From assembly GCF_038725785.1 (NCBI RefSeq), contig NZ_CP109796.1:62001-126000 (forward strand): a stretch of 64,000 bases of DNA. The letters are read 5' to 3'. Source of the DNA: Termitidicoccus mucosus (GTDB lineage Bacteria > Verrucomicrobiota > Verrucomicrobiia > Opitutales > Opitutaceae). Both the position numbers and the translations under genes were made by a program. Each line of letters opens with the position of its first letter. The stretch's first letter is position 1. The notes below the pieces were generated by a model. It ran no database searches. It was not told where the DNA came from and saw only the letters and a list, made by a program, of their open reading frames with translations. This document shows, in pieces, positions 1 through 64,000 of this stretch.

Positions 1-428
1 AACAAAAGCGTCCCGCCATTGCCGCCGCCACCGTCGCCATGCGCGGCCTCCGCCTTCGCCAGCGCCCGGCCAAGCAAGCCAATGTCCCCGACCTTCTCAC
101 CAATCAACTTCTCAACCGAGGTTTGATTTTGGTATTCCGACATGTCGAAGCGCAGCGGCTTCGCCCCGCCGAACAAATACCCCGTGAACGCATTCGTTAT
201 CTCCGTTTTGCCCGTCCCTGTCGGGCCTACAAAAAGGAACGAGCCTTTGGGCCGTCCCGGATGAGAGAGACCGAGTTCGCCGCGCCGCAACACCGATTCC
301 ACGCACCCGATGACATGCGCCTGCCCCTTGATGTGCCCGCGCAGATGCGCGCCGAGGTCGCGGAGTTGTTCGCGACGCTGGCGGAACCAGTCATCGTCGA
401 TGTTTTTAATAGGTCGAAGTGCGGACAT
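1..428 (-). CDS. ClpB-like AAA+ ATPase of a conjugative element (C-terminus beyond window)
   Basis: The frame opens at an ATG at 426-428 and stays open to the left edge, giving the first 142 residues. Walker A GPTGTGKT is at residues 68-75, preceded by a GQAHVIGCVESVLRR stretch typical of the second ATPase module of ClpA/ClpB. It is followed by FDMSEYQNQTSVEKLIG (residues 94-110), which matches the family's DMSEY region. There is no N-terminal Clp repeat domain, so this is a single-module ATPase rather than a full ClpB. It starts 12 nt after the stop of the coupling-protein gene and is probably in the same operon, which suggests a role in DNA transfer or in handling the transferred complex. 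The Clp-type AAA_2 fold is clear, the role is inference. Confidence 0.8.
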   Translation of the reverse strand, partial: MSALRPIKNIDDDWFRQRREQLRDLGAHLRGHIKGQAHVIGCVESVLRRGELGLSHPGRPKGSFLFVGPTGTGKTEITNAFTGYLFGGAKPLRFDMSEYQNQTSVEKLIGEKVGDIGLLGRALAKAEAAHGDGGGGNGGTLL

Positions 429-440
429 GGCAAAATGAGA

Positions 441-2000
441 TTAGCGGAACCACCCGCACACGCGCCCGTCCGCATCGCGCGGCGGCAGCACCACGCGCCG
501 AAACCCGGCCTCGCAGTGCTGCACGACCGCCTGAAACTTCCGCAGCCGCCGGAATTCGTGTGGCTCGATGTAATATTTTTCTTCCTCGGAATACGACATC
601 GTCCGCTTGCCAGCGGAATACCCATAGGTGCGTTTCCTATACTTTTTCTTCCCCAGCGTATCCGCCGCGATTTTTGCCGATTCCTCATCGGCGGCCTTGA
701 ACATGATGCGGTTCGCCATGTTCGCGATAAAAACCCTGGCCTTTTGCTCGTCGCCAATCGGCGGGATGAGCGACGTGTAACTCTGCGTCGCCGCGACCAC
801 CGTCGCCCTGGCCTCGCGCATCACGTCCACGACATTGTAATCACTCGTGCCATCGTGATTCGCCGTCACGATTTTTTGCGCCTCGTCAGCCCATAATATT
901 AATAAATTGTCATTCGCCCGCTCCTTCGAGGTGCGGTCGAAGCGCAGCAGCACATGCGAATAGAACACAAGCTTGAGCAGCGTGTGGATGTATCTCCGTT
1001 CCGTCTTGAAACGCTGTGGAATCGAGACGCAAATCACCTTGCCCCGGTCGATCTCCGAAAACGAAAGCGTCGATTTCTCGGGACAAAACACCCTCGCGAT
1101 GTCGGGATGCGTAAAATGCTTCAACCGGTTCGCCAGCGTGCCGCGCACGCCGCCCAGTTGATCCTTCGGCTGGCTGGCGATTTGCGTTTCGTAATATTCC
1201 ATCAGTTCGCGCGACTCCGGCGTGTTTTTTTCATCCAGCATGCCGATAATGTCCTTCGTCCATGCGTCCGATGAGAGCATTTCATAGGCGTGGTTGAGCG
1301 TGACGGACAACCCGGCGCATGCCAGCGCCTGAAACGCAAAATCCATCTGGATTTCCGCCTGGGTCTTGAAAAACGACTGGTCGCCGTCCTGCCCGAGCGA
1401 GGCGGCGACATCGCAGACATCCTTCGCCTTCGCCGAAAAAGGCAGGCGCGGGTCCTCAAGGTAGTTGAACGTGTGCGGTGGCTCCCAATCCGCAGGCGCG
1501 CCGTCCGGCCGCACTTGCAGCAGAATCAAATCCTGTTCGCGCCCGAGGTGCCTGAACATCGCCGAAAGCGTCTCCCAGTAAAGCCCCTTGTCATCGATGC
1601 AGATGCCACCCCAGCGCGGACAATTTTTCGAGACCTGCCAGAGCATGGCATTGACGGCCGAAAGCGTTTTTCCCGAACCCGTCTCGCCCGTCACCAGCCA
1701 GCCCCGGCAAAAGTCATTCAACGACCACGAAAACCCGCCCAGCGTCAGAATCGGTCTCGCACGCGGGCGACCGCGCGTCGCCATCACACCGCACGCCACC
1801 TGCCAGACGGCAAACACGGCGAACACCGCCGTCATCGCCAGCGCCGCGCCCGGCGGCATGGCGGCGCGCCGCGCGAAAAACGCGCAGCCAAGGCTCACGG
1901 CAGCGAGAAGAAAACGAAACAGCATAAGTGCAAATGCCGCGCGCAACCTTGCACACAGCCTCGCCATTATGCCCGAAAATACCGCGCCCGGCTTGGACAT
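441..2000 (-). CDS. Type IV secretion coupling protein, TraD/VirD4-like ATPase
   Basis: This 519-residue protein has two hydrophobic segments near the N-terminus (about residues 24-43 and 50-73), as expected for an inner-membrane anchor. A soluble ATPase follows. Walker A GETGSGKT is at residues 105-112 and Walker B LLILWADEAQK at 366-376. A further conserved strand, REARATVVAATQS (395-407), resembles the TraM/TrwB recognition segment of the family. In conjugation such proteins hand the relaxase-DNA complex to the secretion channel. It lies between the MobF relaxase and the Clp-like ATPase on the same strand. The start has no clear Shine-Dalgarno sequence, and an internal ATG at codon 12 is an alternative. 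I see no channel (VirB-like) genes in the window. Confidence 0.88.
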   Translation of the reverse strand: MSKPGAVFSGIMARLCARLRAAFALMLFRFLLAAVSLGCAFFARRAAMPPGAALAMTAVFAVFAVWQVACGVMATRGRPRARPILTLGGFSWSLNDFCRGWLVTGETGSGKTLSAVNAMLWQVSKNCPRWGGICIDDKGLYWETLSAMFRHLGREQDLILLQVRPDGAPADWEPPHTFNYLEDPRLPFSAKAKDVCDVAASLGQDGDQSFFKTQAEIQMDFAFQALACAGLSVTLNHAYEMLSSDAWTKDIIGMLDEKNTPESRELMEYYETQIASQPKDQLGGVRGTLANRLKHFTHPDIARVFCPEKSTLSFSEIDRGKVICVSIPQRFKTERRYIHTLLKLVFYSHVLLRFDRTSKERANDNLLILWADEAQKIVTANHDGTSDYNVVDVMREARATVVAATQSYTSLIPPIGDEQKARVFIANMANRIMFKAADEESAKIAADTLGKKKYRKRTYGYSAGKRTMSYSEEEKYYIEPHEFRRLRKFQAVVQHCEAGFRRVVLPPRDADGRVCGWFR

Positions 2001-2032
2001 TCAGACCATTTTCAGGGACGAAACGACCATGC

Positions 2033-2458
2033 TTATTTTGCCACCACGTTTATTTCCGAAACCACAGGCGCGGGTGCGGCGACGCCCGCCGTGGCAGCCT
2101 GGTAGCTTTCCGAAACCTCGCGCAATTCACGCAGGGCGAACGCTCCGATGGCATCGACCACGCCGCCGAGGTTATGACCGCGCACGGAAACATCGTGGCT
2201 CATAAAGACCAGGCGCAAACACTCATGGCCGCCAGTGTCACCGCCAGTCGCGGCCTCCGGTTCGTAACCCACGCCGTGGAAGCAAGTCCACGGCAGCAGC
2301 CAGCATTGTTTGTCCCGCCTTATGAGGCGCAGGAATAGCGGCGGCGCTGCCGAAGCCTCGCGTTTTTCGGATGCGGCATGGCCGTTCCCGGACGATGTGA
2401 TGTTGCCACCGGCGGCCCGGGCCAGGCGGTGACGTTCGATTTCATTTTTCAGGCTCAT
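2033..2458 (-). CDS. Hypothetical protein in the conjugation operon
   Basis: This 141-residue protein is not one I recognise. Its first codons overlap the last 17 nt of the relaxase gene, and it ends 32 nt before the coupling protein, so it sits in the operon like a real small conjugation gene. The sequence is polar at the start, has a central part rich in Cys, Trp and His (RRDKQCWLLPWTCFHGVGYE) and an Ala/Val-rich tail. No membrane segment or signal peptide is evident. The operon position supports translation, but no function can be given. Confidence 0.55.
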   Translation of the reverse strand: MSLKNEIERHRLARAAGGNITSSGNGHAASEKREASAAPPLFLRLIRRDKQCWLLPWTCFHGVGYEPEAATGGDTGGHECLRLVFMSHDVSVRGHNLGGVVDAIGAFALRELREVSESYQAATAGVAAPAPVVSEINVVAK

Positions 2459-5291
2459 AATTGTATTCCTCTTGATTGGTCTTGTTGCGGTTGCTGTTTC
2501 TGTTGCGGAGGCGGGGCACCCATTGCCGGAGCGATTCGTGCAAACGTTGCTGCGCCTTCAACGACAACTGGTGCTGAAACGCCTCCTTGAGTCTCTGGCG
2601 CACAGCCTCGGCGGTCGCCTCGTCGGGCTTGATGGACAACGCCAGTTCGCGGTCGGACTCGCGCTCGACGTTCAGCCGCAGCGCCTCCTTGTCGCTGGTA
2701 AACACGACGATCTTCCGCCGCGCCCGCGATATGCCGACATACCATTGCTGGCGGCTCATCATAGGCGCTTGTTCGCCGTCATGGGCGACAAGCACGGTAT
2801 CGACGGTCTTGCCCTGCGAGGCGTAAGAGGTGACCGCGTAGCCGCGCACAAACATCCGCTGCGTCGCCGCGAGCGTTTTCGAGACTCCCGCGTCATCACG
2901 CACGCGGATGCGCCCGTCCTTCATCACGCGCCGCACCGTGACCAGTTCGCCGTTACGGATCGCCTCACTCTCGGCGGATTTTCCATTGAACTTCATCTGC
3001 AAGCGGTCGCCGCGCGCCAGTTCCAATTCATTCGTCTTGGTGACGACAAAGCGGTCCGCACATTTGTAGCTCACGGTCGTGGTGCGCCCGTCTTTGCGCA
3101 AGGTCACGCCGTGCGTATCGGCACCGGCAACCTCGCACCAATCGCCCCGCTTGAAACGTCCGTAGCCGCGAATGAACAAAACCCCCGCGTCCGGCGTGTA
3201 GAAGCGCGCATCGCGCTTTTGCGCCTCGCTCAAGTCCGCCGACTGCCACGACGCCACCGGCCTGCCCGCGCCCAGTTTTCCGGTTTCACGCAGACGCGTA
3301 CGGATGGCGTCATTGGCCGCGCGCACATCGTCCCAAGTCTGCGCGACGGCGAGCACCCGTTCCTTGCGATCCAGCGCCTCGCAATATTCGCGTGCCAGTT
3401 CCACCATGCGTTCGCCGGCATCGAGTTCACGAATGCACCCCATTGCATCCAGTTTGTCGAATGAAGCCGCCAGCCGGCCCTCCGCCGCAGCCTTCACCGC
3501 CGAGCGGTATTTTCGCACAAACGCCTTTTCTTCCCGCGATGCCACCGCCTCCGGGTCCTGCCTTCGGATTTTTTTCAAATGCACCGTCTGCAAATTCGTG
3601 TGCTCCTCGATGGCGCGCAGCGCGTCCGAGGCGGCCACCGCGCCCTGCTGCCGCGTGTCGCCCGACAGGATCAGCCGCCCGCCGCAAGCCCGCACCCGGT
3701 CAACCAGCGCGCGCATGTCACGCCCGCCGATCTGCCCGGCCTCATCGACAATCACGACCGCGCCGCGCGGCAGCCGCCCTCCCGCACCGTCCGCCCCTCC
3801 CGCCAGCAGCTTCGCCAAAGTGTCTGCCGAGGCGAGGCCGTCGCGACGCAAGTCCGCCGCCTGCTGGTGTTGAGGCGCGAACACGCGCACGGGATGCCCC
3901 GCCGCCTCCAACCCCCGCACGACCTCGCGCACCGCAAATGTTTTCCCCACTCCCGCCGCCCCTTGGAACACCGTGATAAAATCGCGGCTGCGCAGGATGC
4001 GCAGCACCGCCCCGCGCTGTTCCGCCGACAACGACTCCGCCGGTTGATACCCCGCGTTGAACGCGGCATGGCTTCGCATCCCGTTCTGCGCGTCGAGCAC
4101 AAGGGAAAACTCGCACACCAGCGCCTCGCGGTTGGTCAGTTTGCGCGACTTCGCATCGCGAATGTAATCGCGTTTCGCCATCTCGTTTTCCAGGTCCGCC
4201 AGGGAAAAATTTTGGCCGCGCCCGCGAGCCAGCGCCGCCGACATCAACTCGTAGTCGCCGACCACCGAGCGGCGCTCAAACAGATGCGCGTCCGCCCACG
4301 CCACAAATCCGGGCAGCCCGCATTGTTCCGAAGCCACCGCCGGCAGCGGCGGCGGCAGTTTTTCCGGAGCGATGCGCGAGAGCGCGGCGTGTTCGGAGGC
4401 GGGCATTTCCGAGGCCCAGCGCGGATGCAGTTTTTCCGCGCACAGGCTTCTTATTTTGCGCCGCCGCTTGTCCTGCGCGACCTGCGCGCGCAGCTCCTTT
4501 TCGTTCCCGCGCAACCCCTCCGCTTCGATGCGTTTTTTCGTCTCCGCATCAATCTGTTGATGCCGCTTGGAAAAGCGGGCGATCACATCCTCCGGCACGC
4601 CCTGAATCTCAAATCCCGTCGATGTGTTGACGACCTCGTAGCCGAAATTTCTCAGCCCCTTCGCCATCTCATGGTAGTACAAATTTTCCGCAAATTTTTG
4701 CGCCCGATACATGCCCGTCGCGTGAAGCGCCTTCCACTTTTCCTCCGTCCAATCGTAGGTCGCGTTGAACACCACGCAGTGCGTGTGCAGATGCGGGTCG
4801 AGTTCGCGACTGGTGTCATGCCGGAACAGCGCGGCGGCAATTCCCCCGGTCACGCGCTCGCCGTTCTCGCCGTCCTTGCGCACGCGTGTCTCGGCGAACT
4901 TTTCCAGTTGATCGACCATCGCGCGGACGGCGCGATCATGGAGTGCGATAATCCGGGCATCCTGCCAGAGCGCGACCACCGAAACCGACTTCGGTGGCGA
5001 TATGGTGAAGTCATAAAAGACGCGCCGGTTCGACACCGTGTGCCCGTCTTCGTGACGGGTCGTGTTGCGCCGCATCGTCAAGCCTTGTCCGGTTTCCGGG
5101 TGCTGACCTTCGCACATCGCCAAAAAACTTTTTTCGTCCACGATGCCGTCGAGCCCGAGCATGGACGCGGCGACTCCGCGCCACTCGCCGCGCACCACAT
5201 GGCCGTCCATATAGTAGTCGCCCGTGGCCAGATGCTCGCGGAAATACCCCGCCGCATTGGACAGATTCAGTTGCGGCTTGGCCGTCAGCAT
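2442..5291 (-). CDS. MobF-family conjugative relaxase-helicase (TrwC/TraI type)
   Basis: The protein has 949 residues when started at the ATG at 5289-5291, which follows a strong GGGAGGTG ribosome-binding site. A longer in-frame start 29 codons upstream lacks such support, and relaxases of this family typically begin MLTxKP, as here. Tyr16 and the Tyr26-Tyr27 pair fit the catalytic tyrosines. HLHTH at about 167-171 is the metal-binding three-histidine motif. The C-terminal half is a RecD-like helicase with Walker A GAAGVGKT (about 444-451) and Walker B VVIVDEAGQ (about 512-520). It nicks oriT, stays covalently bound to the transferred strand and unwinds it. It is the first gene of the minus-strand transfer operon, and its oriT is expected upstream, in 5292-6026. 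Confidence 0.93.
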   Translation of the reverse strand: MLTAKPQLNLSNAAGYFREHLATGDYYMDGHVVRGEWRGVAASMLGLDGIVDEKSFLAMCEGQHPETGQGLTMRRNTTRHEDGHTVSNRRVFYDFTISPPKSVSVVALWQDARIIALHDRAVRAMVDQLEKFAETRVRKDGENGERVTGGIAAALFRHDTSRELDPHLHTHCVVFNATYDWTEEKWKALHATGMYRAQKFAENLYYHEMAKGLRNFGYEVVNTSTGFEIQGVPEDVIARFSKRHQQIDAETKKRIEAEGLRGNEKELRAQVAQDKRRRKIRSLCAEKLHPRWASEMPASEHAALSRIAPEKLPPPLPAVASEQCGLPGFVAWADAHLFERRSVVGDYELMSAALARGRGQNFSLADLENEMAKRDYIRDAKSRKLTNREALVCEFSLVLDAQNGMRSHAAFNAGYQPAESLSAEQRGAVLRILRSRDFITVFQGAAGVGKTFAVREVVRGLEAAGHPVRVFAPQHQQAADLRRDGLASADTLAKLLAGGADGAGGRLPRGAVVIVDEAGQIGGRDMRALVDRVRACGGRLILSGDTRQQGAVAASDALRAIEEHTNLQTVHLKKIRRQDPEAVASREEKAFVRKYRSAVKAAAEGRLAASFDKLDAMGCIRELDAGERMVELAREYCEALDRKERVLAVAQTWDDVRAANDAIRTRLRETGKLGAGRPVASWQSADLSEAQKRDARFYTPDAGVLFIRGYGRFKRGDWCEVAGADTHGVTLRKDGRTTTVSYKCADRFVVTKTNELELARGDRLQMKFNGKSAESEAIRNGELVTVRRVMKDGRIRVRDDAGVSKTLAATQRMFVRGYAVTSYASQGKTVDTVLVAHDGEQAPMMSRQQWYVGISRARRKIVVFTSDKEALRLNVERESDRELALSIKPDEATAEAVRQRLKEAFQHQLSLKAQQRLHESLRQWVPRLRNRNSNRNKTNQEEYNYEPEK

Positions 5292-5651
5292 GGCAGCACC
5301 TCCCTCGCGACACGCGCGCGGATAATGCGGACAGGCCGCGCCCACCCGGAACGCACCTGCGTTCTTTTTGAGCACCACGCCTCTCCCCTTGCCTCAGTCG
5401 GCAATGATTTTTTCGGGCCTTGCATGACCGCAGCCTACCGGAGGCGCGCGAAAAGAAATAGGGGCGGTATCCACATTCCAAATACCCGGATTTCCGGCGA
5501 CGTGCGCGCGGCGCACGGGCGCGACCGCATGACGCCTGTCCGCACCGCCCGACCTTCACGAAATCGCGCCGCGCCCCTGCGTGCCTTGTGGCGCGGCGCG
5601 ACCTCGTGAGGGGCGGGGACGCACCGGCGCACGGACGGGGAGCCAGAACGT

Positions 5652-5732
5652 CGGCGGGCGGAGGCGGGGCGCAGGTGCGCGCGCGCCGCCGGTGAGGCGG
5701 TGCCCTCTTTTTTTGCGCGCCTCCGCCCGCCG
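5652..5732. repeat. Inverted repeat upstream of the relaxase gene
   Basis: The arms at 5652-5666 and 5718-5732 are perfect complements of 15 bp. They enclose a 51-bp loop that is GC-rich and ends in a T-run (5708-5714). The outer flanks also pair partly (GGACGGGGAG against CTCCCCTGG). This could be the inverted repeat of an oriT, a relaxase or accessory-protein binding site, or a transcription terminator. Only its position next to a MobF gene favours the first. Confidence 0.45.
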
Positions 5733-5865
5733 CCGTCCATGCTCCCCTGGCGCGGGAAAACACTCCGCATTTTGCTCCGCCGGAAATGCGGACAATGGCC
5801 GCGTGACATGCCACCGGACATTAAGAAATCTGCCCTGCCCGTCGTCTTCTCACCCTATCACATCG

Positions 5866-6014
5866 GTCAATGTCGTGCTCGCTGGCGCTCGCCTCCACAC
5901 CGCCCGTCCGCGACCCGCGCAGCCGGGCTTTGACTCGATGTGAGTCCGGGCGGACGAGATCGGGCGAGGCCGAGGATAACCCGGCACGATGCCGGGAGCG
6001 GACCGCGCCTGATT
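5866..6014 (+). ncRNA. Duplicated structured leader, copy A
   Basis: This 149-nt segment ends 12 nt before the ATG of the gene at 6027 and closely resembles 6589-6748. Shared blocks, in order, are GTCAATGT-TGCTCGC, CTCCACACCG, TTTGACT, ATCGGGC-AGGCCGAG and a final AGCGGAC-GCGCCTGATT. Hairpins can be drawn at CCCGGCA-CGA-TGCCGGG (5980-5996) and GACTC-GATGT-GAGTC. A GTG at 5940 is in frame with the gene, but the two copies differ by a 1-nt indel inside a conserved block, which argues that nucleotide structure rather than peptide is conserved. It may be a cis-regulatory RNA or a duplicated promoter/operator region. Confidence 0.5.
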
Positions 6015-6026
6015 TCATTTCCGAAC

Positions 6027-6374
6027 ATGAATCAAAAAGCTCGAACCAAACGCGACCTCGCCAGAACCGAAAGCACCCAGGCCATCGAAAGGCTTCGCAA
6101 AAATTACCTCAAGGTCGGCGACACCGTTTACGTCTTCCTCCGCCACATCAGCAGGAGCGGCACGTGCCGGTGGCTGGATTTGTTTGCCATCCGCGAAAAC
6201 AAGCCGCAGCGCATCACTTGGAGCGCGGCCAAGGCGCTGGCCACCCGATACGATTCGCGACGCGAGGCCATCCGCGTGGAGGGTTGTGGCTTCGATTGCG
6301 GCCACTCGCTGGTGCATGACCTCGCATGGCGGCTTTTCGGCAACAGCGACGCCCTTGAACACCGCTGGCTTTGA
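6027..6374 (+). CDS. Phage/plasmid-type protein of unknown function
   Basis: The protein has 115 residues from the ATG at 6027, which lies 12 nt after the conserved leader. The pattern VGDTVYVFLRHISRSGTCRW, then VEGCGFDCG-HSLVHDLAWRLFGN and a terminal HRWL, is one I know from small uncharacterised proteins found widely on phages and plasmids. No catalytic motif can be named. A basic, helical N-terminus (residues 1-30) precedes the conserved part. The ORF could be extended to a GTG at 5940, but that extension lies in the repeated leader and is not preferred. The shared leader with the next gene suggests joint control. Confidence 0.7.
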   Translation: MNQKARTKRDLARTESTQAIERLRKNYLKVGDTVYVFLRHISRSGTCRWLDLFAIRENKPQRITWSAAKALATRYDSRREAIRVEGCGFDCGHSLVHDLAWRLFGNSDALEHRWL

Positions 6375-6588
6375 CCGGCATCGGCGGCTCCGCGCACGGC
6401 GCGGCGGGCATCCGCCGCCGTTGCGTTTTTATCCGGGCGACCGCTTGCAGGCAATCACGCCGGACGGACGCGAGCCCGTATTTTATATTTGGATACAATC
6501 GTGAAAAACCACATCGCGCACCCACGCGCCCCACTGGCACCCCGCTTAAAACCCTTGCCTGCTGCGTGTTCCGAATTGTGTCACACCC

Positions 6589-6748
6589 GTCAATGTATTG
6601 CTCGCCCTCGCAAGCTCGGGCTGCGCTCCACACCGGACGCCTCCGCACCTGCTCCGGCATCCTTTGACTGGGTGTGCCCTCGGAACGACGTGAATCGGGC
6701 AAGGCCGAGACAACCCGGCATGTCGCCGGAAGCGGACTGCGCCTGATT
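6589..6748 (+). ncRNA. Duplicated structured leader, copy B
   Basis: This is the second copy of the leader seen at 5866-6014. It also ends exactly 12 nt before an ATG (6761). The last 50 nt match copy A almost base for base, including AACCCGGCA, the CCGGC/GCCGG hairpin with a different loop, and AGCGGACTGCGCCTGATT. The 5' part has drifted more and holds an extra stem-like AAGCTCGGGCT segment. The stretch 6375-6588 before it contains no supported gene. One short frame ending at 6504 has a protein-like tail but no start codon. Confidence 0.5.
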
Positions 6749-6760
6749 GCGCCAAATCAC

Positions 6761-7249
6761 ATGACAACCGAAACGACCTGCGTTCTGGAAACACTCCACC
6801 TGCCCCAAGGCCGCAAGCGCGCCTCCGTCCACCGGGAACTTCTCCATCACATCGAGACCGGCGAAACCATGCTCTTCCGAGTCCTGCGCGGTTATCTAGG
6901 CGCGGCGCTCTGGACATCCAGCGACGACAACGAAAAATACTTCGACGCCACCCACTCCATTGAGGACATCGCCACCGCCTCGCTGGTGAGCGCATGGGCG
7001 GAATGCTCGCAATTCTGCCGCGAGTGCAAAACCGACCTGTGCCATCTCGACGACGAGCGTAACGGACATAATTTCTGGCTCACGCGCTGCGGTCACGGCA
7101 GCGGCTTCTGGGACGAGTCTGTGAACGACGAGCTTGCCGAGTTCGCCATGCAGCAACTCACCCGCGCCAGCGAGTCCTTCGGCGAAGTCGATCTCTACAT
7201 CGGCGACGACCGCAAACTGCACTTCAGCAACGAAAGCCGCGTCGCATGA
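6761..7249 (+). CDS. Phage/plasmid-type protein of unknown function (GHxFWLTR family)
   Basis: The protein has 162 residues from the ATG at 6761, which follows leader copy B by 12 nt. Residues in the second half, GHNFWLTRCGHGSGFWDE and then FGEVDLYIGDD, form a pattern I recognise from uncharacterised proteins shared by phages and plasmids. The first half holds LWTSSDDNEKYFDATHSIED, also typical of that family. Two cysteines in CRECKTDLC could bind a metal, but this is only a suggestion. Its last four bases overlap the start of the methylase-like gene (ATGA), so the two are translationally coupled. The context suggests a defence-evasion or DNA-modification cassette, but this is unproven. Confidence 0.7.
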   Translation: MTTETTCVLETLHLPQGRKRASVHRELLHHIETGETMLFRVLRGYLGAALWTSSDDNEKYFDATHSIEDIATASLVSAWAECSQFCRECKTDLCHLDDERNGHNFWLTRCGHGSGFWDESVNDELAEFAMQQLTRASESFGEVDLYIGDDRKLHFSNESRVA

Positions 7250-8076
7250 AAACGAGTCAAACCCCGACCTTCAGGTCGTTGCTCGAACAACTCATCCGCC
7301 GCCACGACGCGCACGAGGTGTTCACGGCATTCGCATCTTTGGCCGCTTGCGCACTCGCGCACGGCACCCGTGAAACCGAATACCTCGAAGAGGCCAGACG
7401 CTGGAACCGGGACGAACTGGAAATTTTCAGCCACGCCCTTGCCGCACTGGTCATGGAAATGGAGGCCCAGCCCTTCACCGACCTGCTCGGAGGCCACTAC
7501 ATGGAACTGGCCCTCTCCCATAAGGGACAGCAATGGAATGGAGAGTTTCACACCCCGCAGAATATCTGCGAAATGACAGCCCACATGCTTGCCGCTGACT
7601 CATCGCTGCCGGCAGAAGGCCCCATCACGCTTTGCGAACCGGCCTGCGGCGCGGGAGCGATGATTCTGGCCTTTGCCAAGGCGCTTTCACCGGAAAACCG
7701 CCGCCGTTTGCGAGTCACCGCCATCGACATCAGCAAAACCGCCTGTGACATGTGCTTCATCAACGCCACCCTCTGGGGGATTCCCACGGAGGTCATTCAC
7801 GGGAACACGCTCAGCATGAAATTTTTCGCCTCATGGCGGAACATCCACTGGATTTTCCGGGGCCGCCTCCATCTCTTCGCCGGACTTGCCGCCGCACAAA
7901 ATCAAGCAGATGCGTCGCAAACCGAAAAGGAGGACAAGGACGAAAATAAAACAATGATGCCGCTCGCAACCGCGCTCATCACAGCCGCTGCCGAGCAACA
8001 GGGACAACCGCCTTCGCCGGAGAAAACCGAGCAAATCAAAGCTGCGTTGGGACAACAGATGTTCGACTTCGCATGA
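7246..8076 (+). CDS. N6-adenine DNA methylase-like protein lacking motif IV
   Basis: The 276-residue protein has GEFHTPQNI (about residues 104-112) and the SAM-binding motif I EPACGAGAMIL, as in HsdM-type N6-adenine methylases. The motif II region VTAIDISKTACDM and INATLWGIP follow. After HGNTL the chain should reach the catalytic NPPF/NPPY motif. Instead it reads MKFFASWRNIHWIFRG and ends in a charged tail. It therefore looks like the shortened, possibly non-catalytic methylase family carried by many plasmids. The start overlaps the upstream stop by 4 nt. Loss of catalysis is inferred from the missing motif. SAM binding looks intact. Confidence 0.75.
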   Translation: MKTSQTPTFRSLLEQLIRRHDAHEVFTAFASLAACALAHGTRETEYLEEARRWNRDELEIFSHALAALVMEMEAQPFTDLLGGHYMELALSHKGQQWNGEFHTPQNICEMTAHMLAADSSLPAEGPITLCEPACGAGAMILAFAKALSPENRRRLRVTAIDISKTACDMCFINATLWGIPTEVIHGNTLSMKFFASWRNIHWIFRGRLHLFAGLAAAQNQADASQTEKEDKDENKTMMPLATALITAAAEQQGQPPSPEKTEQIKAALGQQMFDFA

Positions 8077-8195
8077 CCTCGGTTCGGAAGAACCAAAAAA
8101 GAATAGGGGAAACCCGACGCAGGCTCACTTTGGTCATGTTTCCCCTTGCGGGATGGCCGACCTTGCGGATTGGGAATCCCCTCACATCGCGCCCC

Positions 8196-8277
8196 GTTGC
8201 CGAGTGTGGCGTGGCGCGCAAGGTCGTGCGCTCCTGCGTCGCGCCTCCACCTTGCGCGCCACACCCGATCCGGCAAC
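8196..8277. repeat. Long imperfect hairpin after the methylase gene
   Basis: Arms at 8196-8224 and 8249-8277 are near-complementary over 29 bp (GTTGCCG...GGCGCGCAAGGT and its complement, with a few mismatches in the outer half). They are separated by a 24-nt loop. The hairpin lies about 120 bp beyond the methylase stop. There is no T-run after it, so a simple intrinsic terminator is not obvious. It may be a repeat, a structured RNA or an element boundary. Confidence 0.5.
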
Positions 8278-9233
8278 TACTGGGGCGCGGAGGTTCGCTG
8301 GCCGCTGCCAGCACATTGAGAACACGGCAAACGCCTCGTGACCGCGACCCGCCCATGGCTGGCGTTGCCAGCCCACCGGCTTGCGCGCCTCTTTTGGCTG
8401 GCAGGCGTTTCCACCCTTTTCCGCCCGCCCGTCCATGAAACCCACAGCCGGACGCGCCTGCCCAAACACAAACCACCTTTTGCGCGACCGGCGCGGACGC
8501 TCCGCACCAAGAATGCGATGCCGCGCCCCTGCAAACCGACCTGCCTGACGGAATCGAAAAAACACCCGTCGCCGCCATCATGCCGCCACCCGGCGCACGC
8601 GCACCAAGGCCGCAAACCACCCGCACCGGCCTGCCGTCATCACTTCAAAAGGCTTTCCAAACGGCGACAACCGCCTTTCCGCATCGCCGGGAAACCCCCG
8701 ACCGACGGGAGGGCAACCGGCGGAAGAATCCGCGCCTTTGGCACGCAACAGCAACTTATGGAAACCCCAAAAATATCGGGACAAAAACGGGGCTCGACCA
8801 GCCGAACGGATTCCCGCATTGTCAGCGAATGGGAATTTGTATCCATGATTTGAATACAAATAAGGGGCTCACCCCGCGTCCAAGTCCCTCCGAAAGGTTG
8901 ACAGAAAGTTGCCAAAAATGCTGTTTTTTGCTTCCCATGCCTGCCCCAACCTGCCACACTCTGCCCGTTCTAAACTATTAACCATCAAACAAGTCCGCTA
9001 TTACGAGCGACTTATTCATGCCCAGCGTGCCGGCATCTTGCCGGCAGGTGGCACGGGCGACTCGCCTGTGAGTTTGGCGACGCTTCACGTCGTCTGCCGG
9101 CTGGAAGCCGGCGCTCCCAGTCGCTCACGCGGCTCCGCTTGGCTGGCACCACTTCCGGTTGCACTCATTTCCCAGTCCGGAAACTTTTGCGCCTTGCCGA
9201 TTTTCCCGCCTCGAATTTTTCTCGGCACCGCTC
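8278..9233. other. Gene-free stretch between mobile element and cydA
   Basis: No convincing gene is seen. The overlapping short frames are Pro/Arg-rich and lack family patterns. Visible elements are an 8-bp inverted repeat ATTTGTAT/ATACAAAT (8835-8842, 8854-8861), a possible TTGACA at 8899, and a dispersed palindromic repeat at 9027-9150. The right boundary of the conjugative element probably lies in this interval, but no direct repeat or attachment site could be recognised. Confidence 0.4.
9027..9150. repeat. Dispersed composite palindromic repeat, copy 1
   Basis: This repeat consists of small palindromes in series: GTGCCGGCATCTTGCCGGC, GGGCGACTCGCC and TGCCGGCTGGAAGCCGGC, followed by GCTCCCAGTCGCTCACGCG. 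A second copy, in reverse orientation, lies at 48950-49106 inside the giant surface-protein frame, with near identity over the last 60 bp. It ends about 80 bp before cydA. Confidence 0.7.
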
Positions 9234-10538
9234 ATGGACAATCTCACCGCCGCCCGCGCCACCATGGCGTTTTCGCTGGGCTTCCACATCATTTTTGCCG
9301 CGATTGGCATGACCATGCCGCTGTTCATGTCGGCGGCTCACTGGCTTTGGCTGAAAAAGAAAAATCCGGTCTATCTCGAACTCACCCGGATGTGGATGCG
9401 CGGCGTCGCCATTCTCTTCGCGGTCGGCGCGGTGTCCGGCACGGTGCTCTCGTTCGAACTCGGGCTGCTCTGGCCCGGTTTCATGCGGCACGCCGGCCCG
9501 ATCATCGGCATGCCTTTTTCGTGGGAAGGCACCGCATTCTTCCTCGAGGCGGTGGCGATCGGCCTGTTTCTCTACGGCTGGAAACGCATGCGCCCGTGGG
9601 TGCACTGGGCGACCGGCCTCGCGGTGGGCGTGACCGGCTTCATGTCGGGCATCTTTGTCGTGGCCGCCAACGGCTGGATGAACGCACCCTCGGGCTTCGA
9701 CTGGATCGACGGCGTCGCGCACAACATCGACCCGGTGAAAGCCATGTTCAACCGGGCCTGGCTGCACCAGAGCATTCACATGCAGCTCGCGGCCTTGCAG
9801 GCGGTGGGTTTCGGCGCGGCGGGCATCCATGCGTTTCTTTATCTGCGCGGAAAAACCCGGGACGTGCACCTGCGCGCCTTGAAAATCGCGATGACCTTCG
9901 GCGCCGCCGCGTCGATCGCGCAACCCTTTGCCGGGCACTTCGCCGGCCAGCGTGTCGCGCAGCTCCAGCCCGCGAAACTCGCCGCCATGGAAGGGCACTT
10001 CGAGACTTCCCGGCGCGCGCCGCTCTACATCGGCGGCATCCCGGACGAGGAAACCCGGACGATGCGCCGGGGCGTGCCGATTCCCGGCATGCTGAGTTTC
10101 ATCGCGCACGACGACATCAACGCCGAGGTCGCCGGTCTCGACCAGTTCCCGCGCGAGGACTGGCCCCCGGTTGTCATCACGCACATCGCGTTTCAAATCA
10201 TGGTCGGCATCGGCATGGCGATGGCGCTGCTCGGCGTGCTGTATTTTATTTACGCGCGGCGTGATCGTTTCCCCGCGTGGTTTCTCCGGGCCCTCGTCGT
10301 CTTCACGCCGCTCGGCATGGTGGCGATCGAGGCGGGCTGGATCGTCACCGAGGTCGGACGCCAGCCGTGGATCATCTACAACATCGTCCGCACCCGCGAC
10401 GCGGTCACGCCCGTGCCCGGCATGGTGTGGCATTTCGCGCTGTTTCTCGTGCTCTACATCGGGCTCGCGATCACGACCGTCTGGCTGTTCAAACGCCAGA
10501 TCCAGACCGTGCAGAAAAAATTCGAGCAACAAACATGA
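9234..10538 (+). CDS. cydA: Cytochrome bd-type quinol oxidase subunit I
   Basis: The 434-residue protein begins at MDNLTAARA (ATG 9234). A longer frame upstream runs into the repeat region and is not used. It has about nine hydrophobic helices. His18 in GFHII is the expected haem ligand, and PFSWEGTAFFLEA carries the two glutamates of the proton path. A second haem histidine is likely in WLHQSIHM (about 178-182), and GRQPW matches the conserved segment before the last helices. The Q-loop is short, as in the CioA-like branch rather than the long E. coli form. It oxidises quinol and reduces oxygen to water in the inner membrane, suited to low oxygen. The stop overlaps the cydB start. Confidence 0.93.
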   Translation: MDNLTAARATMAFSLGFHIIFAAIGMTMPLFMSAAHWLWLKKKNPVYLELTRMWMRGVAILFAVGAVSGTVLSFELGLLWPGFMRHAGPIIGMPFSWEGTAFFLEAVAIGLFLYGWKRMRPWVHWATGLAVGVTGFMSGIFVVAANGWMNAPSGFDWIDGVAHNIDPVKAMFNRAWLHQSIHMQLAALQAVGFGAAGIHAFLYLRGKTRDVHLRALKIAMTFGAAASIAQPFAGHFAGQRVAQLQPAKLAAMEGHFETSRRAPLYIGGIPDEETRTMRRGVPIPGMLSFIAHDDINAEVAGLDQFPREDWPPVVITHIAFQIMVGIGMAMALLGVLYFIYARRDRFPAWFLRALVVFTPLGMVAIEAGWIVTEVGRQPWIIYNIVRTRDAVTPVPGMVWHFALFLVLYIGLAITTVWLFKRQIQTVQKKFEQQT

Positions 10539-11548
10539 CCGACATCCTGATCTTCTTCATCGGCGCCTCGCTGCTCCTCTACGTGCTGCTCGGCGGCTCG
10601 GATTACGGCGCGGGCATCATCGAGCTGCTTCCGTCCGGCGCCCTGCGCGAAAAGCGGAAGCACGTCATCAACGAGGCGATGGGCCCCGTCTGGGAAGCCA
10701 ACCACATCTGGCTCATCCTCGTCGTGGTGATTTTGTTCAACGGCTTCCCGACGATCTTCACCACGCTCATGACGGCGCTGCACGTGCCGATGCTCGCGCT
10801 GCTCGCGGGCATCGTGGTGCGCGGCACGGCGTTCACCTTCCGCCACTACGACGCGATCCAGGCCGAGAAATCCCAGCGCGTTTACACGCTGCTTTTCGGC
10901 TGTTCCAGCCTCTGGACGGCATTCTGGCTCGGCATCATTGTCGCCAGCCTGAACCGCGGCCTCATCGACACCGCCGCGCCCGGCGTTTACGCCGCCTACA
11001 TCGCGCCGTGGGCCGGCCTGTATCCGCTTGCGGTGGGGGCTTTCGTCGCGTGCATTTTTCTATTTCTGGCCGGGATTTACCTCATCGGCGAAACGGATGA
11101 CGCCGCGCTGCGCCGGCATTTCTCGCGCATCGCGGCATCGGCCAACGTGCTCGTGATCGTATCGGGCGGACTCGTCTTCGCCGCATCCGCGCAGGAAAAC
11201 GAGAGCCTGCCCGCGCTGTTTTTCCGCAACCCGCCCACGCTCGTCGCCATGGGGCTGGCGACGCTCCTGTTCATCGCCCTCTGGCTGGCCGCGCGCAACC
11301 GCCGCGCCCATCACGCCCTCGTCACCCGCGTCATCGCCGGCGGGCAGGTCACGCTCATCCTGCTCGGCTGGTGGCTTCTCTACGCGCCCAACGCCATGAT
11401 CACCGCGGGCGGCCCGCTTAATTTTTACGCCGAGGCCGCCCCGCCCGCCACCCAGCGCCAGCTCGTCATCGCACTGCTTGTCGGGAGCCTGTTCATCTTT
11501 CCCAGCCTGATTTTCCTCCTCCGCGTCTTTAAGGCTCGCGGCAGATAG
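10535..11548 (+). CDS. cydB: Cytochrome bd-type quinol oxidase subunit II
   Basis: The 337-residue membrane protein starts at the ATG at 10535, overlapping the cydA stop (ATGA). The N-terminal GGSDYGAGI and EAMGPVWEANHIWLI segments are the family signature. About eight to nine helices follow. It is the partner of CydA in the terminal oxidase. No cydX-like small frame or cydCD genes are visible next to it. A 35-bp perfect inverted repeat lies just downstream and may end the transcript. Confidence 0.92.
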   Translation: MTDILIFFIGASLLLYVLLGGSDYGAGIIELLPSGALREKRKHVINEAMGPVWEANHIWLILVVVILFNGFPTIFTTLMTALHVPMLALLAGIVVRGTAFTFRHYDAIQAEKSQRVYTLLFGCSSLWTAFWLGIIVASLNRGLIDTAAPGVYAAYIAPWAGLYPLAVGAFVACIFLFLAGIYLIGETDDAALRRHFSRIAASANVLVIVSGGLVFAASAQENESLPALFFRNPPTLVAMGLATLLFIALWLAARNRRAHHALVTRVIAGGQVTLILLGWWLLYAPNAMITAGGPLNFYAEAAPPATQRQLVIALLVGSLFIFPSLIFLLRVFKARGR

Positions 11549-11575
11549 CCGGGATGGCGGAGTCAGCTCCCTTCT

Positions 11576-11665
11576 TCTTTCCTCCTTATTCTTTATCTTT
11601 CCTCTTTCTCTTTCGTAAGGAGCGGGCGGGGAGAAAGAGGAAAGATAAAGAATAAGGAGGAAAGA
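11576..11665. repeat. Perfect 35-bp inverted repeat downstream of cydB
   Basis: Arms 11576-11610 and 11631-11665 are perfectly complementary over 35 bp with a 20-bp spacer. One strand is almost pure pyrimidine (TCTTTCCTCCTTATTC...) and the other almost pure purine. It starts 27 bp after the cydB stop. It could act as a transcription terminator or RNA-stabilising hairpin. Its perfect symmetry is unusual and is matched at 12268, 25809 and 34002. Confidence 0.85.
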
Positions 11666-11818
11666 TTCCGGACGGTGGCATCGCTTTGGGTTACTCGGGG
11701 CGCATCGGCGCGCGGCCTATTCCTTGTCTTTCCTCCTTTTCTTTGTTTCTCTCCCCCCTTCCGTTTGCCGGAAGAACGGGAAGGTCGTCCCGGTGCCCGC
11801 CCTGCAACACCCATCGTC

Positions 11819-12265
11819 ATGTGCGCTTTCCAACGCGATTATATTCTCCGACTCATCGAGCAACTCCGCGAGTTTCTCGCCGAGATCACGCGCCTGCGCG
11901 AAACGGGCAATTCCGAGCAGGCGCTCACCGCCATCATTCGCGCGCAGGAGCGTCTCTTCATCCGTCCCGCCGGCGAATTTCTCTCGCTGCCGCCCGACGA
12001 GCAATTCCGCCTTCTCACCCGCGCCGAGTCGCCCGCCGACGCCCGGGCAAAATGCCTCGCGCAAGTCGACCTTCTCGTCGAAACCGCGCGCGTCTATCTG
12101 GCCAGGGACCAGCCGGCCATCGCCTCCGGCGCGTGGCAGTTTGCCCTCCGCATGCTCGAACTTGCCGCGACGCTCGCGCCGGGCGAAGCCGGCGGCGACG
12201 CCGAAATAACCTCCCGCCTCACCGTGGCCCGGGCCGAGATCCAACGCCTTCAAAACCACATGTAG
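11819..12265 (+). CDS. Helical protein of unknown function, DUF6483-like
   Basis: The 148-residue protein starts at MCAFQRDYI (ATG 11819). It opens with RDYILRLIEQLREFLAEI, then LRETGNSEQALTAIIRAQE, and looks entirely alpha-helical. The start resembles small proteins annotated as DUF6483, which begin similarly with RDYI-R-IEQ, but I cannot confirm membership. No catalytic residues or membrane segments are evident. It lies alone between two long inverted repeats, so it is probably monocistronic. Confidence 0.6.
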   Translation: MCAFQRDYILRLIEQLREFLAEITRLRETGNSEQALTAIIRAQERLFIRPAGEFLSLPPDEQFRLLTRAESPADARAKCLAQVDLLVETARVYLARDQPAIASGAWQFALRMLELAATLAPGEAGGDAEITSRLTVARAEIQRLQNHM

Positions 12266-12267
12266 GA

Positions 12268-12414
12268 AAAATTCCAAATCACGAAATCCCAAATCCCAAA
12301 AAAAATTCCAAATTTCAAATTCCAAAAAGACAGGGCGAAGGCGTTTTCTTTGATTTTTTGGGATTTGTTCTTTGAGATTTTTTTGGGATTTGGGATTTCG
12401 TGATTTGGAATTTT
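12268..12414. repeat. Perfect 37-bp inverted repeat (AAATCCCAAATCCC family)
   Basis: Arms 12268-12304 and 12378-12414 are perfectly complementary over 37 bp, AT-rich (AAATCACGAAATCCC...), with a 73-bp spacer. It begins 3 bp after the preceding stop and ends about 55 bp before the next start, filling the whole gap. A more degenerate relative lies at 32168-32316. It may serve as a terminator for the upstream gene. Confidence 0.85.
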
Positions 12415-12468
12415 CCACCTCATCCTGCGCTCGCCATTCGCTTTTCAACCTTCAGTCTCAGTCCTTGC

Positions 12469-13407
12469 ATGAAAGCCTCTTGGGAAACACTTAAAATCCT
12501 CTCCGACCCCACCCGCGTGCGCCTGCTCGCGCTCCTGCTGCATGAGGAACTCTCCGTCGCCGAGTTGCAGGAAATCCTCGGCATGGCCCAGTCGCGCATC
12601 TCCTCGCAACTCTCGCTCCTGCGCAAAGCCGGCGTCGTCGAGGATCGCCGCGACGGCAAACGCGCCTATTACTCGCTTCCCGCCTCCCTCGAACCGCGCC
12701 AGCTCGCGCTCATCCGCGCCGCGTGCGATGCCGTCGCCGGCCAGCCCGAGCTGGCCGAGGACAACGAAAACCTCGGCCGCGTGCTCGCCCGCCGCCGCGC
12801 GCAATCCGAATCCTACTTCAACCTCATCGCCGGCAAACTCGGCAAGCATCACTGCCCCGGCCGCTCCTGGGAGGCCATCGGACATCTCGCCCTCCGCCTC
12901 ACGCCCGCCATCACCATCGCCGATCTCGGCGCCGGCGAGGGGCTCATCTCGCAGCTTCTCGCCCGCCGCGCCGAGCGCGTCTGGTGCATCGACAACTCCC
13001 CGCGCATGGTCGAGGTCGGCACCGAGCTTGCCGCCAAAAACGGCCTCGCCAACCTCTCCTACAAACTCGGCGACATCGAGGATGTGCCGCTCCCCGCCGC
13101 CTCCGTCGATCTCGCCATCCTCAGCCAGGCGCTGCATCACGCGCAGCATCCGCAGAAAGCCGTGGACGAGGCATTCCGCATCCTGCGTCCTGGCGGGCGC
13201 CTCCTTGTGCTCGACCTGAAGGCGCACACTTTCGAAAAGGCGCGCGAGCTTTACGCCGACGTGTGGCTCGGCTTTAAGGAAAACGTGCTCCACGGTTTCC
13301 TGAAAAAGGCCGGATTCCAGCAGGTCGAGGTTTCGGTCGTGTCCCGCGAGACCATCGAGCCCAATTTCGAAACCCTCCTCGCCAGCGGCGCCAAGCCCGC
13401 CGCGTGA
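12469..13407 (+). CDS. ArsR-family regulator fused to a SAM-dependent methyltransferase
   Basis: The 312-residue protein starts at MKASWETLK (ATG 12469). Residues 1-85 are an ArsR/SmtB winged helix (LSDPTRVRLLALLL, ELQEILGMAQSRISSQLSLL, DGKRAYY). No cysteine cluster for metal binding is seen in the helix. Residues about 115-290 are a class I methyltransferase with motif I ADLGAGEG (151-158), VWCIDNSP, and LSQALHHAQHP followed by RILRPGGRLLVLDL. This fusion is known in many bacteria and is often linked to methionine or methyl-cycle genes, but no such genes are adjacent here. It is probably a regulator responsive to SAM or SAH, which is inference. Confidence 0.85.
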   Translation: MKASWETLKILSDPTRVRLLALLLHEELSVAELQEILGMAQSRISSQLSLLRKAGVVEDRRDGKRAYYSLPASLEPRQLALIRAACDAVAGQPELAEDNENLGRVLARRRAQSESYFNLIAGKLGKHHCPGRSWEAIGHLALRLTPAITIADLGAGEGLISQLLARRAERVWCIDNSPRMVEVGTELAAKNGLANLSYKLGDIEDVPLPAASVDLAILSQALHHAQHPQKAVDEAFRILRPGGRLLVLDLKAHTFEKARELYADVWLGFKENVLHGFLKKAGFQQVEVSVVSRETIEPNFETLLASGAKPAA

Positions 13408-13451
13408 TTTTTTGGGGATCAGGTCCCGCGACGTTTCCGGTGGCTAAAGGG

Positions 13452-13472
13452 GCGCGGGCATTCCTGCCCGCG
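13452..13472. repeat. Short palindromic repeat GCGCGGGCATTCCTGCCCGCG
   Basis: This 21-bp imperfect palindrome occurs here and twice at 14437-14598. The same CGGGCATTCCTGCCCG core links all three, so it is a dispersed repeat of the genome. It lies in the 212-bp gap before tcdA. Confidence 0.7.
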
Positions 13473-13619
13473 AGCGGCGAAGCCGGCCGATTGAGTAGCG
13501 CGTCCAGCTTGGTCGCGGGTCGGCGGGTCGCGGGCAGGTTTCGAGCGGAACGGCAGTCCGCCAAGCCCGCGCTCCTGTTTCTTGACGCGTCTTCAGGCGC
13601 TCGTTTGGGTTTCCCGGAC

Positions 13620-14408
13620 ATGAGCGAATTTGAGCAGGATTATCTTGACCGTTTCGGCGGCATCGGACGGCTGGTCGGGCGCGCCGGGCTGGCGCGGCTG
13701 CGCGCGGCGCGCGTGTGCGTCATCGGCGTCGGCGGCGTCGGCTCGTGGACGGTCGAGGCGCTGGTCCGCTCCGGCGTGGGGGCGCTCACCTTGATCGACC
13801 TCGACGATGTGTGCGTGACCAACACCAACCGCCAGCTTCCCGCGCTCGACGGGCAGGTTGGGCGTCCCAAGGTCGCGGTGCTCGCCGAAAGGGCGCGGCT
13901 CATCAATCCGTCCGTCCGGGTGGAGACGCTGGCCGAGTTTTTCACGAAAGCCTCGTCCGCCCGGCTGCTCGACGGCGGCTTCGACTGCGTGATCGACGCC
14001 ATCGACACCGTGTCCAACAAGGCCCTGCTCATCGCCGAATGCGTCTCGCGCGAGCTCGACTGCGTGACGGTCGGCGGCGCGGGCGGCAAGCGCGATGCCA
14101 CGCGCATCCGCGCCGGCGACCTCGGCGAATCCACCGGGGACGAACTGCTGCGGCTCGTGCGCAAGAAACTGCGGCGCGACCACGGTTTCGCGCGTGGCGA
14201 GAAAAACCGCTACGGCGTGCGCTGCGTGTATTCGCCGGAGAAGCCGGTTTTCCCCTGGGCCGACGGCACCTGCGCCGCGGAGCCCGAGCCGGGAAGCAAT
14301 CTGCGGCTCGACTGCGAGAGCGGCTTCGGCACCGCGGTGTTCGTGACCGGGGCCTTCGGCCTTGCCGCTGCCGGCGAGGCCGTGCGCCTGATCGCGGAAC
14401 GCCCGTAA
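13620..14408 (+). CDS. tcdA: tRNA threonylcarbamoyladenosine dehydratase
   Basis: The 262-residue E1-like protein starts at MSEFEQDYLDRFGG (ATG 13620). The longer frame upstream runs through repeat DNA. The ATP-binding loop GVGGVGSW is at residues 36-43, with LIDLDDVCVTNTNRQ after it. IDTVSNKALLI and the tail GSNLRLDCESGFGTAVFVTG fit TcdA (also called CsdL or YgdL). It uses ATP to cyclise t6A37 of ANN-decoding tRNAs to ct6A. Length and motifs fit the family. It stands alone between repeats. Confidence 0.9.
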   Translation: MSEFEQDYLDRFGGIGRLVGRAGLARLRAARVCVIGVGGVGSWTVEALVRSGVGALTLIDLDDVCVTNTNRQLPALDGQVGRPKVAVLAERARLINPSVRVETLAEFFTKASSARLLDGGFDCVIDAIDTVSNKALLIAECVSRELDCVTVGGAGGKRDATRIRAGDLGESTGDELLRLVRKKLRRDHGFARGEKNRYGVRCVYSPEKPVFPWADGTCAAEPEPGSNLRLDCESGFGTAVFVTGAFGLAAAGEAVRLIAERP

Positions 14409-14436
14409 AACGGCCAGAAAACAGATTCCATAAAGA

Positions 14437-14598
14437 GGAGCGCGGGCATTCCTGCCCGCGTGGTTTGCCGGCTCATGCCAATCACCACCCAAACCTATAA
14501 CGATGAATGGACGGCACGGAGGTCGTCCCTCATCGTAGCTGCATTGCATTTTTTTTTGGGGCGCATCTCCCTGGCGCGGGCAGGAATGCCCGCGCTCC
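14437..14598. repeat. Inverted pair of dispersed palindromic repeats
   Basis: Arms 14437-14460 (GGAGCGCGGGCATTCCTGCC...) and 14575-14598 are perfect 24-bp complements around 114 bp. Each arm is itself nearly palindromic. Between them is a fragment, GGCACGGAGGTCGTCC, whose relatives occur near 20238 and 27877. The element fills the gap between the convergent tcdA and AsmA-like genes and may terminate both. Confidence 0.75.
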
Positions 14599-14622
14599 TT
14601 TTTGATGCCTTCCCGTCTGCCC

Positions 14623-17589
14623 TCACTCCGGCTTTGGGCCGAGCAGCTTCGTGAATGAGGCCCAGCCCATTTGCAGGAGCGAGCCGTCCACTTTGAACGC
14701 TTCCACCAGCGGCGTGTAGCCGAGCGCGTCAGCCTCGTTTTTCAGGCGGTTCAACACGCGCAGGTCGGCGGCGAGATCGCCGCGCACGGCCATGTTGAGG
14801 TTGAGGTCGATCATTTGCCGCGCGAGGCGGACGCCTTGCGCGTTGCCGAGCGAGCCGGCGCCGGTCAGGCGCAGGTCGGGCGAGATGAGGCTGAGGTCCG
14901 TCACGGTGATATCCTGGCCCGGACGCCAGGCGGCATTGACGTTCAACTGGTCGAAATTGATCTCGACCAGCCGTCCCACGGTGTCGGCAATCGCGCGCGC
15001 GCGCTCCAAGTCGGCGTTTCCCTTGCCGAGCCCCGTAAGGCTGCCGAGGGTGTTGATGATCTTCGTCGCGGTCGAAACGGTTTTTTGCGCCATGCCGACA
15101 TAGCCGGTGAGCGCGGTGGTGTTGAAGCCGTGAAACGTTCCTCCCCGGCTGGTGAGCTGCAAGTCGGCGGTCGCGGTGTCCGCGATTTCGCCGAGCGTGG
15201 CGGATTTGCCGGAGAGCGTGCCCTTGATGTCGAATTTCCCCTCGACGACCGGCTTCCGCCCGGCTTCGCCGGGAGCAAGGACGGACGAGGGATTGAAGCC
15301 GCTCATCTCGATATCGGCGCGGGTGTCATACGACTTCGCGGCGGCGGCGTCATATTTTAACGAACCGGAGACCTTCGCCTCGCAGCCGTCCGGCAGCGTG
15401 GCGCGAAGCGTCTCGACCGAAAGCAGCGCGGGGGTTATCTGGACCGAGCCAGTGAGGTCGCGGACCTCGATGTCCGCATTGTAAACGACTTTCTTGAGCG
15501 CGAGGTTGAGCCGGCCGGAGACGGCGTCCCAGGGCGCGGTCGCGGTGCCGGGGGCGTTTGGCTCCGCGGTCCCGGATACAGTCGGTTTCGCCGCGCCGCC
15601 GGTCGTGGCCGGCGTTTGTCCCGACGGGGCGAGCGCGGCGAGGAGCATGACGTCCTCCATGTAGAGTTCGTTGCCGACGAGCTGGGCATTGACGGCGTAA
15701 CGCGCGCCGTCGGGCTGGATGCTGGCGGTGAGCTCGACGTCGGACTTGCGGGAATTGTGCTCGATGACGAGCGGCAGTTGCGCGTCGATCTTTCCGCCGT
15801 CGGCAAAATCGACGCGGAGGTTGCCGGCGATGCCCGGAAGGGGCTGCGCGCCGGCGGCGGCGAGGTCGGCAAACGCATAGCTCGCATCGACCTTCACGGA
15901 CTTGCCGGCGGCGGTCGCGGTGAAATCCACGTCCGCGACTCCGCGCGAGAGCGTGAGCAGTCCCGCCGCGGCGGGCTGCGCGAGGAGCGCGGGCAGGTTC
16001 GCGTGGAGTTTTCCCGCGGCGGTGACAGGCAGCCCCGTCCCGCCGGAAGGCTGCGCGGCCTTGACGGAAAGCGTGGCGAGGGTGGCGCCCTCGCTGGTCA
16101 GCGCGATGTCAGAAAGCTCCGCCTGCCAGCCCGCCGGCGAATACCCGGCGGTGAGCATGGCGGAGACATCGAGCGCGCGCACGAGTTCATGACCGTCCCG
16201 CGCGACGGACAACCGGGGCAGCTCGACCGGCGCGGTCGAGCGCAGGACAAAGCAGCCATTTTGCGCGCTGGCCACAAACTCGCCGCGCACGGGTCCGCCC
16301 GCGACCGCCATGTCGCCAAGAAACGGCTGCGCCCAGGCGAGCGGCAATCCCTGCAAGACCACGCGCGCCAGCCCCATGGACGGCTCGGCGACCTTGAGCG
16401 CGCCGGTGTTGTGGTCGAGTTCGATCACCTGCAACGCCTCCACGGTCGCAACGGGCGCGCCGCCCGCGAGCGTCGCGGCGAAACGGTTCACGCGCACGGC
16501 GTCGCCGCGGTGCGAGAGGTCGAAGTCCGCCGACAGGCCAAGCGCGCCGACTGCGGCGAGCGCGGGCTCAAGCACCGCGAGCTTGTCCAGCGACACGGCA
16601 AGTCTGCCCACTGCCCTCGTGCGGGAGAAGGCGCGGTCCGACGAGAACGTGCCTTCGCCGCCGACCGAAAAGGCGGGCAGCGCCAGCCCGAGCGTAAACG
16701 GCGCGACATCGGTGTCGCGGATGTCGAGCGTCCACCTGCCGGTCAGGTCGGCGGAGCCGTCGATGTTGGCGGCGGCGAAATCGACGAGCTGCCTGCCGCC
16801 GTTCGCGTCGGGCAGTGAAATGTTCAGGGCGTAATCCTCGCCGTTCGCCTCGTGCGCGGCCGAGGCGCGCGCGCTCAGCCTGGCCCCGTTTGGAAACTGC
16901 CGGCCGGTGGCGGCGGCATCGGCGGAAACCGCGAGCGAACGGATGGTCCGCGGCGAGTCCATCGCGACCGCGATCACCGAGCGTATCGAAACTTCGGATA
17001 CGGGGGCGTCCGCGCCCGGCAGCCTGGCGTCGGCGGAAAGCGTCACGCGCCCGTCGCGCCCCGAGCCAATTTGCCCGCCCTGAATAACGACCTCCGCGCG
17101 ACCCGGACCGCCGCCGGCGGCCTGGGGGAAAACCACCTCGCCCGCGAGGTCGATGCGGTCCACCGTGAGATCCACCGGGAAGCGCAACAATTGAAAAATG
17201 CCTTCGAAAGGCCGCGACGCTTCCGGCGGCGCTTTCGTCCCGGCGGACGGCGATCCGCCGTTCGCGGCGAGTTCGACGGTCCAGCCCCGCGCCACGAGCG
17301 ACTCGATGCGCACGCGTTCGCGGATGGCGCCGGGCAGGGACATTTTTATTTCGGCGGAGGGCAGGGCGACGGATACGCCGGGCTGCTTGAGGGTGAGGCC
17401 GCGCACGTTGATGTGCCCGAGGCCGATCGAAACCCGCTCGACGCTCGCGCTGGTGTCCGGCAGGCCCGCAAGGACGCGTCGCGCGACCATGGTTTGCACC
17501 CAAGGCAAGAATGCCAGCGCTACGACAAGCGCCATCAGGATTACCAGTGCGGCTAGGATTTTAAGCAGGCGGGACGGCTTTTTTTTCAT
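14623..17589 (-). CDS. AsmA-family envelope protein
   Basis: The 988-residue protein starts at MKKKPSRLLKILAAL (ATG 17587-17589). The longer TTG start has no support. One N-terminal membrane helix (about residues 8-31) is followed by a long beta-rich region. GLGHINVRGLTLKQPG and similar strands are typical of AsmA/TamB-like proteins that bridge the periplasm. The C-terminal part (LISPDLRLTGAGSLGNAQG, then LDLNL-like strands) matches the AsmA C-terminal domain. Such proteins help maintain or move lipids to the outer membrane. There is no clear partner gene beside it. Confidence 0.75.
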   Translation of the reverse strand: MKKKPSRLLKILAALVILMALVVALAFLPWVQTMVARRVLAGLPDTSASVERVSIGLGHINVRGLTLKQPGVSVALPSAEIKMSLPGAIRERVRIESLVARGWTVELAANGGSPSAGTKAPPEASRPFEGIFQLLRFPVDLTVDRIDLAGEVVFPQAAGGGPGRAEVVIQGGQIGSGRDGRVTLSADARLPGADAPVSEVSIRSVIAVAMDSPRTIRSLAVSADAAATGRQFPNGARLSARASAAHEANGEDYALNISLPDANGGRQLVDFAAANIDGSADLTGRWTLDIRDTDVAPFTLGLALPAFSVGGEGTFSSDRAFSRTRAVGRLAVSLDKLAVLEPALAAVGALGLSADFDLSHRGDAVRVNRFAATLAGGAPVATVEALQVIELDHNTGALKVAEPSMGLARVVLQGLPLAWAQPFLGDMAVAGGPVRGEFVASAQNGCFVLRSTAPVELPRLSVARDGHELVRALDVSAMLTAGYSPAGWQAELSDIALTSEGATLATLSVKAAQPSGGTGLPVTAAGKLHANLPALLAQPAAAGLLTLSRGVADVDFTATAAGKSVKVDASYAFADLAAAGAQPLPGIAGNLRVDFADGGKIDAQLPLVIEHNSRKSDVELTASIQPDGARYAVNAQLVGNELYMEDVMLLAALAPSGQTPATTGGAAKPTVSGTAEPNAPGTATAPWDAVSGRLNLALKKVVYNADIEVRDLTGSVQITPALLSVETLRATLPDGCEAKVSGSLKYDAAAAKSYDTRADIEMSGFNPSSVLAPGEAGRKPVVEGKFDIKGTLSGKSATLGEIADTATADLQLTSRGGTFHGFNTTALTGYVGMAQKTVSTATKIINTLGSLTGLGKGNADLERARAIADTVGRLVEINFDQLNVNAAWRPGQDITVTDLSLISPDLRLTGAGSLGNAQGVRLARQMIDLNLNMAVRGDLAADLRVLNRLKNEADALGYTPLVEAFKVDGSLLQMGWASFTKLLGPKPE

Positions 17590-17818
17590 GGCCAGGCGAC
17601 GACAAGACAACAATGGCTGTAACTAGACCACGCTTTTTGCCGATTGTCACGATGCACCTCGCGCGCGGAAAATTTTTCACGCGGCGGGTATCGGTTCCGG
17701 GAAGGGCAGGGGGCCGACGCTCCTGCGTGCCGCCACTACATCGGGCACTGCTTTGACTCGTCCCCGCCATTTCAAAAGAGATTCGTCGCTGCTTTCGATA
17801 ACTGAAGGCAACAAAAAA

Positions 17819-17893
17819 TTAACCGCAAAGAACGCAAAGAGCGCAGGGAACAATTCTATTTTTCCATGAGTTCTTTGCGTTCTCTGCGGTTAA
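17819..17893. repeat. Inverted repeat TTAACCGCAAAGAACGCAAAG
   Basis: Arms 17819-17841 and 17871-17893 pair over 23 bp with one internal mismatch and a 29-bp loop. The unit ACCGCAAAGAACGCAAAGA is a repeat I know from unrelated bacterial genomes. It lies in the gap 17590-17999, which has no gene. Confidence 0.75.
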
Positions 17894-17999
17894 ATAAGCA
17901 AACCAGCCATCGAAAATAGCGAGGATCCCCAAAAGAAAAGTTCGGGATTGCAGCGGAAGGCGCGATGCGTTGAATCAGGCGCGTTTTCCACCGGCTCAA

Positions 18000-18074
18000 G
18001 CGGGCATAGTATATCGGCTATTATGTGTGCTTCCCAAGCATGAGAGGAGGGTTCGACTCCCTCTGCCCGCACCA
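18000..18074 (+). tRNA. tRNA-Gly (anticodon CCC)
   Basis: The sequence folds as a tRNA. The acceptor GCGGGCA (18000-18006) pairs with TGCCCGC, followed by A and an encoded CCA at the end (18072-18074). The T-arm is GAGGG-TTCGACT-CCCTC. The anticodon loop is TTCCCAA with a TGTGC/GCATG stem. Length is 75 nt including CCA. The CCC anticodon reads GGG glycine codons. It is a potential integration site, but no integrase or repeat of its 3' end is visible nearby. Confidence 0.93.
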
Positions 18075-18134
18075 GCCGCCAGTGGGGAACAGGGGTGTAG
18101 CAGTGGGGGGTAATGGCGTTTGGCTACATTTTGG

Positions 18135-20159
18135 CTATAGCCGGGGGATGCCCGCCCATGACGGCTTGACCGCGGCGGATTCCGTGTCCGCCGGCATCGG
18201 CACGGGACAGTCGAGCGAATCGGCGATGGCGCGAAGGAGGTCCAGTTCGCCGGGCAATACTTTCCCGTCGGCCAGGACGACCCGCGCGGCCGCATCCAGC
18301 ACCCGGCGTTTCGTTTCGGCGGGAGCGGCGGCCAGCCGGTCGAGCGCGGCGTCCACGCTGGCAAAGTCGAGCGCCGCGCCGGATACATGCTCCCATGCGA
18401 CGGAAAAGCGGCGGCCTGCGGGGCCGGGCTGGCCGGCGGCGGCGAACGCGGCGCGCGCGGCGGCCTCATCGCGGGTGTCCGCGCCGGAGCCATGCCAGGC
18501 CAGAAACGCCATCACCAGGCCGGTGTCGTCGGCTGTCGTCCGCGCCGGCTGGCTCCTGTGGCGCGCGCCGGCGCCACCGCCGGTCTCCAGCAGGTGATGC
18601 CGGATCACGCGCATCAGCGCGTATTCAAAAACGGATATGCGGTCGTCGCATTCGGCCAGTCGCGTGACGGTGGCGGCGGTTTCGGCGGCGCGCCGGCCCG
18701 GCAGCATGCGGAGCGCGGGCATCGCCAGCTGGGCGAGCGGCAGGCGCGCGGCCTGCGGCAAGGCGAGGAGGTCCGGCTCCAGGCGGCGCACGATGCCGGT
18801 GGCGATGCCGCTTTGCAGGTGCAGCATGTCCCATTGCGCGCGGCGCGCCTGCGTGTCGCCGGCGAGCAGCAGGCCGGCCACGAGCGCCGGGGCCTGCTGC
18901 GGGTCTCCGGCGGCGTCCCGCAGCGCGGCGGGGATTTGCCCGATGAGCGTCCTGGCCCGCTCCATGGCGCGCGGGCCGGGCATCCCCGCGCTCGCGGTGA
19001 AGGATTCCGCCGCCGCCATGACCGCGCCGCCCCCGGCAAACGCCGCCGCGCCCTCGACCCGCAGCCGGCCCGAGGCCAGCGTCTCGCCGATGATGCGGGC
19101 CGCCTCGCCCGTGTTGATCGCGTGGATGCGCGCCACCCACGTGGGATGGGTGGCAAACCAGGCTTGCAGCCATTCGATTCCCGGATCGGCGAAGAAAAAA
19201 TGCCGTAATTGCCGCGCCGGGCGGCTGGTAATCACCGCGCCGTCCGACGTGCCGATTTTTTTCAGCGCGCCGATGATGCCGGACGGATTGCGCGTGAACT
19301 GCACCGAGGCCGCGTCGGCCAAAAATTCCCGCTGCCGCGAAATCATCGCCTGGAAAAGCCTGCCCGCGCACCAGCCCGCGTAGCCGAACGCCGCCACCGC
19401 CAGTCCCGCCGGGATGCGCACCAAGGCGACCAGGAACGTCATCCCGAAAAACACCGACTCCCCCAGGTGCCGGTCGAGCCTGGACGTGAATTTGTCCTCC
19501 TTGCCACTGTGGTCGCCGAGCATGGCCTCGCCGACCGTGCCGACGCACTGGAGCCCGGCCAGCAGCGCCGTGAGCAGCACGTTCAGGCGCATGTCGCCGT
19601 TGAGGATGTGGCTGAATTCGTGCCCGATCACGCCCTGCAACTCGTCGCGGGAAAGTTCCTCCACCGCGCCGCGGGTCACGACGATGACCGCGTCGGACGG
19701 CTTGAGGCCCGCCGCGAACGCGTTGATCGCGCGCTCGCGGTCGAGCAGGAACACCACCGGCATCGGCATGCCCGAGGCGAGCGCCATTTCCTCCACGACA
19801 TTGAGCAGCCGCCGCTCCATCAGGTCGTCCGTGCCCGGGCGCACCCAGCGCGCGCGCAGCAGCTTCGCCACCACCGCGCCGCCGCCGCTCAATTCCCGCC
19901 ATTTGCGCCATGCCGCTCCGGAAACAAGCAGCGCGGTGCCGAGCAGCAGGCCGAGGAACAGGCGCGGATGCCAGAGGCCGACCGGCGGGCCGGAGGTTTC
20001 GCCGGGCCGCGTGGCGAGCAGGCTCTCCCAGAGACCGAGCGCGCCCGCCGCGAGCAGGTAGGCGGCGAGCACGACGGCCAGCACGGCCGCGGCCATGAAC
20101 ACGAACAGCCGGACGGTGTTTTTTCGCGCGCGCGCCTGTGCATCAAAAAAATTCATCAT
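18135..20159 (-). CDS. M48-family (HtpX-like) membrane metalloprotease with TerB-like tail
   Basis: The 674-residue protein has two N-terminal membrane helices (about 19-43 and 66-84). A peptidase M48 domain follows, with zinc motif HEFSH at residues 180-184 and the third ligand Glu278 in EFLADAASVQF. A further hydrophobic pair lies at about 236-268. Residues about 590-660 (ETKRRVLDAAARVVLADGKV then ELDLLRAIADSLDCPVP) look like a TerB-type helical domain. The M48 plus TerB-like layout differs from plain HtpX (about 290 residues). It is predicted to degrade misfolded membrane proteins. An adjacent lemA gene, common with this type, is absent. Confidence 0.82.
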   Translation of the reverse strand: MMNFFDAQARARKNTVRLFVFMAAAVLAVVLAAYLLAAGALGLWESLLATRPGETSGPPVGLWHPRLFLGLLLGTALLVSGAAWRKWRELSGGGAVVAKLLRARWVRPGTDDLMERRLLNVVEEMALASGMPMPVVFLLDRERAINAFAAGLKPSDAVIVVTRGAVEELSRDELQGVIGHEFSHILNGDMRLNVLLTALLAGLQCVGTVGEAMLGDHSGKEDKFTSRLDRHLGESVFFGMTFLVALVRIPAGLAVAAFGYAGWCAGRLFQAMISRQREFLADAASVQFTRNPSGIIGALKKIGTSDGAVITSRPARQLRHFFFADPGIEWLQAWFATHPTWVARIHAINTGEAARIIGETLASGRLRVEGAAAFAGGGAVMAAAESFTASAGMPGPRAMERARTLIGQIPAALRDAAGDPQQAPALVAGLLLAGDTQARRAQWDMLHLQSGIATGIVRRLEPDLLALPQAARLPLAQLAMPALRMLPGRRAAETAATVTRLAECDDRISVFEYALMRVIRHHLLETGGGAGARHRSQPARTTADDTGLVMAFLAWHGSGADTRDEAAARAAFAAAGQPGPAGRRFSVAWEHVSGAALDFASVDAALDRLAAAPAETKRRVLDAAARVVLADGKVLPGELDLLRAIADSLDCPVPMPADTESAAVKPSWAGIPRL

Positions 20160-20267
20160 CGCGGACGAATTAACAAATCGCTAGAAGTTTGCACTCTCGT
20201 TTTCTGCCGCATGGCCGGCATCACCCAAATCCAAGGCACGGAGGCCGTCCTTCCATCGTCTTGGCGA

Positions 20268-20738
20268 TCAGGCACTGTCTGCCGGGGCCATCACCGCCCG
20301 CGACGCACGGCAATACTCGCTCAGCGACTCGTCCAGCTCACGCAATGCTTCTTCCAGTTCCCCGGCCCAATGCGACCGTTGCCGCAGCGTGACCAGCCGC
20401 CGCACCACCCGGTTCAACCGCTCGGCCACCCGCGCCTCACACTGCCCGTGCCTCATGCCCGCCAGTTCCACCAAAGCCATCGCCGCCTGCGCGTTCCCCA
20501 CCGCTTGGGGTGAAATGTCCGGCCAAAACCGCGCCACCCAGCCATCCTGCGTTTCCTTGCGCTCGACCAGCCATCGTCCTTCCGCGATCGCCCGTCGGGA
20601 ATAGCAAACCACATCGCCCCGCACATCATACGCCTCCTGCCACGCCCCGTCCTCGCGGGGCGGGTATGCCGTTTGGTCCAAGATTTCATCCGGGGCTGGC
20701 GGGGCCTCGTTCGCCCCTTGAGCATGGCTCGCCCTCAC
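20268..20738 (-). CDS. Hypothetical protein divergent to an XRE regulator
   Basis: This 156-residue protein begins at a GTG (20738). The frame stays open upstream to a TAA at 20901-20903 with natural-looking sequence (RAEAAYFERIIGRAAAKWEA), but I find no ATG, GTG or TTG in that extension. A nearby ATG (MNTPLTNLLLSTLSVGK) is in another frame. So either the GTG is the start, or a frameshift has split a longer gene. The protein has a beta-rich first half (DVVCYSRRAIAEGRWLVER) and a helical second half. Function is unknown. The head-to-head XRE gene suggests a small mobile or phage-type module. Confidence 0.5.
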   Translation of the reverse strand: MRASHAQGANEAPPAPDEILDQTAYPPREDGAWQEAYDVRGDVVCYSRRAIAEGRWLVERKETQDGWVARFWPDISPQAVGNAQAAMALVELAGMRHGQCEARVAERLNRVVRRLVTLRQRSHWAGELEEALRELDESLSEYCRASRAVMAPADSA

Positions 20739-20895
20739 CGGTTTCGCCGCCCGCCCGGCCTCCCATTTCGCCGCCGCCCGCCCGATGATCCGCTCAAAAT
20801 ACGCCGCCTCCGCGCGGGCATCTGGATCGCTCGCATTTTTCCCACGCTCAGCGTGCTCAGAAGCAGGTTGGTGAGAGGAGTATTCATGAGGTCTT

Positions 20896-20979
20896 GTGAT
20901 TTAAAAAATCACTATGTGACACTAAATTTCACATCAATATCAAAATTGCTTTTTTTCAACATGTGTATTTTTTAGTCAC
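20896..20979. promoter_or_regulatory. AT-rich divergent promoter/operator region
   Basis: The interval between the two divergent genes is sharply AT-rich against a GC-rich surround. GTGATTT-AAA-AAATCAC (20896-20912) is a 7-bp-arm palindrome. ATGTGA...TCACAT (20914-20934) is a second. A third TCACAT lies at about 20976-20981, reaching the XRE start. Repeated TCACAT/ATGTGA half-sites next to an XRE gene suggest autoregulatory operators. Confidence 0.6.
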
Positions 20980-21432
20980 ATGAGCAATTTTTCAGAGGCA
21001 CTCACCTCGGCCTTAAACGACACGACCCAAGGTGAATTTGCCGCCCGCATGAGCATCGACCGCACGGAAATATCCCGCTATTGCAGCGGCGCCAAAACCA
21101 TCACCCGCGAGCGGCTCCTGCGCATCCTCCGTGCCATAGACAACAAAACCAAGCGGCTGCACCTCCTCCTCGCTTACTTGAAGGACGAGGCCCTTGTCGG
21201 CATTCAGGCCGACATTCATCCCGGCGACTATGCCATCGCGCCAAAAAAGCCCGCCAATGACAACATCCCCCCTCTCGACCTGACCGCGGACATCGACACT
21301 ATCGTGGCCCGCTGTCTCGCCCCCAACGGCCAGCCCGTCCGCGACCTGCTCCGTGCCCTTGCCGAGTTTATACACAAGGAAAACCTTTCCGCCGCCCACG
21401 CAAAAGCCAAGCCGCAGCCTCCCCGCCGCTAG
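20980..21432 (+). CDS. XRE-type helix-turn-helix regulator
   Basis: The 150-residue protein starts at ATG 20980. Residues about 5-60 form an XRE/Cro-type helix-turn-helix: LTSALNDTTQGEFAARMSID, then RTEISRYCSGAKTITRERLL. The C-terminal half (HPGDYAIAPKKPANDN, then VARCLAPNGQPVRDLLRALA) is a short unrecognised domain. It is head-to-head with the hypothetical gene at 20268 and shares an AT-rich operator region, so it probably represses both. It looks like a phage or plasmid-type repressor. Confidence 0.8.
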   Translation: MSNFSEALTSALNDTTQGEFAARMSIDRTEISRYCSGAKTITRERLLRILRAIDNKTKRLHLLLAYLKDEALVGIQADIHPGDYAIAPKKPANDNIPPLDLTADIDTIVARCLAPNGQPVRDLLRALAEFIHKENLSAAHAKAKPQPPRR

Positions 21433-21910
21433 ATGTTCAATTCCCGGGTTGGTTCGCCGCTATTTCCGGTGTCCGGAACGAGAAGGTTTGAACAGCAAGG
21501 GCACAAAGACGCGAAGAGAAACTGCGCGGGGTTCTTTTATAAAGGCGGCGAGTGATTTTTTTATGAAAACAATCACTTTTACGTCTCTTCCGTTTTTGCG
21601 CCTTCGCGTCTTGCTGTGAAAACCCAACCTAATTGCTACCTGAAAATCAACAAACAGCGTCCCGACCCCTTCGGACTTTCCCCGGTTTGGAAAGAAAATA
21701 AGGGATCCGGGCGAAGCGGGATGCCCGATACCATTTACCAATAAAAACCGACTTTCGCCGGAGGGCCGAGCTCCCGCGAGGCCGTCGCGGTTACATGCGC
21801 CGGATTTCGGCAACGGCTTCGGACTTCCTTTCGGAACTTCAATGGTCAGTTTTTCAACAGCGCTTTTTGTATTCATAAGGCGGAAGGATTATACATCCGC
21901 CTTCTCATTC
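21433..21910. repeat. Gene-free stretch with degenerate inverted repeat
   Basis: The region 21492-21617 is an imperfect inverted repeat. AACAGCAAGGGCACAAAGAC faces GCCTTCGCGTCTTGCTGT, and inside it AGTGATT (21551-21557) faces AATCACT (21571-21577). The unit resembles repeats with CAGCAAGGCGCGAAGACG known from other genomes. A 138-codon frame on the minus strand crosses the repeat and has no family pattern, so it is not called. Nothing else is seen up to 21910. Confidence 0.55.
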
Positions 21911-22324
21911 CTACTTGTTCGGCTTTTTTAGTCCTGCTCGGAGGGAAATTAGCCCGCCAGCGAAAATCAGGATCAGAAAGCCAAAGCCAGACGCGTAGTC
22001 CCGGAAGGCGCTCAGGGCTTCGGGTGCCATCATTCTCCTGAGGTCATCGGTAGCGAGGAGACATGCGAAGGTAACAATCAAGAACGCGGTAAATCCGGAC
22101 GAAGATAAAAGCACCAGTCCGGTGTCGCGAAGCTTGCAACGATAGCCGCTGAAGGCGAACCCCGCCCAAAGTCCAAGCAGCGCTGGGACCAAAAAACCGA
22201 CCATCACGATGCTCTTTCCACCCAACGACGGTAGCTCCATGAACGCCAGCAGCGCCACCGAGTAGAAAAAGAAGCCGGCGACGACATAGCAAATAATGCT
22301 AAACACCCTGGCCAGCATTGTCAT
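21911..22324 (-). CDS. Small membrane protein, unknown
   Basis: The 137-residue protein from ATG 22324 has four hydrophobic segments (starting at VFSIICYVVAGFFFYSVALL, IVMVGFLVPALLGLWAGFAF, LVLLSSSGFTAFLIVTFACL and FGFLILIFAGGLISL). An ATG two codons later is an equal start. It overlaps the end of the gene at 22299 by 26 nt, so the two are probably cotranscribed. No function can be named. Confidence 0.6.
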   Translation of the reverse strand: MTMLARVFSIICYVVAGFFFYSVALLAFMELPSLGGKSIVMVGFLVPALLGLWAGFAFSGYRCKLRDTGLVLLSSSGFTAFLIVTFACLLATDDLRRMMAPEALSAFRDYASGFGFLILIFAGGLISLRAGLKKPNK

Positions 22325-22703
22325 GAGTGCGGGCGGAGAAAAACTCGCTCGCTTTCGGGCGAAACAGGAAGAACACGACCACGACAAAAACAATGGCGCC
22401 CGGTATCATTGCCGGTTTCATGGGTGAAGTGACGATGCCGAAGATGAACCCCAAGATGCCCCAGACGACATACAGGAATCGCGCCCACGCTTTTCCGCGA
22501 AGCATGAAGATGCCTGAAAGCAAGGTGACGAGCAGGCCGGCAAACGAAATCGCATACTGAATCGGGATGGGAACTGGATTCTTGGCCATCAATTCGTGCA
22601 CCATCGGATTTCCAATCGTCACGCCGGTGGTGACTAGAGAAATTCCTCCCGAGACAATTAGAAACCACGATATTACTGTGATCGAAATTGGTCTAGTTTT
22701 CAT
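22299..22703 (-). CDS. Small membrane protein, unknown
   Basis: The 134-residue protein starts at MKTRPISITVISWFLIVSGG (ATG 22701-22703). Eleven further upstream codons are open but less likely. It has four membrane helices, and the motif with ISxTVISWFLIxSG at the start is common among short uncharacterised four-helix proteins of environmental bacteria. PMVHELMAKNPVPIPIQY links helices 1 and 2. It is followed by an overlapping membrane-protein gene. No function is assigned. Confidence 0.65.
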   Translation of the reverse strand: MKTRPISITVISWFLIVSGGISLVTTGVTIGNPMVHELMAKNPVPIPIQYAISFAGLLVTLLSGIFMLRGKAWARFLYVVWGILGFIFGIVTSPMKPAMIPGAIVFVVVVFFLFRPKASEFFSARTHDNAGQGV

Positions 22704-22850
22704 ATTTTGCCGAATAGTGTCGTAGGCCAAACTCAATTTGGCCTTTTGGGTTTATACATAGCGGAGACACATAGTATCTTTTCCATTGCCGGTCAACATG
22801 TTGTTTTTAGGGTCGGGCTTTGCCGAACCGCAGAAACTAAGCTGAAACGC

Positions 22851-25709
<2,859 letters not shown>

Positions 25710-25808
25710 GTAAGGGGCAGGCGGTTAGGGGGCGGACGGCTGTTTTTCAAGGGTTTTGTTTTGGGGAGGAAATTTTTCGGGGTAAAAGTGAGGGAGGCGC
25801 CCATTGTA

Positions 25809-25908
25809 AATCGTTCTCGTTTTCTTACTCGTTCTCTCAGATTTCCGCGACGGGCGCTCCGACAGACAAAAAGCAGAAAGGAGAACGAGTAAGAAAACGA
25901 GAACGATT
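25809..25908. repeat. Perfect 28-bp inverted repeat upstream of cobS
   Basis: Arms 25809-25836 and 25881-25908 are perfectly complementary over 28 bp (AATCGTTCTCGTTTTCTTAC and so on) with a 44-bp spacer. It lies in the 273-bp gap between the divergent topB and cobS genes, so it cannot terminate either. It is 74 bp before the cobS start and might be in its 5' UTR. Confidence 0.85.
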
Positions 25909-25982
25909 GCGGAGGGGGCGGCCTCGTCTTGGGCACATCATTTGTTGCATCCACAACCGCCCGGACGCACGCTGAGCCCCCG

Positions 25983-26804
25983 ATGTCCTCGTTTCTGCGC
26001 AACGAATTTCGCGCCCTGCATTCCGCCGTGATGTTTTTCACGCGCATCCCGCTGCCCTCGCTCGCGCATCACGAGGACGCCGACTTGCAGCGTTCCTCGA
26101 CGTATTTCCCGCTCGTCGGCTGGCTGGTCGGCGCGGTGGCCGCGGCGGTCTGGTGGGCCGGGCTGGAGGTGTGGACGCCCGCCGTCGCCAGCGGAGCGAG
26201 CCTGGCGGCGACGCTGCTGCTCACGGGCGCGTTTCACGAGGATGGATTTGCCGACATGTGCGATGGGTTCGGCGGCGGGCACACGCGCGAGCGCGTCATG
26301 GAGATCATGCGCGATTCGCGCATCGGGGCGTTTGGCGCGATCGGGCTGGTGGTGATGCTCGGCTTGAAATGGCACGCGGTGGCGGCGCTCGCGGGCGCGG
26401 CCCGGCCGGGCGACGGCGGCGCCGCGGCGGGCTGGTCCGCGTTTCCCGCGCTGCCGCCCGGGCTGCTGGTCCCCGCGATCATCCTTGCGGCGCACGCGGT
26501 GTCGAGGGGGGCGGCGATCTCGTTGCTGGCCACGCTGCCCTATGCGCAGGAGACGGGAAAGGCCAAGCCGCTCTCGACCCGGCTGCGCGGCGGGCGGCTC
26601 GTCGTGGCGATGCTGCTGGCGCTCGCGCCGCTGGCGTTGCTCCCGGGGCGGCTTTGGTGGGGGCTCGCCGCCATCGGGCTGGCGCGCACGTGGATGGCAT
26701 GGCGGTTCAGGCGGCGCATCGGCGGCTACACCGGCGATTGCCTCGGGGCCGCGCAACAGGTCTGCGAACTGGTTTTTTATCTCACGGTGCTGGCGCTGTT
26801 ATAA
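25983..26804 (+). CDS. cobS: Adenosylcobinamide-GDP ribazoletransferase
   Basis: The 273-residue membrane protein starts at MSSFLRNEFRALHSAVMFFT (ATG 25983). FFTRIPLP (18-25) and HEDGFADMCDGFGG (85-98) are the hallmark segments of CobS, the latter being the acidic metal site. RIGAFGAIGLV and GGYTGDCLGA further fit the family. It joins adenosylcobinamide-GDP to alpha-ribazole in the last steps of cobalamin synthesis, at the inner membrane. No cobU, cobT or cobC gene is adjacent, and I see no cobalamin riboswitch in the leader. Confidence 0.92.
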   Translation: MSSFLRNEFRALHSAVMFFTRIPLPSLAHHEDADLQRSSTYFPLVGWLVGAVAAAVWWAGLEVWTPAVASGASLAATLLLTGAFHEDGFADMCDGFGGGHTRERVMEIMRDSRIGAFGAIGLVVMLGLKWHAVAALAGAARPGDGGAAAGWSAFPALPPGLLVPAIILAAHAVSRGAAISLLATLPYAQETGKAKPLSTRLRGGRLVVAMLLALAPLALLPGRLWWGLAAIGLARTWMAWRFRRRIGGYTGDCLGAAQQVCELVFYLTVLALL

Positions 26805-26902
26805 GACCCGGCGCGGGTGCCGGCGACGGATGTTTTTAGTTGTGCAAACTTTTCATCCCCGCTCTTGCAACCAACGCCGCGGCGCGGCTACTTATTGTGC
26901 GC

Positions 26903-27346
26903 ATGGCTGACAACGAGTTCACCACCTCCTCCTTTCGCGACGACGAGCAACCCGAGCTCGGCGACATCAAGATCAATCACAATGTCATCGCCAGCATCGT
27001 GCGCCTCGCCGCCTCGCAAGTCCCCGGCGTGTCCGGTGTCGGCGGCGGCTTCGCGGACGATCTCACCGAGCTTTTTACGAAGCGCGAGACCGACCATCGC
27101 GGCGTCAAAATCGTGGAGGACTCCGACGACGCCTATGCCATCGAGGTGCGCATCATCATCACCTACGGATTCGAGATCGGAAAAACCGCGCTGGACGTGC
27201 AGCTCGCCGTGCACAAGCAAGTCATGGGCATGACCGGCAAAAACGTGTCGCGCGTCGATGTGATCGTCGAAGGCGTGCGCCTGCCCTCGGACACCGCGAC
27301 GTCCGACAAAAACGACACGTTCTGGCCCGACACCGACACGGACTGA
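26903..27346 (+). CDS. Asp23/Gls24 family envelope stress protein
   Basis: The 147-residue protein starts at MADNEFTTSSF (ATG 26903). The body ELGDIKINHNVIASIVRLAA, VPGVSGVGGGF, IEVRIIITYGFEIG and MTGKNVSRVDVIVEGV matches the Asp23/Gls24 (DUF322) fold. The C-terminus is acidic. In Gram-positives the family sits at the membrane through AmaP. Here a protein like AmaP follows, so the pair is retained in this lineage. Role in envelope stress is inferred from the family. Confidence 0.88.
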   Translation: MADNEFTTSSFRDDEQPELGDIKINHNVIASIVRLAASQVPGVSGVGGGFADDLTELFTKRETDHRGVKIVEDSDDAYAIEVRIIITYGFEIGKTALDVQLAVHKQVMGMTGKNVSRVDVIVEGVRLPSDTATSDKNDTFWPDTDTD

Positions 27347-27400
27347 GTCCGCTGATTCCCTCTTTTTTCCCCGTCCATTATTCCCTCACCCAACCGCGCC

Positions 27401-27817
27401 GTGTTTACCCGGATCACCCAATTCTTTGTCAACTCACCCGTCGAAATCCTCGTCCTGTGGGGCCTCGTCGTGGTGCTGGTCATCGTGCTGATTTTCAGCC
27501 GTCCCTCGCGCGTGACGCTCGCGACCGGAAAAGACGGCTCGCTACAAATCTCCCGCCACGCGCTGCACCGGCTGATCGAGGCATGCTGCGAACAAGTGAA
27601 GGGGGTCGATTCCGCTCGGGCGACCGTGTCGGGCAGCGCGGGCAGGTTCAAAACCCGCATCCGCTTGAAAGTGCGCCCCGACGCGAAGCTCGATGCCATC
27701 CAAGGCTACCTTACGCAGGAAGTGGCGGGCATTTACCGCGAGAATCTCGGCATCGAAAACGAGGGCCCGGTCGAAATCGACATCACGGGCGTCGTGCCGG
27801 AGGAAAAAGGATTCTGA
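27401..27817 (+). CDS. AmaP-like membrane anchor for the Asp23 protein
   Basis: The 138-residue protein starts at a GTG (27401). One membrane helix (about residues 13-32, VEILVLWGLVVVLVIVLIFS) is followed by a soluble domain with ISRHALHRLIEACCEQVKGV and RFKTRIRLKVRPDAKL, which itself resembles a shortened Asp23 fold as in AmaP. It lies 54 bp after the Asp23/Gls24 gene and is probably in its operon. It is shorter than typical AmaP, which has two helices. Confidence 0.75.
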   Translation: MFTRITQFFVNSPVEILVLWGLVVVLVIVLIFSRPSRVTLATGKDGSLQISRHALHRLIEACCEQVKGVDSARATVSGSAGRFKTRIRLKVRPDAKLDAIQGYLTQEVAGIYRENLGIENEGPVEIDITGVVPEEKGF

Positions 27818-27842
27818 GCATCCCCGTCTGCGCGGTCAATAT

Positions 27843-27945
27843 TACCATTTCCGAATGAAATTTATCCTTTTGGAGGGACGGCCCGGAGGCCGTTGCTCCA
27901 AAAAGACAGAAGCCGCTAAAGTCTAAAAACAGTCCGGAATTGGTG
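27843..27945. mobile_element. MITE-like element with imperfect terminal inverted repeats
   Basis: The 103-bp segment begins TACCATTTCCGAA and ends TCCGGAATTGGTG, imperfect inverted ends of 13 bp. Within it TTTTGGAGGGACGGC faces GCCGTTGCTCCAAAA. A second element with the same two ends lies at 60810-60943 but has a different interior. It encodes nothing. Confidence 0.55.
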
Positions 27946-28042
27946 TAATCATTGGGTCACAATCCCGGTCTGCCCGAGGCTTCCGGGGCATCACCCATGG
28001 CTGCGCGCTCCGCCGGCGGGGGAGGACCGCCCGCCCGGCGCT

Positions 28043-29455
28043 CTACTCGCCCGGCACATAGTGGTAGGTGCGGACCTTGTATTGGATGTCGAGTTTCGGA
28101 TTTTCCAGAAGGCGGATCATTTCCGCCCCCGCGAGCAACACGGGGCCATAGCCGTGCGTCACGTAGGGACTCACGGGGCGATTGTAGTAATAGACGTGAT
28201 CGCTGGCAAAGGTCGTGCCGACGCAGGTGCCTTCGACCTGCCCGCGGGAGTTGACTTGCTGCGCGACGGCAATCCAGCCGGCTTGCGCCACCGAGCCGTA
28301 GCTCACGGGGCTTATCCATCCGCGATTGATGGCGCGGGCGATGCCATACACAAACATGGCCGAGGCGGAGGTTTCGAGGTAGGAATCGTTCTTGTCGAGC
28401 ATCTGGTGCCAGAGGCCCGCGCCGGACTGGAGTTTGGCGACGGCATGGATGTGTTTGCGCAGGTAATCCAGGATTTGCGCGCGCCGCGGATGCTCCGCCG
28501 GAAGCACGTCGAGGAGTTCCACGGTCGCCATCATGGCCCAGCCGTTGGCGCGCCCCCAGTAGAATTCGGGATTGTCGGGCTGGTTGGCATTCCATCCGTG
28601 GGCGTAGAGCCCGGTTTTCTCGTCGAAAAGTTTTCCAGAAAATTGCACGACCTGCCGCGCCGCGTCATCGAGCCAGGCGGGATCGCCGGCGAGAACGCCC
28701 ATTTGCGCGAGCGCGGGGATGCTCATGTAGAAATCGTCGCTCCAGAGGGATGACGGCTGGGGGCGCTGCCGGGCGAGCGTGCCGTCGGGAAGACGGTATT
28801 GTTTGTGCGCGATAAAATCCATCCAGCCATCGATGACGGGCTTCAGGTCGGGGCCGACGCCGGCGCGGCGCGCCTTGATGAGCGCCGCGCACATCGCGCC
28901 GCAGTCGTCGAGGGCGCGGGTGTGCAGGATGGCGCGGAAACTGTTCTTTTCGGGTTGCCCGAATTTCTCCGCCTGGGCGCGAAAGTAGGGCAATGCGTCG
29001 GCGATGAAGCGCATGTGCCGCTCGGTGAAGGCGGTGTATCTTTTGTCTCCGGTGACTTCCGCGCAGGAGAGCATACCGGCGTGGACGACGCCCATGGTGT
29101 AGTCAAAGTTGTAGAAATACCCGCCCTCGCCCCGGTCGGCGACGGCGGTGGCGACGGGTGCGGCTTGCCAGTCGGTTATCTGGTCGCCGGTCCTCCGGTC
29201 GACGATGCGCGTCGCCGCGGCCTGGTCGAGAAACCCGCGCACGCGGTCGAGGACGGCGGTGATTTCCTCGCGGGTGGGTTTTTGATAGGGAACAGGGTAG
29301 GTGCCCTCGGAGAGATCGTAGGTGGATTTGTTGTCGCGGTTGCGATACGGTCCGTCGGCGCGCGCGGGGGCGGCGGCCAGCAGCGAGAGCGAGGCGGAAA
29401 CGACGGCGATGGCCAGGAGGGAGAAGGCCGGGAGGGGGATGGTTTGGGTGTGCAT
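28043..29455 (-). CDS. GH105 unsaturated rhamnogalacturonyl/glucuronyl hydrolase, secreted
   Basis: The 470-residue protein starts at MHTQTIPLPAFSLL (ATG 29453-29455). The longer frame begins in an interspersed repeat. A signal peptide ends near AAAPARA. The body fits the GH88/GH105 six-hairpin barrel: GYFYNFDYTMGVVHAGML, RALDDCGAMCAALI, SLWSDDFYMSIPAL, EFYWGRANGWAMMATVELLD, and LWHQMLDKNDSYLETSASAM. It hydrates and removes the 4,5-unsaturated uronic acid left by pectin or rhamnogalacturonan lyases, which fits the PL1 domain encoded in this locus. It is followed upstream on the same strand by GH43, a pectinesterase and a transporter, likely one operon. Confidence 0.9.
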   Translation of the reverse strand: MHTQTIPLPAFSLLAIAVVSASLSLLAAAPARADGPYRNRDNKSTYDLSEGTYPVPYQKPTREEITAVLDRVRGFLDQAAATRIVDRRTGDQITDWQAAPVATAVADRGEGGYFYNFDYTMGVVHAGMLSCAEVTGDKRYTAFTERHMRFIADALPYFRAQAEKFGQPEKNSFRAILHTRALDDCGAMCAALIKARRAGVGPDLKPVIDGWMDFIAHKQYRLPDGTLARQRPQPSSLWSDDFYMSIPALAQMGVLAGDPAWLDDAARQVVQFSGKLFDEKTGLYAHGWNANQPDNPEFYWGRANGWAMMATVELLDVLPAEHPRRAQILDYLRKHIHAVAKLQSGAGLWHQMLDKNDSYLETSASAMFVYGIARAINRGWISPVSYGSVAQAGWIAVAQQVNSRGQVEGTCVGTTFASDHVYYYNRPVSPYVTHGYGPVLLAGAEMIRLLENPKLDIQYKVRTYHYVPGE

Positions 29456-29486
29456 GGCGGATTGTGCGAAATGGAGAGAGGGAGGA

Positions 29487-29592
29487 ATTTTCGATTCTCG
29501 ATTCTCGATTTTCGATTGGGCGCTACCGCGCCGGTTTGCCCGCCGGAGCAGAAGCTCCCTCAATCGAAAATCCAAAATCGAGAATCGAAAAT
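29487..29592. repeat. Inverted repeat CGATTCTCGATTTTCGATTG
   Basis: Arms 29487-29518 and 29561-29592 are complementary over 32 bp with about three mismatches, around a 42-bp loop. It fills the gap between the GH43 stop and GH105 start. Its unit is the same as the one inside topB at 24274-24305. Confidence 0.8.
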
Positions 29593-29596
29593 CCAA

Positions 29597-31219
29597 TCAC
29601 GCGGTGACGGTGAACTGGCGGAAGGCGGCGGAGTCTCCGGGCCGGGAATCCGGGAGAGCGGAGGCGAAGAGGCCGACCTTGGCGCCGACCCAGCGGCTCG
29701 ATGTGGCCTGGAACACGCCGCCGATGGGAATGAAGGTTTTGCCGTCGTCGCTGCGGCTGAAACGGCATTCGGCGTGCGGGGTGACGGTGACGCGCAGAAA
29801 CACCTCCGACGAGGCGACCCCGGCGGAGGCCACGATGTGCTCCCGCGCCGCCGCCTCGTGGGCGTCGTGACAGGTGACCAGGAGGAGCCGGAGCGCGCCG
29901 TCCTCGCGGCGGAGGCCGAGCCACGCGTAGTTGTATCCGAAAACCATGAGGCCGGCCGTGCCGCCCTCGCCCGAGGGCGCGAATCGCATCGCGACGGTGG
30001 CGGTGAACGCGGGGGCCGGGAATTTTTGCAAAAGCAGGTTCGGGCTCAGCCAGTGGGAATGCGGTTCGGGAGTCGGCACGCAGGCGAGGTGCAGGGTTTG
30101 CGCGGCGGTGTCGATGCGCGCCCATGCTTCGCGCGGGTTGGCCTGCCATTGCCATTGGCGTCCGAGCCGGGCCGACGAAAAATCGTCCGAGGTGGCGGGT
30201 TCGGCCGCGACCGCGGCCGTGTTCGCGGAGGAGGAGGAGGCCGTTCGCGGCATGGCATGGCGGAGCACGGGATGCCCCGGGGCGTCCCCTTCGGCGGCGG
30301 ACCCGGCGGCGGTGCCCATGCGCGGCCAGTCGTCCTTGCCCCAAGTCATCGGCTGGAGGTGCACGACGCGTCCCATCGCGGGGATTTCCTGGAAATGGAG
30401 GAACCAGTGCTCGCCCAACGGCGTGTCCACCCAGGCCCCTTGATGGGGGCCGTTGACATGAGTGTTGCCGCGCTCGAGCGTGATGCGGTCCTCGTAGGGG
30501 CCGTCGATGTTGCGGGAACGGAACACCGCCTGATAGCCGGTGCCAACGCCGCCGGCGGGCGCGAAGATGTAATACCAGCCGTTTCGTTTGTAGAATTTCG
30601 GCCCCTCGATGGTATTCCAGCCGGGCATGGCATTGCCGTCTATGACCACCCGGCCCTCGTCGGCGACGGAAAGGCCGTCGGCGGCGAGCCGGTGAAGCGT
30701 GATGATGTTGCAAATGCCGGAGCGGCTTTTGGCCCAGCCATGCACGAGCCAGACCCGGCCGTCGTCGTCCCAGAGCGGGCACGGGTCGATGAGGCCCTTG
30801 CCTCCCTTGACGAGCACCGGGTCGCTCCACCCGCCGCGCGGGTCGCGCGCGGTGATGGCGTAGATGCCGAAATCTGGGTCCGGATAATAAATCCAGAACA
30901 GGCCCGCGTGGTGGCGGAGCGCGGGAGCCCACACGCCATGACCGTGGCGGACGCCGGAATAGTGTTTGCCCGGGACGAGCGCGGGCAGGGCGTGGTTGAC
31001 GAGCGTCCAATTGACGAGGTCGCGCGAGTGCAGGACGGGCAGGCCGGGGACGTGGCAGAAACTGGATGAGATCATCCAGTAATCGTCGCCGACGCGGATG
31101 GCGTCGGGGTCGGAGTAATCCGCGTTGAGCACCGGGTTTTTATACGTGCCATCGCCGAGGTCGGGGCGCCACGCGGGCCGGGTTGGAGAAGGGGAGGGAG
31201 ATGCGGTGGCTGAGTGCAT
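29597..31219 (-). CDS. GH43 glycosidase with C-terminal beta-sandwich (arabinofuranosidase/xylosidase type)
   Basis: The 540-residue protein has the five-blade GH43 domain. The base Asp is in YSDPDAIRVGDDYWM (about residue 37), the pKa-tuning Asp in GLIDPCPLWDDDGR, and the acid Glu in NTIEGPKFYKRNGWYY. Residues about 335-540 form the concanavalin-like C-terminal domain common in GH43_12-type enzymes (QWQWQANP, LLQKFPAPAFTATVAMRFAP). The substrate is likely arabinosyl or xylosyl side chains of pectin. No signal peptide is evident (MHSATASPSPSPTRP), in contrast to the secreted neighbours, so it may act in the cytoplasm. It lies between GH105 and the pectinesterase. Confidence 0.88.
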   Translation of the reverse strand: MHSATASPSPSPTRPAWRPDLGDGTYKNPVLNADYSDPDAIRVGDDYWMISSSFCHVPGLPVLHSRDLVNWTLVNHALPALVPGKHYSGVRHGHGVWAPALRHHAGLFWIYYPDPDFGIYAITARDPRGGWSDPVLVKGGKGLIDPCPLWDDDGRVWLVHGWAKSRSGICNIITLHRLAADGLSVADEGRVVIDGNAMPGWNTIEGPKFYKRNGWYYIFAPAGGVGTGYQAVFRSRNIDGPYEDRITLERGNTHVNGPHQGAWVDTPLGEHWFLHFQEIPAMGRVVHLQPMTWGKDDWPRMGTAAGSAAEGDAPGHPVLRHAMPRTASSSSANTAAVAAEPATSDDFSSARLGRQWQWQANPREAWARIDTAAQTLHLACVPTPEPHSHWLSPNLLLQKFPAPAFTATVAMRFAPSGEGGTAGLMVFGYNYAWLGLRREDGALRLLLVTCHDAHEAAAREHIVASAGVASSEVFLRVTVTPHAECRFSRSDDGKTFIPIGGVFQATSSRWVGAKVGLFASALPDSRPGDSAAFRQFTVTA

Positions 31220-31228
31220 AGGTCTAAA

Positions 31229-32272
31229 TCATCGTGACGGGCCGGCCTGGCGGAACGGGCTCCATCCGTCGCCGAGCACGGCGGATGGCGTGATGGCGGC
31301 CGCCTCGGCGGCGGCGAGCTGGCGCGACCATGCGGCGCGCCGCGAGGCGTCCGCGCCGGGGCCGGTGTTGGCGTGCTCGGCGTAGCGCACCGTTTTTTCG
31401 GGCTCGGCGACTTTCCATTGCTGCCATCCTTCCGGGCGCACGCACGGGCCGAGTTCGCAGTTCATGAAGAGCGTCGCGGCGTGCTGGCGCCAGGGGCGGC
31501 CCAGGTAGGTTTTTATATTGTCGGCGGACGCGGTGACGCGGCAGCGGTTGAAAACATACCCGTGCGCCGCGTCGGCAGGCGTCGAGGCCGCGGTGATGTA
31601 GCCGTTGCCATCGACGCGGATGTCGCAGTTTTCGAACCACGCGGTGGCCCCGCCAAAAATGAAATCGACCGCCCCGGCGACAAGGCAGGCCTCGAAATAC
31701 TGGCGTCCGCGATTGATTAAAATGGTGTCCTGCCAGCCGAGAAAGCGGCAGCGGCGAAAGGCGGCCCGATCGCCGTCCACGCGGATGGCGAGCGCCTGGC
31801 TGCCGGGGCCGAAGCTGTTTTCGACGGTGAGGTTTTCGAGCGTGAAGTCGTCGGCGTCGACTTGCATGGTCGCGGTGCGGAAGGTGCCGATGGGTTTGCC
31901 GTCGGGGCTGGGAAGATTGGCATTGAGCGCGGCGGTGATCACCGTGTTGCCGGCGTCCTCGCCGACGAGCCGCACGCCGCGCTTCTCCCGCTGCACATAG
32001 ACGACCTCGCGGTAGGTTCCGGGCTTCACCAGAATCGTCCACGGCGCGCCGGCCGACGAGGTCTGCGGCGCCTTGTCGACGGCCTCCTGCACGGTGGCGT
32101 AATCACCCGTGCCGTCGGCGGCGACAACGGCGTCGGCGCGGGCGGCATGCAACGGACCGCGCGCGCATAAATCCCAAATCCCCAAATCCCAAATCCCAAA
32201 AAAACTCCAAAAGACCAAATTCCAAAAAAACAAAGAGCGGGCGGACGAGGGATTTCTTTGGGTTTTGTTCAT
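31229..32272 (-). CDS. Pectinesterase (CE8), secreted
   Basis: From ATG 32270-32272 the protein has 347 residues. The catalytic part begins at VVAADGTGDYATVQEAVDKA and carries QALAI, GWQDTILI (transition-state Gln and acid Asp), VDFIFGG (nucleophile Asp) and YLGRPWRQ (binding Arg), all CE8 signatures. It removes methyl esters from homogalacturonan. The N-terminus is odd: the hydrophobic stretch LFFWNLVFWSFFGIWDLGIW is encoded by an interspersed repeat (32168-32316). It is followed by HAARA, a plausible cleavage site, so the repeat appears to supply the signal peptide. A TTG nearer the mature part is the only other start I see. Confidence 0.88.
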   Translation of the reverse strand: MNKTQRNPSSARSLFFWNLVFWSFFGIWDLGIWDLCARGPLHAARADAVVAADGTGDYATVQEAVDKAPQTSSAGAPWTILVKPGTYREVVYVQREKRGVRLVGEDAGNTVITAALNANLPSPDGKPIGTFRTATMQVDADDFTLENLTVENSFGPGSQALAIRVDGDRAAFRRCRFLGWQDTILINRGRQYFEACLVAGAVDFIFGGATAWFENCDIRVDGNGYITAASTPADAAHGYVFNRCRVTASADNIKTYLGRPWRQHAATLFMNCELGPCVRPEGWQQWKVAEPEKTVRYAEHANTGPGADASRRAAWSRQLAAAEAAAITPSAVLGDGWSPFRQAGPSR

Positions 32273-32316
32273 TGGAATCTGTTTTTTGTGATTTGGAATT
32301 TTGTGATGTGGGATTT
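32168..32316. repeat. Degenerate inverted repeat (AAATCCCAAATCCC family) at the pectinesterase 5' end
   Basis: The arms (about 32168-32202 with 32283-32316) are imperfect complements rich in AAATCCCAAATCC and GGATTTGG. They resemble the perfect repeat at 12268-12414. The repeat overlaps the first 30-odd codons of the pectinesterase and reads through in frame. Confidence 0.7.
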
Positions 32317-32334
32317 GGAGCGCGGCGGCCCTCG

Positions 32335-33759
32335 TCAGTTTTTGGGCGCGGTTGCATCCGCCTCCGGTGACTGCGGGATGCGCGGGACGAGGAGCTGGAT
32401 GGCGATGAGCGAGAACACATACATCAGCGAGGCCCACGCGAAAACCAGCACGTAGCTGCCCGTCTTCTCAAGAATCTGGCTGGTCAACCAAGACACCACC
32501 CCGCCGGTGAAATACGTGACAAAACCGCCGAAGCCCACGACGGTGCTCACCGCTTTTTTCGGCAGGCAGTCCGACACGAAACTGAAAAGATTGGCCGACC
32601 AGCCCTGATGCGCGGAGCCGGCGATGCCGACGATGAGCACCGTAAGCCAGATGCCCGGCGCATAAGGCGCGAGAAACACCGGCACAACCGCGAGCGCGCA
32701 GACGAGCAGCGAGATTTTCCGGGCCGCGTTGATGCTCCAGCCGCGATCCATGAACTTGCCCGCGAGCCAGCCGAACACCACGCCGCCTACGGCCGCGAGC
32801 GCGTAAAAAATGCCTGTCCAGACACCAGTCGCCTGAAGCGGGAGGTGGTAGCGTTTATCAAGAAAATCGGGCAGGAAAAATTGATAAAAACCCCAGACCG
32901 GCCCGGCGAGGATACCGGCGATAATATAGGCCCAGACCGCGCGATACCCGAGCAGCACGCGCCAGCGCACGGGCTCCGCTTTTATTGCGACCCCGGACCG
33001 CGCGCCGGGCATTCCGCCCATGATATAGGCGCGCTCGGCATCGGAGACACGGCGGCTTTTTTCGGGCGATTCATACAAGAACCACCAGGCGACCAGCCAC
33101 ACAAAGCCGAGCGCCCCGGTGATGTAGAAAGTGGATTCCCAGCCCACATGCTTGAGCAGCCACGGCACACCGACCGGGCAGAGGACGGCGCCGACATTGG
33201 TGCCGGCGTTGAAAAGGCCCGTGGCGAGCGCTCGCTCGCGCTGCGGAAACCATTCCGCGACGGCCTTGATCGCGCCGGGAAAATTTCCGCCCTCGGTGAG
33301 ACCCAGCGCGATGCGGGCCATCATGAAGCCGAGCGCCGTCGAAGGCAGCGCAAGCGTGGCCCAGAAGAAGCCTTTTTGCGCGAAGGAAAACCACGGGTAG
33401 GCCATGCTGAATCGCGCCTCGACCGGAATGAGGCCGCACAGGCCGTGCGCCATGGCCGCCAGGCTCCAGAAAAACACAAAGCCCGGCAGCCCGTAACGCA
33501 CGCCGAAGCGCTCGATCAAGCGCCCGCCGATGAGGTAGCCGAAGGCGTAGGCGAAGCTGAACGCGGCGGTGATGACGCCGTAGTCGCTCTCGCTCCAGCC
33601 GAGCGCCTCGCTGAGCGGCATTTTCAGGATGCCGATGATGTTCCGGTCGATGTAATTCAACGCGACCGAGAAAAAAAGCAGCGCGCAGATGACCCAGCGG
33701 AAATGACCGCCGGCATGGGGGCCTGGCGAAGAGGGGCGGACGGCGTCGGGAGAGGGCAT
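32335..33759 (-). CDS. MFS transporter of the hexuronate (ExuT/ACS) family
   Basis: The 474-residue protein has about 12 membrane helices. LNYIDRNIIGILKMPL in helix 1, GRLIERFGVRYGLP (the loop 2-3 signature), GLTEGGNFPGAIKAVAEWFP in helix 4-5 and FNAGTNVGAVLCP are typical of the anion:cation symporter family that includes ExuT. It likely takes up galacturonate or a related uronate released by the neighbouring enzymes. It is the first gene of a minus-strand group with pectinesterase, GH43 and GH105. A copy of the shared 15-bp motif lies 142-156 bp upstream. Confidence 0.88.
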   Translation of the reverse strand: MPSPDAVRPSSPGPHAGGHFRWVICALLFFSVALNYIDRNIIGILKMPLSEALGWSESDYGVITAAFSFAYAFGYLIGGRLIERFGVRYGLPGFVFFWSLAAMAHGLCGLIPVEARFSMAYPWFSFAQKGFFWATLALPSTALGFMMARIALGLTEGGNFPGAIKAVAEWFPQRERALATGLFNAGTNVGAVLCPVGVPWLLKHVGWESTFYITGALGFVWLVAWWFLYESPEKSRRVSDAERAYIMGGMPGARSGVAIKAEPVRWRVLLGYRAVWAYIIAGILAGPVWGFYQFFLPDFLDKRYHLPLQATGVWTGIFYALAAVGGVVFGWLAGKFMDRGWSINAARKISLLVCALAVVPVFLAPYAPGIWLTVLIVGIAGSAHQGWSANLFSFVSDCLPKKAVSTVVGFGGFVTYFTGGVVSWLTSQILEKTGSYVLVFAWASLMYVFSLIAIQLLVPRIPQSPEADATAPKN

Positions 33760-33900
33760 GGGAACGGTTGGCGGGGAGGATGGTTAACGCTTCGCGGGAG
33801 AAACAGGATGATGGAAAAAATGGACAGTCAGTGAAACAAGGCGGGAAGGCGAGCCCGGCGAGTGTGCAGGGGAGCGGGCGCGCAGGGCAACAGATGTCCT

Positions 33901-33915
33901 GCGCGCATTGTTGAC
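33901..33915 (-). promoter_or_regulatory. Pectin-locus motif site 1 (upstream of MFS transporter)
   Basis: On the minus strand it reads GTCAACAATGCGCGC toward the transporter gene, 142 bp before its start. It is one of five sites with the consensus GTCAACRATGCGCGC. The TGCGCGCA core with a central CG is typical of LacI-family operators. Confidence 0.65.
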
Positions 33916-34001
33916 CTGGGGCGCGCGACGACGGGCGGGGGCGTCGGGTTTCCCGACTTGGCGCGTTTTTCGTTTAATGGGCCGCAAAATCCAATCAAGG
34001 C

Positions 34002-34152
34002 GCGGCAGCGCGTAGCGCAGGCATCCCTGCCTGCTATCGCGATGGGGTCGCGCGAAGCGCGGCATTTATTTTGGGGAAAGAGATAAAGTCAGCGGCGCTT
34101 CGCGCCTTCGGTTTCGACGGCAGGCACGGATGCCTGCGCTACGCGCTGCCGC
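34002..34152. repeat. 33-bp inverted repeat GCGGCAGCGCGTAGCGCAGG
   Basis: Arms 34002-34034 and 34120-34152 pair over 33 bp with one mismatch around 85 bp. Each arm contains GGCATCCCTGCC-like palindromes. It lies between the SSS symporter stop and the MFS start. The rest of 33760-34209 contains only motif site 1. Confidence 0.8.
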
Positions 34153-34209
34153 GCAAAGCTGTAATCACGCCAAAACAGATACGCGAGCCGTCCCTGCCGG
34201 TTGCGGCAC

Positions 34210-35892
34210 CTAGGCCAGCCAGCAGGTGAAATAGGCATACACGCCGAGCACGATGCCGATGACGGCGAGCGAGCCGGCTACATCCACCCAGTTCCAGCTG
34301 GCGCGGTTTTCCGCGCGCTGCTCCGGCGTGGTGGAGCCGTAGGTGAGCCCGGCGATTTGCGCCGCGGGCGGCGGCGGCGCGAGCAGCGAAACCGCGATCA
34401 CCAGCACAATGCTGAAGAGGAACAGCAGGCCGGAAAAATAATAGCCGTTGTATTGGCCTATCGAATACAGCACGCCGTCGTCGCCGAGCGCGCCGCTTTT
34501 GGCCAGCGTCTGGACCGTGAGCTTGGCCATGCCGAGGACGAAGCCGACGACGAGGCCGGCCAGCGCCCCGCGCGCATTGATGCGCCGGGAAAAGAGCCCG
34601 AGCAGGAACACCGCCGTGATCGGGGGCGCGAGGAAGCTTTGCACGTTTTGCAGGTAGTCGTAGAGCCCCGTGTTTCCTTCGGAGATTTTTTTCATGATCG
34701 GAATCCAGATGATGCCGCACACGACCACCACCACGGTGGCGAAGCGGCCCACGCGCACCTGCTTCGTCTCGCTCGCGCCGGGAAACAGCTTGTTGTAAAT
34801 GTCCACGGTGAACAGCGTCGCGCACGAGTTGAAGAGCGACGCGAGCGAGGACATGAGCGCGGAGAGCAGCCCCGCGACGACGAGGCCGCGCACCCCCACC
34901 GGCAGGAGCGCCTGCACCATCGTGGCGAACACGGCGTCGCCGAGAAGCTCGCCCGAGCCGTCGTGCTTGAGCGGGATGTGAATCAGGCCCTTCTGGTGAA
35001 GCGCGTAGCCGATCATGCCCGGGATCAGGAAGATGAAAACGGGCCACAATTTCAGGAAACCGCCCCAGATCGCGCCGCGCCGCGCGTCGCGCAGGCTTTT
35101 CGCGGCGAGGGCGCGCTGCACGATGTATTGGTCGGTGCACCAATACCAGATGCCGATGACGGGAGAGGCGATCATGACTCCGAGCCAGGGAAAATTCGCG
35201 TCGGTGTTCGGGCGCCACAGCGCGAACCTGTCGGCGTTCGGTTTTACCGCTGCGACCAGTTCGTCCCAGCCGCCGAGCGCGCGCAGGCCAACCCACGATA
35301 TTATAAACGAGCCGAGCAGCAGGACGAAGGTCTGCGCGACCTCCGTATAGACGACGGCGCGCATCCCGCCGAGAACCGTATAGATTCCGGTGAGCACGAC
35401 CGTGGCGAGCGCGCCGATCCAGAACGCGTTTTCGGGCGAGCCGAAGGTATCGGGCAGGAGGGTCTGGAACACGAGCGCGCCGGCATAGACCGTGACGGCG
35501 ACCTTGGTGAAGACGTAGGCGACGAGGCTGACGATGGAGAGCACCCAGCGCGTCTTGGTATTGAAGCGGCGTTCCAGAAACTCGGGCATCGTGAACACGC
35601 CGGCGCGGTGGTAGAACGGGACAAACACCCATGCGAAGAGGATCATGATCCACGCGTGCAGCTCCCAGTGCGCCTGCGCCATGCCGTTGTTGGCGCCGGA
35701 GCCGGCGAGCCCCACGATGTGCTCGGAGCCGATGTTGGAGGCGAAGAGCGAGCAGCCGACGACGAACCAGCCGATATGGCGCCCGGCGAGGAAATAGTCC
35801 TCCGTGCTTTTTTGCTTGAGCGAGGAACGCCAGACGATGCCCGCGATGAGGCAGAAATAAACGCCGATTATAATCCAGTCGAGTGTGGTCAT
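34210..35892 (-). CDS. Sodium:solute symporter (SSS family, SGLT-like)
   Basis: The 560-residue protein has about 14 helices. It begins MTTLDWIIIGVYFCLI and contains STEDYFLAGRHIGWFVVG, SNIGSEHIVGLAGSG and WYWCTDQYIVQRALAAKS, all typical of the sodium/sugar symporters of the SSS family. SSLASLFNSCATLFTVDIYN is the sodium-site helix. It would import a sugar such as galactose, glucose or xylose with sodium. It lies between the uronate transporter and the GH3 gene. The exact sugar cannot be read from sequence. Confidence 0.88.
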   Translation of the reverse strand: MTTLDWIIIGVYFCLIAGIVWRSSLKQKSTEDYFLAGRHIGWFVVGCSLFASNIGSEHIVGLAGSGANNGMAQAHWELHAWIMILFAWVFVPFYHRAGVFTMPEFLERRFNTKTRWVLSIVSLVAYVFTKVAVTVYAGALVFQTLLPDTFGSPENAFWIGALATVVLTGIYTVLGGMRAVVYTEVAQTFVLLLGSFIISWVGLRALGGWDELVAAVKPNADRFALWRPNTDANFPWLGVMIASPVIGIWYWCTDQYIVQRALAAKSLRDARRGAIWGGFLKLWPVFIFLIPGMIGYALHQKGLIHIPLKHDGSGELLGDAVFATMVQALLPVGVRGLVVAGLLSALMSSLASLFNSCATLFTVDIYNKLFPGASETKQVRVGRFATVVVVVCGIIWIPIMKKISEGNTGLYDYLQNVQSFLAPPITAVFLLGLFSRRINARGALAGLVVGFVLGMAKLTVQTLAKSGALGDDGVLYSIGQYNGYYFSGLLFLFSIVLVIAVSLLAPPPPAAQIAGLTYGSTTPEQRAENRASWNWVDVAGSLAVIGIVLGVYAYFTCWLA

Positions 35893-36016
35893 GGGTGAGG
35901 GGAGGTGGGTGTATTAAGGTGGCACAGGCATAGCGGACTGCCGGCCTTCGGCCTCGAGACCTGCCTGCGCAACGATCGCATGCAATAAGGATTTCCGCAC
36001 AGGGGGAATGCCCGTG

Positions 36017-38725
36017 CTACTTTACCGTCACGCTGGCCGACAGCGCCGGTCGGTCGGACGCGGGGCCGGCGGTGAATTGCCAGGCGCCGGGATCGACGAC
36101 GTAGCTCCTTTCCTCAATGCTCCAGCGGCGCAGGCGCGCGGCAGGCACGGGAATTTCGACGGTCCTGGTTTCGCCCGCCTTCAGCGACACCCGCTTGAAG
36201 CCGGCCAACTGGCGGAGCGGCATCGGCACGGGAGGGTTCACGGCCGTGGCATAGACTTGTATCACCTCGTCGCCGTCGCGCGGGCCGGAGTTTTTTATGG
36301 TCACGCTCGCGGTGATGGTGTCGCCGGGCGCCGCGGTTTCCGGGCTGAGTTTGATCTTATCATAATCAAAGGTCGTGTAGGACAACCCGTGGCCGAAGGC
36401 ATAGAGCGGCCGGTCGCTGAAATAACGATAGGTGCGGCCGGCCATGGCGTAGTCGTCGAAGGGCGGGAGCTGGCTGTCGTCCTGGTAGAAGGTGACCGGC
36501 AGCCGGCCCGCCGGGTTGGTCTCGCCAATCAACGCTTCGGCGACAGCGTCGGCGCCGCGTTGTCCGTAATACCACGCCAGCAGGACGGCGTTCGGTTTCC
36601 CCTGGTCAAAGCTGATGGCGCTGCCGCCGGTGAGGACGAGCACGGTGGGTTTGCCCAAGGCGCAGACTTTTTCGAGCAGCACGCGCTGTGTTTCCGGGAG
36701 GGCGAGGGTGAGGCGGTCGCCGCCGCTGAAGCCCTCGGCGGTCACGGTCATGGATTCGCCTTCGAGGTCGGGCGTGAGTCCGAGCGTGAGGATGATGTGT
36801 CCGGCTTGGCGCGCGGCGGCCATGGCGCGTTCGAGGGCGTCGTTGTTGCCGGGGGCGATCCAGCCGAGTTGCACGCGGCCTTTCCCGGTGAGCTGCGCGT
36901 ATTCGAGGCGGATGTCGCAGGCCCGGCCGGCGTCGAGTGCGACGGTGGCGCTGAGCGGGCGCTCGGGGTCGCGACGCCAGGAGTCGATGACGCGCTTGTC
37001 GTCGATGTAGAGGCGCACGGCGCCCTCGGCGACGACGCCGAGGGTGTATTCGCCGGTCGAGGGCGGGACCATCACGCCGGTCCAGCGCAAGGAGGCGTTG
37101 GCGACGGGAATGTCGCCGGCGGGCTGGGTTTCGTCCCATTGCAAATCCACCTGCCCATGCGTGCGGGCGGCCACGAGCCGGCCCGCGAGAACCGGCTTTT
37201 TGGCGTCCTGTTTTTCATGGGCAAAAATCTCGGCGCGCAGGCCGGGCGTGGCGCGGGTGGCGTCGGTGAAGAGCACGCCCGGCGGGATGGGGTCGCCGGT
37301 GACGCGAAAGCCCTTGACGAGCGGGACGGCGGGCTCGGCGAGGACGCGGATGCCGCGTGCTTCGAATTTGGCGCGGATGCCGTCGGCGAGCGTGACTTTG
37401 CGCGAGGGGGTGCCGGCGTAGTTGCCGAGGAGGGCGGATTCCTCGAAACCGGCGGGGCCGAGGATGGCGACGGTCTTGAGTTTCGCGGGGTCAAGCGGAA
37501 GCGTGCCGTCGTTTTTGAGGAGCACGAGGCTCTGGCGCGCAGCTTCGAGCGCGAGCCGGTCGTGCGCGGGCGAATCGTTTTCGCTGATGGGGATGGCTCG
37601 GTAGGGGACGCGCTCCGGCGGGTCGAACTGGCCGAGCATGAAGCGGAGCTTGAGGAGTCGCCGCAGCGCGCGGTCGAGGTCGGCTTCGGTGACGAGCCCG
37701 CGTTTGAGGGCGTCGCCGAGCGCCTCGTAGGTGCGGCCCGAGCAGAGTTCGTTGCCCGCCTTGATCGCGAGCGCGCCGGCCTCGGCGGCGTCGGCGGCGA
37801 AGCCGTGGCCGTTGGGCCGCCAGAGGTCGGAGACGTTGTCCACGTCGCCGACGACGGCGCCGTCGAAAAGCCATTCGCCGCGCAGGATGCCGGTGAGCAA
37901 GGCGGCGTTCGCGGGGGCGGGGATGCCGTTGACGGCGTTGTAGGCGCTCATGATCGACAGCGCGCCGCCCTCGCGGATGCCGGCTTCAAAGGCGGGCAGG
38001 TAGGTTTCGCGCAAATCGCGTTCGGAGACGACGGCGTTGAACCTGTGCCGCAGGGGTTCGGGGCCGCTGTGGACGGCGAAGTGCTTCACGGTCGCGACCG
38101 TTTTCAGGTAATGCGGATCGCCGCCCTGCAGGCCGCGCACGAAGGCGACGGCGAGTTCGGCGGTGAGGAGCGGATCCTCGCCGTAGGTTTCCTGTCCCCG
38201 GCCCCAGCGGGGATCGCGAAAGATGTTTATGTTGGGCGACCAGATGGTGAGGCCCTGGTAGCGCTTCGTCGCACCGTTGTTTTTGGAGTTGGCGAGAAGG
38301 TCGTTGTTTTTGGCGCGGGCTTCGGTGGAGATGCTATCGGCAACGCGGAAGTGCAGCCCGGGATTCCATGTGGCGGCGAGGGCAATGGCTTGCGGGTAAA
38401 CAGTCGCGGTGCCGTTGCGGCCGACGCCGTGGAGCGCCTCGTTCCACCAATCGTAAGCGGGGATTTCGAGTCGCGGGATGGCGGCGGAGGCCATCATGAG
38501 CTGCGAGATTTTTTCCTCAACGGTGAGACGAGAGATGAGGTCGTCGACGCGTTGCTCGACGGGAAGGTCGGGGTTGCGAAAGGCGGGCGGCATGTGGGTT
38601 TGTGTTTGTTGCGCGTGAGCAAAAGCGCACGTGATCAACGCGACAAAAACAAATGCCGGCGCAGATTTAACACAGGGGGAGGCAAACGTGAGCGTGCGCA
38701 TGAGGTTTGATGACATAAAGCGCAT
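36017..38725 (-). CDS. GH3 beta-glycosidase with PA14 insert, secreted
   Basis: The 902-residue protein starts at ATG 38723-38725, one base after the stop of the GH28 gene. ATGs at 38716 and 38701 are alternatives. A signal peptide ends near AFAHA. Domain 1 has the GH3 barrel with WNEALHGVGRNGTATVYPQA, DPRWGRGQETYGEDP and KHFAVHSGPE. The nucleophile Asp is in AVVGDVDNVS (about residue 294). A PA14 beta-domain lies about 455-560 (LRWTGVMVPPSTGEYTLGVV), then the C-terminal sandwich and a fibronectin-like end. It likely acts as beta-glucosidase or beta-xylosidase on plant oligosaccharides. It is coupled to the upstream polygalacturonase. Confidence 0.9.
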   Translation of the reverse strand: MRFMSSNLMRTLTFASPCVKSAPAFVFVALITCAFAHAQQTQTHMPPAFRNPDLPVEQRVDDLISRLTVEEKISQLMMASAAIPRLEIPAYDWWNEALHGVGRNGTATVYPQAIALAATWNPGLHFRVADSISTEARAKNNDLLANSKNNGATKRYQGLTIWSPNINIFRDPRWGRGQETYGEDPLLTAELAVAFVRGLQGGDPHYLKTVATVKHFAVHSGPEPLRHRFNAVVSERDLRETYLPAFEAGIREGGALSIMSAYNAVNGIPAPANAALLTGILRGEWLFDGAVVGDVDNVSDLWRPNGHGFAADAAEAGALAIKAGNELCSGRTYEALGDALKRGLVTEADLDRALRRLLKLRFMLGQFDPPERVPYRAIPISENDSPAHDRLALEAARQSLVLLKNDGTLPLDPAKLKTVAILGPAGFEESALLGNYAGTPSRKVTLADGIRAKFEARGIRVLAEPAVPLVKGFRVTGDPIPPGVLFTDATRATPGLRAEIFAHEKQDAKKPVLAGRLVAARTHGQVDLQWDETQPAGDIPVANASLRWTGVMVPPSTGEYTLGVVAEGAVRLYIDDKRVIDSWRRDPERPLSATVALDAGRACDIRLEYAQLTGKGRVQLGWIAPGNNDALERAMAAARQAGHIILTLGLTPDLEGESMTVTAEGFSGGDRLTLALPETQRVLLEKVCALGKPTVLVLTGGSAISFDQGKPNAVLLAWYYGQRGADAVAEALIGETNPAGRLPVTFYQDDSQLPPFDDYAMAGRTYRYFSDRPLYAFGHGLSYTTFDYDKIKLSPETAAPGDTITASVTIKNSGPRDGDEVIQVYATAVNPPVPMPLRQLAGFKRVSLKAGETRTVEIPVPAARLRRWSIEERSYVVDPGAWQFTAGPASDRPALSASVTVK

Positions 38726-38726
38726 G

Positions 38727-40151
38727 TTATTCGGCGACGAGCGGCGTGTCTTTGTGCGGCTTGCGGGTGCGCAGGCCGGCGGAGGAGGTTTCGGGCGCAT
38801 TGCGCAGGGTGAGGGCGGGGCCGGAGTTGGTGTCGATGATCGTGTCGAGGAAGGTGATGTCGCGCGTGTTGGTGCAGGTGAATCCGCCCGCGGCCTGAAT
38901 GCGCACATTGCTGAACACGATGTTCTCGATGGGCATTTCGCGGAGGCCGGTGATCGCGCCGGCGATTCTTGCGCCGCGCGCGCTGATGTTGCTGAACATG
39001 AAATTGCGGTAGCGCGGCGTGCCTTCGTCGACGGCGTGCCGGTCGTCGGCCGTGTCGCTGCCGGTGTAGAACGTCGTTATGATGAAGGGCGTGGGAACGT
39101 CCTGCATGACGATGTTGCCGACGGCGAGGCCCTCGACCACGCCGCCGCGTCCGCGTTGCGATTTGATGCGGATGCCGTTGTCGGTGCCCTGAAACACGCA
39201 ATTCGTCACGGTGACGTTGCGCACGCCGCCGGACATTTCGCTGCCGATCACCACGCCGCCGTGGCCGTGATACATGACGCAGTTTGTAATGGTGACGTTT
39301 TCGGTGGGCTTGCCGATGCGGCGTCCGGCGGCGTCCTTGCCGGACTTGAGCGTCACGCAATCGTCGCCAGTGTCGATGCGGCAATTGGAGATGCGGACGT
39401 TGCCGCACGATTCGGGGTTGATGCCGTCGGTGTTGTGCGAGGCGTCGGGATCGTTGGTGATGGAGATGCCCGCGACGCGCACGAAGTCGCACAGCATGGG
39501 ATGCACGGTCCACCCGGCGGAGTTTTGCAGGTTCACGTTTTCTATTAAAATATCGCGGCAGCGAAGCATGCGGATCATGTGCGGGCGGTCGCGCGAGAGC
39601 TTGGCGGCCTCGGCTTTTTGATAATCGGTGAGCGCGGGCAGTTTGTATTTTGCCGGGTTCCGCCACTCGACGCGTTTCCACCAAAGCTGTCCCTGTCCGT
39701 CGATGGTGCCGCGTCCGGTGATGGTTATGTTTTCGGCGTCCTCGGCGTAAATGAGCGAGGAGATCGCGCTGGCGCGGCCGTGTCCTCCGTCGCCCTCGCG
39801 CCAGATGTTTTCGGCGGGCGGATAGTCGTCGGGATTCACGCTGCCTAGAATCGTGGCGCCAGCTTCCATATACAAAGTAATATGGCTCTTGAGGCGGATG
39901 CTGCCCGTGTGATAACGCCCCGGAGGAACATATACAGTGCCGCCGCCCGCGGCTGCCGCGGCATCAATGGCGCGCGCGAAAGCGGCTGTGTCAAGCGTCG
40001 TGCCATCGCCGGTCGCGCCGTGATCGCGAATATTATAAAAATTACATGCATTCGGCGCGACGGATGCCGCGGGCGCGGCAAAGGCGCTCATATATAAAAT
40101 GCAAAGCGCGGCGGCAAGAAGTGGGCGGAGGGAGTTTGCAAGGGTGGACAT
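38727..40151 (-). CDS. GH28 polygalacturonase-type enzyme, secreted (paralogue 1)
   Basis: The 474-residue protein starts at MSTLANSLRPLLAAAL (ATG 40149-40151). A signal peptide ends near AFAAPAA. The right-handed beta-helix carries the GH28 residues NTDG (240-243), GDDC (262-265), GHGG (296-299) and RIKSQRG. It hydrolyses galacturonan, probably from chain ends given IRDHGATGDGTTLDT and the inserted loops. The gene is followed by GH3 with a 1-nt gap, which implies translational coupling. The upstream sequence GCATCGTTTCGA only partly resembles the shared operator motif. Confidence 0.92.
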   Translation of the reverse strand: MSTLANSLRPLLAAALCILYMSAFAAPAASVAPNACNFYNIRDHGATGDGTTLDTAAFARAIDAAAAAGGGTVYVPPGRYHTGSIRLKSHITLYMEAGATILGSVNPDDYPPAENIWREGDGGHGRASAISSLIYAEDAENITITGRGTIDGQGQLWWKRVEWRNPAKYKLPALTDYQKAEAAKLSRDRPHMIRMLRCRDILIENVNLQNSAGWTVHPMLCDFVRVAGISITNDPDASHNTDGINPESCGNVRISNCRIDTGDDCVTLKSGKDAAGRRIGKPTENVTITNCVMYHGHGGVVIGSEMSGGVRNVTVTNCVFQGTDNGIRIKSQRGRGGVVEGLAVGNIVMQDVPTPFIITTFYTGSDTADDRHAVDEGTPRYRNFMFSNISARGARIAGAITGLREMPIENIVFSNVRIQAAGGFTCTNTRDITFLDTIIDTNSGPALTLRNAPETSSAGLRTRKPHKDTPLVAE

Positions 40152-40262
40152 GGTGGATGCGGAGATGCGAGGGCGACTTGCGCCGGTTCGAAACGATGCA
40201 AAACGACGCAAGTCGGATGGAAGGGGCGGACGGGGTGGCACAGACAGGAAGGAGTGTCTATG

Positions 40263-43200
40263 CTACCTTTTTTTGCGCACGGAGCGCAGAAACGCGAGCG
40301 CGGCGAGCACGGCGAGGAACCACGGCGAGGGCGCGCCGCCGCCGCTGCCTTTGCTGGTCGGCGTGAAGGGCGGGAGGGTGCCGCTGGGCGGAAGCGTGCT
40401 GTCGTCCGCCGCGATCACCGAGAGGGTCGAAACCACGGCCGTGGCGCCGCCGAGTGTGATCCGGCGCACGGCGGTGTTGCCGATGTCGGCCACGTAAAGG
40501 TGGCTGCCCGAAACATCGAGGGCGAGCGCGGCGGGCTGGTTGAAGAGCGCGACCGAGCCGTCGCCGTCGCCCTGGCCGCTGACGCCGGGCAGGCCGGCCA
40601 GCGTCGTCACGACACCGGCGGCGGTGACGCGGCGGATGGTGTGGTTGCCGGTGTCGGCCACATAGAGGTTCGCCCCGGCGGCGTCGGCCACGATGGCCTT
40701 GGGCGAGGCGAAGAGCGCCTCGAGGCCCGTGCCGTCATCGGAGCCGTTCACACCGGGCGTGCCGGCGAGGGTGACAACCTCGTAGGGGGGCGGCTCGCGG
40801 TCGGCGCGGGCGGGGAGCGTGAGGCGGCGGATGGTGTGGTTGCCGGTGTCGGCGATGTAGAGGAACGAGCCCGAGACGGCCACCGCGCCGGGGTGATTGA
40901 AGCGGGCGGTGCCGCCGACCACGAAGGTGGTGCCGGACTCCACGAGGAGGGCGTCGCTGTCGCCGCTCTGGCCGGGCACGCCGGCGAAGGTGGCGACGGT
41001 GTTGCCGACGAAGACGCCGTTGTTGAGGGCGCGGGGGGTGAGGACGCGGATGGTGTGGTTGTTGGTGTCGGCCACGTAGGTGACACCGGTGGCGCGGTCG
41101 AAGGAGATGCCGTTGGGCGAGGCGAAGAGCGCGGCGTTGCCGATGCCGTCGCGGTTGCCGCGGGCGGCGGGGTCGCCGGCGAGGGTGAGCACGGCGAGGT
41201 CGCGGCCGACGCGGCGGACGGTGGCGTTGCCGGTGTCGGCCACGTAGAGGTTGCCCGCGGCGTCGATGGCGAGGGCGCCGGGCGAGTTGAAGGTGGACTG
41301 GCCGAAGGCGCCGTCCGCGCTGCCGGCGGCGCCGGGGATGCCGGCGTAGAGGGCGGCGGAACCGGTGGCGGTGACGCGGCGGATGATGCTGGCGGAGGCA
41401 TCGGAGACATAGACGTCGCCGAAGGCGTCCACGGCCACGCCGGAGGGCCAGGCGAAGACGACCGGGGTGACGGTGACCGCGTAGGGCTCGGTGGTGACGG
41501 AGCCGGTGGGGTTGGTGACGACGAGGCGGTATTGGCCGGCCGCGCCGCCGGTGACGTTCTGGATGGTGAGCGCGCCGGTGGCCGAGCCGGAGTAGGTGTC
41601 GTTGTCCCCGACGTTGACCCATTCGCCGGCGCCGGCGTCCCAGCGCTGCCATTGGTATGAAGTGACGGTGCCGGTGATGGCGGGGCGGAGGGTGATGTTT
41701 TTGCCGGAGACCACGGGGGCCGGGCCGCCGGTCTCGCCGGTGAAGCTGGGGGCGTCGCCGAAAGCAAGCGTGACGGGGGCGCTGACGACGGTCCTGCCGG
41801 TGGCGTCGGTGACGGCGACGGTGTAAACGCCGGTTTGCGGGCCTTGGATGTTGGCGAGGGTGAGGGTTTCGGAGGTGGCGCCGGTGATTTCAAAGTTGTT
41901 TCGCCGCCACTGATAGCCGGCGCCGTCCGGGACGGAGGCGGCAAGGGTGATGGTGGCGCCGGGGAAAAACACCTCAGGCAGCCCGGTGATGGCAACGGGG
42001 GCGGCCGGCGCGGGGTGGTCGGACCAGGCACCGGCGGTGTTGCCGGCGTATTGCTGGATGAGGGCGGGCACGTCGGCGGTGTCGGGGAGCGTGTAGGAAT
42101 AGGGCGGCACGGGGACGATGTCGGTGCCGGGGTCCTTGGTGCCGGTGGTGTTGTTGTAGGTGTTGTTGATGGTGCGGAAGGCGGCGGTGGCGTCGCTCTT
42201 GCCGACGGGGTCTTTCACGCCGTTGTAGTAGCTGTGCTCGATGAGGATTTGGGTGGTACCGCGGGCGTTGCTAGCGTAGGAGTTGCCGGCGCAACTGAAG
42301 TAATTGCCATACATGTGGGCTTGGGCGGCGCCGGCGGCGGGCATGCGCTGGTCGCAGCGGTCGGCCCACCAGTTGTGGTGCAGGGTGGCGGTGACGGGGG
42401 TGTCGGCGGGCGTGGCCTCGTTGCCGAGGATCATGGTGAAGCGGTGGTTGGCCTGCGTGGGGTAGTAGAACTTGCACCAGGAGACGGTGGCGTCGCGGAC
42501 GGTGTAGGTGAGGTCGCACATGCCATCGGCGCAGTCGTAGAAGGTGCAATGGGTGACGAGCACGCCGGTGGCGTTCTGGATGGTGACGCCGTCGCCGCCG
42601 TCCTCGTAGCGGGGGAACTCGGTCGTTGAGGGGATGGTGCCCGGGTTGGTGATGTTGAGGCCGCGGACGATGACGTTTTGGACATTATTAATGTTTACGC
42701 GTCCGATGATGGTGGCGGCGGCGTTGGCGCCTTGGAGGGTTTTGTTGGAGCCGACATCAACGCGTTTGCTGGAGGAGAGCGGACGCACGTCAATGGTGCC
42801 GCTGACGATGATGATGGCGGGGCCGGCGAGCTGGAGTTTGGCATTGAGGTCGGCGGCGGTGGTGACCTCGTAGGCAGGGCCACCGGCGCCGCCGGTGACG
42901 CCGCTGGCATAGCCGTCGCCGGTGACGGCGGGGCCGGTGAGATCGCGGACGGTGAGGACGGAGGCGGAGGTGGTGGCAGAGCCGGCCATGTTGGCGGCGA
43001 CGGCGTGGTAGGAACCGCTGTCGGACTCGGCGGCGGAGGTGATGGTGTAGGTGGCGGCGGTGGCGCTGGCGATGGCGGCGCCGTCCTTATACCATTGCCA
43101 CTCCGGCGCGGGAACGCCGCTGGCGGCGGCGGTGAAGGTGGCGGGCCAGCCGGCGAGGATGGCTTGCGAGGCGGCGGGTTGGGTGGTGATGGCGGGGGCG

Positions 43201-46200
43201 ACAGGGAGCTGGAGGGTGGCGGCGGCGCTAGTGACGGAGCCGGCGGTGTTGGCGACGACGACAGTGTAGCTGCCGGCGTCGGCGGCGGAGAAGGCGGTCA
43301 ACTGGAGCGTGGCGGTGGTGGCGCCGCTGATGTTGCCACCATCGGCAAGCGGCGTGACGGAGCCGTCCTTGAACCAGGCGTAGGATGGTGCGAAGGGCGC
43401 GGCGGCGATGCCGGTGTCGGCGGTGACGGTGAGGGTGGCGGTCGCGCCGGCGGAGGTGACGGCGGAGGCTGGCTGCGCGGTGAAGACGGGGGCGACGATG
43501 AGCGTGACGGCGTCGCTGGTGATTTCGCCGAGGGCGTTGGTGATTTTTACGCGATACCAGCCGGCGTCGGCGGTGGTGAGGCTGGCGAAGGCGAGGGCGG
43601 AGGCGGAGGACGCGCCGGGGATGTCGGCGAAGCCGGAGTCGGCGGCGGTGACGCTCTTTTGCCAGGTGTAGGTGAGCGGGGGTTGGCCGCCGGCGGCGAC
43701 GCTGAGGGAGCCAGTGTCGCCGGCGGCGCCGGTTTGGGCGGCGGGCTGGAGGACGATGGAGGGCGCGCCGGTGCCGGCGGTGAGGGCGAGGGCGCAGGGT
43801 TCGCTGATGACGGAGCCGCCGAGGTTGGTGACGACGCAGTCGTAGCTGCCGGCGTCGGCAGGCTGCGCGCCGGTGATGGCGAGCGAGGCGGTGTTGGCGG
43901 TGGGGTTGGTGGCGGTGTTGATGGGCACGCCGTCCTTGCGCCATTGGTAGGTGAGCGTCTCGTCGCCGAGGCCGGCGGCGATGACGGAGAGAGTGGTGTT
44001 GTCGCCCTCGGCGACGTAAGCGGCAGCGGCGGGCTGGGTGACGATGACGGCCTTCGGATAGGGAATGAGCTGGAAGCCGTTGATGTAAGTGTCGTTGCCC
44101 TTCGAGGCGGTGAAGGTGAGCTTGCTGTCGGTGTCGGCGATGGCGTGCAGGACGCCCCAGGGCTTTTCGGTGTTGTTGACGGAGTCGCCGGGCGTGGCGG
44201 CGGGCTTCGGGCCGATGATGCCATCGGCGCTGGCGAAAACCTCGCCGTTGCCGCTGGTGCCGTTGGTAAGGAGCCATGAGGCGGCGGGGGCGGCGATGTT
44301 GGCGTCGGCGAGGGTGAAACGGGCGCCCCTGCCGAGACTCGCGCCGTAGAAATAAACGAGGTAGTGCGTGCCGGCGGGCAGGCCGTCGAGGGTGAAGCGG
44401 AGGGTTTGCGAGCCGTCGTAAACGCGCCACGCCTGCGCCATCAAGGCGGCGGGGCCGAGCGTGGTGTTGGCGCCGGAGCCGTTGCTGGGCTCGACGCGGT
44501 CGCGGATGTTGCCGACGCCGAGGTGCATGGTGAGCGTCACGGGCGTGGGCAAGCCGTCGGGCGCGGTGAGCGCGGTGGCGCTGGCGGTGGAGAACGGGAG
44601 GAAGTCGCCGACCGAGGCGTTTTTGGCGTTCACCTCGTCGGCGGAGGCGGGCTTGAGGATTTTGTTCCACGTGATGCCGGGGAAGGGCGCGGCGGCGCTG
44701 TAATCCCAGCCGGAGCCTTGCGCGGCGATCTCGAAAGTCGTGGCGGCCGTGACCACGCCGGCGGCTGGGGCGGTATCGGTGGAGAGTTTTACGAAGACCG
44801 CTTGCGGGGCCGTGGCGCCCTCGACGGTGAGGGTGACGGTCGCGCTGGTAGTCTCGCCGCCCGCGCCGTTGATGACGCAATAATAGCTGCCGGCGTCGGC
44901 GGACGTCGGAATGGAAATGGTGAGCGTGGCGCCGGTGGCGCCGGGTATGGCGACGCCGTCCTTATACCACTGGTAGCCGGTCGCACCGGTGGCGGAGACG
45001 GAAAGGGTGACGGGGCTGCCGGCGGCGGTGATTTGCGAGACAGGCTGGGCGGTGATCGCGGGTGCGCCGCCGCCGTTCACGGTGAGCGTGACGGTGTCGC
45101 TGGTGGCGGAGCCCTGCGTGTTGGTGGCGGTGACGTAATAACTGCCGGCGTCGGAGGGCTGGGTGCCGATGATAGTGAAGGTGGCGTTGGTCGCGCTGAC
45201 GACGGGCGCGGCGTCCTTATACCATTGATACGAGGGCGCGGGATCGCCGGAGGCGGCGACGGTGAACGTCACGGGGTCACCGGCGTCCACGGTTTGCGAG
45301 GAGGGCTGCGTGGTGATGGCGGGCGCGGTAAGGGTGGCGCTGATGGTGACGGCGGCGGTGGCGCTGGCGGCGGAGCCGAGGCTGTTGGTGACGACGGCGT
45401 GGTAATCGCCGGAGTCGCCCGGCTGCGCGTTGGCGAGGGTGAGCGTGGCGGTGGTCGCGCCGCTGATGTTGCCGCCGTCGGCGACGGGCGTTGCGCCCTT
45501 ATACCATTGCCAGGTTCCGTCGGGCAGGCCGAAGGCCCCGGCGGCAAGCGTGATGGTCGCGCCGGGGGCGGCGGATTGCGACTGCGGTTGCGCAAGAATG
45601 CGCGGGGCGACGGTGGGGCGCCACGCGCCGATGGCGGAGGCGTAGTAGGGGTTGTTGCCGAAGATGGCTTCGATGGAGTAGTAGGCGGCAGTGAGTTTCT
45701 CGGCGGCAACGGCGACGCGGTTGAGGTGGCCGGACGGCGGCGCGAGCGAGGTGTCGTTCGCCGCCTGGGAGCCGGTGTAGTCGGGGTCGGTGGTGTTCAG
45801 CCAGTAGGCACCGGCGGCCTGACGCTCGGCGGGGGCGGGAGCGGCGCCGCCGGCGATGAGCGTGCTGCCGATTTCGATGGCACGGCAGGTGTTTTCCCGG
45901 TTGTCCCATTCAGACCAGCCCTTGAGGGAAATGTGGTCGTCGAGCTGGCAGTTGATGTAGGCGGTGTGGCCGTCGGGATACCACGGACGCATGAGCGTGC
46001 AACTGCCGGCGGTGACATCGTAGGGATGGCCGGTCGCGACGCGGCCCTTGAGCAGGCGGCAGTCGAGAAAGACGAGGCCGTAGGGATTGTTGTAGTTTGT
46101 GGAGGGCGCGGCAGGGGAGGTGCCGTCGCGAATGGTCACGAGGTCGCAGTGGTCGAACAGTGCGGTGCCGCCGTCGTAGATGAAATCGACGCTGCCCCAA

Positions 46201-48845
46201 ATCTCGCAGTCGCGGAAATAGGACACGCTGCCGTCGCGCAGGCAGAGTGTGTCCTGCCAGCCCTTGAGGAGGACGTTGTCGAAAACGAGGCGCTTGTTCA
46301 CGGAGGCGAGGGCGCGCTGCTGGCCGGCGGTTTCGCCGGCGGTGTTCTCGATGGTGAGGTTTTCCATGCGCAAATCGTCCACATAGGCGATGAAGGCGGC
46401 GGACATCGGGCCGCTGACGTTGCACCAGCCGTGGGAGAGGACGGTGTCGGTGCGGGCGGCGCCCGTGCCCTTGAGCGTGACGAAGCCGCGGTTCTGGCGG
46501 AGCGCAAGGTTTTCGTAATAGAAGCCGGGCTGGATATTGATGGTGTAGGGCGTGGCGGCGGTGTTGTTTTGCGGCACTTGGTCGAGCGCGGCCTGCACGG
46601 TGGTGAAATCGCCGGTGCCGTCGGCCGCGACGGTGATGACGCGGGAAGCGAGGTCGGGCGCGGCGGCGCGGGTGGAGAAGCGCCACGCGGTCGCACTGCT
46701 CACGCCGGGCCAGGTGCCGCCGGCGGTGTCGAAGATCACGCCGGGCTCGACGGTGACATAGTAGGTTTTGCCGTAGGCAAGACCGAAGCCGCCGGGACGG
46801 GTGATGAGCACCATGCCGTCTGCGTGGATGGACACGGGTTGGTAATGAATCGTCGTGAGATCCTGAACGACGCCGGTTTTGACGTAGCCGCCGTGGTCGG
46901 CGTCGCCGTAGTTCACAGTTTCAAGCGCGGAGAGGTCGATGGTATCGACTATGGAGTCATCGTCGGCATCGCGGATGATGACTCTGCCAATGTCACCGCG
47001 AGCAGGCGTGCCGCCGGTGAAGGTGAGTTTGAGCGGGGTGTCGGGATTGACGCCGCTCGCACCGTTGGCGGGCCAGAGCGCGGCGGTCATGGCGGCGGGC
47101 GTGCCGAGATAAACGGGATCGCTGGTGACGGAGCCGGCGGCGTTGGCGACGGTGACGGTGTAGTTGCCGGAGTTGGCGGCGGAGAAGGAGGCGAAGCTGA
47201 GCGTGGCGGTGATCGCGCCGCTGATGCCGGCGCCGTCGGTGACGGTGACGCCGTCGCGTTTCCACACGTAGGTGGGCGCGAAGGGCGCGAGGGCGGGGCC
47301 GGCGTCGGCGGTGACGCTGAGCGAGGCGGCGCCGCCGGGCGTGACCACGGCGCCGGCAGGCGGCGTGGTGATGACCGGAGCGACGGTGAGCGTGACGGCG
47401 TTGCTGGTGATGTCGCCTGCGGTGTTGGTGATTTTCACGCGATACCAGCCGGCGTCGGCGGTGGTGACGCCGGCGAACGCGAGCGAGGCGGTGGCGGCGC
47501 CGGTGATGCCGGCGCTGTCGGCGAGATCGGTGAAGCCGGTGTCGGCTCCGCTGGTGCTTTTTTGCCAGACGTAGGCAAGCGGGCTGGTGCCGTTGGCCGT
47601 GACGGCGAGCGTGGCGGCGGCACTGGTGTCGGCGGTTTGGGCGGTGGGCTGCGCGCCGATGCTGGGGGCGACGGCGCCGGCGGTGACGGTGAGGGCAGTG
47701 GCGCTGGTGGGGGTGTCGCCGCCGTAGTTGGTGACGACGCAGTCGTAGCTGCCGGCGTCGTCGGCGGCGAGGCCGGTGAGGGTGAGGGCGGCGGTGGTGG
47801 CGCTGAGATTGACGGCGGGGTTGATGTTGGTGCCGTCTTTGCGCCATTGGTAGGTAAGCACGTCGTCGGAGTCGAAGCCGGCGGCGGCGATGGTGAGCGT
47901 GACGCTGCCGCCGAGCGAGGCGGTGGTGGCGGCGGGGAGGTCGGTGGTGATGGTCGCCTTCGGATAGGGGATGAGTTGGAAGCCGGCGATGTAAACGCTG
48001 CCGTCGAATTTCGCGGCGGTGAAGGAGAGCCGGCCGGAGGAGTCAACGAGCGCGGGGAGGTAGCCCCAGGGTTTGACGGTGGTCTTGGTGTCGTCGTTTT
48101 GCGGGGCGGGGGCGACGGGGGCGATGTCGCCGGTGACGCCGTCCACGGCGAAGACATGGGTGTCGGCGTTGTTGCTGGAGGCCCTGATGGCGACGAAGGA
48201 TCCGGAGGTCAGGAGGTTGGCGGGGGCGAGGTCGAAGCGGGCGTTGCCGTTGTTGAGCGCGCCGTAGAAGTAGGCGAGGTAATGGCTGTTGGCAGGGAGG
48301 CCGGCGAGGGTGAGGGTGAGGGTGTTGCCATTGCCGCCGTTGTAGAGACGCCAGAGGTTGTTGACCACATCGGAGGGCATGAGGGTGTTGCTGTAGCCGG
48401 AGATGTAGCCATCGCTGGGTTCGGTTCGGTTGCCGCCGGTTTGGAGGGTTTCGCTTACGTAAATGCTCGCGGTGAGGGTGACGCCGGAGGCACTGCCGTC
48501 GGGGGCAAAGAGGGCGATGGCGTCGGCGGTTTTAAGGGGACCGAAGGTGCCGCTGACGCCGCCGTTGTCGGTTCCGGTGGGGATGCGGTCGTTGGCGTGG
48601 GGGCGGAGGATTTTGTTCCATGTGTTGCCGGCGTAGGGGGCGGCGCCGCTGTAGGCCCAACCGGAACCTTGGTTGGCGACTGTGATGGTCGCGGCGGTAG
48701 CGACGACGGCGCCAGCGGTGCCGGCTTGGTCGCGGGAGAGTTTGACGAAGACGGCGGGGTTGTCGGCGCGTGCGACGGGCGAGAGCGCGAGCCCGGCGAA
48801 CGCGGCGGCGAGGAGGAGGAAAAGGAGGACGGGCGCGGGTTTCAT
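40263..48845 (-). CDS. Probable second start: bifunctional pectinesterase-pectate lyase surface protein
   Basis: From ATG 48843-48845 the protein would have 2860 residues with its own signal peptide ending SPVARA. Modules in order: unnamed beta-module (to GFQLIPYPKATIT), Ig-like domains, a Big_5-like domain (NPDTPLKLTFTGG), a CE8 pectinesterase (about DNA 46640-45640; VAADGTGDFTTVQ, WQDTL, VDFIYDGG, MRPWYPDG), Ig-like domains, a second unnamed module (44805-44060), Ig-like domains, a PL1 pectate lyase (about 42925-42040; HHNWWADRCDQRMP), Ig-like domains, NHL repeats and the GGGAPSP tail. It would de-esterify and cleave homogalacturonan at the cell surface. It is an alternative reading of part of the longer frame. 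Confidence 0.7.
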   Translation of the reverse strand: MKPAPVLLFLLLAAAFAGLALSPVARADNPAVFVKLSRDQAGTAGAVVATAATITVANQGSGWAYSGAAPYAGNTWNKILRPHANDRIPTGTDNGGVSGTFGPLKTADAIALFAPDGSASGVTLTASIYVSETLQTGGNRTEPSDGYISGYSNTLMPSDVVNNLWRLYNGGNGNTLTLTLAGLPANSHYLAYFYGALNNGNARFDLAPANLLTSGSFVAIRASSNNADTHVFAVDGVTGDIAPVAPAPQNDDTKTTVKPWGYLPALVDSSGRLSFTAAKFDGSVYIAGFQLIPYPKATITTDLPAATTASLGGSVTLTIAAAGFDSDDVLTYQWRKDGTNINPAVNLSATTAALTLTGLAADDAGSYDCVVTNYGGDTPTSATALTVTAGAVAPSIGAQPTAQTADTSAAATLAVTANGTSPLAYVWQKSTSGADTGFTDLADSAGITGAATASLAFAGVTTADAGWYRVKITNTAGDITSNAVTLTVAPVITTPPAGAVVTPGGAASLSVTADAGPALAPFAPTYVWKRDGVTVTDGAGISGAITATLSFASFSAANSGNYTVTVANAAGSVTSDPVYLGTPAAMTAALWPANGASGVNPDTPLKLTFTGGTPARGDIGRVIIRDADDDSIVDTIDLSALETVNYGDADHGGYVKTGVVQDLTTIHYQPVSIHADGMVLITRPGGFGLAYGKTYYVTVEPGVIFDTAGGTWPGVSSATAWRFSTRAAAPDLASRVITVAADGTGDFTTVQAALDQVPQNNTAATPYTINIQPGFYYENLALRQNRGFVTLKGTGAARTDTVLSHGWCNVSGPMSAAFIAYVDDLRMENLTIENTAGETAGQQRALASVNKRLVFDNVLLKGWQDTLCLRDGSVSYFRDCEIWGSVDFIYDGGTALFDHCDLVTIRDGTSPAAPSTNYNNPYGLVFLDCRLLKGRVATGHPYDVTAGSCTLMRPWYPDGHTAYINCQLDDHISLKGWSEWDNRENTCRAIEIGSTLIAGGAAPAPAERQAAGAYWLNTTDPDYTGSQAANDTSLAPPSGHLNRVAVAAEKLTAAYYSIEAIFGNNPYYASAIGAWRPTVAPRILAQPQSQSAAPGATITLAAGAFGLPDGTWQWYKGATPVADGGNISGATTATLTLANAQPGDSGDYHAVVTNSLGSAASATAAVTISATLTAPAITTQPSSQTVDAGDPVTFTVAASGDPAPSYQWYKDAAPVVSATNATFTIIGTQPSDAGSYYVTATNTQGSATSDTVTLTVNGGGAPAITAQPVSQITAAGSPVTLSVSATGATGYQWYKDGVAIPGATGATLTISIPTSADAGSYYCVINGAGGETTSATVTLTVEGATAPQAVFVKLSTDTAPAAGVVTAATTFEIAAQGSGWDYSAAAPFPGITWNKILKPASADEVNAKNASVGDFLPFSTASATALTAPDGLPTPVTLTMHLGVGNIRDRVEPSNGSGANTTLGPAALMAQAWRVYDGSQTLRFTLDGLPAGTHYLVYFYGASLGRGARFTLADANIAAPAASWLLTNGTSGNGEVFASADGIIGPKPAATPGDSVNNTEKPWGVLHAIADTDSKLTFTASKGNDTYINGFQLIPYPKAVIVTQPAAAAYVAEGDNTTLSVIAAGLGDETLTYQWRKDGVPINTATNPTANTASLAITGAQPADAGSYDCVVTNLGGSVISEPCALALTAGTGAPSIVLQPAAQTGAAGDTGSLSVAAGGQPPLTYTWQKSVTAADSGFADIPGASSASALAFASLTTADAGWYRVKITNALGEITSDAVTLIVAPVFTAQPASAVTSAGATATLTVTADTGIAAAPFAPSYAWFKDGSVTPLADGGNISGATTATLQLTAFSAADAGSYTVVVANTAGSVTSAAATLQLPVAPAITTQPAASQAILAGWPATFTAAASGVPAPEWQWYKDGAAIASATAATYTITSAAESDSGSYHAVAANMAGSATTSASVLTVRDLTGPAVTGDGYASGVTGGAGGPAYEVTTAADLNAKLQLAGPAIIIVSGTIDVRPLSSSKRVDVGSNKTLQGANAAATIIGRVNINNVQNVIVRGLNITNPGTIPSTTEFPRYEDGGDGVTIQNATGVLVTHCTFYDCADGMCDLTYTVRDATVSWCKFYYPTQANHRFTMILGNEATPADTPVTATLHHNWWADRCDQRMPAAGAAQAHMYGNYFSCAGNSYASNARGTTQILIEHSYYNGVKDPVGKSDATAAFRTINNTYNNTTGTKDPGTDIVPVPPYSYTLPDTADVPALIQQYAGNTAGAWSDHPAPAAPVAITGLPEVFFPGATITLAASVPDGAGYQWRRNNFEITGATSETLTLANIQGPQTGVYTVAVTDATGRTVVSAPVTLAFGDAPSFTGETGGPAPVVSGKNITLRPAITGTVTSYQWQRWDAGAGEWVNVGDNDTYSGSATGALTIQNVTGGAAGQYRLVVTNPTGSVTTEPYAVTVTPVVFAWPSGVAVDAFGDVYVSDASASIIRRVTATGSAALYAGIPGAAGSADGAFGQSTFNSPGALAIDAAGNLYVADTGNATVRRVGRDLAVLTLAGDPAARGNRDGIGNAALFASPNGISFDRATGVTYVADTNNHTIRVLTPRALNNGVFVGNTVATFAGVPGQSGDSDALLVESGTTFVVGGTARFNHPGAVAVSGSFLYIADTGNHTIRRLTLPARADREPPPYEVVTLAGTPGVNGSDDGTGLEALFASPKAIVADAAGANLYVADTGNHTIRRVTAAGVVTTLAGLPGVSGQGDGDGSVALFNQPAALALDVSGSHLYVADIGNTAVRRITLGGATAVVSTLSVIAADDSTLPPSGTLPPFTPTSKGSGGGAPSPWFLAVLAALAFLRSVRKKR

Positions 48846-51800
48846 AAAGGCGAGGGTGGGGGCGGTGTGGCACGGAGTCGCGGACGCCTTGGTCATGGCG
48901 CAGGAATTTTGTTTGGGATTCGGCCGGCGGCAGACGCGTCCGGAAGAAGTGCCAGCCATGCGAAGACGCGTGAGCGACTGGGAGCGCCGGCTTCCAGCCG
49001 GCAGACGGAGTCTGTCCACGGCCATGCCTGCCGACACCACGGGCGGGACGCCCGTGAAACGGGCCGGCAGGATGCCGGCGCTCCCAGTCGCTGGCGCGTC
49101 TTCGCGGTGTCTCATGGCTTTCTGTGGGGAAAATGAACCGGCGGCGCGAAGGAGGCGGGCGCGGAGTTTTTTCAGCAGGCCGAGCAACGCGAGCGCGGCG
49201 AGGAAGAGCGGGCTGGGCGCGCCGCCGCCAAACTCGCCGGACCCGTCGCCGGAACCGGCGGGCGGGATGTCCGGCTGCTCACCGGAGCCGCCACCCGGGC
49301 CCGGGGTCTCCGGCGGGATCGGATCGGGGCCTTGGTCGGGGACGAGCGTGCTGACCACGCCGTCGGGCGTGATCTTGCGCACGGCGGCGTTGCCGGTGTC
49401 GGCCACATAGACGTTGCCGGCGGGGTCAACGCTCACGTCGCGCGGCTGGTTGAAGAGGTTGTGGGGCAGCCCGTCGAGGGAGGTTTCCGCGCCGGGGCCG
49501 TCCTGGTGGCCCGCGATGCCGTTGAGGCCGGCGAGGGTGCTGACGGTGACGGTGGAGCCGTTGGGGCCGGAGAGGGAGATTTTGCGGATGACGTTGTTGC
49601 CGGTGTCGGCCACGTAAATCGCGCCGGCGTCGTCCACGGCAAGGCTGGCGGGGGCGTTGAACTGGGCCGCGGAGCCGTCGCCGTCCGCGTGGCCGGCGAC
49701 GCCGGTCAGGCCGGCGAGGGTGGAAACGTCGTTTTGCCTGATGCGGGTGCGGGTCGTGCCGCTGGTGACGGGGTCGCGGTCGAGATACCAGGTGAGGGAG
49801 ATTTTGCGGATGGCGTTGTTGCCCGTGTCGGCCACGTAGAGGACGGTGGTGGTGGAGGAGGCCGTGAGGGGGATGGCGGTGCCGGTGGCGGCGAAGACGA
49901 CCGGGGAGGCGGCGATGCCGCCGGGCGAGTTGAAGCGGGCCAGGGTGTTGCCCTGGCTGTCGGTGGTGATGCCGCCGGCGGAGCCGGGATCGTTGGCGAC
50001 GCCGGCGAGCGTGGTGACATCGAAGGTGGTGGGGGTGACCCGGCGGATGACGTGGGCCATCCTGTCGGCCACGTAGAGGCTGCCGGCGGAGTCGTGGGTG
50101 ATGCCCGCCGGGGCGGTGAAACTGGCGGCGGCGCCGGTGCCGTCGGCGTTGCCGGTGGCACCGGGCGAGCCGGCGAGGGTGGTGACCTCGCCGGTGGCGC
50201 GGAGGGCGCGGAGGGTGTGGTTGCCGGTGTCGGCAAGATAGACGACGTTGGCCGGGCCGATGGCCGCGCCGGAAGGGCCGTTGAAGGCGGCCTGGCCGTA
50301 ATAGCCGTCGGCGCTGCCGGCGACGCCGGGCTGCCCGGCGAAGCGGATGGCGGTGCCGGTGGCGAGGGTGAACTGGTGGAGGAGGTTGGCGGTGTCGTCG
50401 GCGGCATAGACCCGCCCGGCGCGGTCGGCGGCGACCGCCACGGGGTGCGCGATCATGGGCGCGGCCACGGCGAGGGGAATCGCGCCGCCCTCGGTGGTGC
50501 CGAGGTTGTTGGCGGAGACGACGCGATACAGGCCGGCCTCGGCGGCGGTGGCGCCGGTGATGGTGAGCGTGTCGGTGGTCGCGCCGGAGTAGGCGCCGCC
50601 GTCGGTGATGTCGGTCCAGGTGACGCCGTTGTCGTGCGAAACCTGCCATTTATACCACAGCAGGGGAATCTCGGTGTAGATGTCGCTGTAGAGACGGATG
50701 GCGCCGCCCGGCGCGACGGTCTGGCGGCCCGGCGGGGTGATGATGGGCGGGGCGTATTCGACATACAAATACACGGTGTCGCTGGTGAGCGCGTCGGCCT
50801 CCTTTTGCATCACGTCCATGACTTTCACGCGGTAGTAGCCGGTGTCGGCGCGGCGGAGGAAGGGGAGGTCGAGCGTGCTGGTGGTATCGCGGGTTTTCCT
50901 GACGGTGAGGATGTCCTCGAAGTCGCCCGTGGCGGTGCCGCCGGCGGGGGTGGCGGTGGCGGGGTCGCACGCCTGCTTCTGCCAGATGTAGGTGAAGGGG
51001 GGAGTGCCGGCGACGGCGACGGAGAGGGCGGCGGCGTCGCCCACGGTGGCGGCGTCGGAAAGCGGCTGCCGCGTGATGGAAAACGGATCTGCGTGGTCGA
51101 TGACGGTGAGCGCGCAGGGATCGGAGAAGGCGGAGCCCCCGGCGACGTTGGTGACTTTCAGGCGGTAGAGGCCGGCGTCGGCGTATTGCGTGTCATTGAT
51201 GATCAGTATGCTGGTGATTTTCTTGGCAGGCTCGGCGGGGGTTTCCGGGTCGGCGGGCAGCGGCGGATCGCGGTCGAGGGTGGCAATGAGGCGCAGATCG
51301 CCGGCGGGGATGTCGACCCAGGCGACACCGTTGTCGTGGGAGACCTGCCACTGATAGGCGAGTGGGTTTTGGTCGGCGTCGGCGAAGTGGGGCAGGTCGC
51401 GGGCGATGGCGGCTATTTCGGTAGCGACGTTGAGCACACCGACGGTTTCGGGCTCGGGCTGCCCGATGATGGCGGGAGCGGGATAGGGGATTAGCTGGAA
51501 ACCGGAATACTGACGGCGCCCGCCGAGAGCGGAGGTGTCGGTGCGGAAGGTGAGCTCGCCGTCGGAGGTGGAGATGGCATGCATGGCCCCCCAAATGGTG
51601 TTGGCACCGGACACGGCGTCGGTGTTGGCCGCGGCGCCGGGGATAATGGTTTTGTTGCCGGCTTCGTCGAAGGTGAACAAGCTGCAGACACCAGCGTGGC
51701 CAGCCAAATCAACGAAGGAGGTGGGTAGTTGCTCGGCGGCGTTGTCGCTGGGATAGGTGAAGGAGGATGTCTTGCCCGCCGGGAAATTGGCCGGGTGGAG

Positions 51801-52388
51801 GATGTATTTTCCGCCTTGGTTGTTGGTACTGGCATAGCAATAGAGCAAATAATGCGTGTCGGAGGCCAGGCCGGTGAATTTGAAGCGCGCATAAGCAGTG
51901 CCTGCATAAATGCGCCAGCAACTGCCGAGGAGTTCCTTCACGTCCAATGCCTCGCTGATGCCGATGGTTCCAGGTTCGTTGCGCTCATGTGTGCCAACCA
52001 AGACGCCCGTGAGCCTGACTGGGCTGAGGGCACCGTCCGCACCGTAAAGCTGGACGTTGGCAAGTGAGTCGAAGACGAAGGGCTGGGACTCGGTGTAAGT
52101 GCCCGCCGCAGTTGGAGTTGATGTCGGCGTATACACCCTGTTCCATGTGGTTCCCGGTGCGGTGGCGGCCGCACTGTAGGCCCAGCCGCCGCCTGGCGCG
52201 TCAATGACATAGGCGGAAGGGGGCGTACCTGCGGGGGTCGCTCTCGTCAATGTGACGAACACAGGGACGGGGCTGAACTCGGCGGCGAATGTCGGCGCGC
52301 CCAAGGTGATGAGCGAGGCCAGCGTTGCTAGAAGCAAGGGGAAACGAATGCGGTGGAAATGAATGCCCGTTGATGGTGTAGTTTTCAT
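40263..52388 (-). CDS. Giant modular surface protein: apparent in-frame fusion of two secreted proteins
   Basis: One frame of 4041 codons runs from ATG 52388 to a stop at 40263. Residues 1-36 are a signal peptide. About 37-313 is an unnamed beta-module ending GFQLIPYP, then Ig-like repeats and about six NHL repeats (VYLADTGNHTLRALRATGEV type). At about 1050-1080 comes GGGAPSPLFLAALALLGLLK with a basic tail, a C-terminal sorting signal. Instead of a stop the frame continues through a dispersed palindromic repeat (48950-49106). It then enters a second signal peptide (MKPAPVLLFLLL, residue 1182) and a second protein that ends with GGGAPSPWFLAVLAALAFLR. It is probably two genes whose boundary was overwritten by the repeat. 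Whether a full-length chain is made is unknown. Confidence 0.75.
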   Translation of the reverse strand: MKTTPSTGIHFHRIRFPLLLATLASLITLGAPTFAAEFSPVPVFVTLTRATPAGTPPSAYVIDAPGGGWAYSAAATAPGTTWNRVYTPTSTPTAAGTYTESQPFVFDSLANVQLYGADGALSPVRLTGVLVGTHERNEPGTIGISEALDVKELLGSCWRIYAGTAYARFKFTGLASDTHYLLYCYASTNNQGGKYILHPANFPAGKTSSFTYPSDNAAEQLPTSFVDLAGHAGVCSLFTFDEAGNKTIIPGAAANTDAVSGANTIWGAMHAISTSDGELTFRTDTSALGGRRQYSGFQLIPYPAPAIIGQPEPETVGVLNVATEIAAIARDLPHFADADQNPLAYQWQVSHDNGVAWVDIPAGDLRLIATLDRDPPLPADPETPAEPAKKITSILIINDTQYADAGLYRLKVTNVAGGSAFSDPCALTVIDHADPFSITRQPLSDAATVGDAAALSVAVAGTPPFTYIWQKQACDPATATPAGGTATGDFEDILTVRKTRDTTSTLDLPFLRRADTGYYRVKVMDVMQKEADALTSDTVYLYVEYAPPIITPPGRQTVAPGGAIRLYSDIYTEIPLLWYKWQVSHDNGVTWTDITDGGAYSGATTDTLTITGATAAEAGLYRVVSANNLGTTEGGAIPLAVAAPMIAHPVAVAADRAGRVYAADDTANLLHQFTLATGTAIRFAGQPGVAGSADGYYGQAAFNGPSGAAIGPANVVYLADTGNHTLRALRATGEVTTLAGSPGATGNADGTGAAASFTAPAGITHDSAGSLYVADRMAHVIRRVTPTTFDVTTLAGVANDPGSAGGITTDSQGNTLARFNSPGGIAASPVVFAATGTAIPLTASSTTTVLYVADTGNNAIRKISLTWYLDRDPVTSGTTRTRIRQNDVSTLAGLTGVAGHADGDGSAAQFNAPASLAVDDAGAIYVADTGNNVIRKISLSGPNGSTVTVSTLAGLNGIAGHQDGPGAETSLDGLPHNLFNQPRDVSVDPAGNVYVADTGNAAVRKITPDGVVSTLVPDQGPDPIPPETPGPGGGSGEQPDIPPAGSGDGSGEFGGGAPSPLFLAALALLGLLKKLRARLLRAAGSFSPQKAMRHREDAPATGSAGILPARFTGVPPVVSAGMAVDRLRLPAGSRRSQSLTRLRMAGTSSGRVCRRPNPKQNSCAMTKASATPCHTAPTLAFMKPAPVLLFLLLAAAFAGLALSPVARADNPAVFVKLSRDQAGTAGAVVATAATITVANQGSGWAYSGAAPYAGNTWNKILRPHANDRIPTGTDNGGVSGTFGPLKTADAIALFAPDGSASGVTLTASIYVSETLQTGGNRTEPSDGYISGYSNTLMPSDVVNNLWRLYNGGNGNTLTLTLAGLPANSHYLAYFYGALNNGNARFDLAPANLLTSGSFVAIRASSNNADTHVFAVDGVTGDIAPVAPAPQNDDTKTTVKPWGYLPALVDSSGRLSFTAAKFDGSVYIAGFQLIPYPKATITTDLPAATTASLGGSVTLTIAAAGFDSDDVLTYQWRKDGTNINPAVNLSATTAALTLTGLAADDAGSYDCVVTNYGGDTPTSATALTVTAGAVAPSIGAQPTAQTADTSAAATLAVTANGTSPLAYVWQKSTSGADTGFTDLADSAGITGAATASLAFAGVTTADAGWYRVKITNTAGDITSNAVTLTVAPVITTPPAGAVVTPGGAASLSVTADAGPALAPFAPTYVWKRDGVTVTDGAGISGAITATLSFASFSAANSGNYTVTVANAAGSVTSDPVYLGTPAAMTAALWPANGASGVNPDTPLKLTFTGGTPARGDIGRVIIRDADDDSIVDTIDLSALETVNYGDADHGGYVKTGVVQDLTTIHYQPVSIHADGMVLITRPGGFGLAYGKTYYVTVEPGVIFDTAGGTWPGVSSATAWRFSTRAAAPDLASRVITVAADGTGDFTTVQAALDQVPQNNTAATPYTINIQPGFYYENLALRQNRGFVTLKGTGAARTDTVLSHGWCNVSGPMSAAFIAYVDDLRMENLTIENTAGETAGQQRALASVNKRLVFDNVLLKGWQDTLCLRDGSVSYFRDCEIWGSVDFIYDGGTALFDHCDLVTIRDGTSPAAPSTNYNNPYGLVFLDCRLLKGRVATGHPYDVTAGSCTLMRPWYPDGHTAYINCQLDDHISLKGWSEWDNRENTCRAIEIGSTLIAGGAAPAPAERQAAGAYWLNTTDPDYTGSQAANDTSLAPPSGHLNRVAVAAEKLTAAYYSIEAIFGNNPYYASAIGAWRPTVAPRILAQPQSQSAAPGATITLAAGAFGLPDGTWQWYKGATPVADGGNISGATTATLTLANAQPGDSGDYHAVVTNSLGSAASATAAVTISATLTAPAITTQPSSQTVDAGDPVTFTVAASGDPAPSYQWYKDAAPVVSATNATFTIIGTQPSDAGSYYVTATNTQGSATSDTVTLTVNGGGAPAITAQPVSQITAAGSPVTLSVSATGATGYQWYKDGVAIPGATGATLTISIPTSADAGSYYCVINGAGGETTSATVTLTVEGATAPQAVFVKLSTDTAPAAGVVTAATTFEIAAQGSGWDYSAAAPFPGITWNKILKPASADEVNAKNASVGDFLPFSTASATALTAPDGLPTPVTLTMHLGVGNIRDRVEPSNGSGANTTLGPAALMAQAWRVYDGSQTLRFTLDGLPAGTHYLVYFYGASLGRGARFTLADANIAAPAASWLLTNGTSGNGEVFASADGIIGPKPAATPGDSVNNTEKPWGVLHAIADTDSKLTFTASKGNDTYINGFQLIPYPKAVIVTQPAAAAYVAEGDNTTLSVIAAGLGDETLTYQWRKDGVPINTATNPTANTASLAITGAQPADAGSYDCVVTNLGGSVISEPCALALTAGTGAPSIVLQPAAQTGAAGDTGSLSVAAGGQPPLTYTWQKSVTAADSGFADIPGASSASALAFASLTTADAGWYRVKITNALGEITSDAVTLIVAPVFTAQPASAVTSAGATATLTVTADTGIAAAPFAPSYAWFKDGSVTPLADGGNISGATTATLQLTAFSAADAGSYTVVVANTAGSVTSAAATLQLPVAPAITTQPAASQAILAGWPATFTAAASGVPAPEWQWYKDGAAIASATAATYTITSAAESDSGSYHAVAANMAGSATTSASVLTVRDLTGPAVTGDGYASGVTGGAGGPAYEVTTAADLNAKLQLAGPAIIIVSGTIDVRPLSSSKRVDVGSNKTLQGANAAATIIGRVNINNVQNVIVRGLNITNPGTIPSTTEFPRYEDGGDGVTIQNATGVLVTHCTFYDCADGMCDLTYTVRDATVSWCKFYYPTQANHRFTMILGNEATPADTPVTATLHHNWWADRCDQRMPAAGAAQAHMYGNYFSCAGNSYASNARGTTQILIEHSYYNGVKDPVGKSDATAAFRTINNTYNNTTGTKDPGTDIVPVPPYSYTLPDTADVPALIQQYAGNTAGAWSDHPAPAAPVAITGLPEVFFPGATITLAASVPDGAGYQWRRNNFEITGATSETLTLANIQGPQTGVYTVAVTDATGRTVVSAPVTLAFGDAPSFTGETGGPAPVVSGKNITLRPAITGTVTSYQWQRWDAGAGEWVNVGDNDTYSGSATGALTIQNVTGGAAGQYRLVVTNPTGSVTTEPYAVTVTPVVFAWPSGVAVDAFGDVYVSDASASIIRRVTATGSAALYAGIPGAAGSADGAFGQSTFNSPGALAIDAAGNLYVADTGNATVRRVGRDLAVLTLAGDPAARGNRDGIGNAALFASPNGISFDRATGVTYVADTNNHTIRVLTPRALNNGVFVGNTVATFAGVPGQSGDSDALLVESGTTFVVGGTARFNHPGAVAVSGSFLYIADTGNHTIRRLTLPARADREPPPYEVVTLAGTPGVNGSDDGTGLEALFASPKAIVADAAGANLYVADTGNHTIRRVTAAGVVTTLAGLPGVSGQGDGDGSVALFNQPAALALDVSGSHLYVADIGNTAVRRITLGGATAVVSTLSVIAADDSTLPPSGTLPPFTPTSKGSGGGAPSPWFLAVLAALAFLRSVRKKR
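48950..49106. repeat. Dispersed composite palindromic repeat, copy 2, inside the giant frame
   Basis: Arms 48960-48990 (CGAAGACGCGTGAGCGACTG and so on) and 49074-49104 pair over 31 bp with two mismatches. The interior contains CGGCTTCCAGCCG, GGGCGGGACGCCC and GCCGGCAGGATGCCGGC palindromes. It matches the copy at 9027-9150 in reverse. It lies exactly between the sorting signal of the first surface protein and the signal peptide of the second. Confidence 0.85.
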
Positions 52389-52436
52389 GAGGGATGGGCT
52401 CCTGTGTTTGGATAAAAGTGATTGATGTGAATTTGG

Positions 52437-55400
52437 TCAGAACGTCCCCTTGATGCCGAAATAGACAAAAGCGCCGTATTTTTGGTATTCCCAAGTCCAG
52501 TTGGGATTGTGGAGGTAGGTGCGGAAGGGCTCGTTGGTCAGGTTCTTGGCCTCGACGTAGAAACTGTAGCGCCGGTAAAAGGTGTAGGACATGGCGGCGT
52601 CGAAGGTGCCGCGAGCATCGCGCCAGAGGTAGCCGAAGGCAGCGGGGTCGACCTTGCCCGGCTCGCGATCGTTGAAGAAGCGAAACATGGTGCCATCATA
52701 GAAACTGTCGGCCCAGTTGTAGGACACGCTGGCGTTCAGCCGGGAGCCCCTGTAGCTGAGACTGAGCTTGAGCTTGCGCGGCACCACCCGATAGGCGGGC
52801 ATGCTTTTGGGCATGGTTTCGAGCCCGGTGAGTGGCGCGGTGCTGTTGAAGCTGGAGTTGGTCTCGCCTTCCTGGTAGGTGTAGGCCGCGTAGAGCGAGA
52901 AGTTTTTCAGGCGTTCGTGGATGAAGCCGAGCCGTTGCGAGAAGGATGCCTCGATGCCCCAATTTTTCTGGCCGCCAATGTTCACGGGGCGCTCTAAGCT
53001 GGCGCCGACATAGTTGCGGAAGTCGTAGTCATACACGCCGTTTTCCGTGATGGTCTCGGTGACGTTAGCGGTGTAGTTTTGCACGTCCTTGTAATAATAG
53101 CCGATGGAGGCGGAGCCGCCACCCTTCATGTAATACTCGAGCGCCACGTCGTAGTTGGTGTGATAGATGGGCTTGAGCGAGGGGTTGTTCATATCGATGG
53201 CATAGGCTCCGCTCGAATCGACATTGACGGTGTAGCCGGGCATGAGGCGATCGAAGGGCTGACGGGAGATGGATTTGTTATAGCTGGCGCGGGCGATGAA
53301 GTTGGCGGTGAGGTTGTATTTGAGCTGCACGTTTGGAAACCAGTCGGCGTAGGACTTGTCCACGGCGGCGGTATTGGCGTAACGCAGGCGGGTGAGTTCG
53401 AGCGCCTGCGCCTGGGAGACCGAGTAATTGGTCACAAGGCTTTGGCCGCTCACTCCGGTGAGGGGGTTGATGGCGGTGTCGTTGTAAGCGGCGGTGATGT
53501 CGGCGTAGCCGTAGCCGCGGACGTAATCCATGAGCATTTCGGAGGCGCGCGCGGCGGTGGCGTCGTCGTTGGCGACGGGGCCGCGTCCGTATTGATCGGT
53601 GCGCTCGTAGCGCATGCCCAGGAGGGCGCTGAAGCGGCCGAGGCGGATGTTGAACATGCCGTAGGCGCCGGCGACGCGCTCGCGGGAGAACTTGTCGCCG
53701 CCGAGCTCGGTCTCGGTGCGCCAGACGACGTCTTCGGTGAATTTTTCCGGATGCTCGCGGAAATACTGGTCAATGTGCGGGAGGCTGAAGTAAGGCACGG
53801 GCGGATAGGGGCCGACGGTCGCGTCAAGGTCGGGGGATTTCACTTTTTCGAGCATGTCCTGAAGTTCGGCGGTGGTGCCGTTAAAGAACCAGTGGGACTG
53901 ACCGTTTTTGTCGGTGTGACGCTCTTGCTCGCGGTAGAGGCCGCCAGCCTGAACATACATGGGGATGCGGGTGAAGAAGCTGCGCCTGGCGTCCAGCTTC
54001 AGGGTGGAAAACTTGTCCTTGGTGGAGAGCCAGCGCCCGTTGCTCACCTGGAACGGGCCGTAGTCGCCGCGCGCCATTTGCACAGTGGGGTAGGTGCGAT
54101 TGGTGCTTACGCCGGGGATGACAACGGTGCCGGCACCGCCTTCGCCGGGGACGTCGCGCCCGGTGCCGGGCACGGTGACGAGGGCGCTCTGGCTGTTGAC
54201 GCGACTCACGTAATTGGCGAGGTCATACATATCCGGCCCGTGGAGCTGCGTGATGAGCGGGTAGGCGGCGCCGGGTGCGTGGTCGATGCGGTAATCAATG
54301 CCGCGCAGGTAGGCGGTGGCGGAGTTGATGGCCATGCCGTCCTGCGTGGTGTAATGGTTGGTAGAGAGCGAGACGCCAGCGTCGAGGTTGATTTTCCAGC
54401 CAGCGCGCTTGTATTCCATGCCGCCAGCGAACGTGGAGCCGCGTCCGATTTTGTTGAGGACTTCGAGGCCTGTAGTGACGGCGGCACCCTTGCTGTTGGC
54501 AGCGTCTTGGACAGTGTTGGCACGGATGTCGGCACCGGCGGTATAGACAGTGGTGACGTAGGGTGACCAGACGGGGATTTGGTAGCCCTGGGAGTTGGTG
54601 ATCCAATGGTCGGGGGCGATGCCGGTGGTGCTTCCCCCCTCGCTGGCGGCCTCTGAAGGGCGCTCGCCGCCGGGCAAGGCGAGGGTCTGCCGTCCGGTCC
54701 GGATGAGGCTGGTGTTGACTTGGCTGTTCAGGTAGAGCTTGACGGACGGCGTGAGCTTGTAATCGAGGTTGAGCGAGAAGGAGGTGCGGCGGGTGAAGCC
54801 CGAGTCGTAGCCGTAATTAAAGTCGCGGCTGTAGATGCCCGTCTCTGCGCCGGAAGCGAGGACATCGTCAAGGTAGCCGCCGTAGTTGCTGCGCTCATAG
54901 AGCGAATAACGGCGGTGGCGCATGCCCGATGAGACGTTGTAAAAATCGTTGTAATTGGCGGTAAACACGACACCGAGGCGGTTGTTCAGGAAAGAGTTCG
55001 CATAGTAGAGATTCCCCACCGGGCGGGTGCTGAGCTCGTCGCCAGTCGAGCCGGCGCGGCGCCCGAGGCGGAGGTTTTCGGTGTTAACGACCCCGCCAGC
55101 CTGAAAACTGATGCGACGTTGTTTGAGGTTGAAGGCGCTTTTGCTGACGAGGTTGATCGAGCCGCCGCCGGAATCGGCGGACATGGCGGCGGTCGGCGTC
55201 TTATAGACCTCAATGGTCTCATAGTTTTGGATGGAAATTTGGTCGAGATTGAAGGCGCGCGAGTTGCCGTCCGTGCCGCCGGCATTGGCCATGCGCAGGC
55301 CGTCGGAGGTAACGCTGGCCATTTGCGAGTCCATGCCGCGAATCATGATGTCGCGCGGGTCGTTGCCACTATCCATGATGTCGATGCCGGGAATGTTGCG

Positions 55401-55958
55401 GAGGAAGTCGCCGAGGTTGGCGCCGGCTACGTTGGGAAACTCGTCCGAGGAGATCATGTTCACGAGCACATCGGAGGCTTTTTGCTGGGCGATGGAGGCC
55501 ATGCGACCCTCGCGCTCGCCGGAGACAACGAAGGCCTCCAGCTTGATGATTTCACCAGCGGCGGCGGCGCGCGGGCCGTAGTCGGCGCTGGTGAGCGCGA
55601 TGTCGCGGGTGACGGTCTCACCCGCGGTGACGGTAACGGCGGCGGTCTGGCTATCGAGCCCGCCATAGTTGACCACGATCGCGCGTTCACCGACGGGCAG
55701 GACGAGGATGAACGAGCCATCGGTGTCAGTGAAGGCACGCTGACGGGAATCGCGGTCAACGACCTCGGCGCCCGCAAGGTATTTGAGCGTGGCGGCGTTG
55801 GAGACTCGGCCGGTGACGGTGCCGGTGGCGGCGTTTTGCGCGACCGCGGGCAGGGCGCAAAGCAGGACGGCCAGGACGGCCGCGAGCGGCCTGCTCCACG
55901 CAATGCAACGGATGCATTGACGACGATCCAGGGCGGGGAGGAATTTATGTGTGGTCAT
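52437..55958 (-). CDS. TonB-dependent outer-membrane receptor
   Basis: The 1173-residue protein starts at MTTHKFLPALDRRQ (ATG 55956-55958), followed by a signal peptide ending near PAVAQ. Next is a carboxypeptidase-regulatory-like domain (TGTVTGRVSNAATLKYLAGA), then the plug (KLEAFVVSGEREGR, NLGDFLRNIPGIDI, DPRDIMIRGMDSQMASVT) and a 22-strand barrel ending in the aromatic FVYFGIKGTF. It imports oligosaccharides using TonB energy. There is no SusD-like partner, as usual outside Bacteroidota. It is directly upstream of the giant pectin-degrading protein on the same strand. A copy of the shared 15-bp motif lies 150-164 bp upstream. Confidence 0.92.
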   Translation of the reverse strand: MTTHKFLPALDRRQCIRCIAWSRPLAAVLAVLLCALPAVAQNAATGTVTGRVSNAATLKYLAGAEVVDRDSRQRAFTDTDGSFILVLPVGERAIVVNYGGLDSQTAAVTVTAGETVTRDIALTSADYGPRAAAAGEIIKLEAFVVSGEREGRMASIAQQKASDVLVNMISSDEFPNVAGANLGDFLRNIPGIDIMDSGNDPRDIMIRGMDSQMASVTSDGLRMANAGGTDGNSRAFNLDQISIQNYETIEVYKTPTAAMSADSGGGSINLVSKSAFNLKQRRISFQAGGVVNTENLRLGRRAGSTGDELSTRPVGNLYYANSFLNNRLGVVFTANYNDFYNVSSGMRHRRYSLYERSNYGGYLDDVLASGAETGIYSRDFNYGYDSGFTRRTSFSLNLDYKLTPSVKLYLNSQVNTSLIRTGRQTLALPGGERPSEAASEGGSTTGIAPDHWITNSQGYQIPVWSPYVTTVYTAGADIRANTVQDAANSKGAAVTTGLEVLNKIGRGSTFAGGMEYKRAGWKINLDAGVSLSTNHYTTQDGMAINSATAYLRGIDYRIDHAPGAAYPLITQLHGPDMYDLANYVSRVNSQSALVTVPGTGRDVPGEGGAGTVVIPGVSTNRTYPTVQMARGDYGPFQVSNGRWLSTKDKFSTLKLDARRSFFTRIPMYVQAGGLYREQERHTDKNGQSHWFFNGTTAELQDMLEKVKSPDLDATVGPYPPVPYFSLPHIDQYFREHPEKFTEDVVWRTETELGGDKFSRERVAGAYGMFNIRLGRFSALLGMRYERTDQYGRGPVANDDATAARASEMLMDYVRGYGYADITAAYNDTAINPLTGVSGQSLVTNYSVSQAQALELTRLRYANTAAVDKSYADWFPNVQLKYNLTANFIARASYNKSISRQPFDRLMPGYTVNVDSSGAYAIDMNNPSLKPIYHTNYDVALEYYMKGGGSASIGYYYKDVQNYTANVTETITENGVYDYDFRNYVGASLERPVNIGGQKNWGIEASFSQRLGFIHERLKNFSLYAAYTYQEGETNSSFNSTAPLTGLETMPKSMPAYRVVPRKLKLSLSYRGSRLNASVSYNWADSFYDGTMFRFFNDREPGKVDPAAFGYLWRDARGTFDAAMSYTFYRRYSFYVEAKNLTNEPFRTYLHNPNWTWEYQKYGAFVYFGIKGTF

Positions 55959-56107
55959 TTGTATATTGAATGCCGGGGCATGCGACGGTGGACGGGGTGG
56001 TGACTGGCAGGGGAATGGGACGGGGATGGGGATGCGAAAAAATGCAGTGATGTTGATTGCGATTTTGACCGTAGAGAAAAACATGCCATTGCGACAATCC
56101 GGTCAAT

Positions 56108-56122
56108 GCGCGCATTGTTGAC
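56108..56122 (-). promoter_or_regulatory. Pectin-locus motif site 2 (upstream of TonB receptor)
   Basis: It reads GTCAACAATGCGCGC on the minus strand toward the receptor gene. Here the motif extends into a perfect 14-bp palindrome CAATGCGCGCATTG (56104-56117), a strong LacI-type operator form. AT-rich hexamers such as TACAGT lie just upstream of it on the same strand. Confidence 0.7.
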
Positions 56123-56247
56123 TGTATTGGAGAATAGCAGGTTGTGAAAAATGCCAATTTTGATCTCGGAAGCGCGGAAGGACGAAGCGCAGGCAATCTT
56201 AATGGAATTTTCGTCCGTCCGTCATCGGCCATGTCGCGCTTTCGCGA

Positions 56248-59220
56248 TCAATGACAACAATCCCGTCCGTCCCAGGTGAACTCGCCGCCTTTCTCCAGAA
56301 CGACATCACGCTCTGTATTTCCATATCGGATACGAAGCGGATTGCCCAGCAGCGAGCGGACCGTTGCGCCGGTGAGTTTCCCGCCGCGCCATTCGATGCC
56401 GATTTCGAAGCCGCCGCGCGCGCGCAGGCCGCGCACGGCGCCGTCGGGCCACGCCGAGGGCAGCGCGGGCAGCAAGTCGAGAACAAAGCCCGCGTCGCCG
56501 CCGGGCGCGCGCCGGTGCGATTGGAGCAGCATCTCCGCGATGGCCGACGTGCCGCCGAAATTGCCGTCGATTTGAAAAGGCGGATGCGCGTCGAAAAGAT
56601 TGGGAAAGGCTCCGCCGCCTTGCGAGCCGCCCTTTGGCGGAGTGAGCAAATGCACCAGCATGCGATGCGCCCGCTCGCCGTCCAGTGCGCGCGCCCAAAG
56701 ATTGGCCTTCCACGCCATCGACCAGCCGGTGCTGACCTCGCCCCGTCCGAGCAACGATTTCCTGGCGGCATCAAAAAGCCCCGCATCGCCGTCGGGCGTG
56801 ATTTGCGCGCCCGGGAACAGCCCGTAGAGATGCGACACGTGCCGGTGCCCGTCGTTTTCCCGGTCGATGTCCGCGAGCCATTCCTGGAGCTGGCCGTATT
56901 TGCCGATCTGATACGGTGCGAGGCGGTCGCGCGCGGCGGCGGCCTGGGCGCGCAGGCCGGCGTCAACGCCGAGCTCCCCGCCAGCCTGTATCAGTTGATT
57001 AAATACGTCGCGCACGATGGCCAGGTCCATCGTCGGCCCGGCGACCATGCCGCCATGCTCCGGCGAATGCGAGGGGCAGGTGACGAGCCATTTGTGCACC
57101 GGCTCCTCGGCCAGCGTATCGAGGAAAAATTCCGCCGCGCCTTTGAGGATGGGATAAACCTCCTGAAGAAATTCCCGGTCGCCGCTGAAGAGCCAGTGCT
57201 CCCACAGGTGTGTGCCCAGCCACGCCCCGCCGGTCGGCCAGAGCCCCGTCGCCGCCGAATCCACGGGGGCCGTGGCGCGCCAAAGGTCGGTGTTGTGGTG
57301 GCAGACCCAGCCGCGCGCGCCATACATGACCGACGCCGTGCGCGCGCCGGTCACGGAAATGTCGCGAATCAACTGAAACAAGGGGTCCGCGCACTCGGCG
57401 AGATTGGTCGTCTCCGCGGGCCAATAGTTCATCTCGGTGTTGATGTTGACGGTGTATTTGCCGCCCCACGCCGCGCTGAGCGCGTTATTCCACAGCCCCT
57501 GAAGGTTCGCGGGCTGCGTGCCGGGCCGCGAGCTGCAAATCAGCAGGTAGCGGCCAAACTGGAAATAGAGCGCGGCGAGCTGCGGGTCGTTGGCGCCGGC
57601 AAAATTGCGGATGCGTTCGTTGGTCGGCCGCGCGGCGGCGGGGTTTGTGCCCAAATCCAGCGACACGCGCCGGAAAAGCGCTTGGTGATCGCGCAACTGC
57701 CGCGCGCGCAGCGCGGCATAGGGCTGGGCCGCGGCGGCCTGCATGTCGCGGGCCGCACGGGCCGCGGCATCGGCGCCGGTGTCCTGGTAATTGACAAAGT
57801 TGGTGCCGCAGGAAACGAGCAGCGTGACGGCATCGGCCTTCGCCACGGTGAGCGATGTCGCATCCGTGGACGCCGTGCCGCCTTCATGGCGCGCCTGCAC
57901 CAGCGATACGAACCGTATCGCGCCCGGCCTGCCGTTGAACTCGCCGCCCTGGCCGGAAAGGACGACCGTGTTGTTTCGCGTCGCGATACTGGCATCCTTG
58001 AAGGGCGTGCTCCACGTGGTTTTGAAGCCGATGCTTCCCGGCTTGTCCGCCGTGATGCGAATGACGACGACCTGGTCCGGCGCGGACGAAAACACCTCGC
58101 GTGTATAGGTGACGCCCCCGCGCGTGAAGGTCGTGGTGACCGTCGCCGTGTCGAGATCGAGCGAGCGGCAGTAATCCGAGACTGGCGTGCCGTCATCCGG
58201 GAAATCCAGCACGACACTGCCGAGCGTTTGATACGAAACCATGCGCGAGGGGATGCCGAGGGCCGATTTGGTGACGAGTTCCTCGGCTTCCGCCTGCTTG
58301 CCGGCGAAAATCAGCTCGCACGCTTTCTTGATGGCTTCCAAGCCGGCGGGATTTGCGGGATCGTAGGGCGCGCCGGCCCAAATGGTATCTTCGTTGAGCT
58401 GGATGCACTCGCGCTCCACGCCGCCGTAAGCCATGCCGCCGAGCCGCCCGTTGCCGAACGGCAGCGCTTCGAGCCACTCCCGGGCGGGGCGTTGGTACCA
58501 GAGTGTGTTTGCCCCGGCTGGGGCTTGAGCGACGGGGCGAATCTCAAGCGGCGTGCCGAGGGCGACCTGGCCCGAAATCGGGGCTATTTTCCGGCCTGGA
58601 TTTTGCGGCAACGTCCAAGCTCCGACTTGCCCCGGAAGCGCGCCGCTTCCCGCATGGAGCGCCGCCGCCTCCGCGGCATTCAGCGCATTTTTATACACCG
58701 CGAAGGATGCGATTTCACCGGAAAACCGATTGCCTCCCGCCAGATCGGAACCGAGCCGCAACGGCGTCCCCGCGGAAAAACCGTCCACTTTTTTGCGGGG
58801 ATCGGCGGCAAACTCCGAGACCATTTTTCCATTTATATAGAGTGCGGCGATTTTGTCACGAGAGCTGAACGTGGCGACGACATGCGTGAGTTTGTCGCAT
58901 GAGAGTTTCGATTCATAAACACAGGGTGCAGGGGTGGTCGTCTCCCACCGAAGCGTGCCTCCCGCGCCGGTTTTCAGTCGCACGCCGCGCATTTCCGCCG
59001 GGCTGAAACGGTCGACAATCACCGCGCCTTCAGGGCAATCCGCATCGGGGCGCAGCCAAAGCTCGAGGCTCAGCGTGCTTGCGATGCCGAGATCGGCCGT
59101 ACCCACTTCATAGAGACGCGAAGCGGGGCCGAACTGAAATCCCGCGGCATGCAGCGGCAGTGCGTGCAGGAAGAAAATCAACGCGGTGACGATGAGGGTT
59201 TTTGCAACGTGTGTCTTCAT
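56248..59220 (-). CDS. GH95 alpha-L-fucosidase/galactosidase with LamG domain, secreted
   Basis: The 990-residue protein starts at [17 protein letters not shown] (ATG 59220) with a signal peptide ending LPLHA. Residues about 30-200 are a LamG-like jellyroll. From about 238 comes the GH95 enzyme: [20 protein letters not shown] (the N-terminal signature), [32 protein letters not shown] and [17 protein letters not shown] in the barrel. GH95 enzymes remove alpha-1,2-L-fucose or L-galactose from side chains of xyloglucan or rhamnogalacturonan. It is divergent from the GH28 gene at 59493 and shares an intergenic region with two copies of the 15-bp motif. Confidence 0.9.
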
Positions 59221-59377
59221 GGGGAACTTTCAAACTGGTGTGATGCCACATGGCGGGAGGCGCGCATGGTTTGCATGTGCCGCCGTCCGCGCGCTTGAAA
59301 AGCAAAGCGGACGGGCGCGAACGGTTTCGAGACGGACAGAAATGGGCAACCCATGCGCAGAGGTAAACACCAGTGTT

Positions 59378-59392
59378 GCGCGCATCGTTGAC
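59378..59392 (-). promoter_or_regulatory. Pectin-locus motif site 3 (upstream of GH95)
   Basis: It reads GTCAACGATGCGCGC on the minus strand toward GH95, 158 bp before its start. Together with site 4 it sits in the divergent GH95-GH28 region, with the two in opposite orientation, one for each gene. Confidence 0.65.
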
Positions 59393-59426
59393 TCGGCCAA
59401 ACGCGCCCTGCGGATGGCCGCCGCTT

Positions 59427-59441
59427 GTCAACAATGCGCGC
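59427..59441 (+). promoter_or_regulatory. Pectin-locus motif site 4 (upstream of GH28 paralogue 2)
   Basis: It reads GTCAACAATGCGCGC on the plus strand toward the GH28 gene and ends 52 bp before its ATG at 59493. Confidence 0.65.
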
Positions 59442-59492
59442 CACGCCTGTGTTGAGCCGGTGTCTCCACCCTGTTTCAGTTTCGAAATCCTC

Positions 59493-60809
59493 ATGCTGTC
59501 ATCGACCTCCCGTTCGTTTTTTCTGTTCTGCGCCCTGATCGGCTCGATCTGTTGCGCATTTGGGCCGCCAGCCTGCGCACAGGCCGCAGTGTCCCTCCCC
59601 GCGCCGCTCCTCCCGGAGATTCCTGCGCGCGTGTTTTTAGTGGCCGATTACGGTGCGAAGGGCGATGGTGCGGCGCATGACACGGTCGCGATACAAAAAG
59701 CCATCGACGACGCCGTGCAAAAAGGAGGCGGGCGCATCGTATTTGCTGAAGGCGTTTATCTCTCAGGTCCGCTGCGAATCGGCAGCCGCATCGAACTTCA
59801 TTTTGCGAAAGGAGCCACGCTGCGCCTCATCGGGAGGGTGCCGGATTTTCCGGAGGAAAGGGGGCGTTATCTCAGCTTTTTCAGCGCCGACAAAGCCGCA
59901 GATATCAAGATCTCCGGCGGGGGCGTCATCGATGGACAAGGTGCTCCCTGGTGGAAGGACTACCGGGCGAAAAATTTAACCGCGCGGCGTCCGCAGATAT
60001 TTTATTTTACGGATTGCGAGCGCGTGTTGTTCGAAGGCATCACGGTGCTCAATCCGCCAAATACTCACATGGCCCTGCGGCTTTGCAAGGATGTCACCAT
60101 CCGCGGCATCACGCTGGAGGCTCCGGACGATTCGCCCAACACCGACGGTATAAACATCTCTGGTAAAAACTACCTTGTAGCCGGCTGCAAAATCAGCACC
60201 GGCGATGACAACGTCGTCATTCTCACGCCTTCGTCCAAAGGCTGGCGCATGCCTGTCTGCGAGAATTTTGTCATTCGCGATTGCGCGTTTGGATTCGGGC
60301 ATGGCATGTCCATCGGGAGCTTCACCGGCGGCGGTGTGCGCAATGTGCTGGTTGAAAACTGTTCCTTCGATGGCACCACCGCCATCGTGCGCATGAAGGC
60401 TGCGCGTGGACGCGGCGGCATGGTCGAGCAAATCACCTATCGCAACATCACCGGACGCGGCGCGAAATATCCGGTTTTTATTTCCAGCTATTATCCGAAG
60501 GAGCCGAAGCACCCGGCGCTGGACACGGATGCCGGCGAATCCGCCGCCACGCCGCGGTGGAAAAGCATTCTCCTCGAAAACATCACCGTCACCGGCGCCC
60601 GCAACTCTGTCATTCTTTGGGGTGTTCCCGCGCAAACCATGTCGGACATCACCTTGCGCAATGTCCGCATCGAATCAGAAGAGGGGGCGAAAGTATATAA
60701 TGCGAAAAAAGTCGTCTTTGAGCAGGTCGAGATAAACTCCGCCAGGAAACCCGTGCTGGCTTTGTTTCGCGCCGAAGTGAGCGGCATGACGGGCGTTGAA
60801 GTCGAATAA
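59493..60809 (+). CDS. GH28 polygalacturonase-type enzyme, secreted (paralogue 2)
   Basis: The 438-residue protein starts at MLSSTSRSFFLFCALIG (ATG 59493). An upstream start at 59373 would place the operator inside the gene and is not used. A signal peptide ends near ACAQA. GH28 residues are NTDG (216-219), GDDN (237-240), GHG (269-271) and RMKAARGRGG. Compared with the two others the GDDC motif is GDDN, and its insertions are shorter, so it belongs to another GH28 subgroup and may have a different specificity (for instance rhamnogalacturonan or xylogalacturonan). It is divergent from GH95 and followed at once by a MITE-like element. Confidence 0.9.
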   Translation: MLSSTSRSFFLFCALIGSICCAFGPPACAQAAVSLPAPLLPEIPARVFLVADYGAKGDGAAHDTVAIQKAIDDAVQKGGGRIVFAEGVYLSGPLRIGSRIELHFAKGATLRLIGRVPDFPEERGRYLSFFSADKAADIKISGGGVIDGQGAPWWKDYRAKNLTARRPQIFYFTDCERVLFEGITVLNPPNTHMALRLCKDVTIRGITLEAPDDSPNTDGINISGKNYLVAGCKISTGDDNVVILTPSSKGWRMPVCENFVIRDCAFGFGHGMSIGSFTGGGVRNVLVENCSFDGTTAIVRMKAARGRGGMVEQITYRNITGRGAKYPVFISSYYPKEPKHPALDTDAGESAATPRWKSILLENITVTGARNSVILWGVPAQTMSDITLRNVRIESEEGAKVYNAKKVVFEQVEINSARKPVLALFRAEVSGMTGVEVE

Positions 60810-60943
60810 TACCATTTCCGAACCCTTTATAGACTTATCTCGGTAGGGCGAGGCGTCCCGCCGAGCCGCGAATTTGAGGCAGGCATCGGCCCGGCGGGGA
60901 CGCCTCGCCCTGCCTCAAATATAAATCTCGTCCGGAATTGGTG
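60810..60943. mobile_element. MITE-like element, second copy of TACCATTTCCG ends
   Basis: The 134-bp segment starts with TACCATTTCCGAA directly after the GH28 stop and ends TCCGGAATTGGTG, as at 27843-27945. Inside, AGGGCGAGGCGTCCCGCCG (60845-60863) faces its near complement (60892-60911). The interiors of the two copies differ. No target-site duplication could be established. Confidence 0.55.
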
Positions 60944-61055
60944 GAAGGAGGGCTGCCGCCATATTCGATGTTTGGGAAAGTCTTTTAATACACCCTTGCA
61001 ATTTTTCCATTCAACATGGCGAAGAATAAGGAAAAGAATAAAAAGATACGCGGCG

Positions 61056-62129
61056 CTAAATGGGTTTGCGCATCGCGGGCGGCGGGGTGGGGCGGGCGGC
61101 CTTGCCGAGCGTGTCGCCGTCCACCCATTTGCCGCTGAGCAAAACCTCGTGCGGATAATCGGGCACGCCTTTTTCCCCCTGATGCATCAGGCCGGCCAGA
61201 ATCTCAACCGCCAGCCCTCCGAGTCGCATCGGATCGCAATGGATGCCGGCCCATCGCTGGTCGAGGTGGTCATTCACGAGCACCGCCATTTTTATGTCGG
61301 ATGGGACCCGCAGGCCCATGTCCCGAAGCCATCTTAGCGCGGGCGGGGCTTGTGTGGCCAGCAGCGCGTCGGGGCGCCAGCGTTTGAACCACGTGGCAAA
61401 GGCGTCCTGCTGGTTGCCGTGCGAGCCAAATTCGAGGGGCGGGATGCGGTCGGACTTCCTCAGGGTCAGTTGCTCCCGCAAATAGCCGCCGAGCCAGCGG
61501 TTCGTGACACCGCGGCTGTCGTCCTGTTCGGTGGCGACAAGACCGATGCGCCGGAATCCCCGAACCATGAGTTCCCGCATCGCCAGCCCCGCGCCCGCGT
61601 AATGATCTTCCGACACGTAATGCAGCCGTGGCGACCGCAGCGTGCGGCCAAGCGCGACACAGGAAAAACGCTCCCACAGCAAATCGATCGACTCCTGACC
61701 CGGCGGTAGGCGGCCGATGATGAGACCATGAATGTTTCGCACCGTGAGAATATTGCAAAACCGCTCCGGAGTCATGCCCGGCTCGGCAAGCCAGAAATGC
61801 TCCAGTTTGTAACCCAGTTCCTTCGCGCGCGCGGCCGCGCCGGGAAAATAGTCCGGACGGTCGTGATGCGGCGGGCGCCAGCCGTAGCGGGTCGGATAAT
61901 TGGTCACGTAGGCAATGGTCACCTCCTGGGAGACGCGTCCGCTCCGCCGCGACTTCATCAACGCCGCCACGAGCGGATTTATCCGGTAGCCCATTTCGTC
62001 CGCCAGCCGCCGCACCCGGGCGCGCACCTCGGCGGAGATGCGCGGATGATCGCGCAGCGCGAGCGAAACGGTGGAACGGTGCACGCCGGCCTTTTCGGCG
62101 ATATTCTGGAGGGTGACGTCAGTCTTCAC
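61056..62129 (-). CDS. LacI-family transcriptional regulator
   Basis: The 357-residue protein has an N-terminal HTH (VTLQNIAEKAGVHRSTVSLA, then LRDHPRISAEVRARVRRLAD) and hinge helix MGYRINPLVAALMKSRRS. A periplasmic-binding-like sensor domain follows (VTIAYVTNYPT, GLIIGRLPPGQE, YAGAGLAMRELMVRGFRRIG). The ligand is likely a pectin-derived sugar. The gene is divergent from GH28 paralogue 3, with motif site 5 between them. It is the only sugar-type regulator in the pectin locus and therefore the best candidate to bind the five shared motifs. That assignment is inference. Confidence 0.9.
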   Translation of the reverse strand: MKTDVTLQNIAEKAGVHRSTVSLALRDHPRISAEVRARVRRLADEMGYRINPLVAALMKSRRSGRVSQEVTIAYVTNYPTRYGWRPPHHDRPDYFPGAAARAKELGYKLEHFWLAEPGMTPERFCNILTVRNIHGLIIGRLPPGQESIDLLWERFSCVALGRTLRSPRLHYVSEDHYAGAGLAMRELMVRGFRRIGLVATEQDDSRGVTNRWLGGYLREQLTLRKSDRIPPLEFGSHGNQQDAFATWFKRWRPDALLATQAPPALRWLRDMGLRVPSDIKMAVLVNDHLDQRWAGIHCDPMRLGGLAVEILAGLMHQGEKGVPDYPHEVLLSGKWVDGDTLGKAARPTPPPAMRKPI

Positions 62130-62216
62130 GTTTCCGTGATTCGCCGCTCGCGCCGGTCAAGTCAACCCGCGAAATCCTTGCCAATGGCCGGCCCGTCTGA
62201 CGGTTCGGATAAAATA

Positions 62217-62231
62217 GTCAACGATGCGCGC
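62217..62231 (+). promoter_or_regulatory. Pectin-locus motif site 5 (between LacI regulator and GH28 paralogue 3)
   Basis: It reads GTCAACGATGCGCGC on the plus strand toward GH28, 114 bp before its ATG, and 88 bp upstream of the regulator start on the other strand. An AT-rich GGATAAAATA, possibly a -10 box, lies directly upstream. Confidence 0.7.
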
Positions 62232-62344
62232 ACGGCCGGCATTGCCTCCGGCGCGGACCGCCGGTTCAGTTGCCCGGTTCGCGGCTTGTTGCCGCGAGAA
62301 GTCCTTGGGCCGTCCTATTTTTCTTCCCCTTGCAATCTTTGCTT

Positions 62345-63772
62345 ATGAAACACCTCGTCACGCGCTTCGCATTTCAAATCCAGGCCGCGATCACGGCCCT
62401 CGCATGCGGCACGGCCGGTCTTGCCGCCGCCATGCCGGAGCACGAGCCCATTGCTCCCATTCATGCGCCGTTTCCGATGCCGCAGCTCGCCCGGCCGGCG
62501 TTTCCCGCGCGCACCATCAGCATCCGTGAACATGGCGCGGTGTCCGGAGATGCCTCCGCCATCGCGGCCAACACCGCGGCGTTTGCCGCCGCCATCAAAG
62601 CCTGCGCCGAGGCCGGTGGCGGGCGCGTGCTCGTGCCGCCGGGGGAATGGCACACCGGCCCGATTCACCTCCGCAGCAACATCGACCTCCATCTGTCCGA
62701 CGGGGCCGAGATTGTTTTCAGCGACCGCTTCGAGGACTATCTGCCGGTCGTGTTCGTGCGCTCGGGCGGAGTGGAGATCCACAACTATTCGCCGCTCGTT
62801 TACGCGCGGGACTGCGAGAACATCGCCATCACCGGCCCCGGCCGCCTCAATGGCAACGCCGGCGCGTGGTGGGGCTGGAAGAAAAAGGAAACACGGGAGA
62901 CGTTCCAGCTCGCCGCGCGCGGAGTGCCGGTGGAAAAGCGCATTTTCGGGACCCCCGAGGCGGCCATCCGCCCGAGCTTTGTCTCGTTCATCGGATGCAA
63001 AAATATCCTGCTGGAAGGCTTCACCATCGGCAGCGGTCCCAATTGGACGATCCACCCAGTTTATTGCGAAAACATCATCATCCGCCGCGTCCACGTGCTC
63101 ACCGACGGTCCTAACAACGACGGCATCGACCCCGACTCCTGCCGCAACCTGCTGGTCGAGCACTGCGTCTTCGACACCGGCGACGACTGCCTTGTATTAA
63201 AATCCGGATACAACGAGGACGGATGGCGCGTCGGGCGCCCCACCGAAAACGTCGTCATGCGGCATTGCTCCAGCAAACGCGGGCATGGCGGCCTCGTGAT
63301 CGGCAGCGAGATGTCCGGCGATGTCCGCAATGTTTACATGCATGACTGCCACTTCGAAGGCACCGACCGCGCGCTCCGCATCAAATCACGCCCCGACCGC
63401 GGCGGCGTCGTGGAGAACGTATGGGTGAAGAATATCACCGTGAAGGACATGCAGCGGGAGGTCGTCATCCTCAACATGGATTACGCCTCCGACCCCACCG
63501 CCGTGACCAGGCGCGCGCCTCCGATTTTCCGCAACATCCACGTCAGCGATGTGACCGCCGACGGCGCGCCGGTCGCCATCCGCATCACCGGCGCGGAGGA
63601 CGCGTCGATTGAAAATATCACATTCTCGAAAATGACCATTTCATCCAGCGAGGGTGTCATCATCGACAGGGCATCGGGCATCACCTTCGACAAATTCAAG
63701 ATCATCACCAAAAAAGGCCCGGCCTTCCAACTTAATAACGTATCAAATATCTCAATACAGTCCGGTGAATGA
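62345..63772 (+). CDS. GH28 polygalacturonase-type enzyme, secreted (paralogue 3)
   Basis: The 475-residue protein starts at MKHLVTRFAFQIQAAITALA (ATG 62345) with a signal peptide ending near GLAAA. The longer frame upstream crosses motif site 5. GH28 residues are NNDG (257-260, with Asn for the usual Thr), GDDC (279-282), GHGG (313-316) and RIKSRPDRGG. KSGYNEDGWRVGRPTENVVM resembles paralogue 1 closely, so these two probably share substrate. It is divergent from the LacI regulator and precedes the isomerase gene by 36 bp. Confidence 0.92.
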   Translation: MKHLVTRFAFQIQAAITALACGTAGLAAAMPEHEPIAPIHAPFPMPQLARPAFPARTISIREHGAVSGDASAIAANTAAFAAAIKACAEAGGGRVLVPPGEWHTGPIHLRSNIDLHLSDGAEIVFSDRFEDYLPVVFVRSGGVEIHNYSPLVYARDCENIAITGPGRLNGNAGAWWGWKKKETRETFQLAARGVPVEKRIFGTPEAAIRPSFVSFIGCKNILLEGFTIGSGPNWTIHPVYCENIIIRRVHVLTDGPNNDGIDPDSCRNLLVEHCVFDTGDDCLVLKSGYNEDGWRVGRPTENVVMRHCSSKRGHGGLVIGSEMSGDVRNVYMHDCHFEGTDRALRIKSRPDRGGVVENVWVKNITVKDMQREVVILNMDYASDPTAVTRRAPPIFRNIHVSDVTADGAPVAIRITGAEDASIENITFSKMTISSSEGVIIDRASGITFDKFKIITKKGPAFQLNNVSNISIQSGE

Positions 63773-63808
63773 CCATCGAGGCACTTACGCCGCTCCGGAA
63801 TTTTTTCC

Positions 63809-64000
63809 ATGAAAACCAAACCCACCCAGAGCAAGAAGAGAGCCGCGCGGACGGCCAAGTCCGCCGGCAGAACCCAGTCCCATTTCCCCGGCATCGCCGC
63901 GATCGCCTACGAGGGGCCGCGGAGCGACAATCCGCTGGCCTTCAAGCACTATAATCCCGACGAGCTCGTCGGCGACCGCGCGCTGAGCGAGCACCTGCGC
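63809..64000 (+). CDS. xylA: Xylose isomerase, N-terminal part (cut by window edge)
   Basis: Sixty-four codons from ATG 63809 are visible. FPGIAAIAYEGPRSDNPLAF and KHYNPDELVGDRALSEHLR match the start of XylA. The enzyme converts D-xylose to D-xylulose (and glucose to fructose) in the cytoplasm. The first 25 residues form an unusually basic extension (KTKPTQSKKRAARTAKSAGR). The gene follows GH28 by 36 bp and may be cotranscribed with it, giving a use for xylose from pectic side chains. Confidence 0.85.
   Translation, partial: MKTKPTQSKKRAARTAKSAGRTQSHFPGIAAIAYEGPRSDNPLAFKHYNPDELVGDRALSEHLR

Follow-up and report, generated by a model that had tools for sequence, protein, structure and literature searches.

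Within the window (the whole 64,000-nt stretch of DNA that was analyzed), two surface-protein units, here called A and B, share one minus-strand reading frame of 4041 aa with zero stops. Are they made as one giant protein, as two proteins from separate starts, or as a single precursor that is later divided? The sequence-only reading had already recognized two surface-protein units joined in frame, a sorting tail inside the frame, a complete second signal peptide about 100 codons further on, and a dispersed palindrome between the units with a second copy in the window. All of these were borne out, at the following positions:

40263..52388, minus strand: 4041-aa ORF consisting of protein A, a linker and protein B; stop-free, with a homologous single frame in locus L213
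52437..56084, minus strand: stand-alone TonB-dependent receptor, directly upstream of the A-B frame
49167..49229, minus strand: internal GlyGly-CTERM tail of A, a rhombosortase-type sorting signal, by match to TIGR03501
48846..49166, minus strand: linker between A and B, largely repeat-derived, with a net charge of about +18; predicted cytoplasmic loop
48936..49118, no strand assigned: REPIN-like palindromic element, with approximate ends set by eye from the arm alignment
48765..48845, minus strand: second signal peptide, at the start of B, with ATG at 48845 (codon 1182) and an A-R-A|D-N cleavage site by eye
45897..46637, minus strand: pectinesterase domain of B (PF01095 match)
42231..42776, minus strand: pectate lyase domain of B (PF00544 match)
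40281..40343, minus strand: terminal GlyGly-CTERM tail of B, by match to TIGR03501
9029..9158, minus strand: another copy of the dispersed repeat (L007), found by repeat search in the window

Protein A contains Ig and NHL repeats; protein B has Ig and NHL as well as its pectinesterase and pectate lyase domains. The internal tail, GGGAPSPLFLAALALLGLLKKLRARLLR, starts at about codon 1054 of 4041. As a peptide it scores 16.4 bits against TIGR03501 (GlyGly_CTERM, cut-off 15.5 bits), and in the genome search 15.4 bits alone or 16 with its neighbours; the terminal tail of B scores 19.5 bits as a peptide and 17.4 in the genome search. At codon 1182 a methionine opens the signal-peptide-like segment MKPAPVLLFLLLAAAFAGLALSPVARA|DN, with the cleavage site judged by eye. 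The genome has 28 TIGR03501 matches at E up to 10, with 15 above the cut-off. A stop follows 20–37 codons after the tail in 25 of the 28, and none is that near in the other three. Two of the three internal tails in the genome fall below the cut-off (L112 at 15.2 bits, L122 at 12.7).

Both tails of the A-B frame resemble the GlyGly-CTERM/rhombosortase system (TIGR03501, TIGR03902; VesB of Vibrio cholerae) in their Gly-rich motif, hydrophobic helix and basic residues, and in scoring above the TIGR03501 cut-off in a genome that has rhombosortase genes: two exceed the TIGR03902 cut-off, at 103.8 and 100.4 bits. V. cholerae rhombosortase cleaves VesB at a tail of this type, according to the available part of PMC6219818. 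What differs is position. In the accessible text of PMC3237569 the known tail lies at the extreme C-terminus, a location that may aid rhombosortase in choosing its targets, but here one is internal, with a signal peptide and another exported protein after it. A full-text literature search of limited scope turned up no account of internal GlyGly-CTERM tails; in the portions of the papers available, the word “internal” occurs not at all in PMC3237569 and PMC13393428, once in PMC6219818, and twice in PMC11980579. Such tails are described as signals at the end of a protein.

A sequencing or assembly error could give the same appearance by masking a stop between A and B. One of the two remaining same-strand frames through the linker does have stops, one of them inside a repeat arm, and a 97-codon linker has a 21% chance of being open under an independent-base model, which alone is not improbable. 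But two other genomes have this join open as well, and the architecture recurs in 17 joins; a hidden stop is extremely unlikely. The open linker frame is also above chance expectation, since it is kept without the repeat in another genus.

The two further examples belong to another genus of the family, g3. In L213 (genome G126), A and B share a single open 4949-aa frame; in L209 (G125) they are joined in frame, with A 51% and B 47% identical, and there is a frame change inside B. The linkers of both are basic and 15–16 residues long, and both loci have the internal tail and second signal peptide; the exact repeat core is absent. The A-B stop is therefore missing in three genomes of two genera. 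At the level of the reading frame, this demonstrates the fusion of A and B and its conservation across genera, and the fusion is probably inherited. Elsewhere B occurs alone in one genome (G006), a 57-genome search with the junction as query did not show the join, and neither A nor B was found in two same-genus genomes (72 and 68% complete). A scan for B in wider genome contigs gave one weak match, in an unrelated organism. L034, with a long, weak alignment containing stops, was rejected as an A-B locus: its tail is followed by a stop, and there is no B.

The g3 loci also bear on how the fusion arose. It had been proposed from the sequence that the palindromic repeat created the fusion by deleting the stop of A, and the window's long linker does consist in large part of repeat. 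L209 and L213 are fused without the repeat core, however, and the proposal would require independent fusions in two genera; it is highly improbable and is not upheld here. In the orthologue comparison suggested along with it, the g3 loci are continuous without the repeat, close to what had been named as evidence against that reading, except that they also have the internal tail and the signal peptide. Because the join is common to another genus without the repeat, the repeat is most simply a later in-frame passenger that would have inserted into an existing A-B fusion. Codon usage over codons 1090–1181 is non-coding-like, as expected for repeat DNA: it scores −0.43 bits per codon, lower than any of the 377 windows taken from the A and B halves.

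The repeat itself has 43-nt arms at 48960–49002 and 49063–49105 that are 91% complementary. Its core, TGGGAGCGCCGGC, has 73 exact sites genome-wide, vs. two for a reversed control pattern, and paired inverted arms are found in the linker copy and in many further copies. Of seven Y1_Tnp matches in the genome, the one examined (G000:C1:1041019) has a perfect 40-nt copy of the repeat arm on either side, the two in inverted orientation. In having inverted repeats that are paired and dispersed, and a Y1-type transposase gene between arm copies, the genome resembles REPIN/RAYT systems; unlike these, the linker copy sits in frame within coding sequence. The published REPIN tag is GTAG or CGTC in the available part of PMC3733652, and neither was evident by eye in 50 distinct repeat arms. 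Comparison of the repeat region with phage records gave no match. The Rickettsia palindromic elements are another palindromic repeat tolerated in frame inside protein-coding genes; here, by contrast, the insertion lies in a linker which processing probably removes.

Across 252 genomes of the family, at least 17 internal joins, each with a GlyGly tail, then a positively charged loop and a signal peptide, were found in at least seven genomes of three genera. At least 60 genomes had a match and mainly long-frame matches were fetched, so the 17 are a lower bound and a chosen subset; the A1 model carried signal-peptide columns, which biases the search. Thirty loci were listed, with 23 terminal tails, five internal, and two left unclassified by the script (L184, L191). 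Two joins missed by the script (L203, L205) were read directly, three long frames (L208, L210, L211) have terminal tails, and L166, a broken copy with no second signal peptide, was excluded from the 17. Four joins pair two surface proteins and 13 pair a surface protein with a TonB-dependent receptor; in a tree, these 13 receptors form about five groups, and g1 and g3 members occur together in three of them. After the tail helix, every one of the 17 has a loop with a net charge between +3 and +18 and then a second hydrophobic helix; the limits were set by simple hydropathy scanning. At the second helix, cleavage sites read by eye are of A-x-A type in 14, and V-F-S or A-L-S before QQ in three. 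The join is nevertheless rare within the family. The L132 join had no full-length counterpart among the matches listed from 56 other genomes, and a PF07715 plug screen of 23 genomes gave no very long frames among the best matches listed. Rhombosortase is commoner than the internal join, being above cut-off in 11 of 19 genomes; among the three of the seven join genomes searched for it, G000 and G004 were positive (two above cut-off in G004) and G002, 68% complete, had no match.

Does the second unit have its own start? If B were made from its own ATG at 48845, the open linker frame would have little or no function. Each of the three A-B loci has a methionine at the opening of B's signal peptide, in L209 and L213 at the equivalent position, and in L206 the second unit likewise opens with Met, with GGAGG ~10 nt upstream; internal starts are therefore possible, including the one at 48845. 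The occurrence of B alone in G006 and the non-coding-like codon usage of the linker in the window also fit separate starts. On the other side, with A-B stop-free in three genomes of two genera, ribosomes finishing A must continue into B. At least one ATG, GTG or TTG precedes the core of the second helix in 13 of the 17 joins, the window pair having ATG; none lies between the tail helix and this core in the other four (L132, L161, L162, L200), the second halves of which thus have no ordinary start, although the count covers these three codons and rarer start codons may occur. B's Met in the window has no clear Shine-Dalgarno sequence, but most of the 12 starts compared also lack one, and the point is uninformative. 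Production of B from a separate start appears unlikely. Given the recurrence of the joins and the four without ATG, GTG or TTG, one precursor is favored. The earlier choice between a giant fusion and two separately started products can be narrowed to this extent, with a start at 48845 still conceivable.

As read from the sequence, A and B are probably translated as one precursor, which would be split by rhombosortase at the internal tail and by signal peptidase I at the second signal peptide to give two exported proteins. We infer the topology, both cuts, the equal amounts and the order of events as follows. A would enter the periplasm during Sec export, and its GlyGly-CTERM helix would halt in the inner membrane, leaving the arginine-rich linker on the cytoplasmic side. 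B's signal peptide would then re-enter the membrane and guide B outward. Rhombosortase would cleave the GlyGly tail and anchor A, signal peptidase I would cleave behind the second signal peptide and release B, and B would later meet rhombosortase at its own terminal tail. A single translation event would yield A and B in equal amounts.

Coding constraint on the internal tail is consistent with such a role. In nine fused pairs (not independent, with several rows reused), differences at codon positions 1/2/3 are 0.26/0.20/0.44 in the internal tail and 0.29/0.19/0.46 in the mature part; conservation is thus roughly equal in the two, and the tail has coding periodicity. A fused, coding-constrained tail would also fit a permanent anchor, never cleaved, with A tethered in the inner membrane by a two-helix hairpin. 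Against this, the 13 receptor joins retain a second signal peptide whose cleavage site is A-x-A or similar, their second halves belong in the outer membrane, where TonB-dependent receptors are located, and the source genome has rhombosortases; an uncut tether is very unlikely. For the lineage as a whole, chances seem about even that the internal GlyGly-CTERM tail plus signal peptide is a general cut-and-export cassette. Rhombosortase and signal peptidase would then divide giant polyproteins in the inner membrane, giving equal amounts of a glycan-binding or -cutting surface protein and a partner, often a TonB-dependent receptor.

Precursors of comparable design are known. The Bradyrhizobium cytochrome b/c1 (fbcH) polyprotein is a bacterial precursor with an internal signal sequence at which signal peptidase cleaves it; it differs in comprising two bioenergetic subunits, with no sorting tail known at their join. 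Bunyavirus precursors have an internal signal peptide between their glycoproteins, and are not known to involve a GlyGly tail or rhombosortase. They are similar in carrying two glycoproteins per precursor with co- and post-translational processing, as described in the available part of PMC7926653, but are viral and eukaryotic.

If internal tails are cut, rhombosortase would be an enzyme that splits polyproteins, and gene callers would go wrong on such giant frames, whether they trust or split them. The arrangement, if real, suggests a simple one-to-one coupling of a surface enzyme to an outer-membrane receptor. The linker, for its part, shows where mobile repeats can insert in frame at little harm. 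The stand-alone receptor at 52437..56084 clusters in the tree with the receptor placed directly before A in L209.

The giant open frame at the center of a pectin-use locus reads as two exported surface proteins, A and B, and the sequence-only reading that placed an internal sorting tail, a palindrome and a second signal peptide between them is confirmed. A (codons 1 to ~1085) combines Ig-like domains and NHL repeats with a signal peptide and a GlyGly-CTERM tail. B starts at codon 1182 (ATG at 48845) with its own signal peptide, followed by Ig-like, pectinesterase (PF01095) and pectate lyase (PF00544) domains; it likewise has NHL repeats and a GlyGly-CTERM tail, the second in the frame. The interval singled out earlier, 48845-49230, runs from the B start to the beginning of the A tail. 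The locus encodes a LacI regulator, GH95, a TonB-dependent receptor, the A-B frame, GH28, GH3, two transporters (MFS, SSF), GH43, and GH88.

Window 40263-52388, minus strand: A-B frame, 4041 codons without a stop (open reading frame)
Window 28043-62129: pectin-use locus surrounding the A-B frame (from domain content)
Window roughly 48936-49118: repeat element (extent by eye from the arm alignment)
L134:2393-3102 (G000:C1:1040892-1041601, G000 being the window genome): RAYT-like Y1 transposase gene, with flanking arms that belong to the window repeat's family

The palindrome between the A tail and the B start has 43-nt arms, 91% complementary. Its core is found in 73 copies in the genome, vs. 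2 for a reversed control pattern; among 50 distinct arms aligned the core is conserved, and a subset including the window copy has longer matching flanks. There are seven Y1-transposase matches in the genome, one of which (G000:C1:1041019) is flanked on either side by a perfect 40-nt copy of the arm, the two copies being inverted. By these features, the window repeat is a REPIN-like element (paired inverted REP arms) with a RAYT-like partner (REP-associated transposase). In O. terrae (Verrucomicrobia), which would be a relative if the window genome belongs to the Opitutaceae, REP repeats with a GTAG tag are reported to be highly enriched (PMC3733652). Another copy (L135, G000:C1:3593896-3596498, minus strand) follows a gene with a GGGGGGALES-type tail and precedes a rhombosortase gene, one of two in this genome. 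A different inverted repeat (25-nt arms, 92% complementary; total span 135 nt) is present, in frame, within the linker of another fused frame (L207:8037-8171, genome G127), a parallel to the window REPIN.

The sequence-only reading held it likely that insertion or expansion of the repeat had created the fusion by removing the first gene's stop. Codon usage of the window linker is non-coding-like, which fits a repeat origin and also an absence of function. The chance of the linker frame staying open is 21%, not improbable in itself, so that the argument about the fusion rests on relatives, and those in another genus of the family (g3) contradict repeat insertion as its maker. At the homologous loci in genomes G125 and G126, A and B are joined in frame without the exact repeat core, which was looked for in each locus and is absent from both. 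In G125 (L209, one contig), A (51% identity) is followed by B (47%) in a single frame, with GRVRTGSLRKHFMKFT as the linker between the two hydrophobic segments. In G126 (L213), a complete A-B unit is open for 4949 aa, with SRVPGMRKRFMKIKA as linker and its domains ordered as in the window, pectinesterase and then pectate lyase. The G125 homolog has a frame change inside B near the pectinesterase (L209:10005-10014), for which a real mutation and a sequencing error are both conceivable. Genome G006 has B by itself, with its own signal peptide and no A preceding. The state just before repeat insertion might have been visible in the two other genomes of the window genus; A and B are unmatched in both, which are only 72 and 68% complete. 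The simplest history suggested by these comparisons is that the A-B fusion was inherited and the REPIN inserted later, in frame, into its linker. Joins could begin from an arrangement like that of two unfused neighbors in G125 (L217), a possible step before fusion, where a GlyGly tail and its stop are followed, after six codons, by the start Met of another exported protein in the same frame.

Judged from these and other relatives, the A-B fusion is conserved and a member of a recurring though rare architecture. The GlyGly-CTERM model (TIGR03501, cut-off 15.5 bits) has 28 matches in the window genome with an E-value limit of 10, of which 15 exceed the cut-off. A stop follows within 20-37 codons in 25 of the 28; the other three all run on and reach a second signal peptide. 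Only the window tail among these three clears the cut-off; the other two (L112, 15.2 bits; L122, 12.7 bits) fall below it and run into TonB-dependent receptors, in frames of 3675 aa (L132) and 3189 aa (L133). Among the matches listed from 57 genomes, the L133 join recurs full-length and stop-free in G000 again, in the same-genus genome G002, and at two places in the g3 genome G004; the L132 join has no further full-length match. A model built from seven joins and run on 252 family genomes added more in g3 and a third genus, g58. After locus reading there are, among the matches listed, at least 17 joins in at least seven genomes (G000, 5; G002, 1; G004, 2; G125, 3; G126, 3; G127, 2; G142, 1). 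Thirteen link a surface protein to a receptor, and four link two surface proteins: the window, L209, L213, and L206 (G142), whose 3961-aa frame has NHL repeats and two GlyGly tails, the second half also containing a GH28 domain. In a receptor tree of 39 rows, the unfused ones drawn only from loci of earlier searches, the 13 fused rows require six state changes, at least five by well-supported branches; they form about five groups, three with members from both the window genus and g3. A broken copy of the surface protein-receptor fusion (L166, G000:C1:1583000-1595000), which has lost the second signal peptide and whose tail and receptor are out of frame with each other, nests among the fused receptors.

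In all 17 joins, a Gly-rich motif and helix lead into a loop (3-114 residues, net charge +3 to +18) and then a second helix. Read by eye, 14 joins show an A-x-A type site; the remaining three have V-F-S or A-L-S ahead of QQ. Positively charged loops are cytoplasmic under the positive-inside rule, and the join loop, being net positive, should be so too.

In V. cholerae, VesB is cut by rhombosortase at a GlyGly-CTERM-type tail, and, prior to type II secretion, the new C-terminus is linked to a moiety that contains glycerophosphoethanolamine (PMC6219818); such tails are reported to function on unrelated proteins as well (PMC13393428). The window tail is of the same kind, but internal, and GlyGly-CTERM tails are probably used inside polyproteins. 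By analogy with VesB, the internal tail would be cut by rhombosortase, two of which score above the cut-off in the window genome, and the second signal peptide by signal peptidase I; what remained would be a short piece of two helices. The linker would be discarded together with its REPIN-coded part, which would explain why the repeat is tolerated there. Against this, C-terminal location of the tail may matter to rhombosortase, according to one account (PMC3237569). A further point against it is that 11 of the 19 genomes searched for rhombosortase have a match above cut-off, which makes the enzyme commoner than the join; that search included three of the seven join genomes, G000 and G004 with the enzyme and G002 (68% complete) without a match.

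Possibly B is instead translated from an independent internal start: its start Met is conserved across the three A-B loci and the internal Met of L206 has GGAGG ~10 nt upstream, both of which allow for independent starts, and at least one possible start codon (ATG/GTG/TTG) is present in 13 of the 17 joins. The other four (L132, L161, L162, L200) have none between the first helix and the second-helix core, leaving the receptor without an ordinary start that would include a complete signal peptide; rarer CTG-like starts are possible. In nine fused pairs, not mutually independent, differences at codon positions 1/2/3 are 0.50/0.37/0.58 for the more variable linker and signal peptide, 0.29/0.19/0.46 for the mature part, and 0.26/0.20/0.44 for the internal tail, whose differences are of coding type and resemble those of the mature part.
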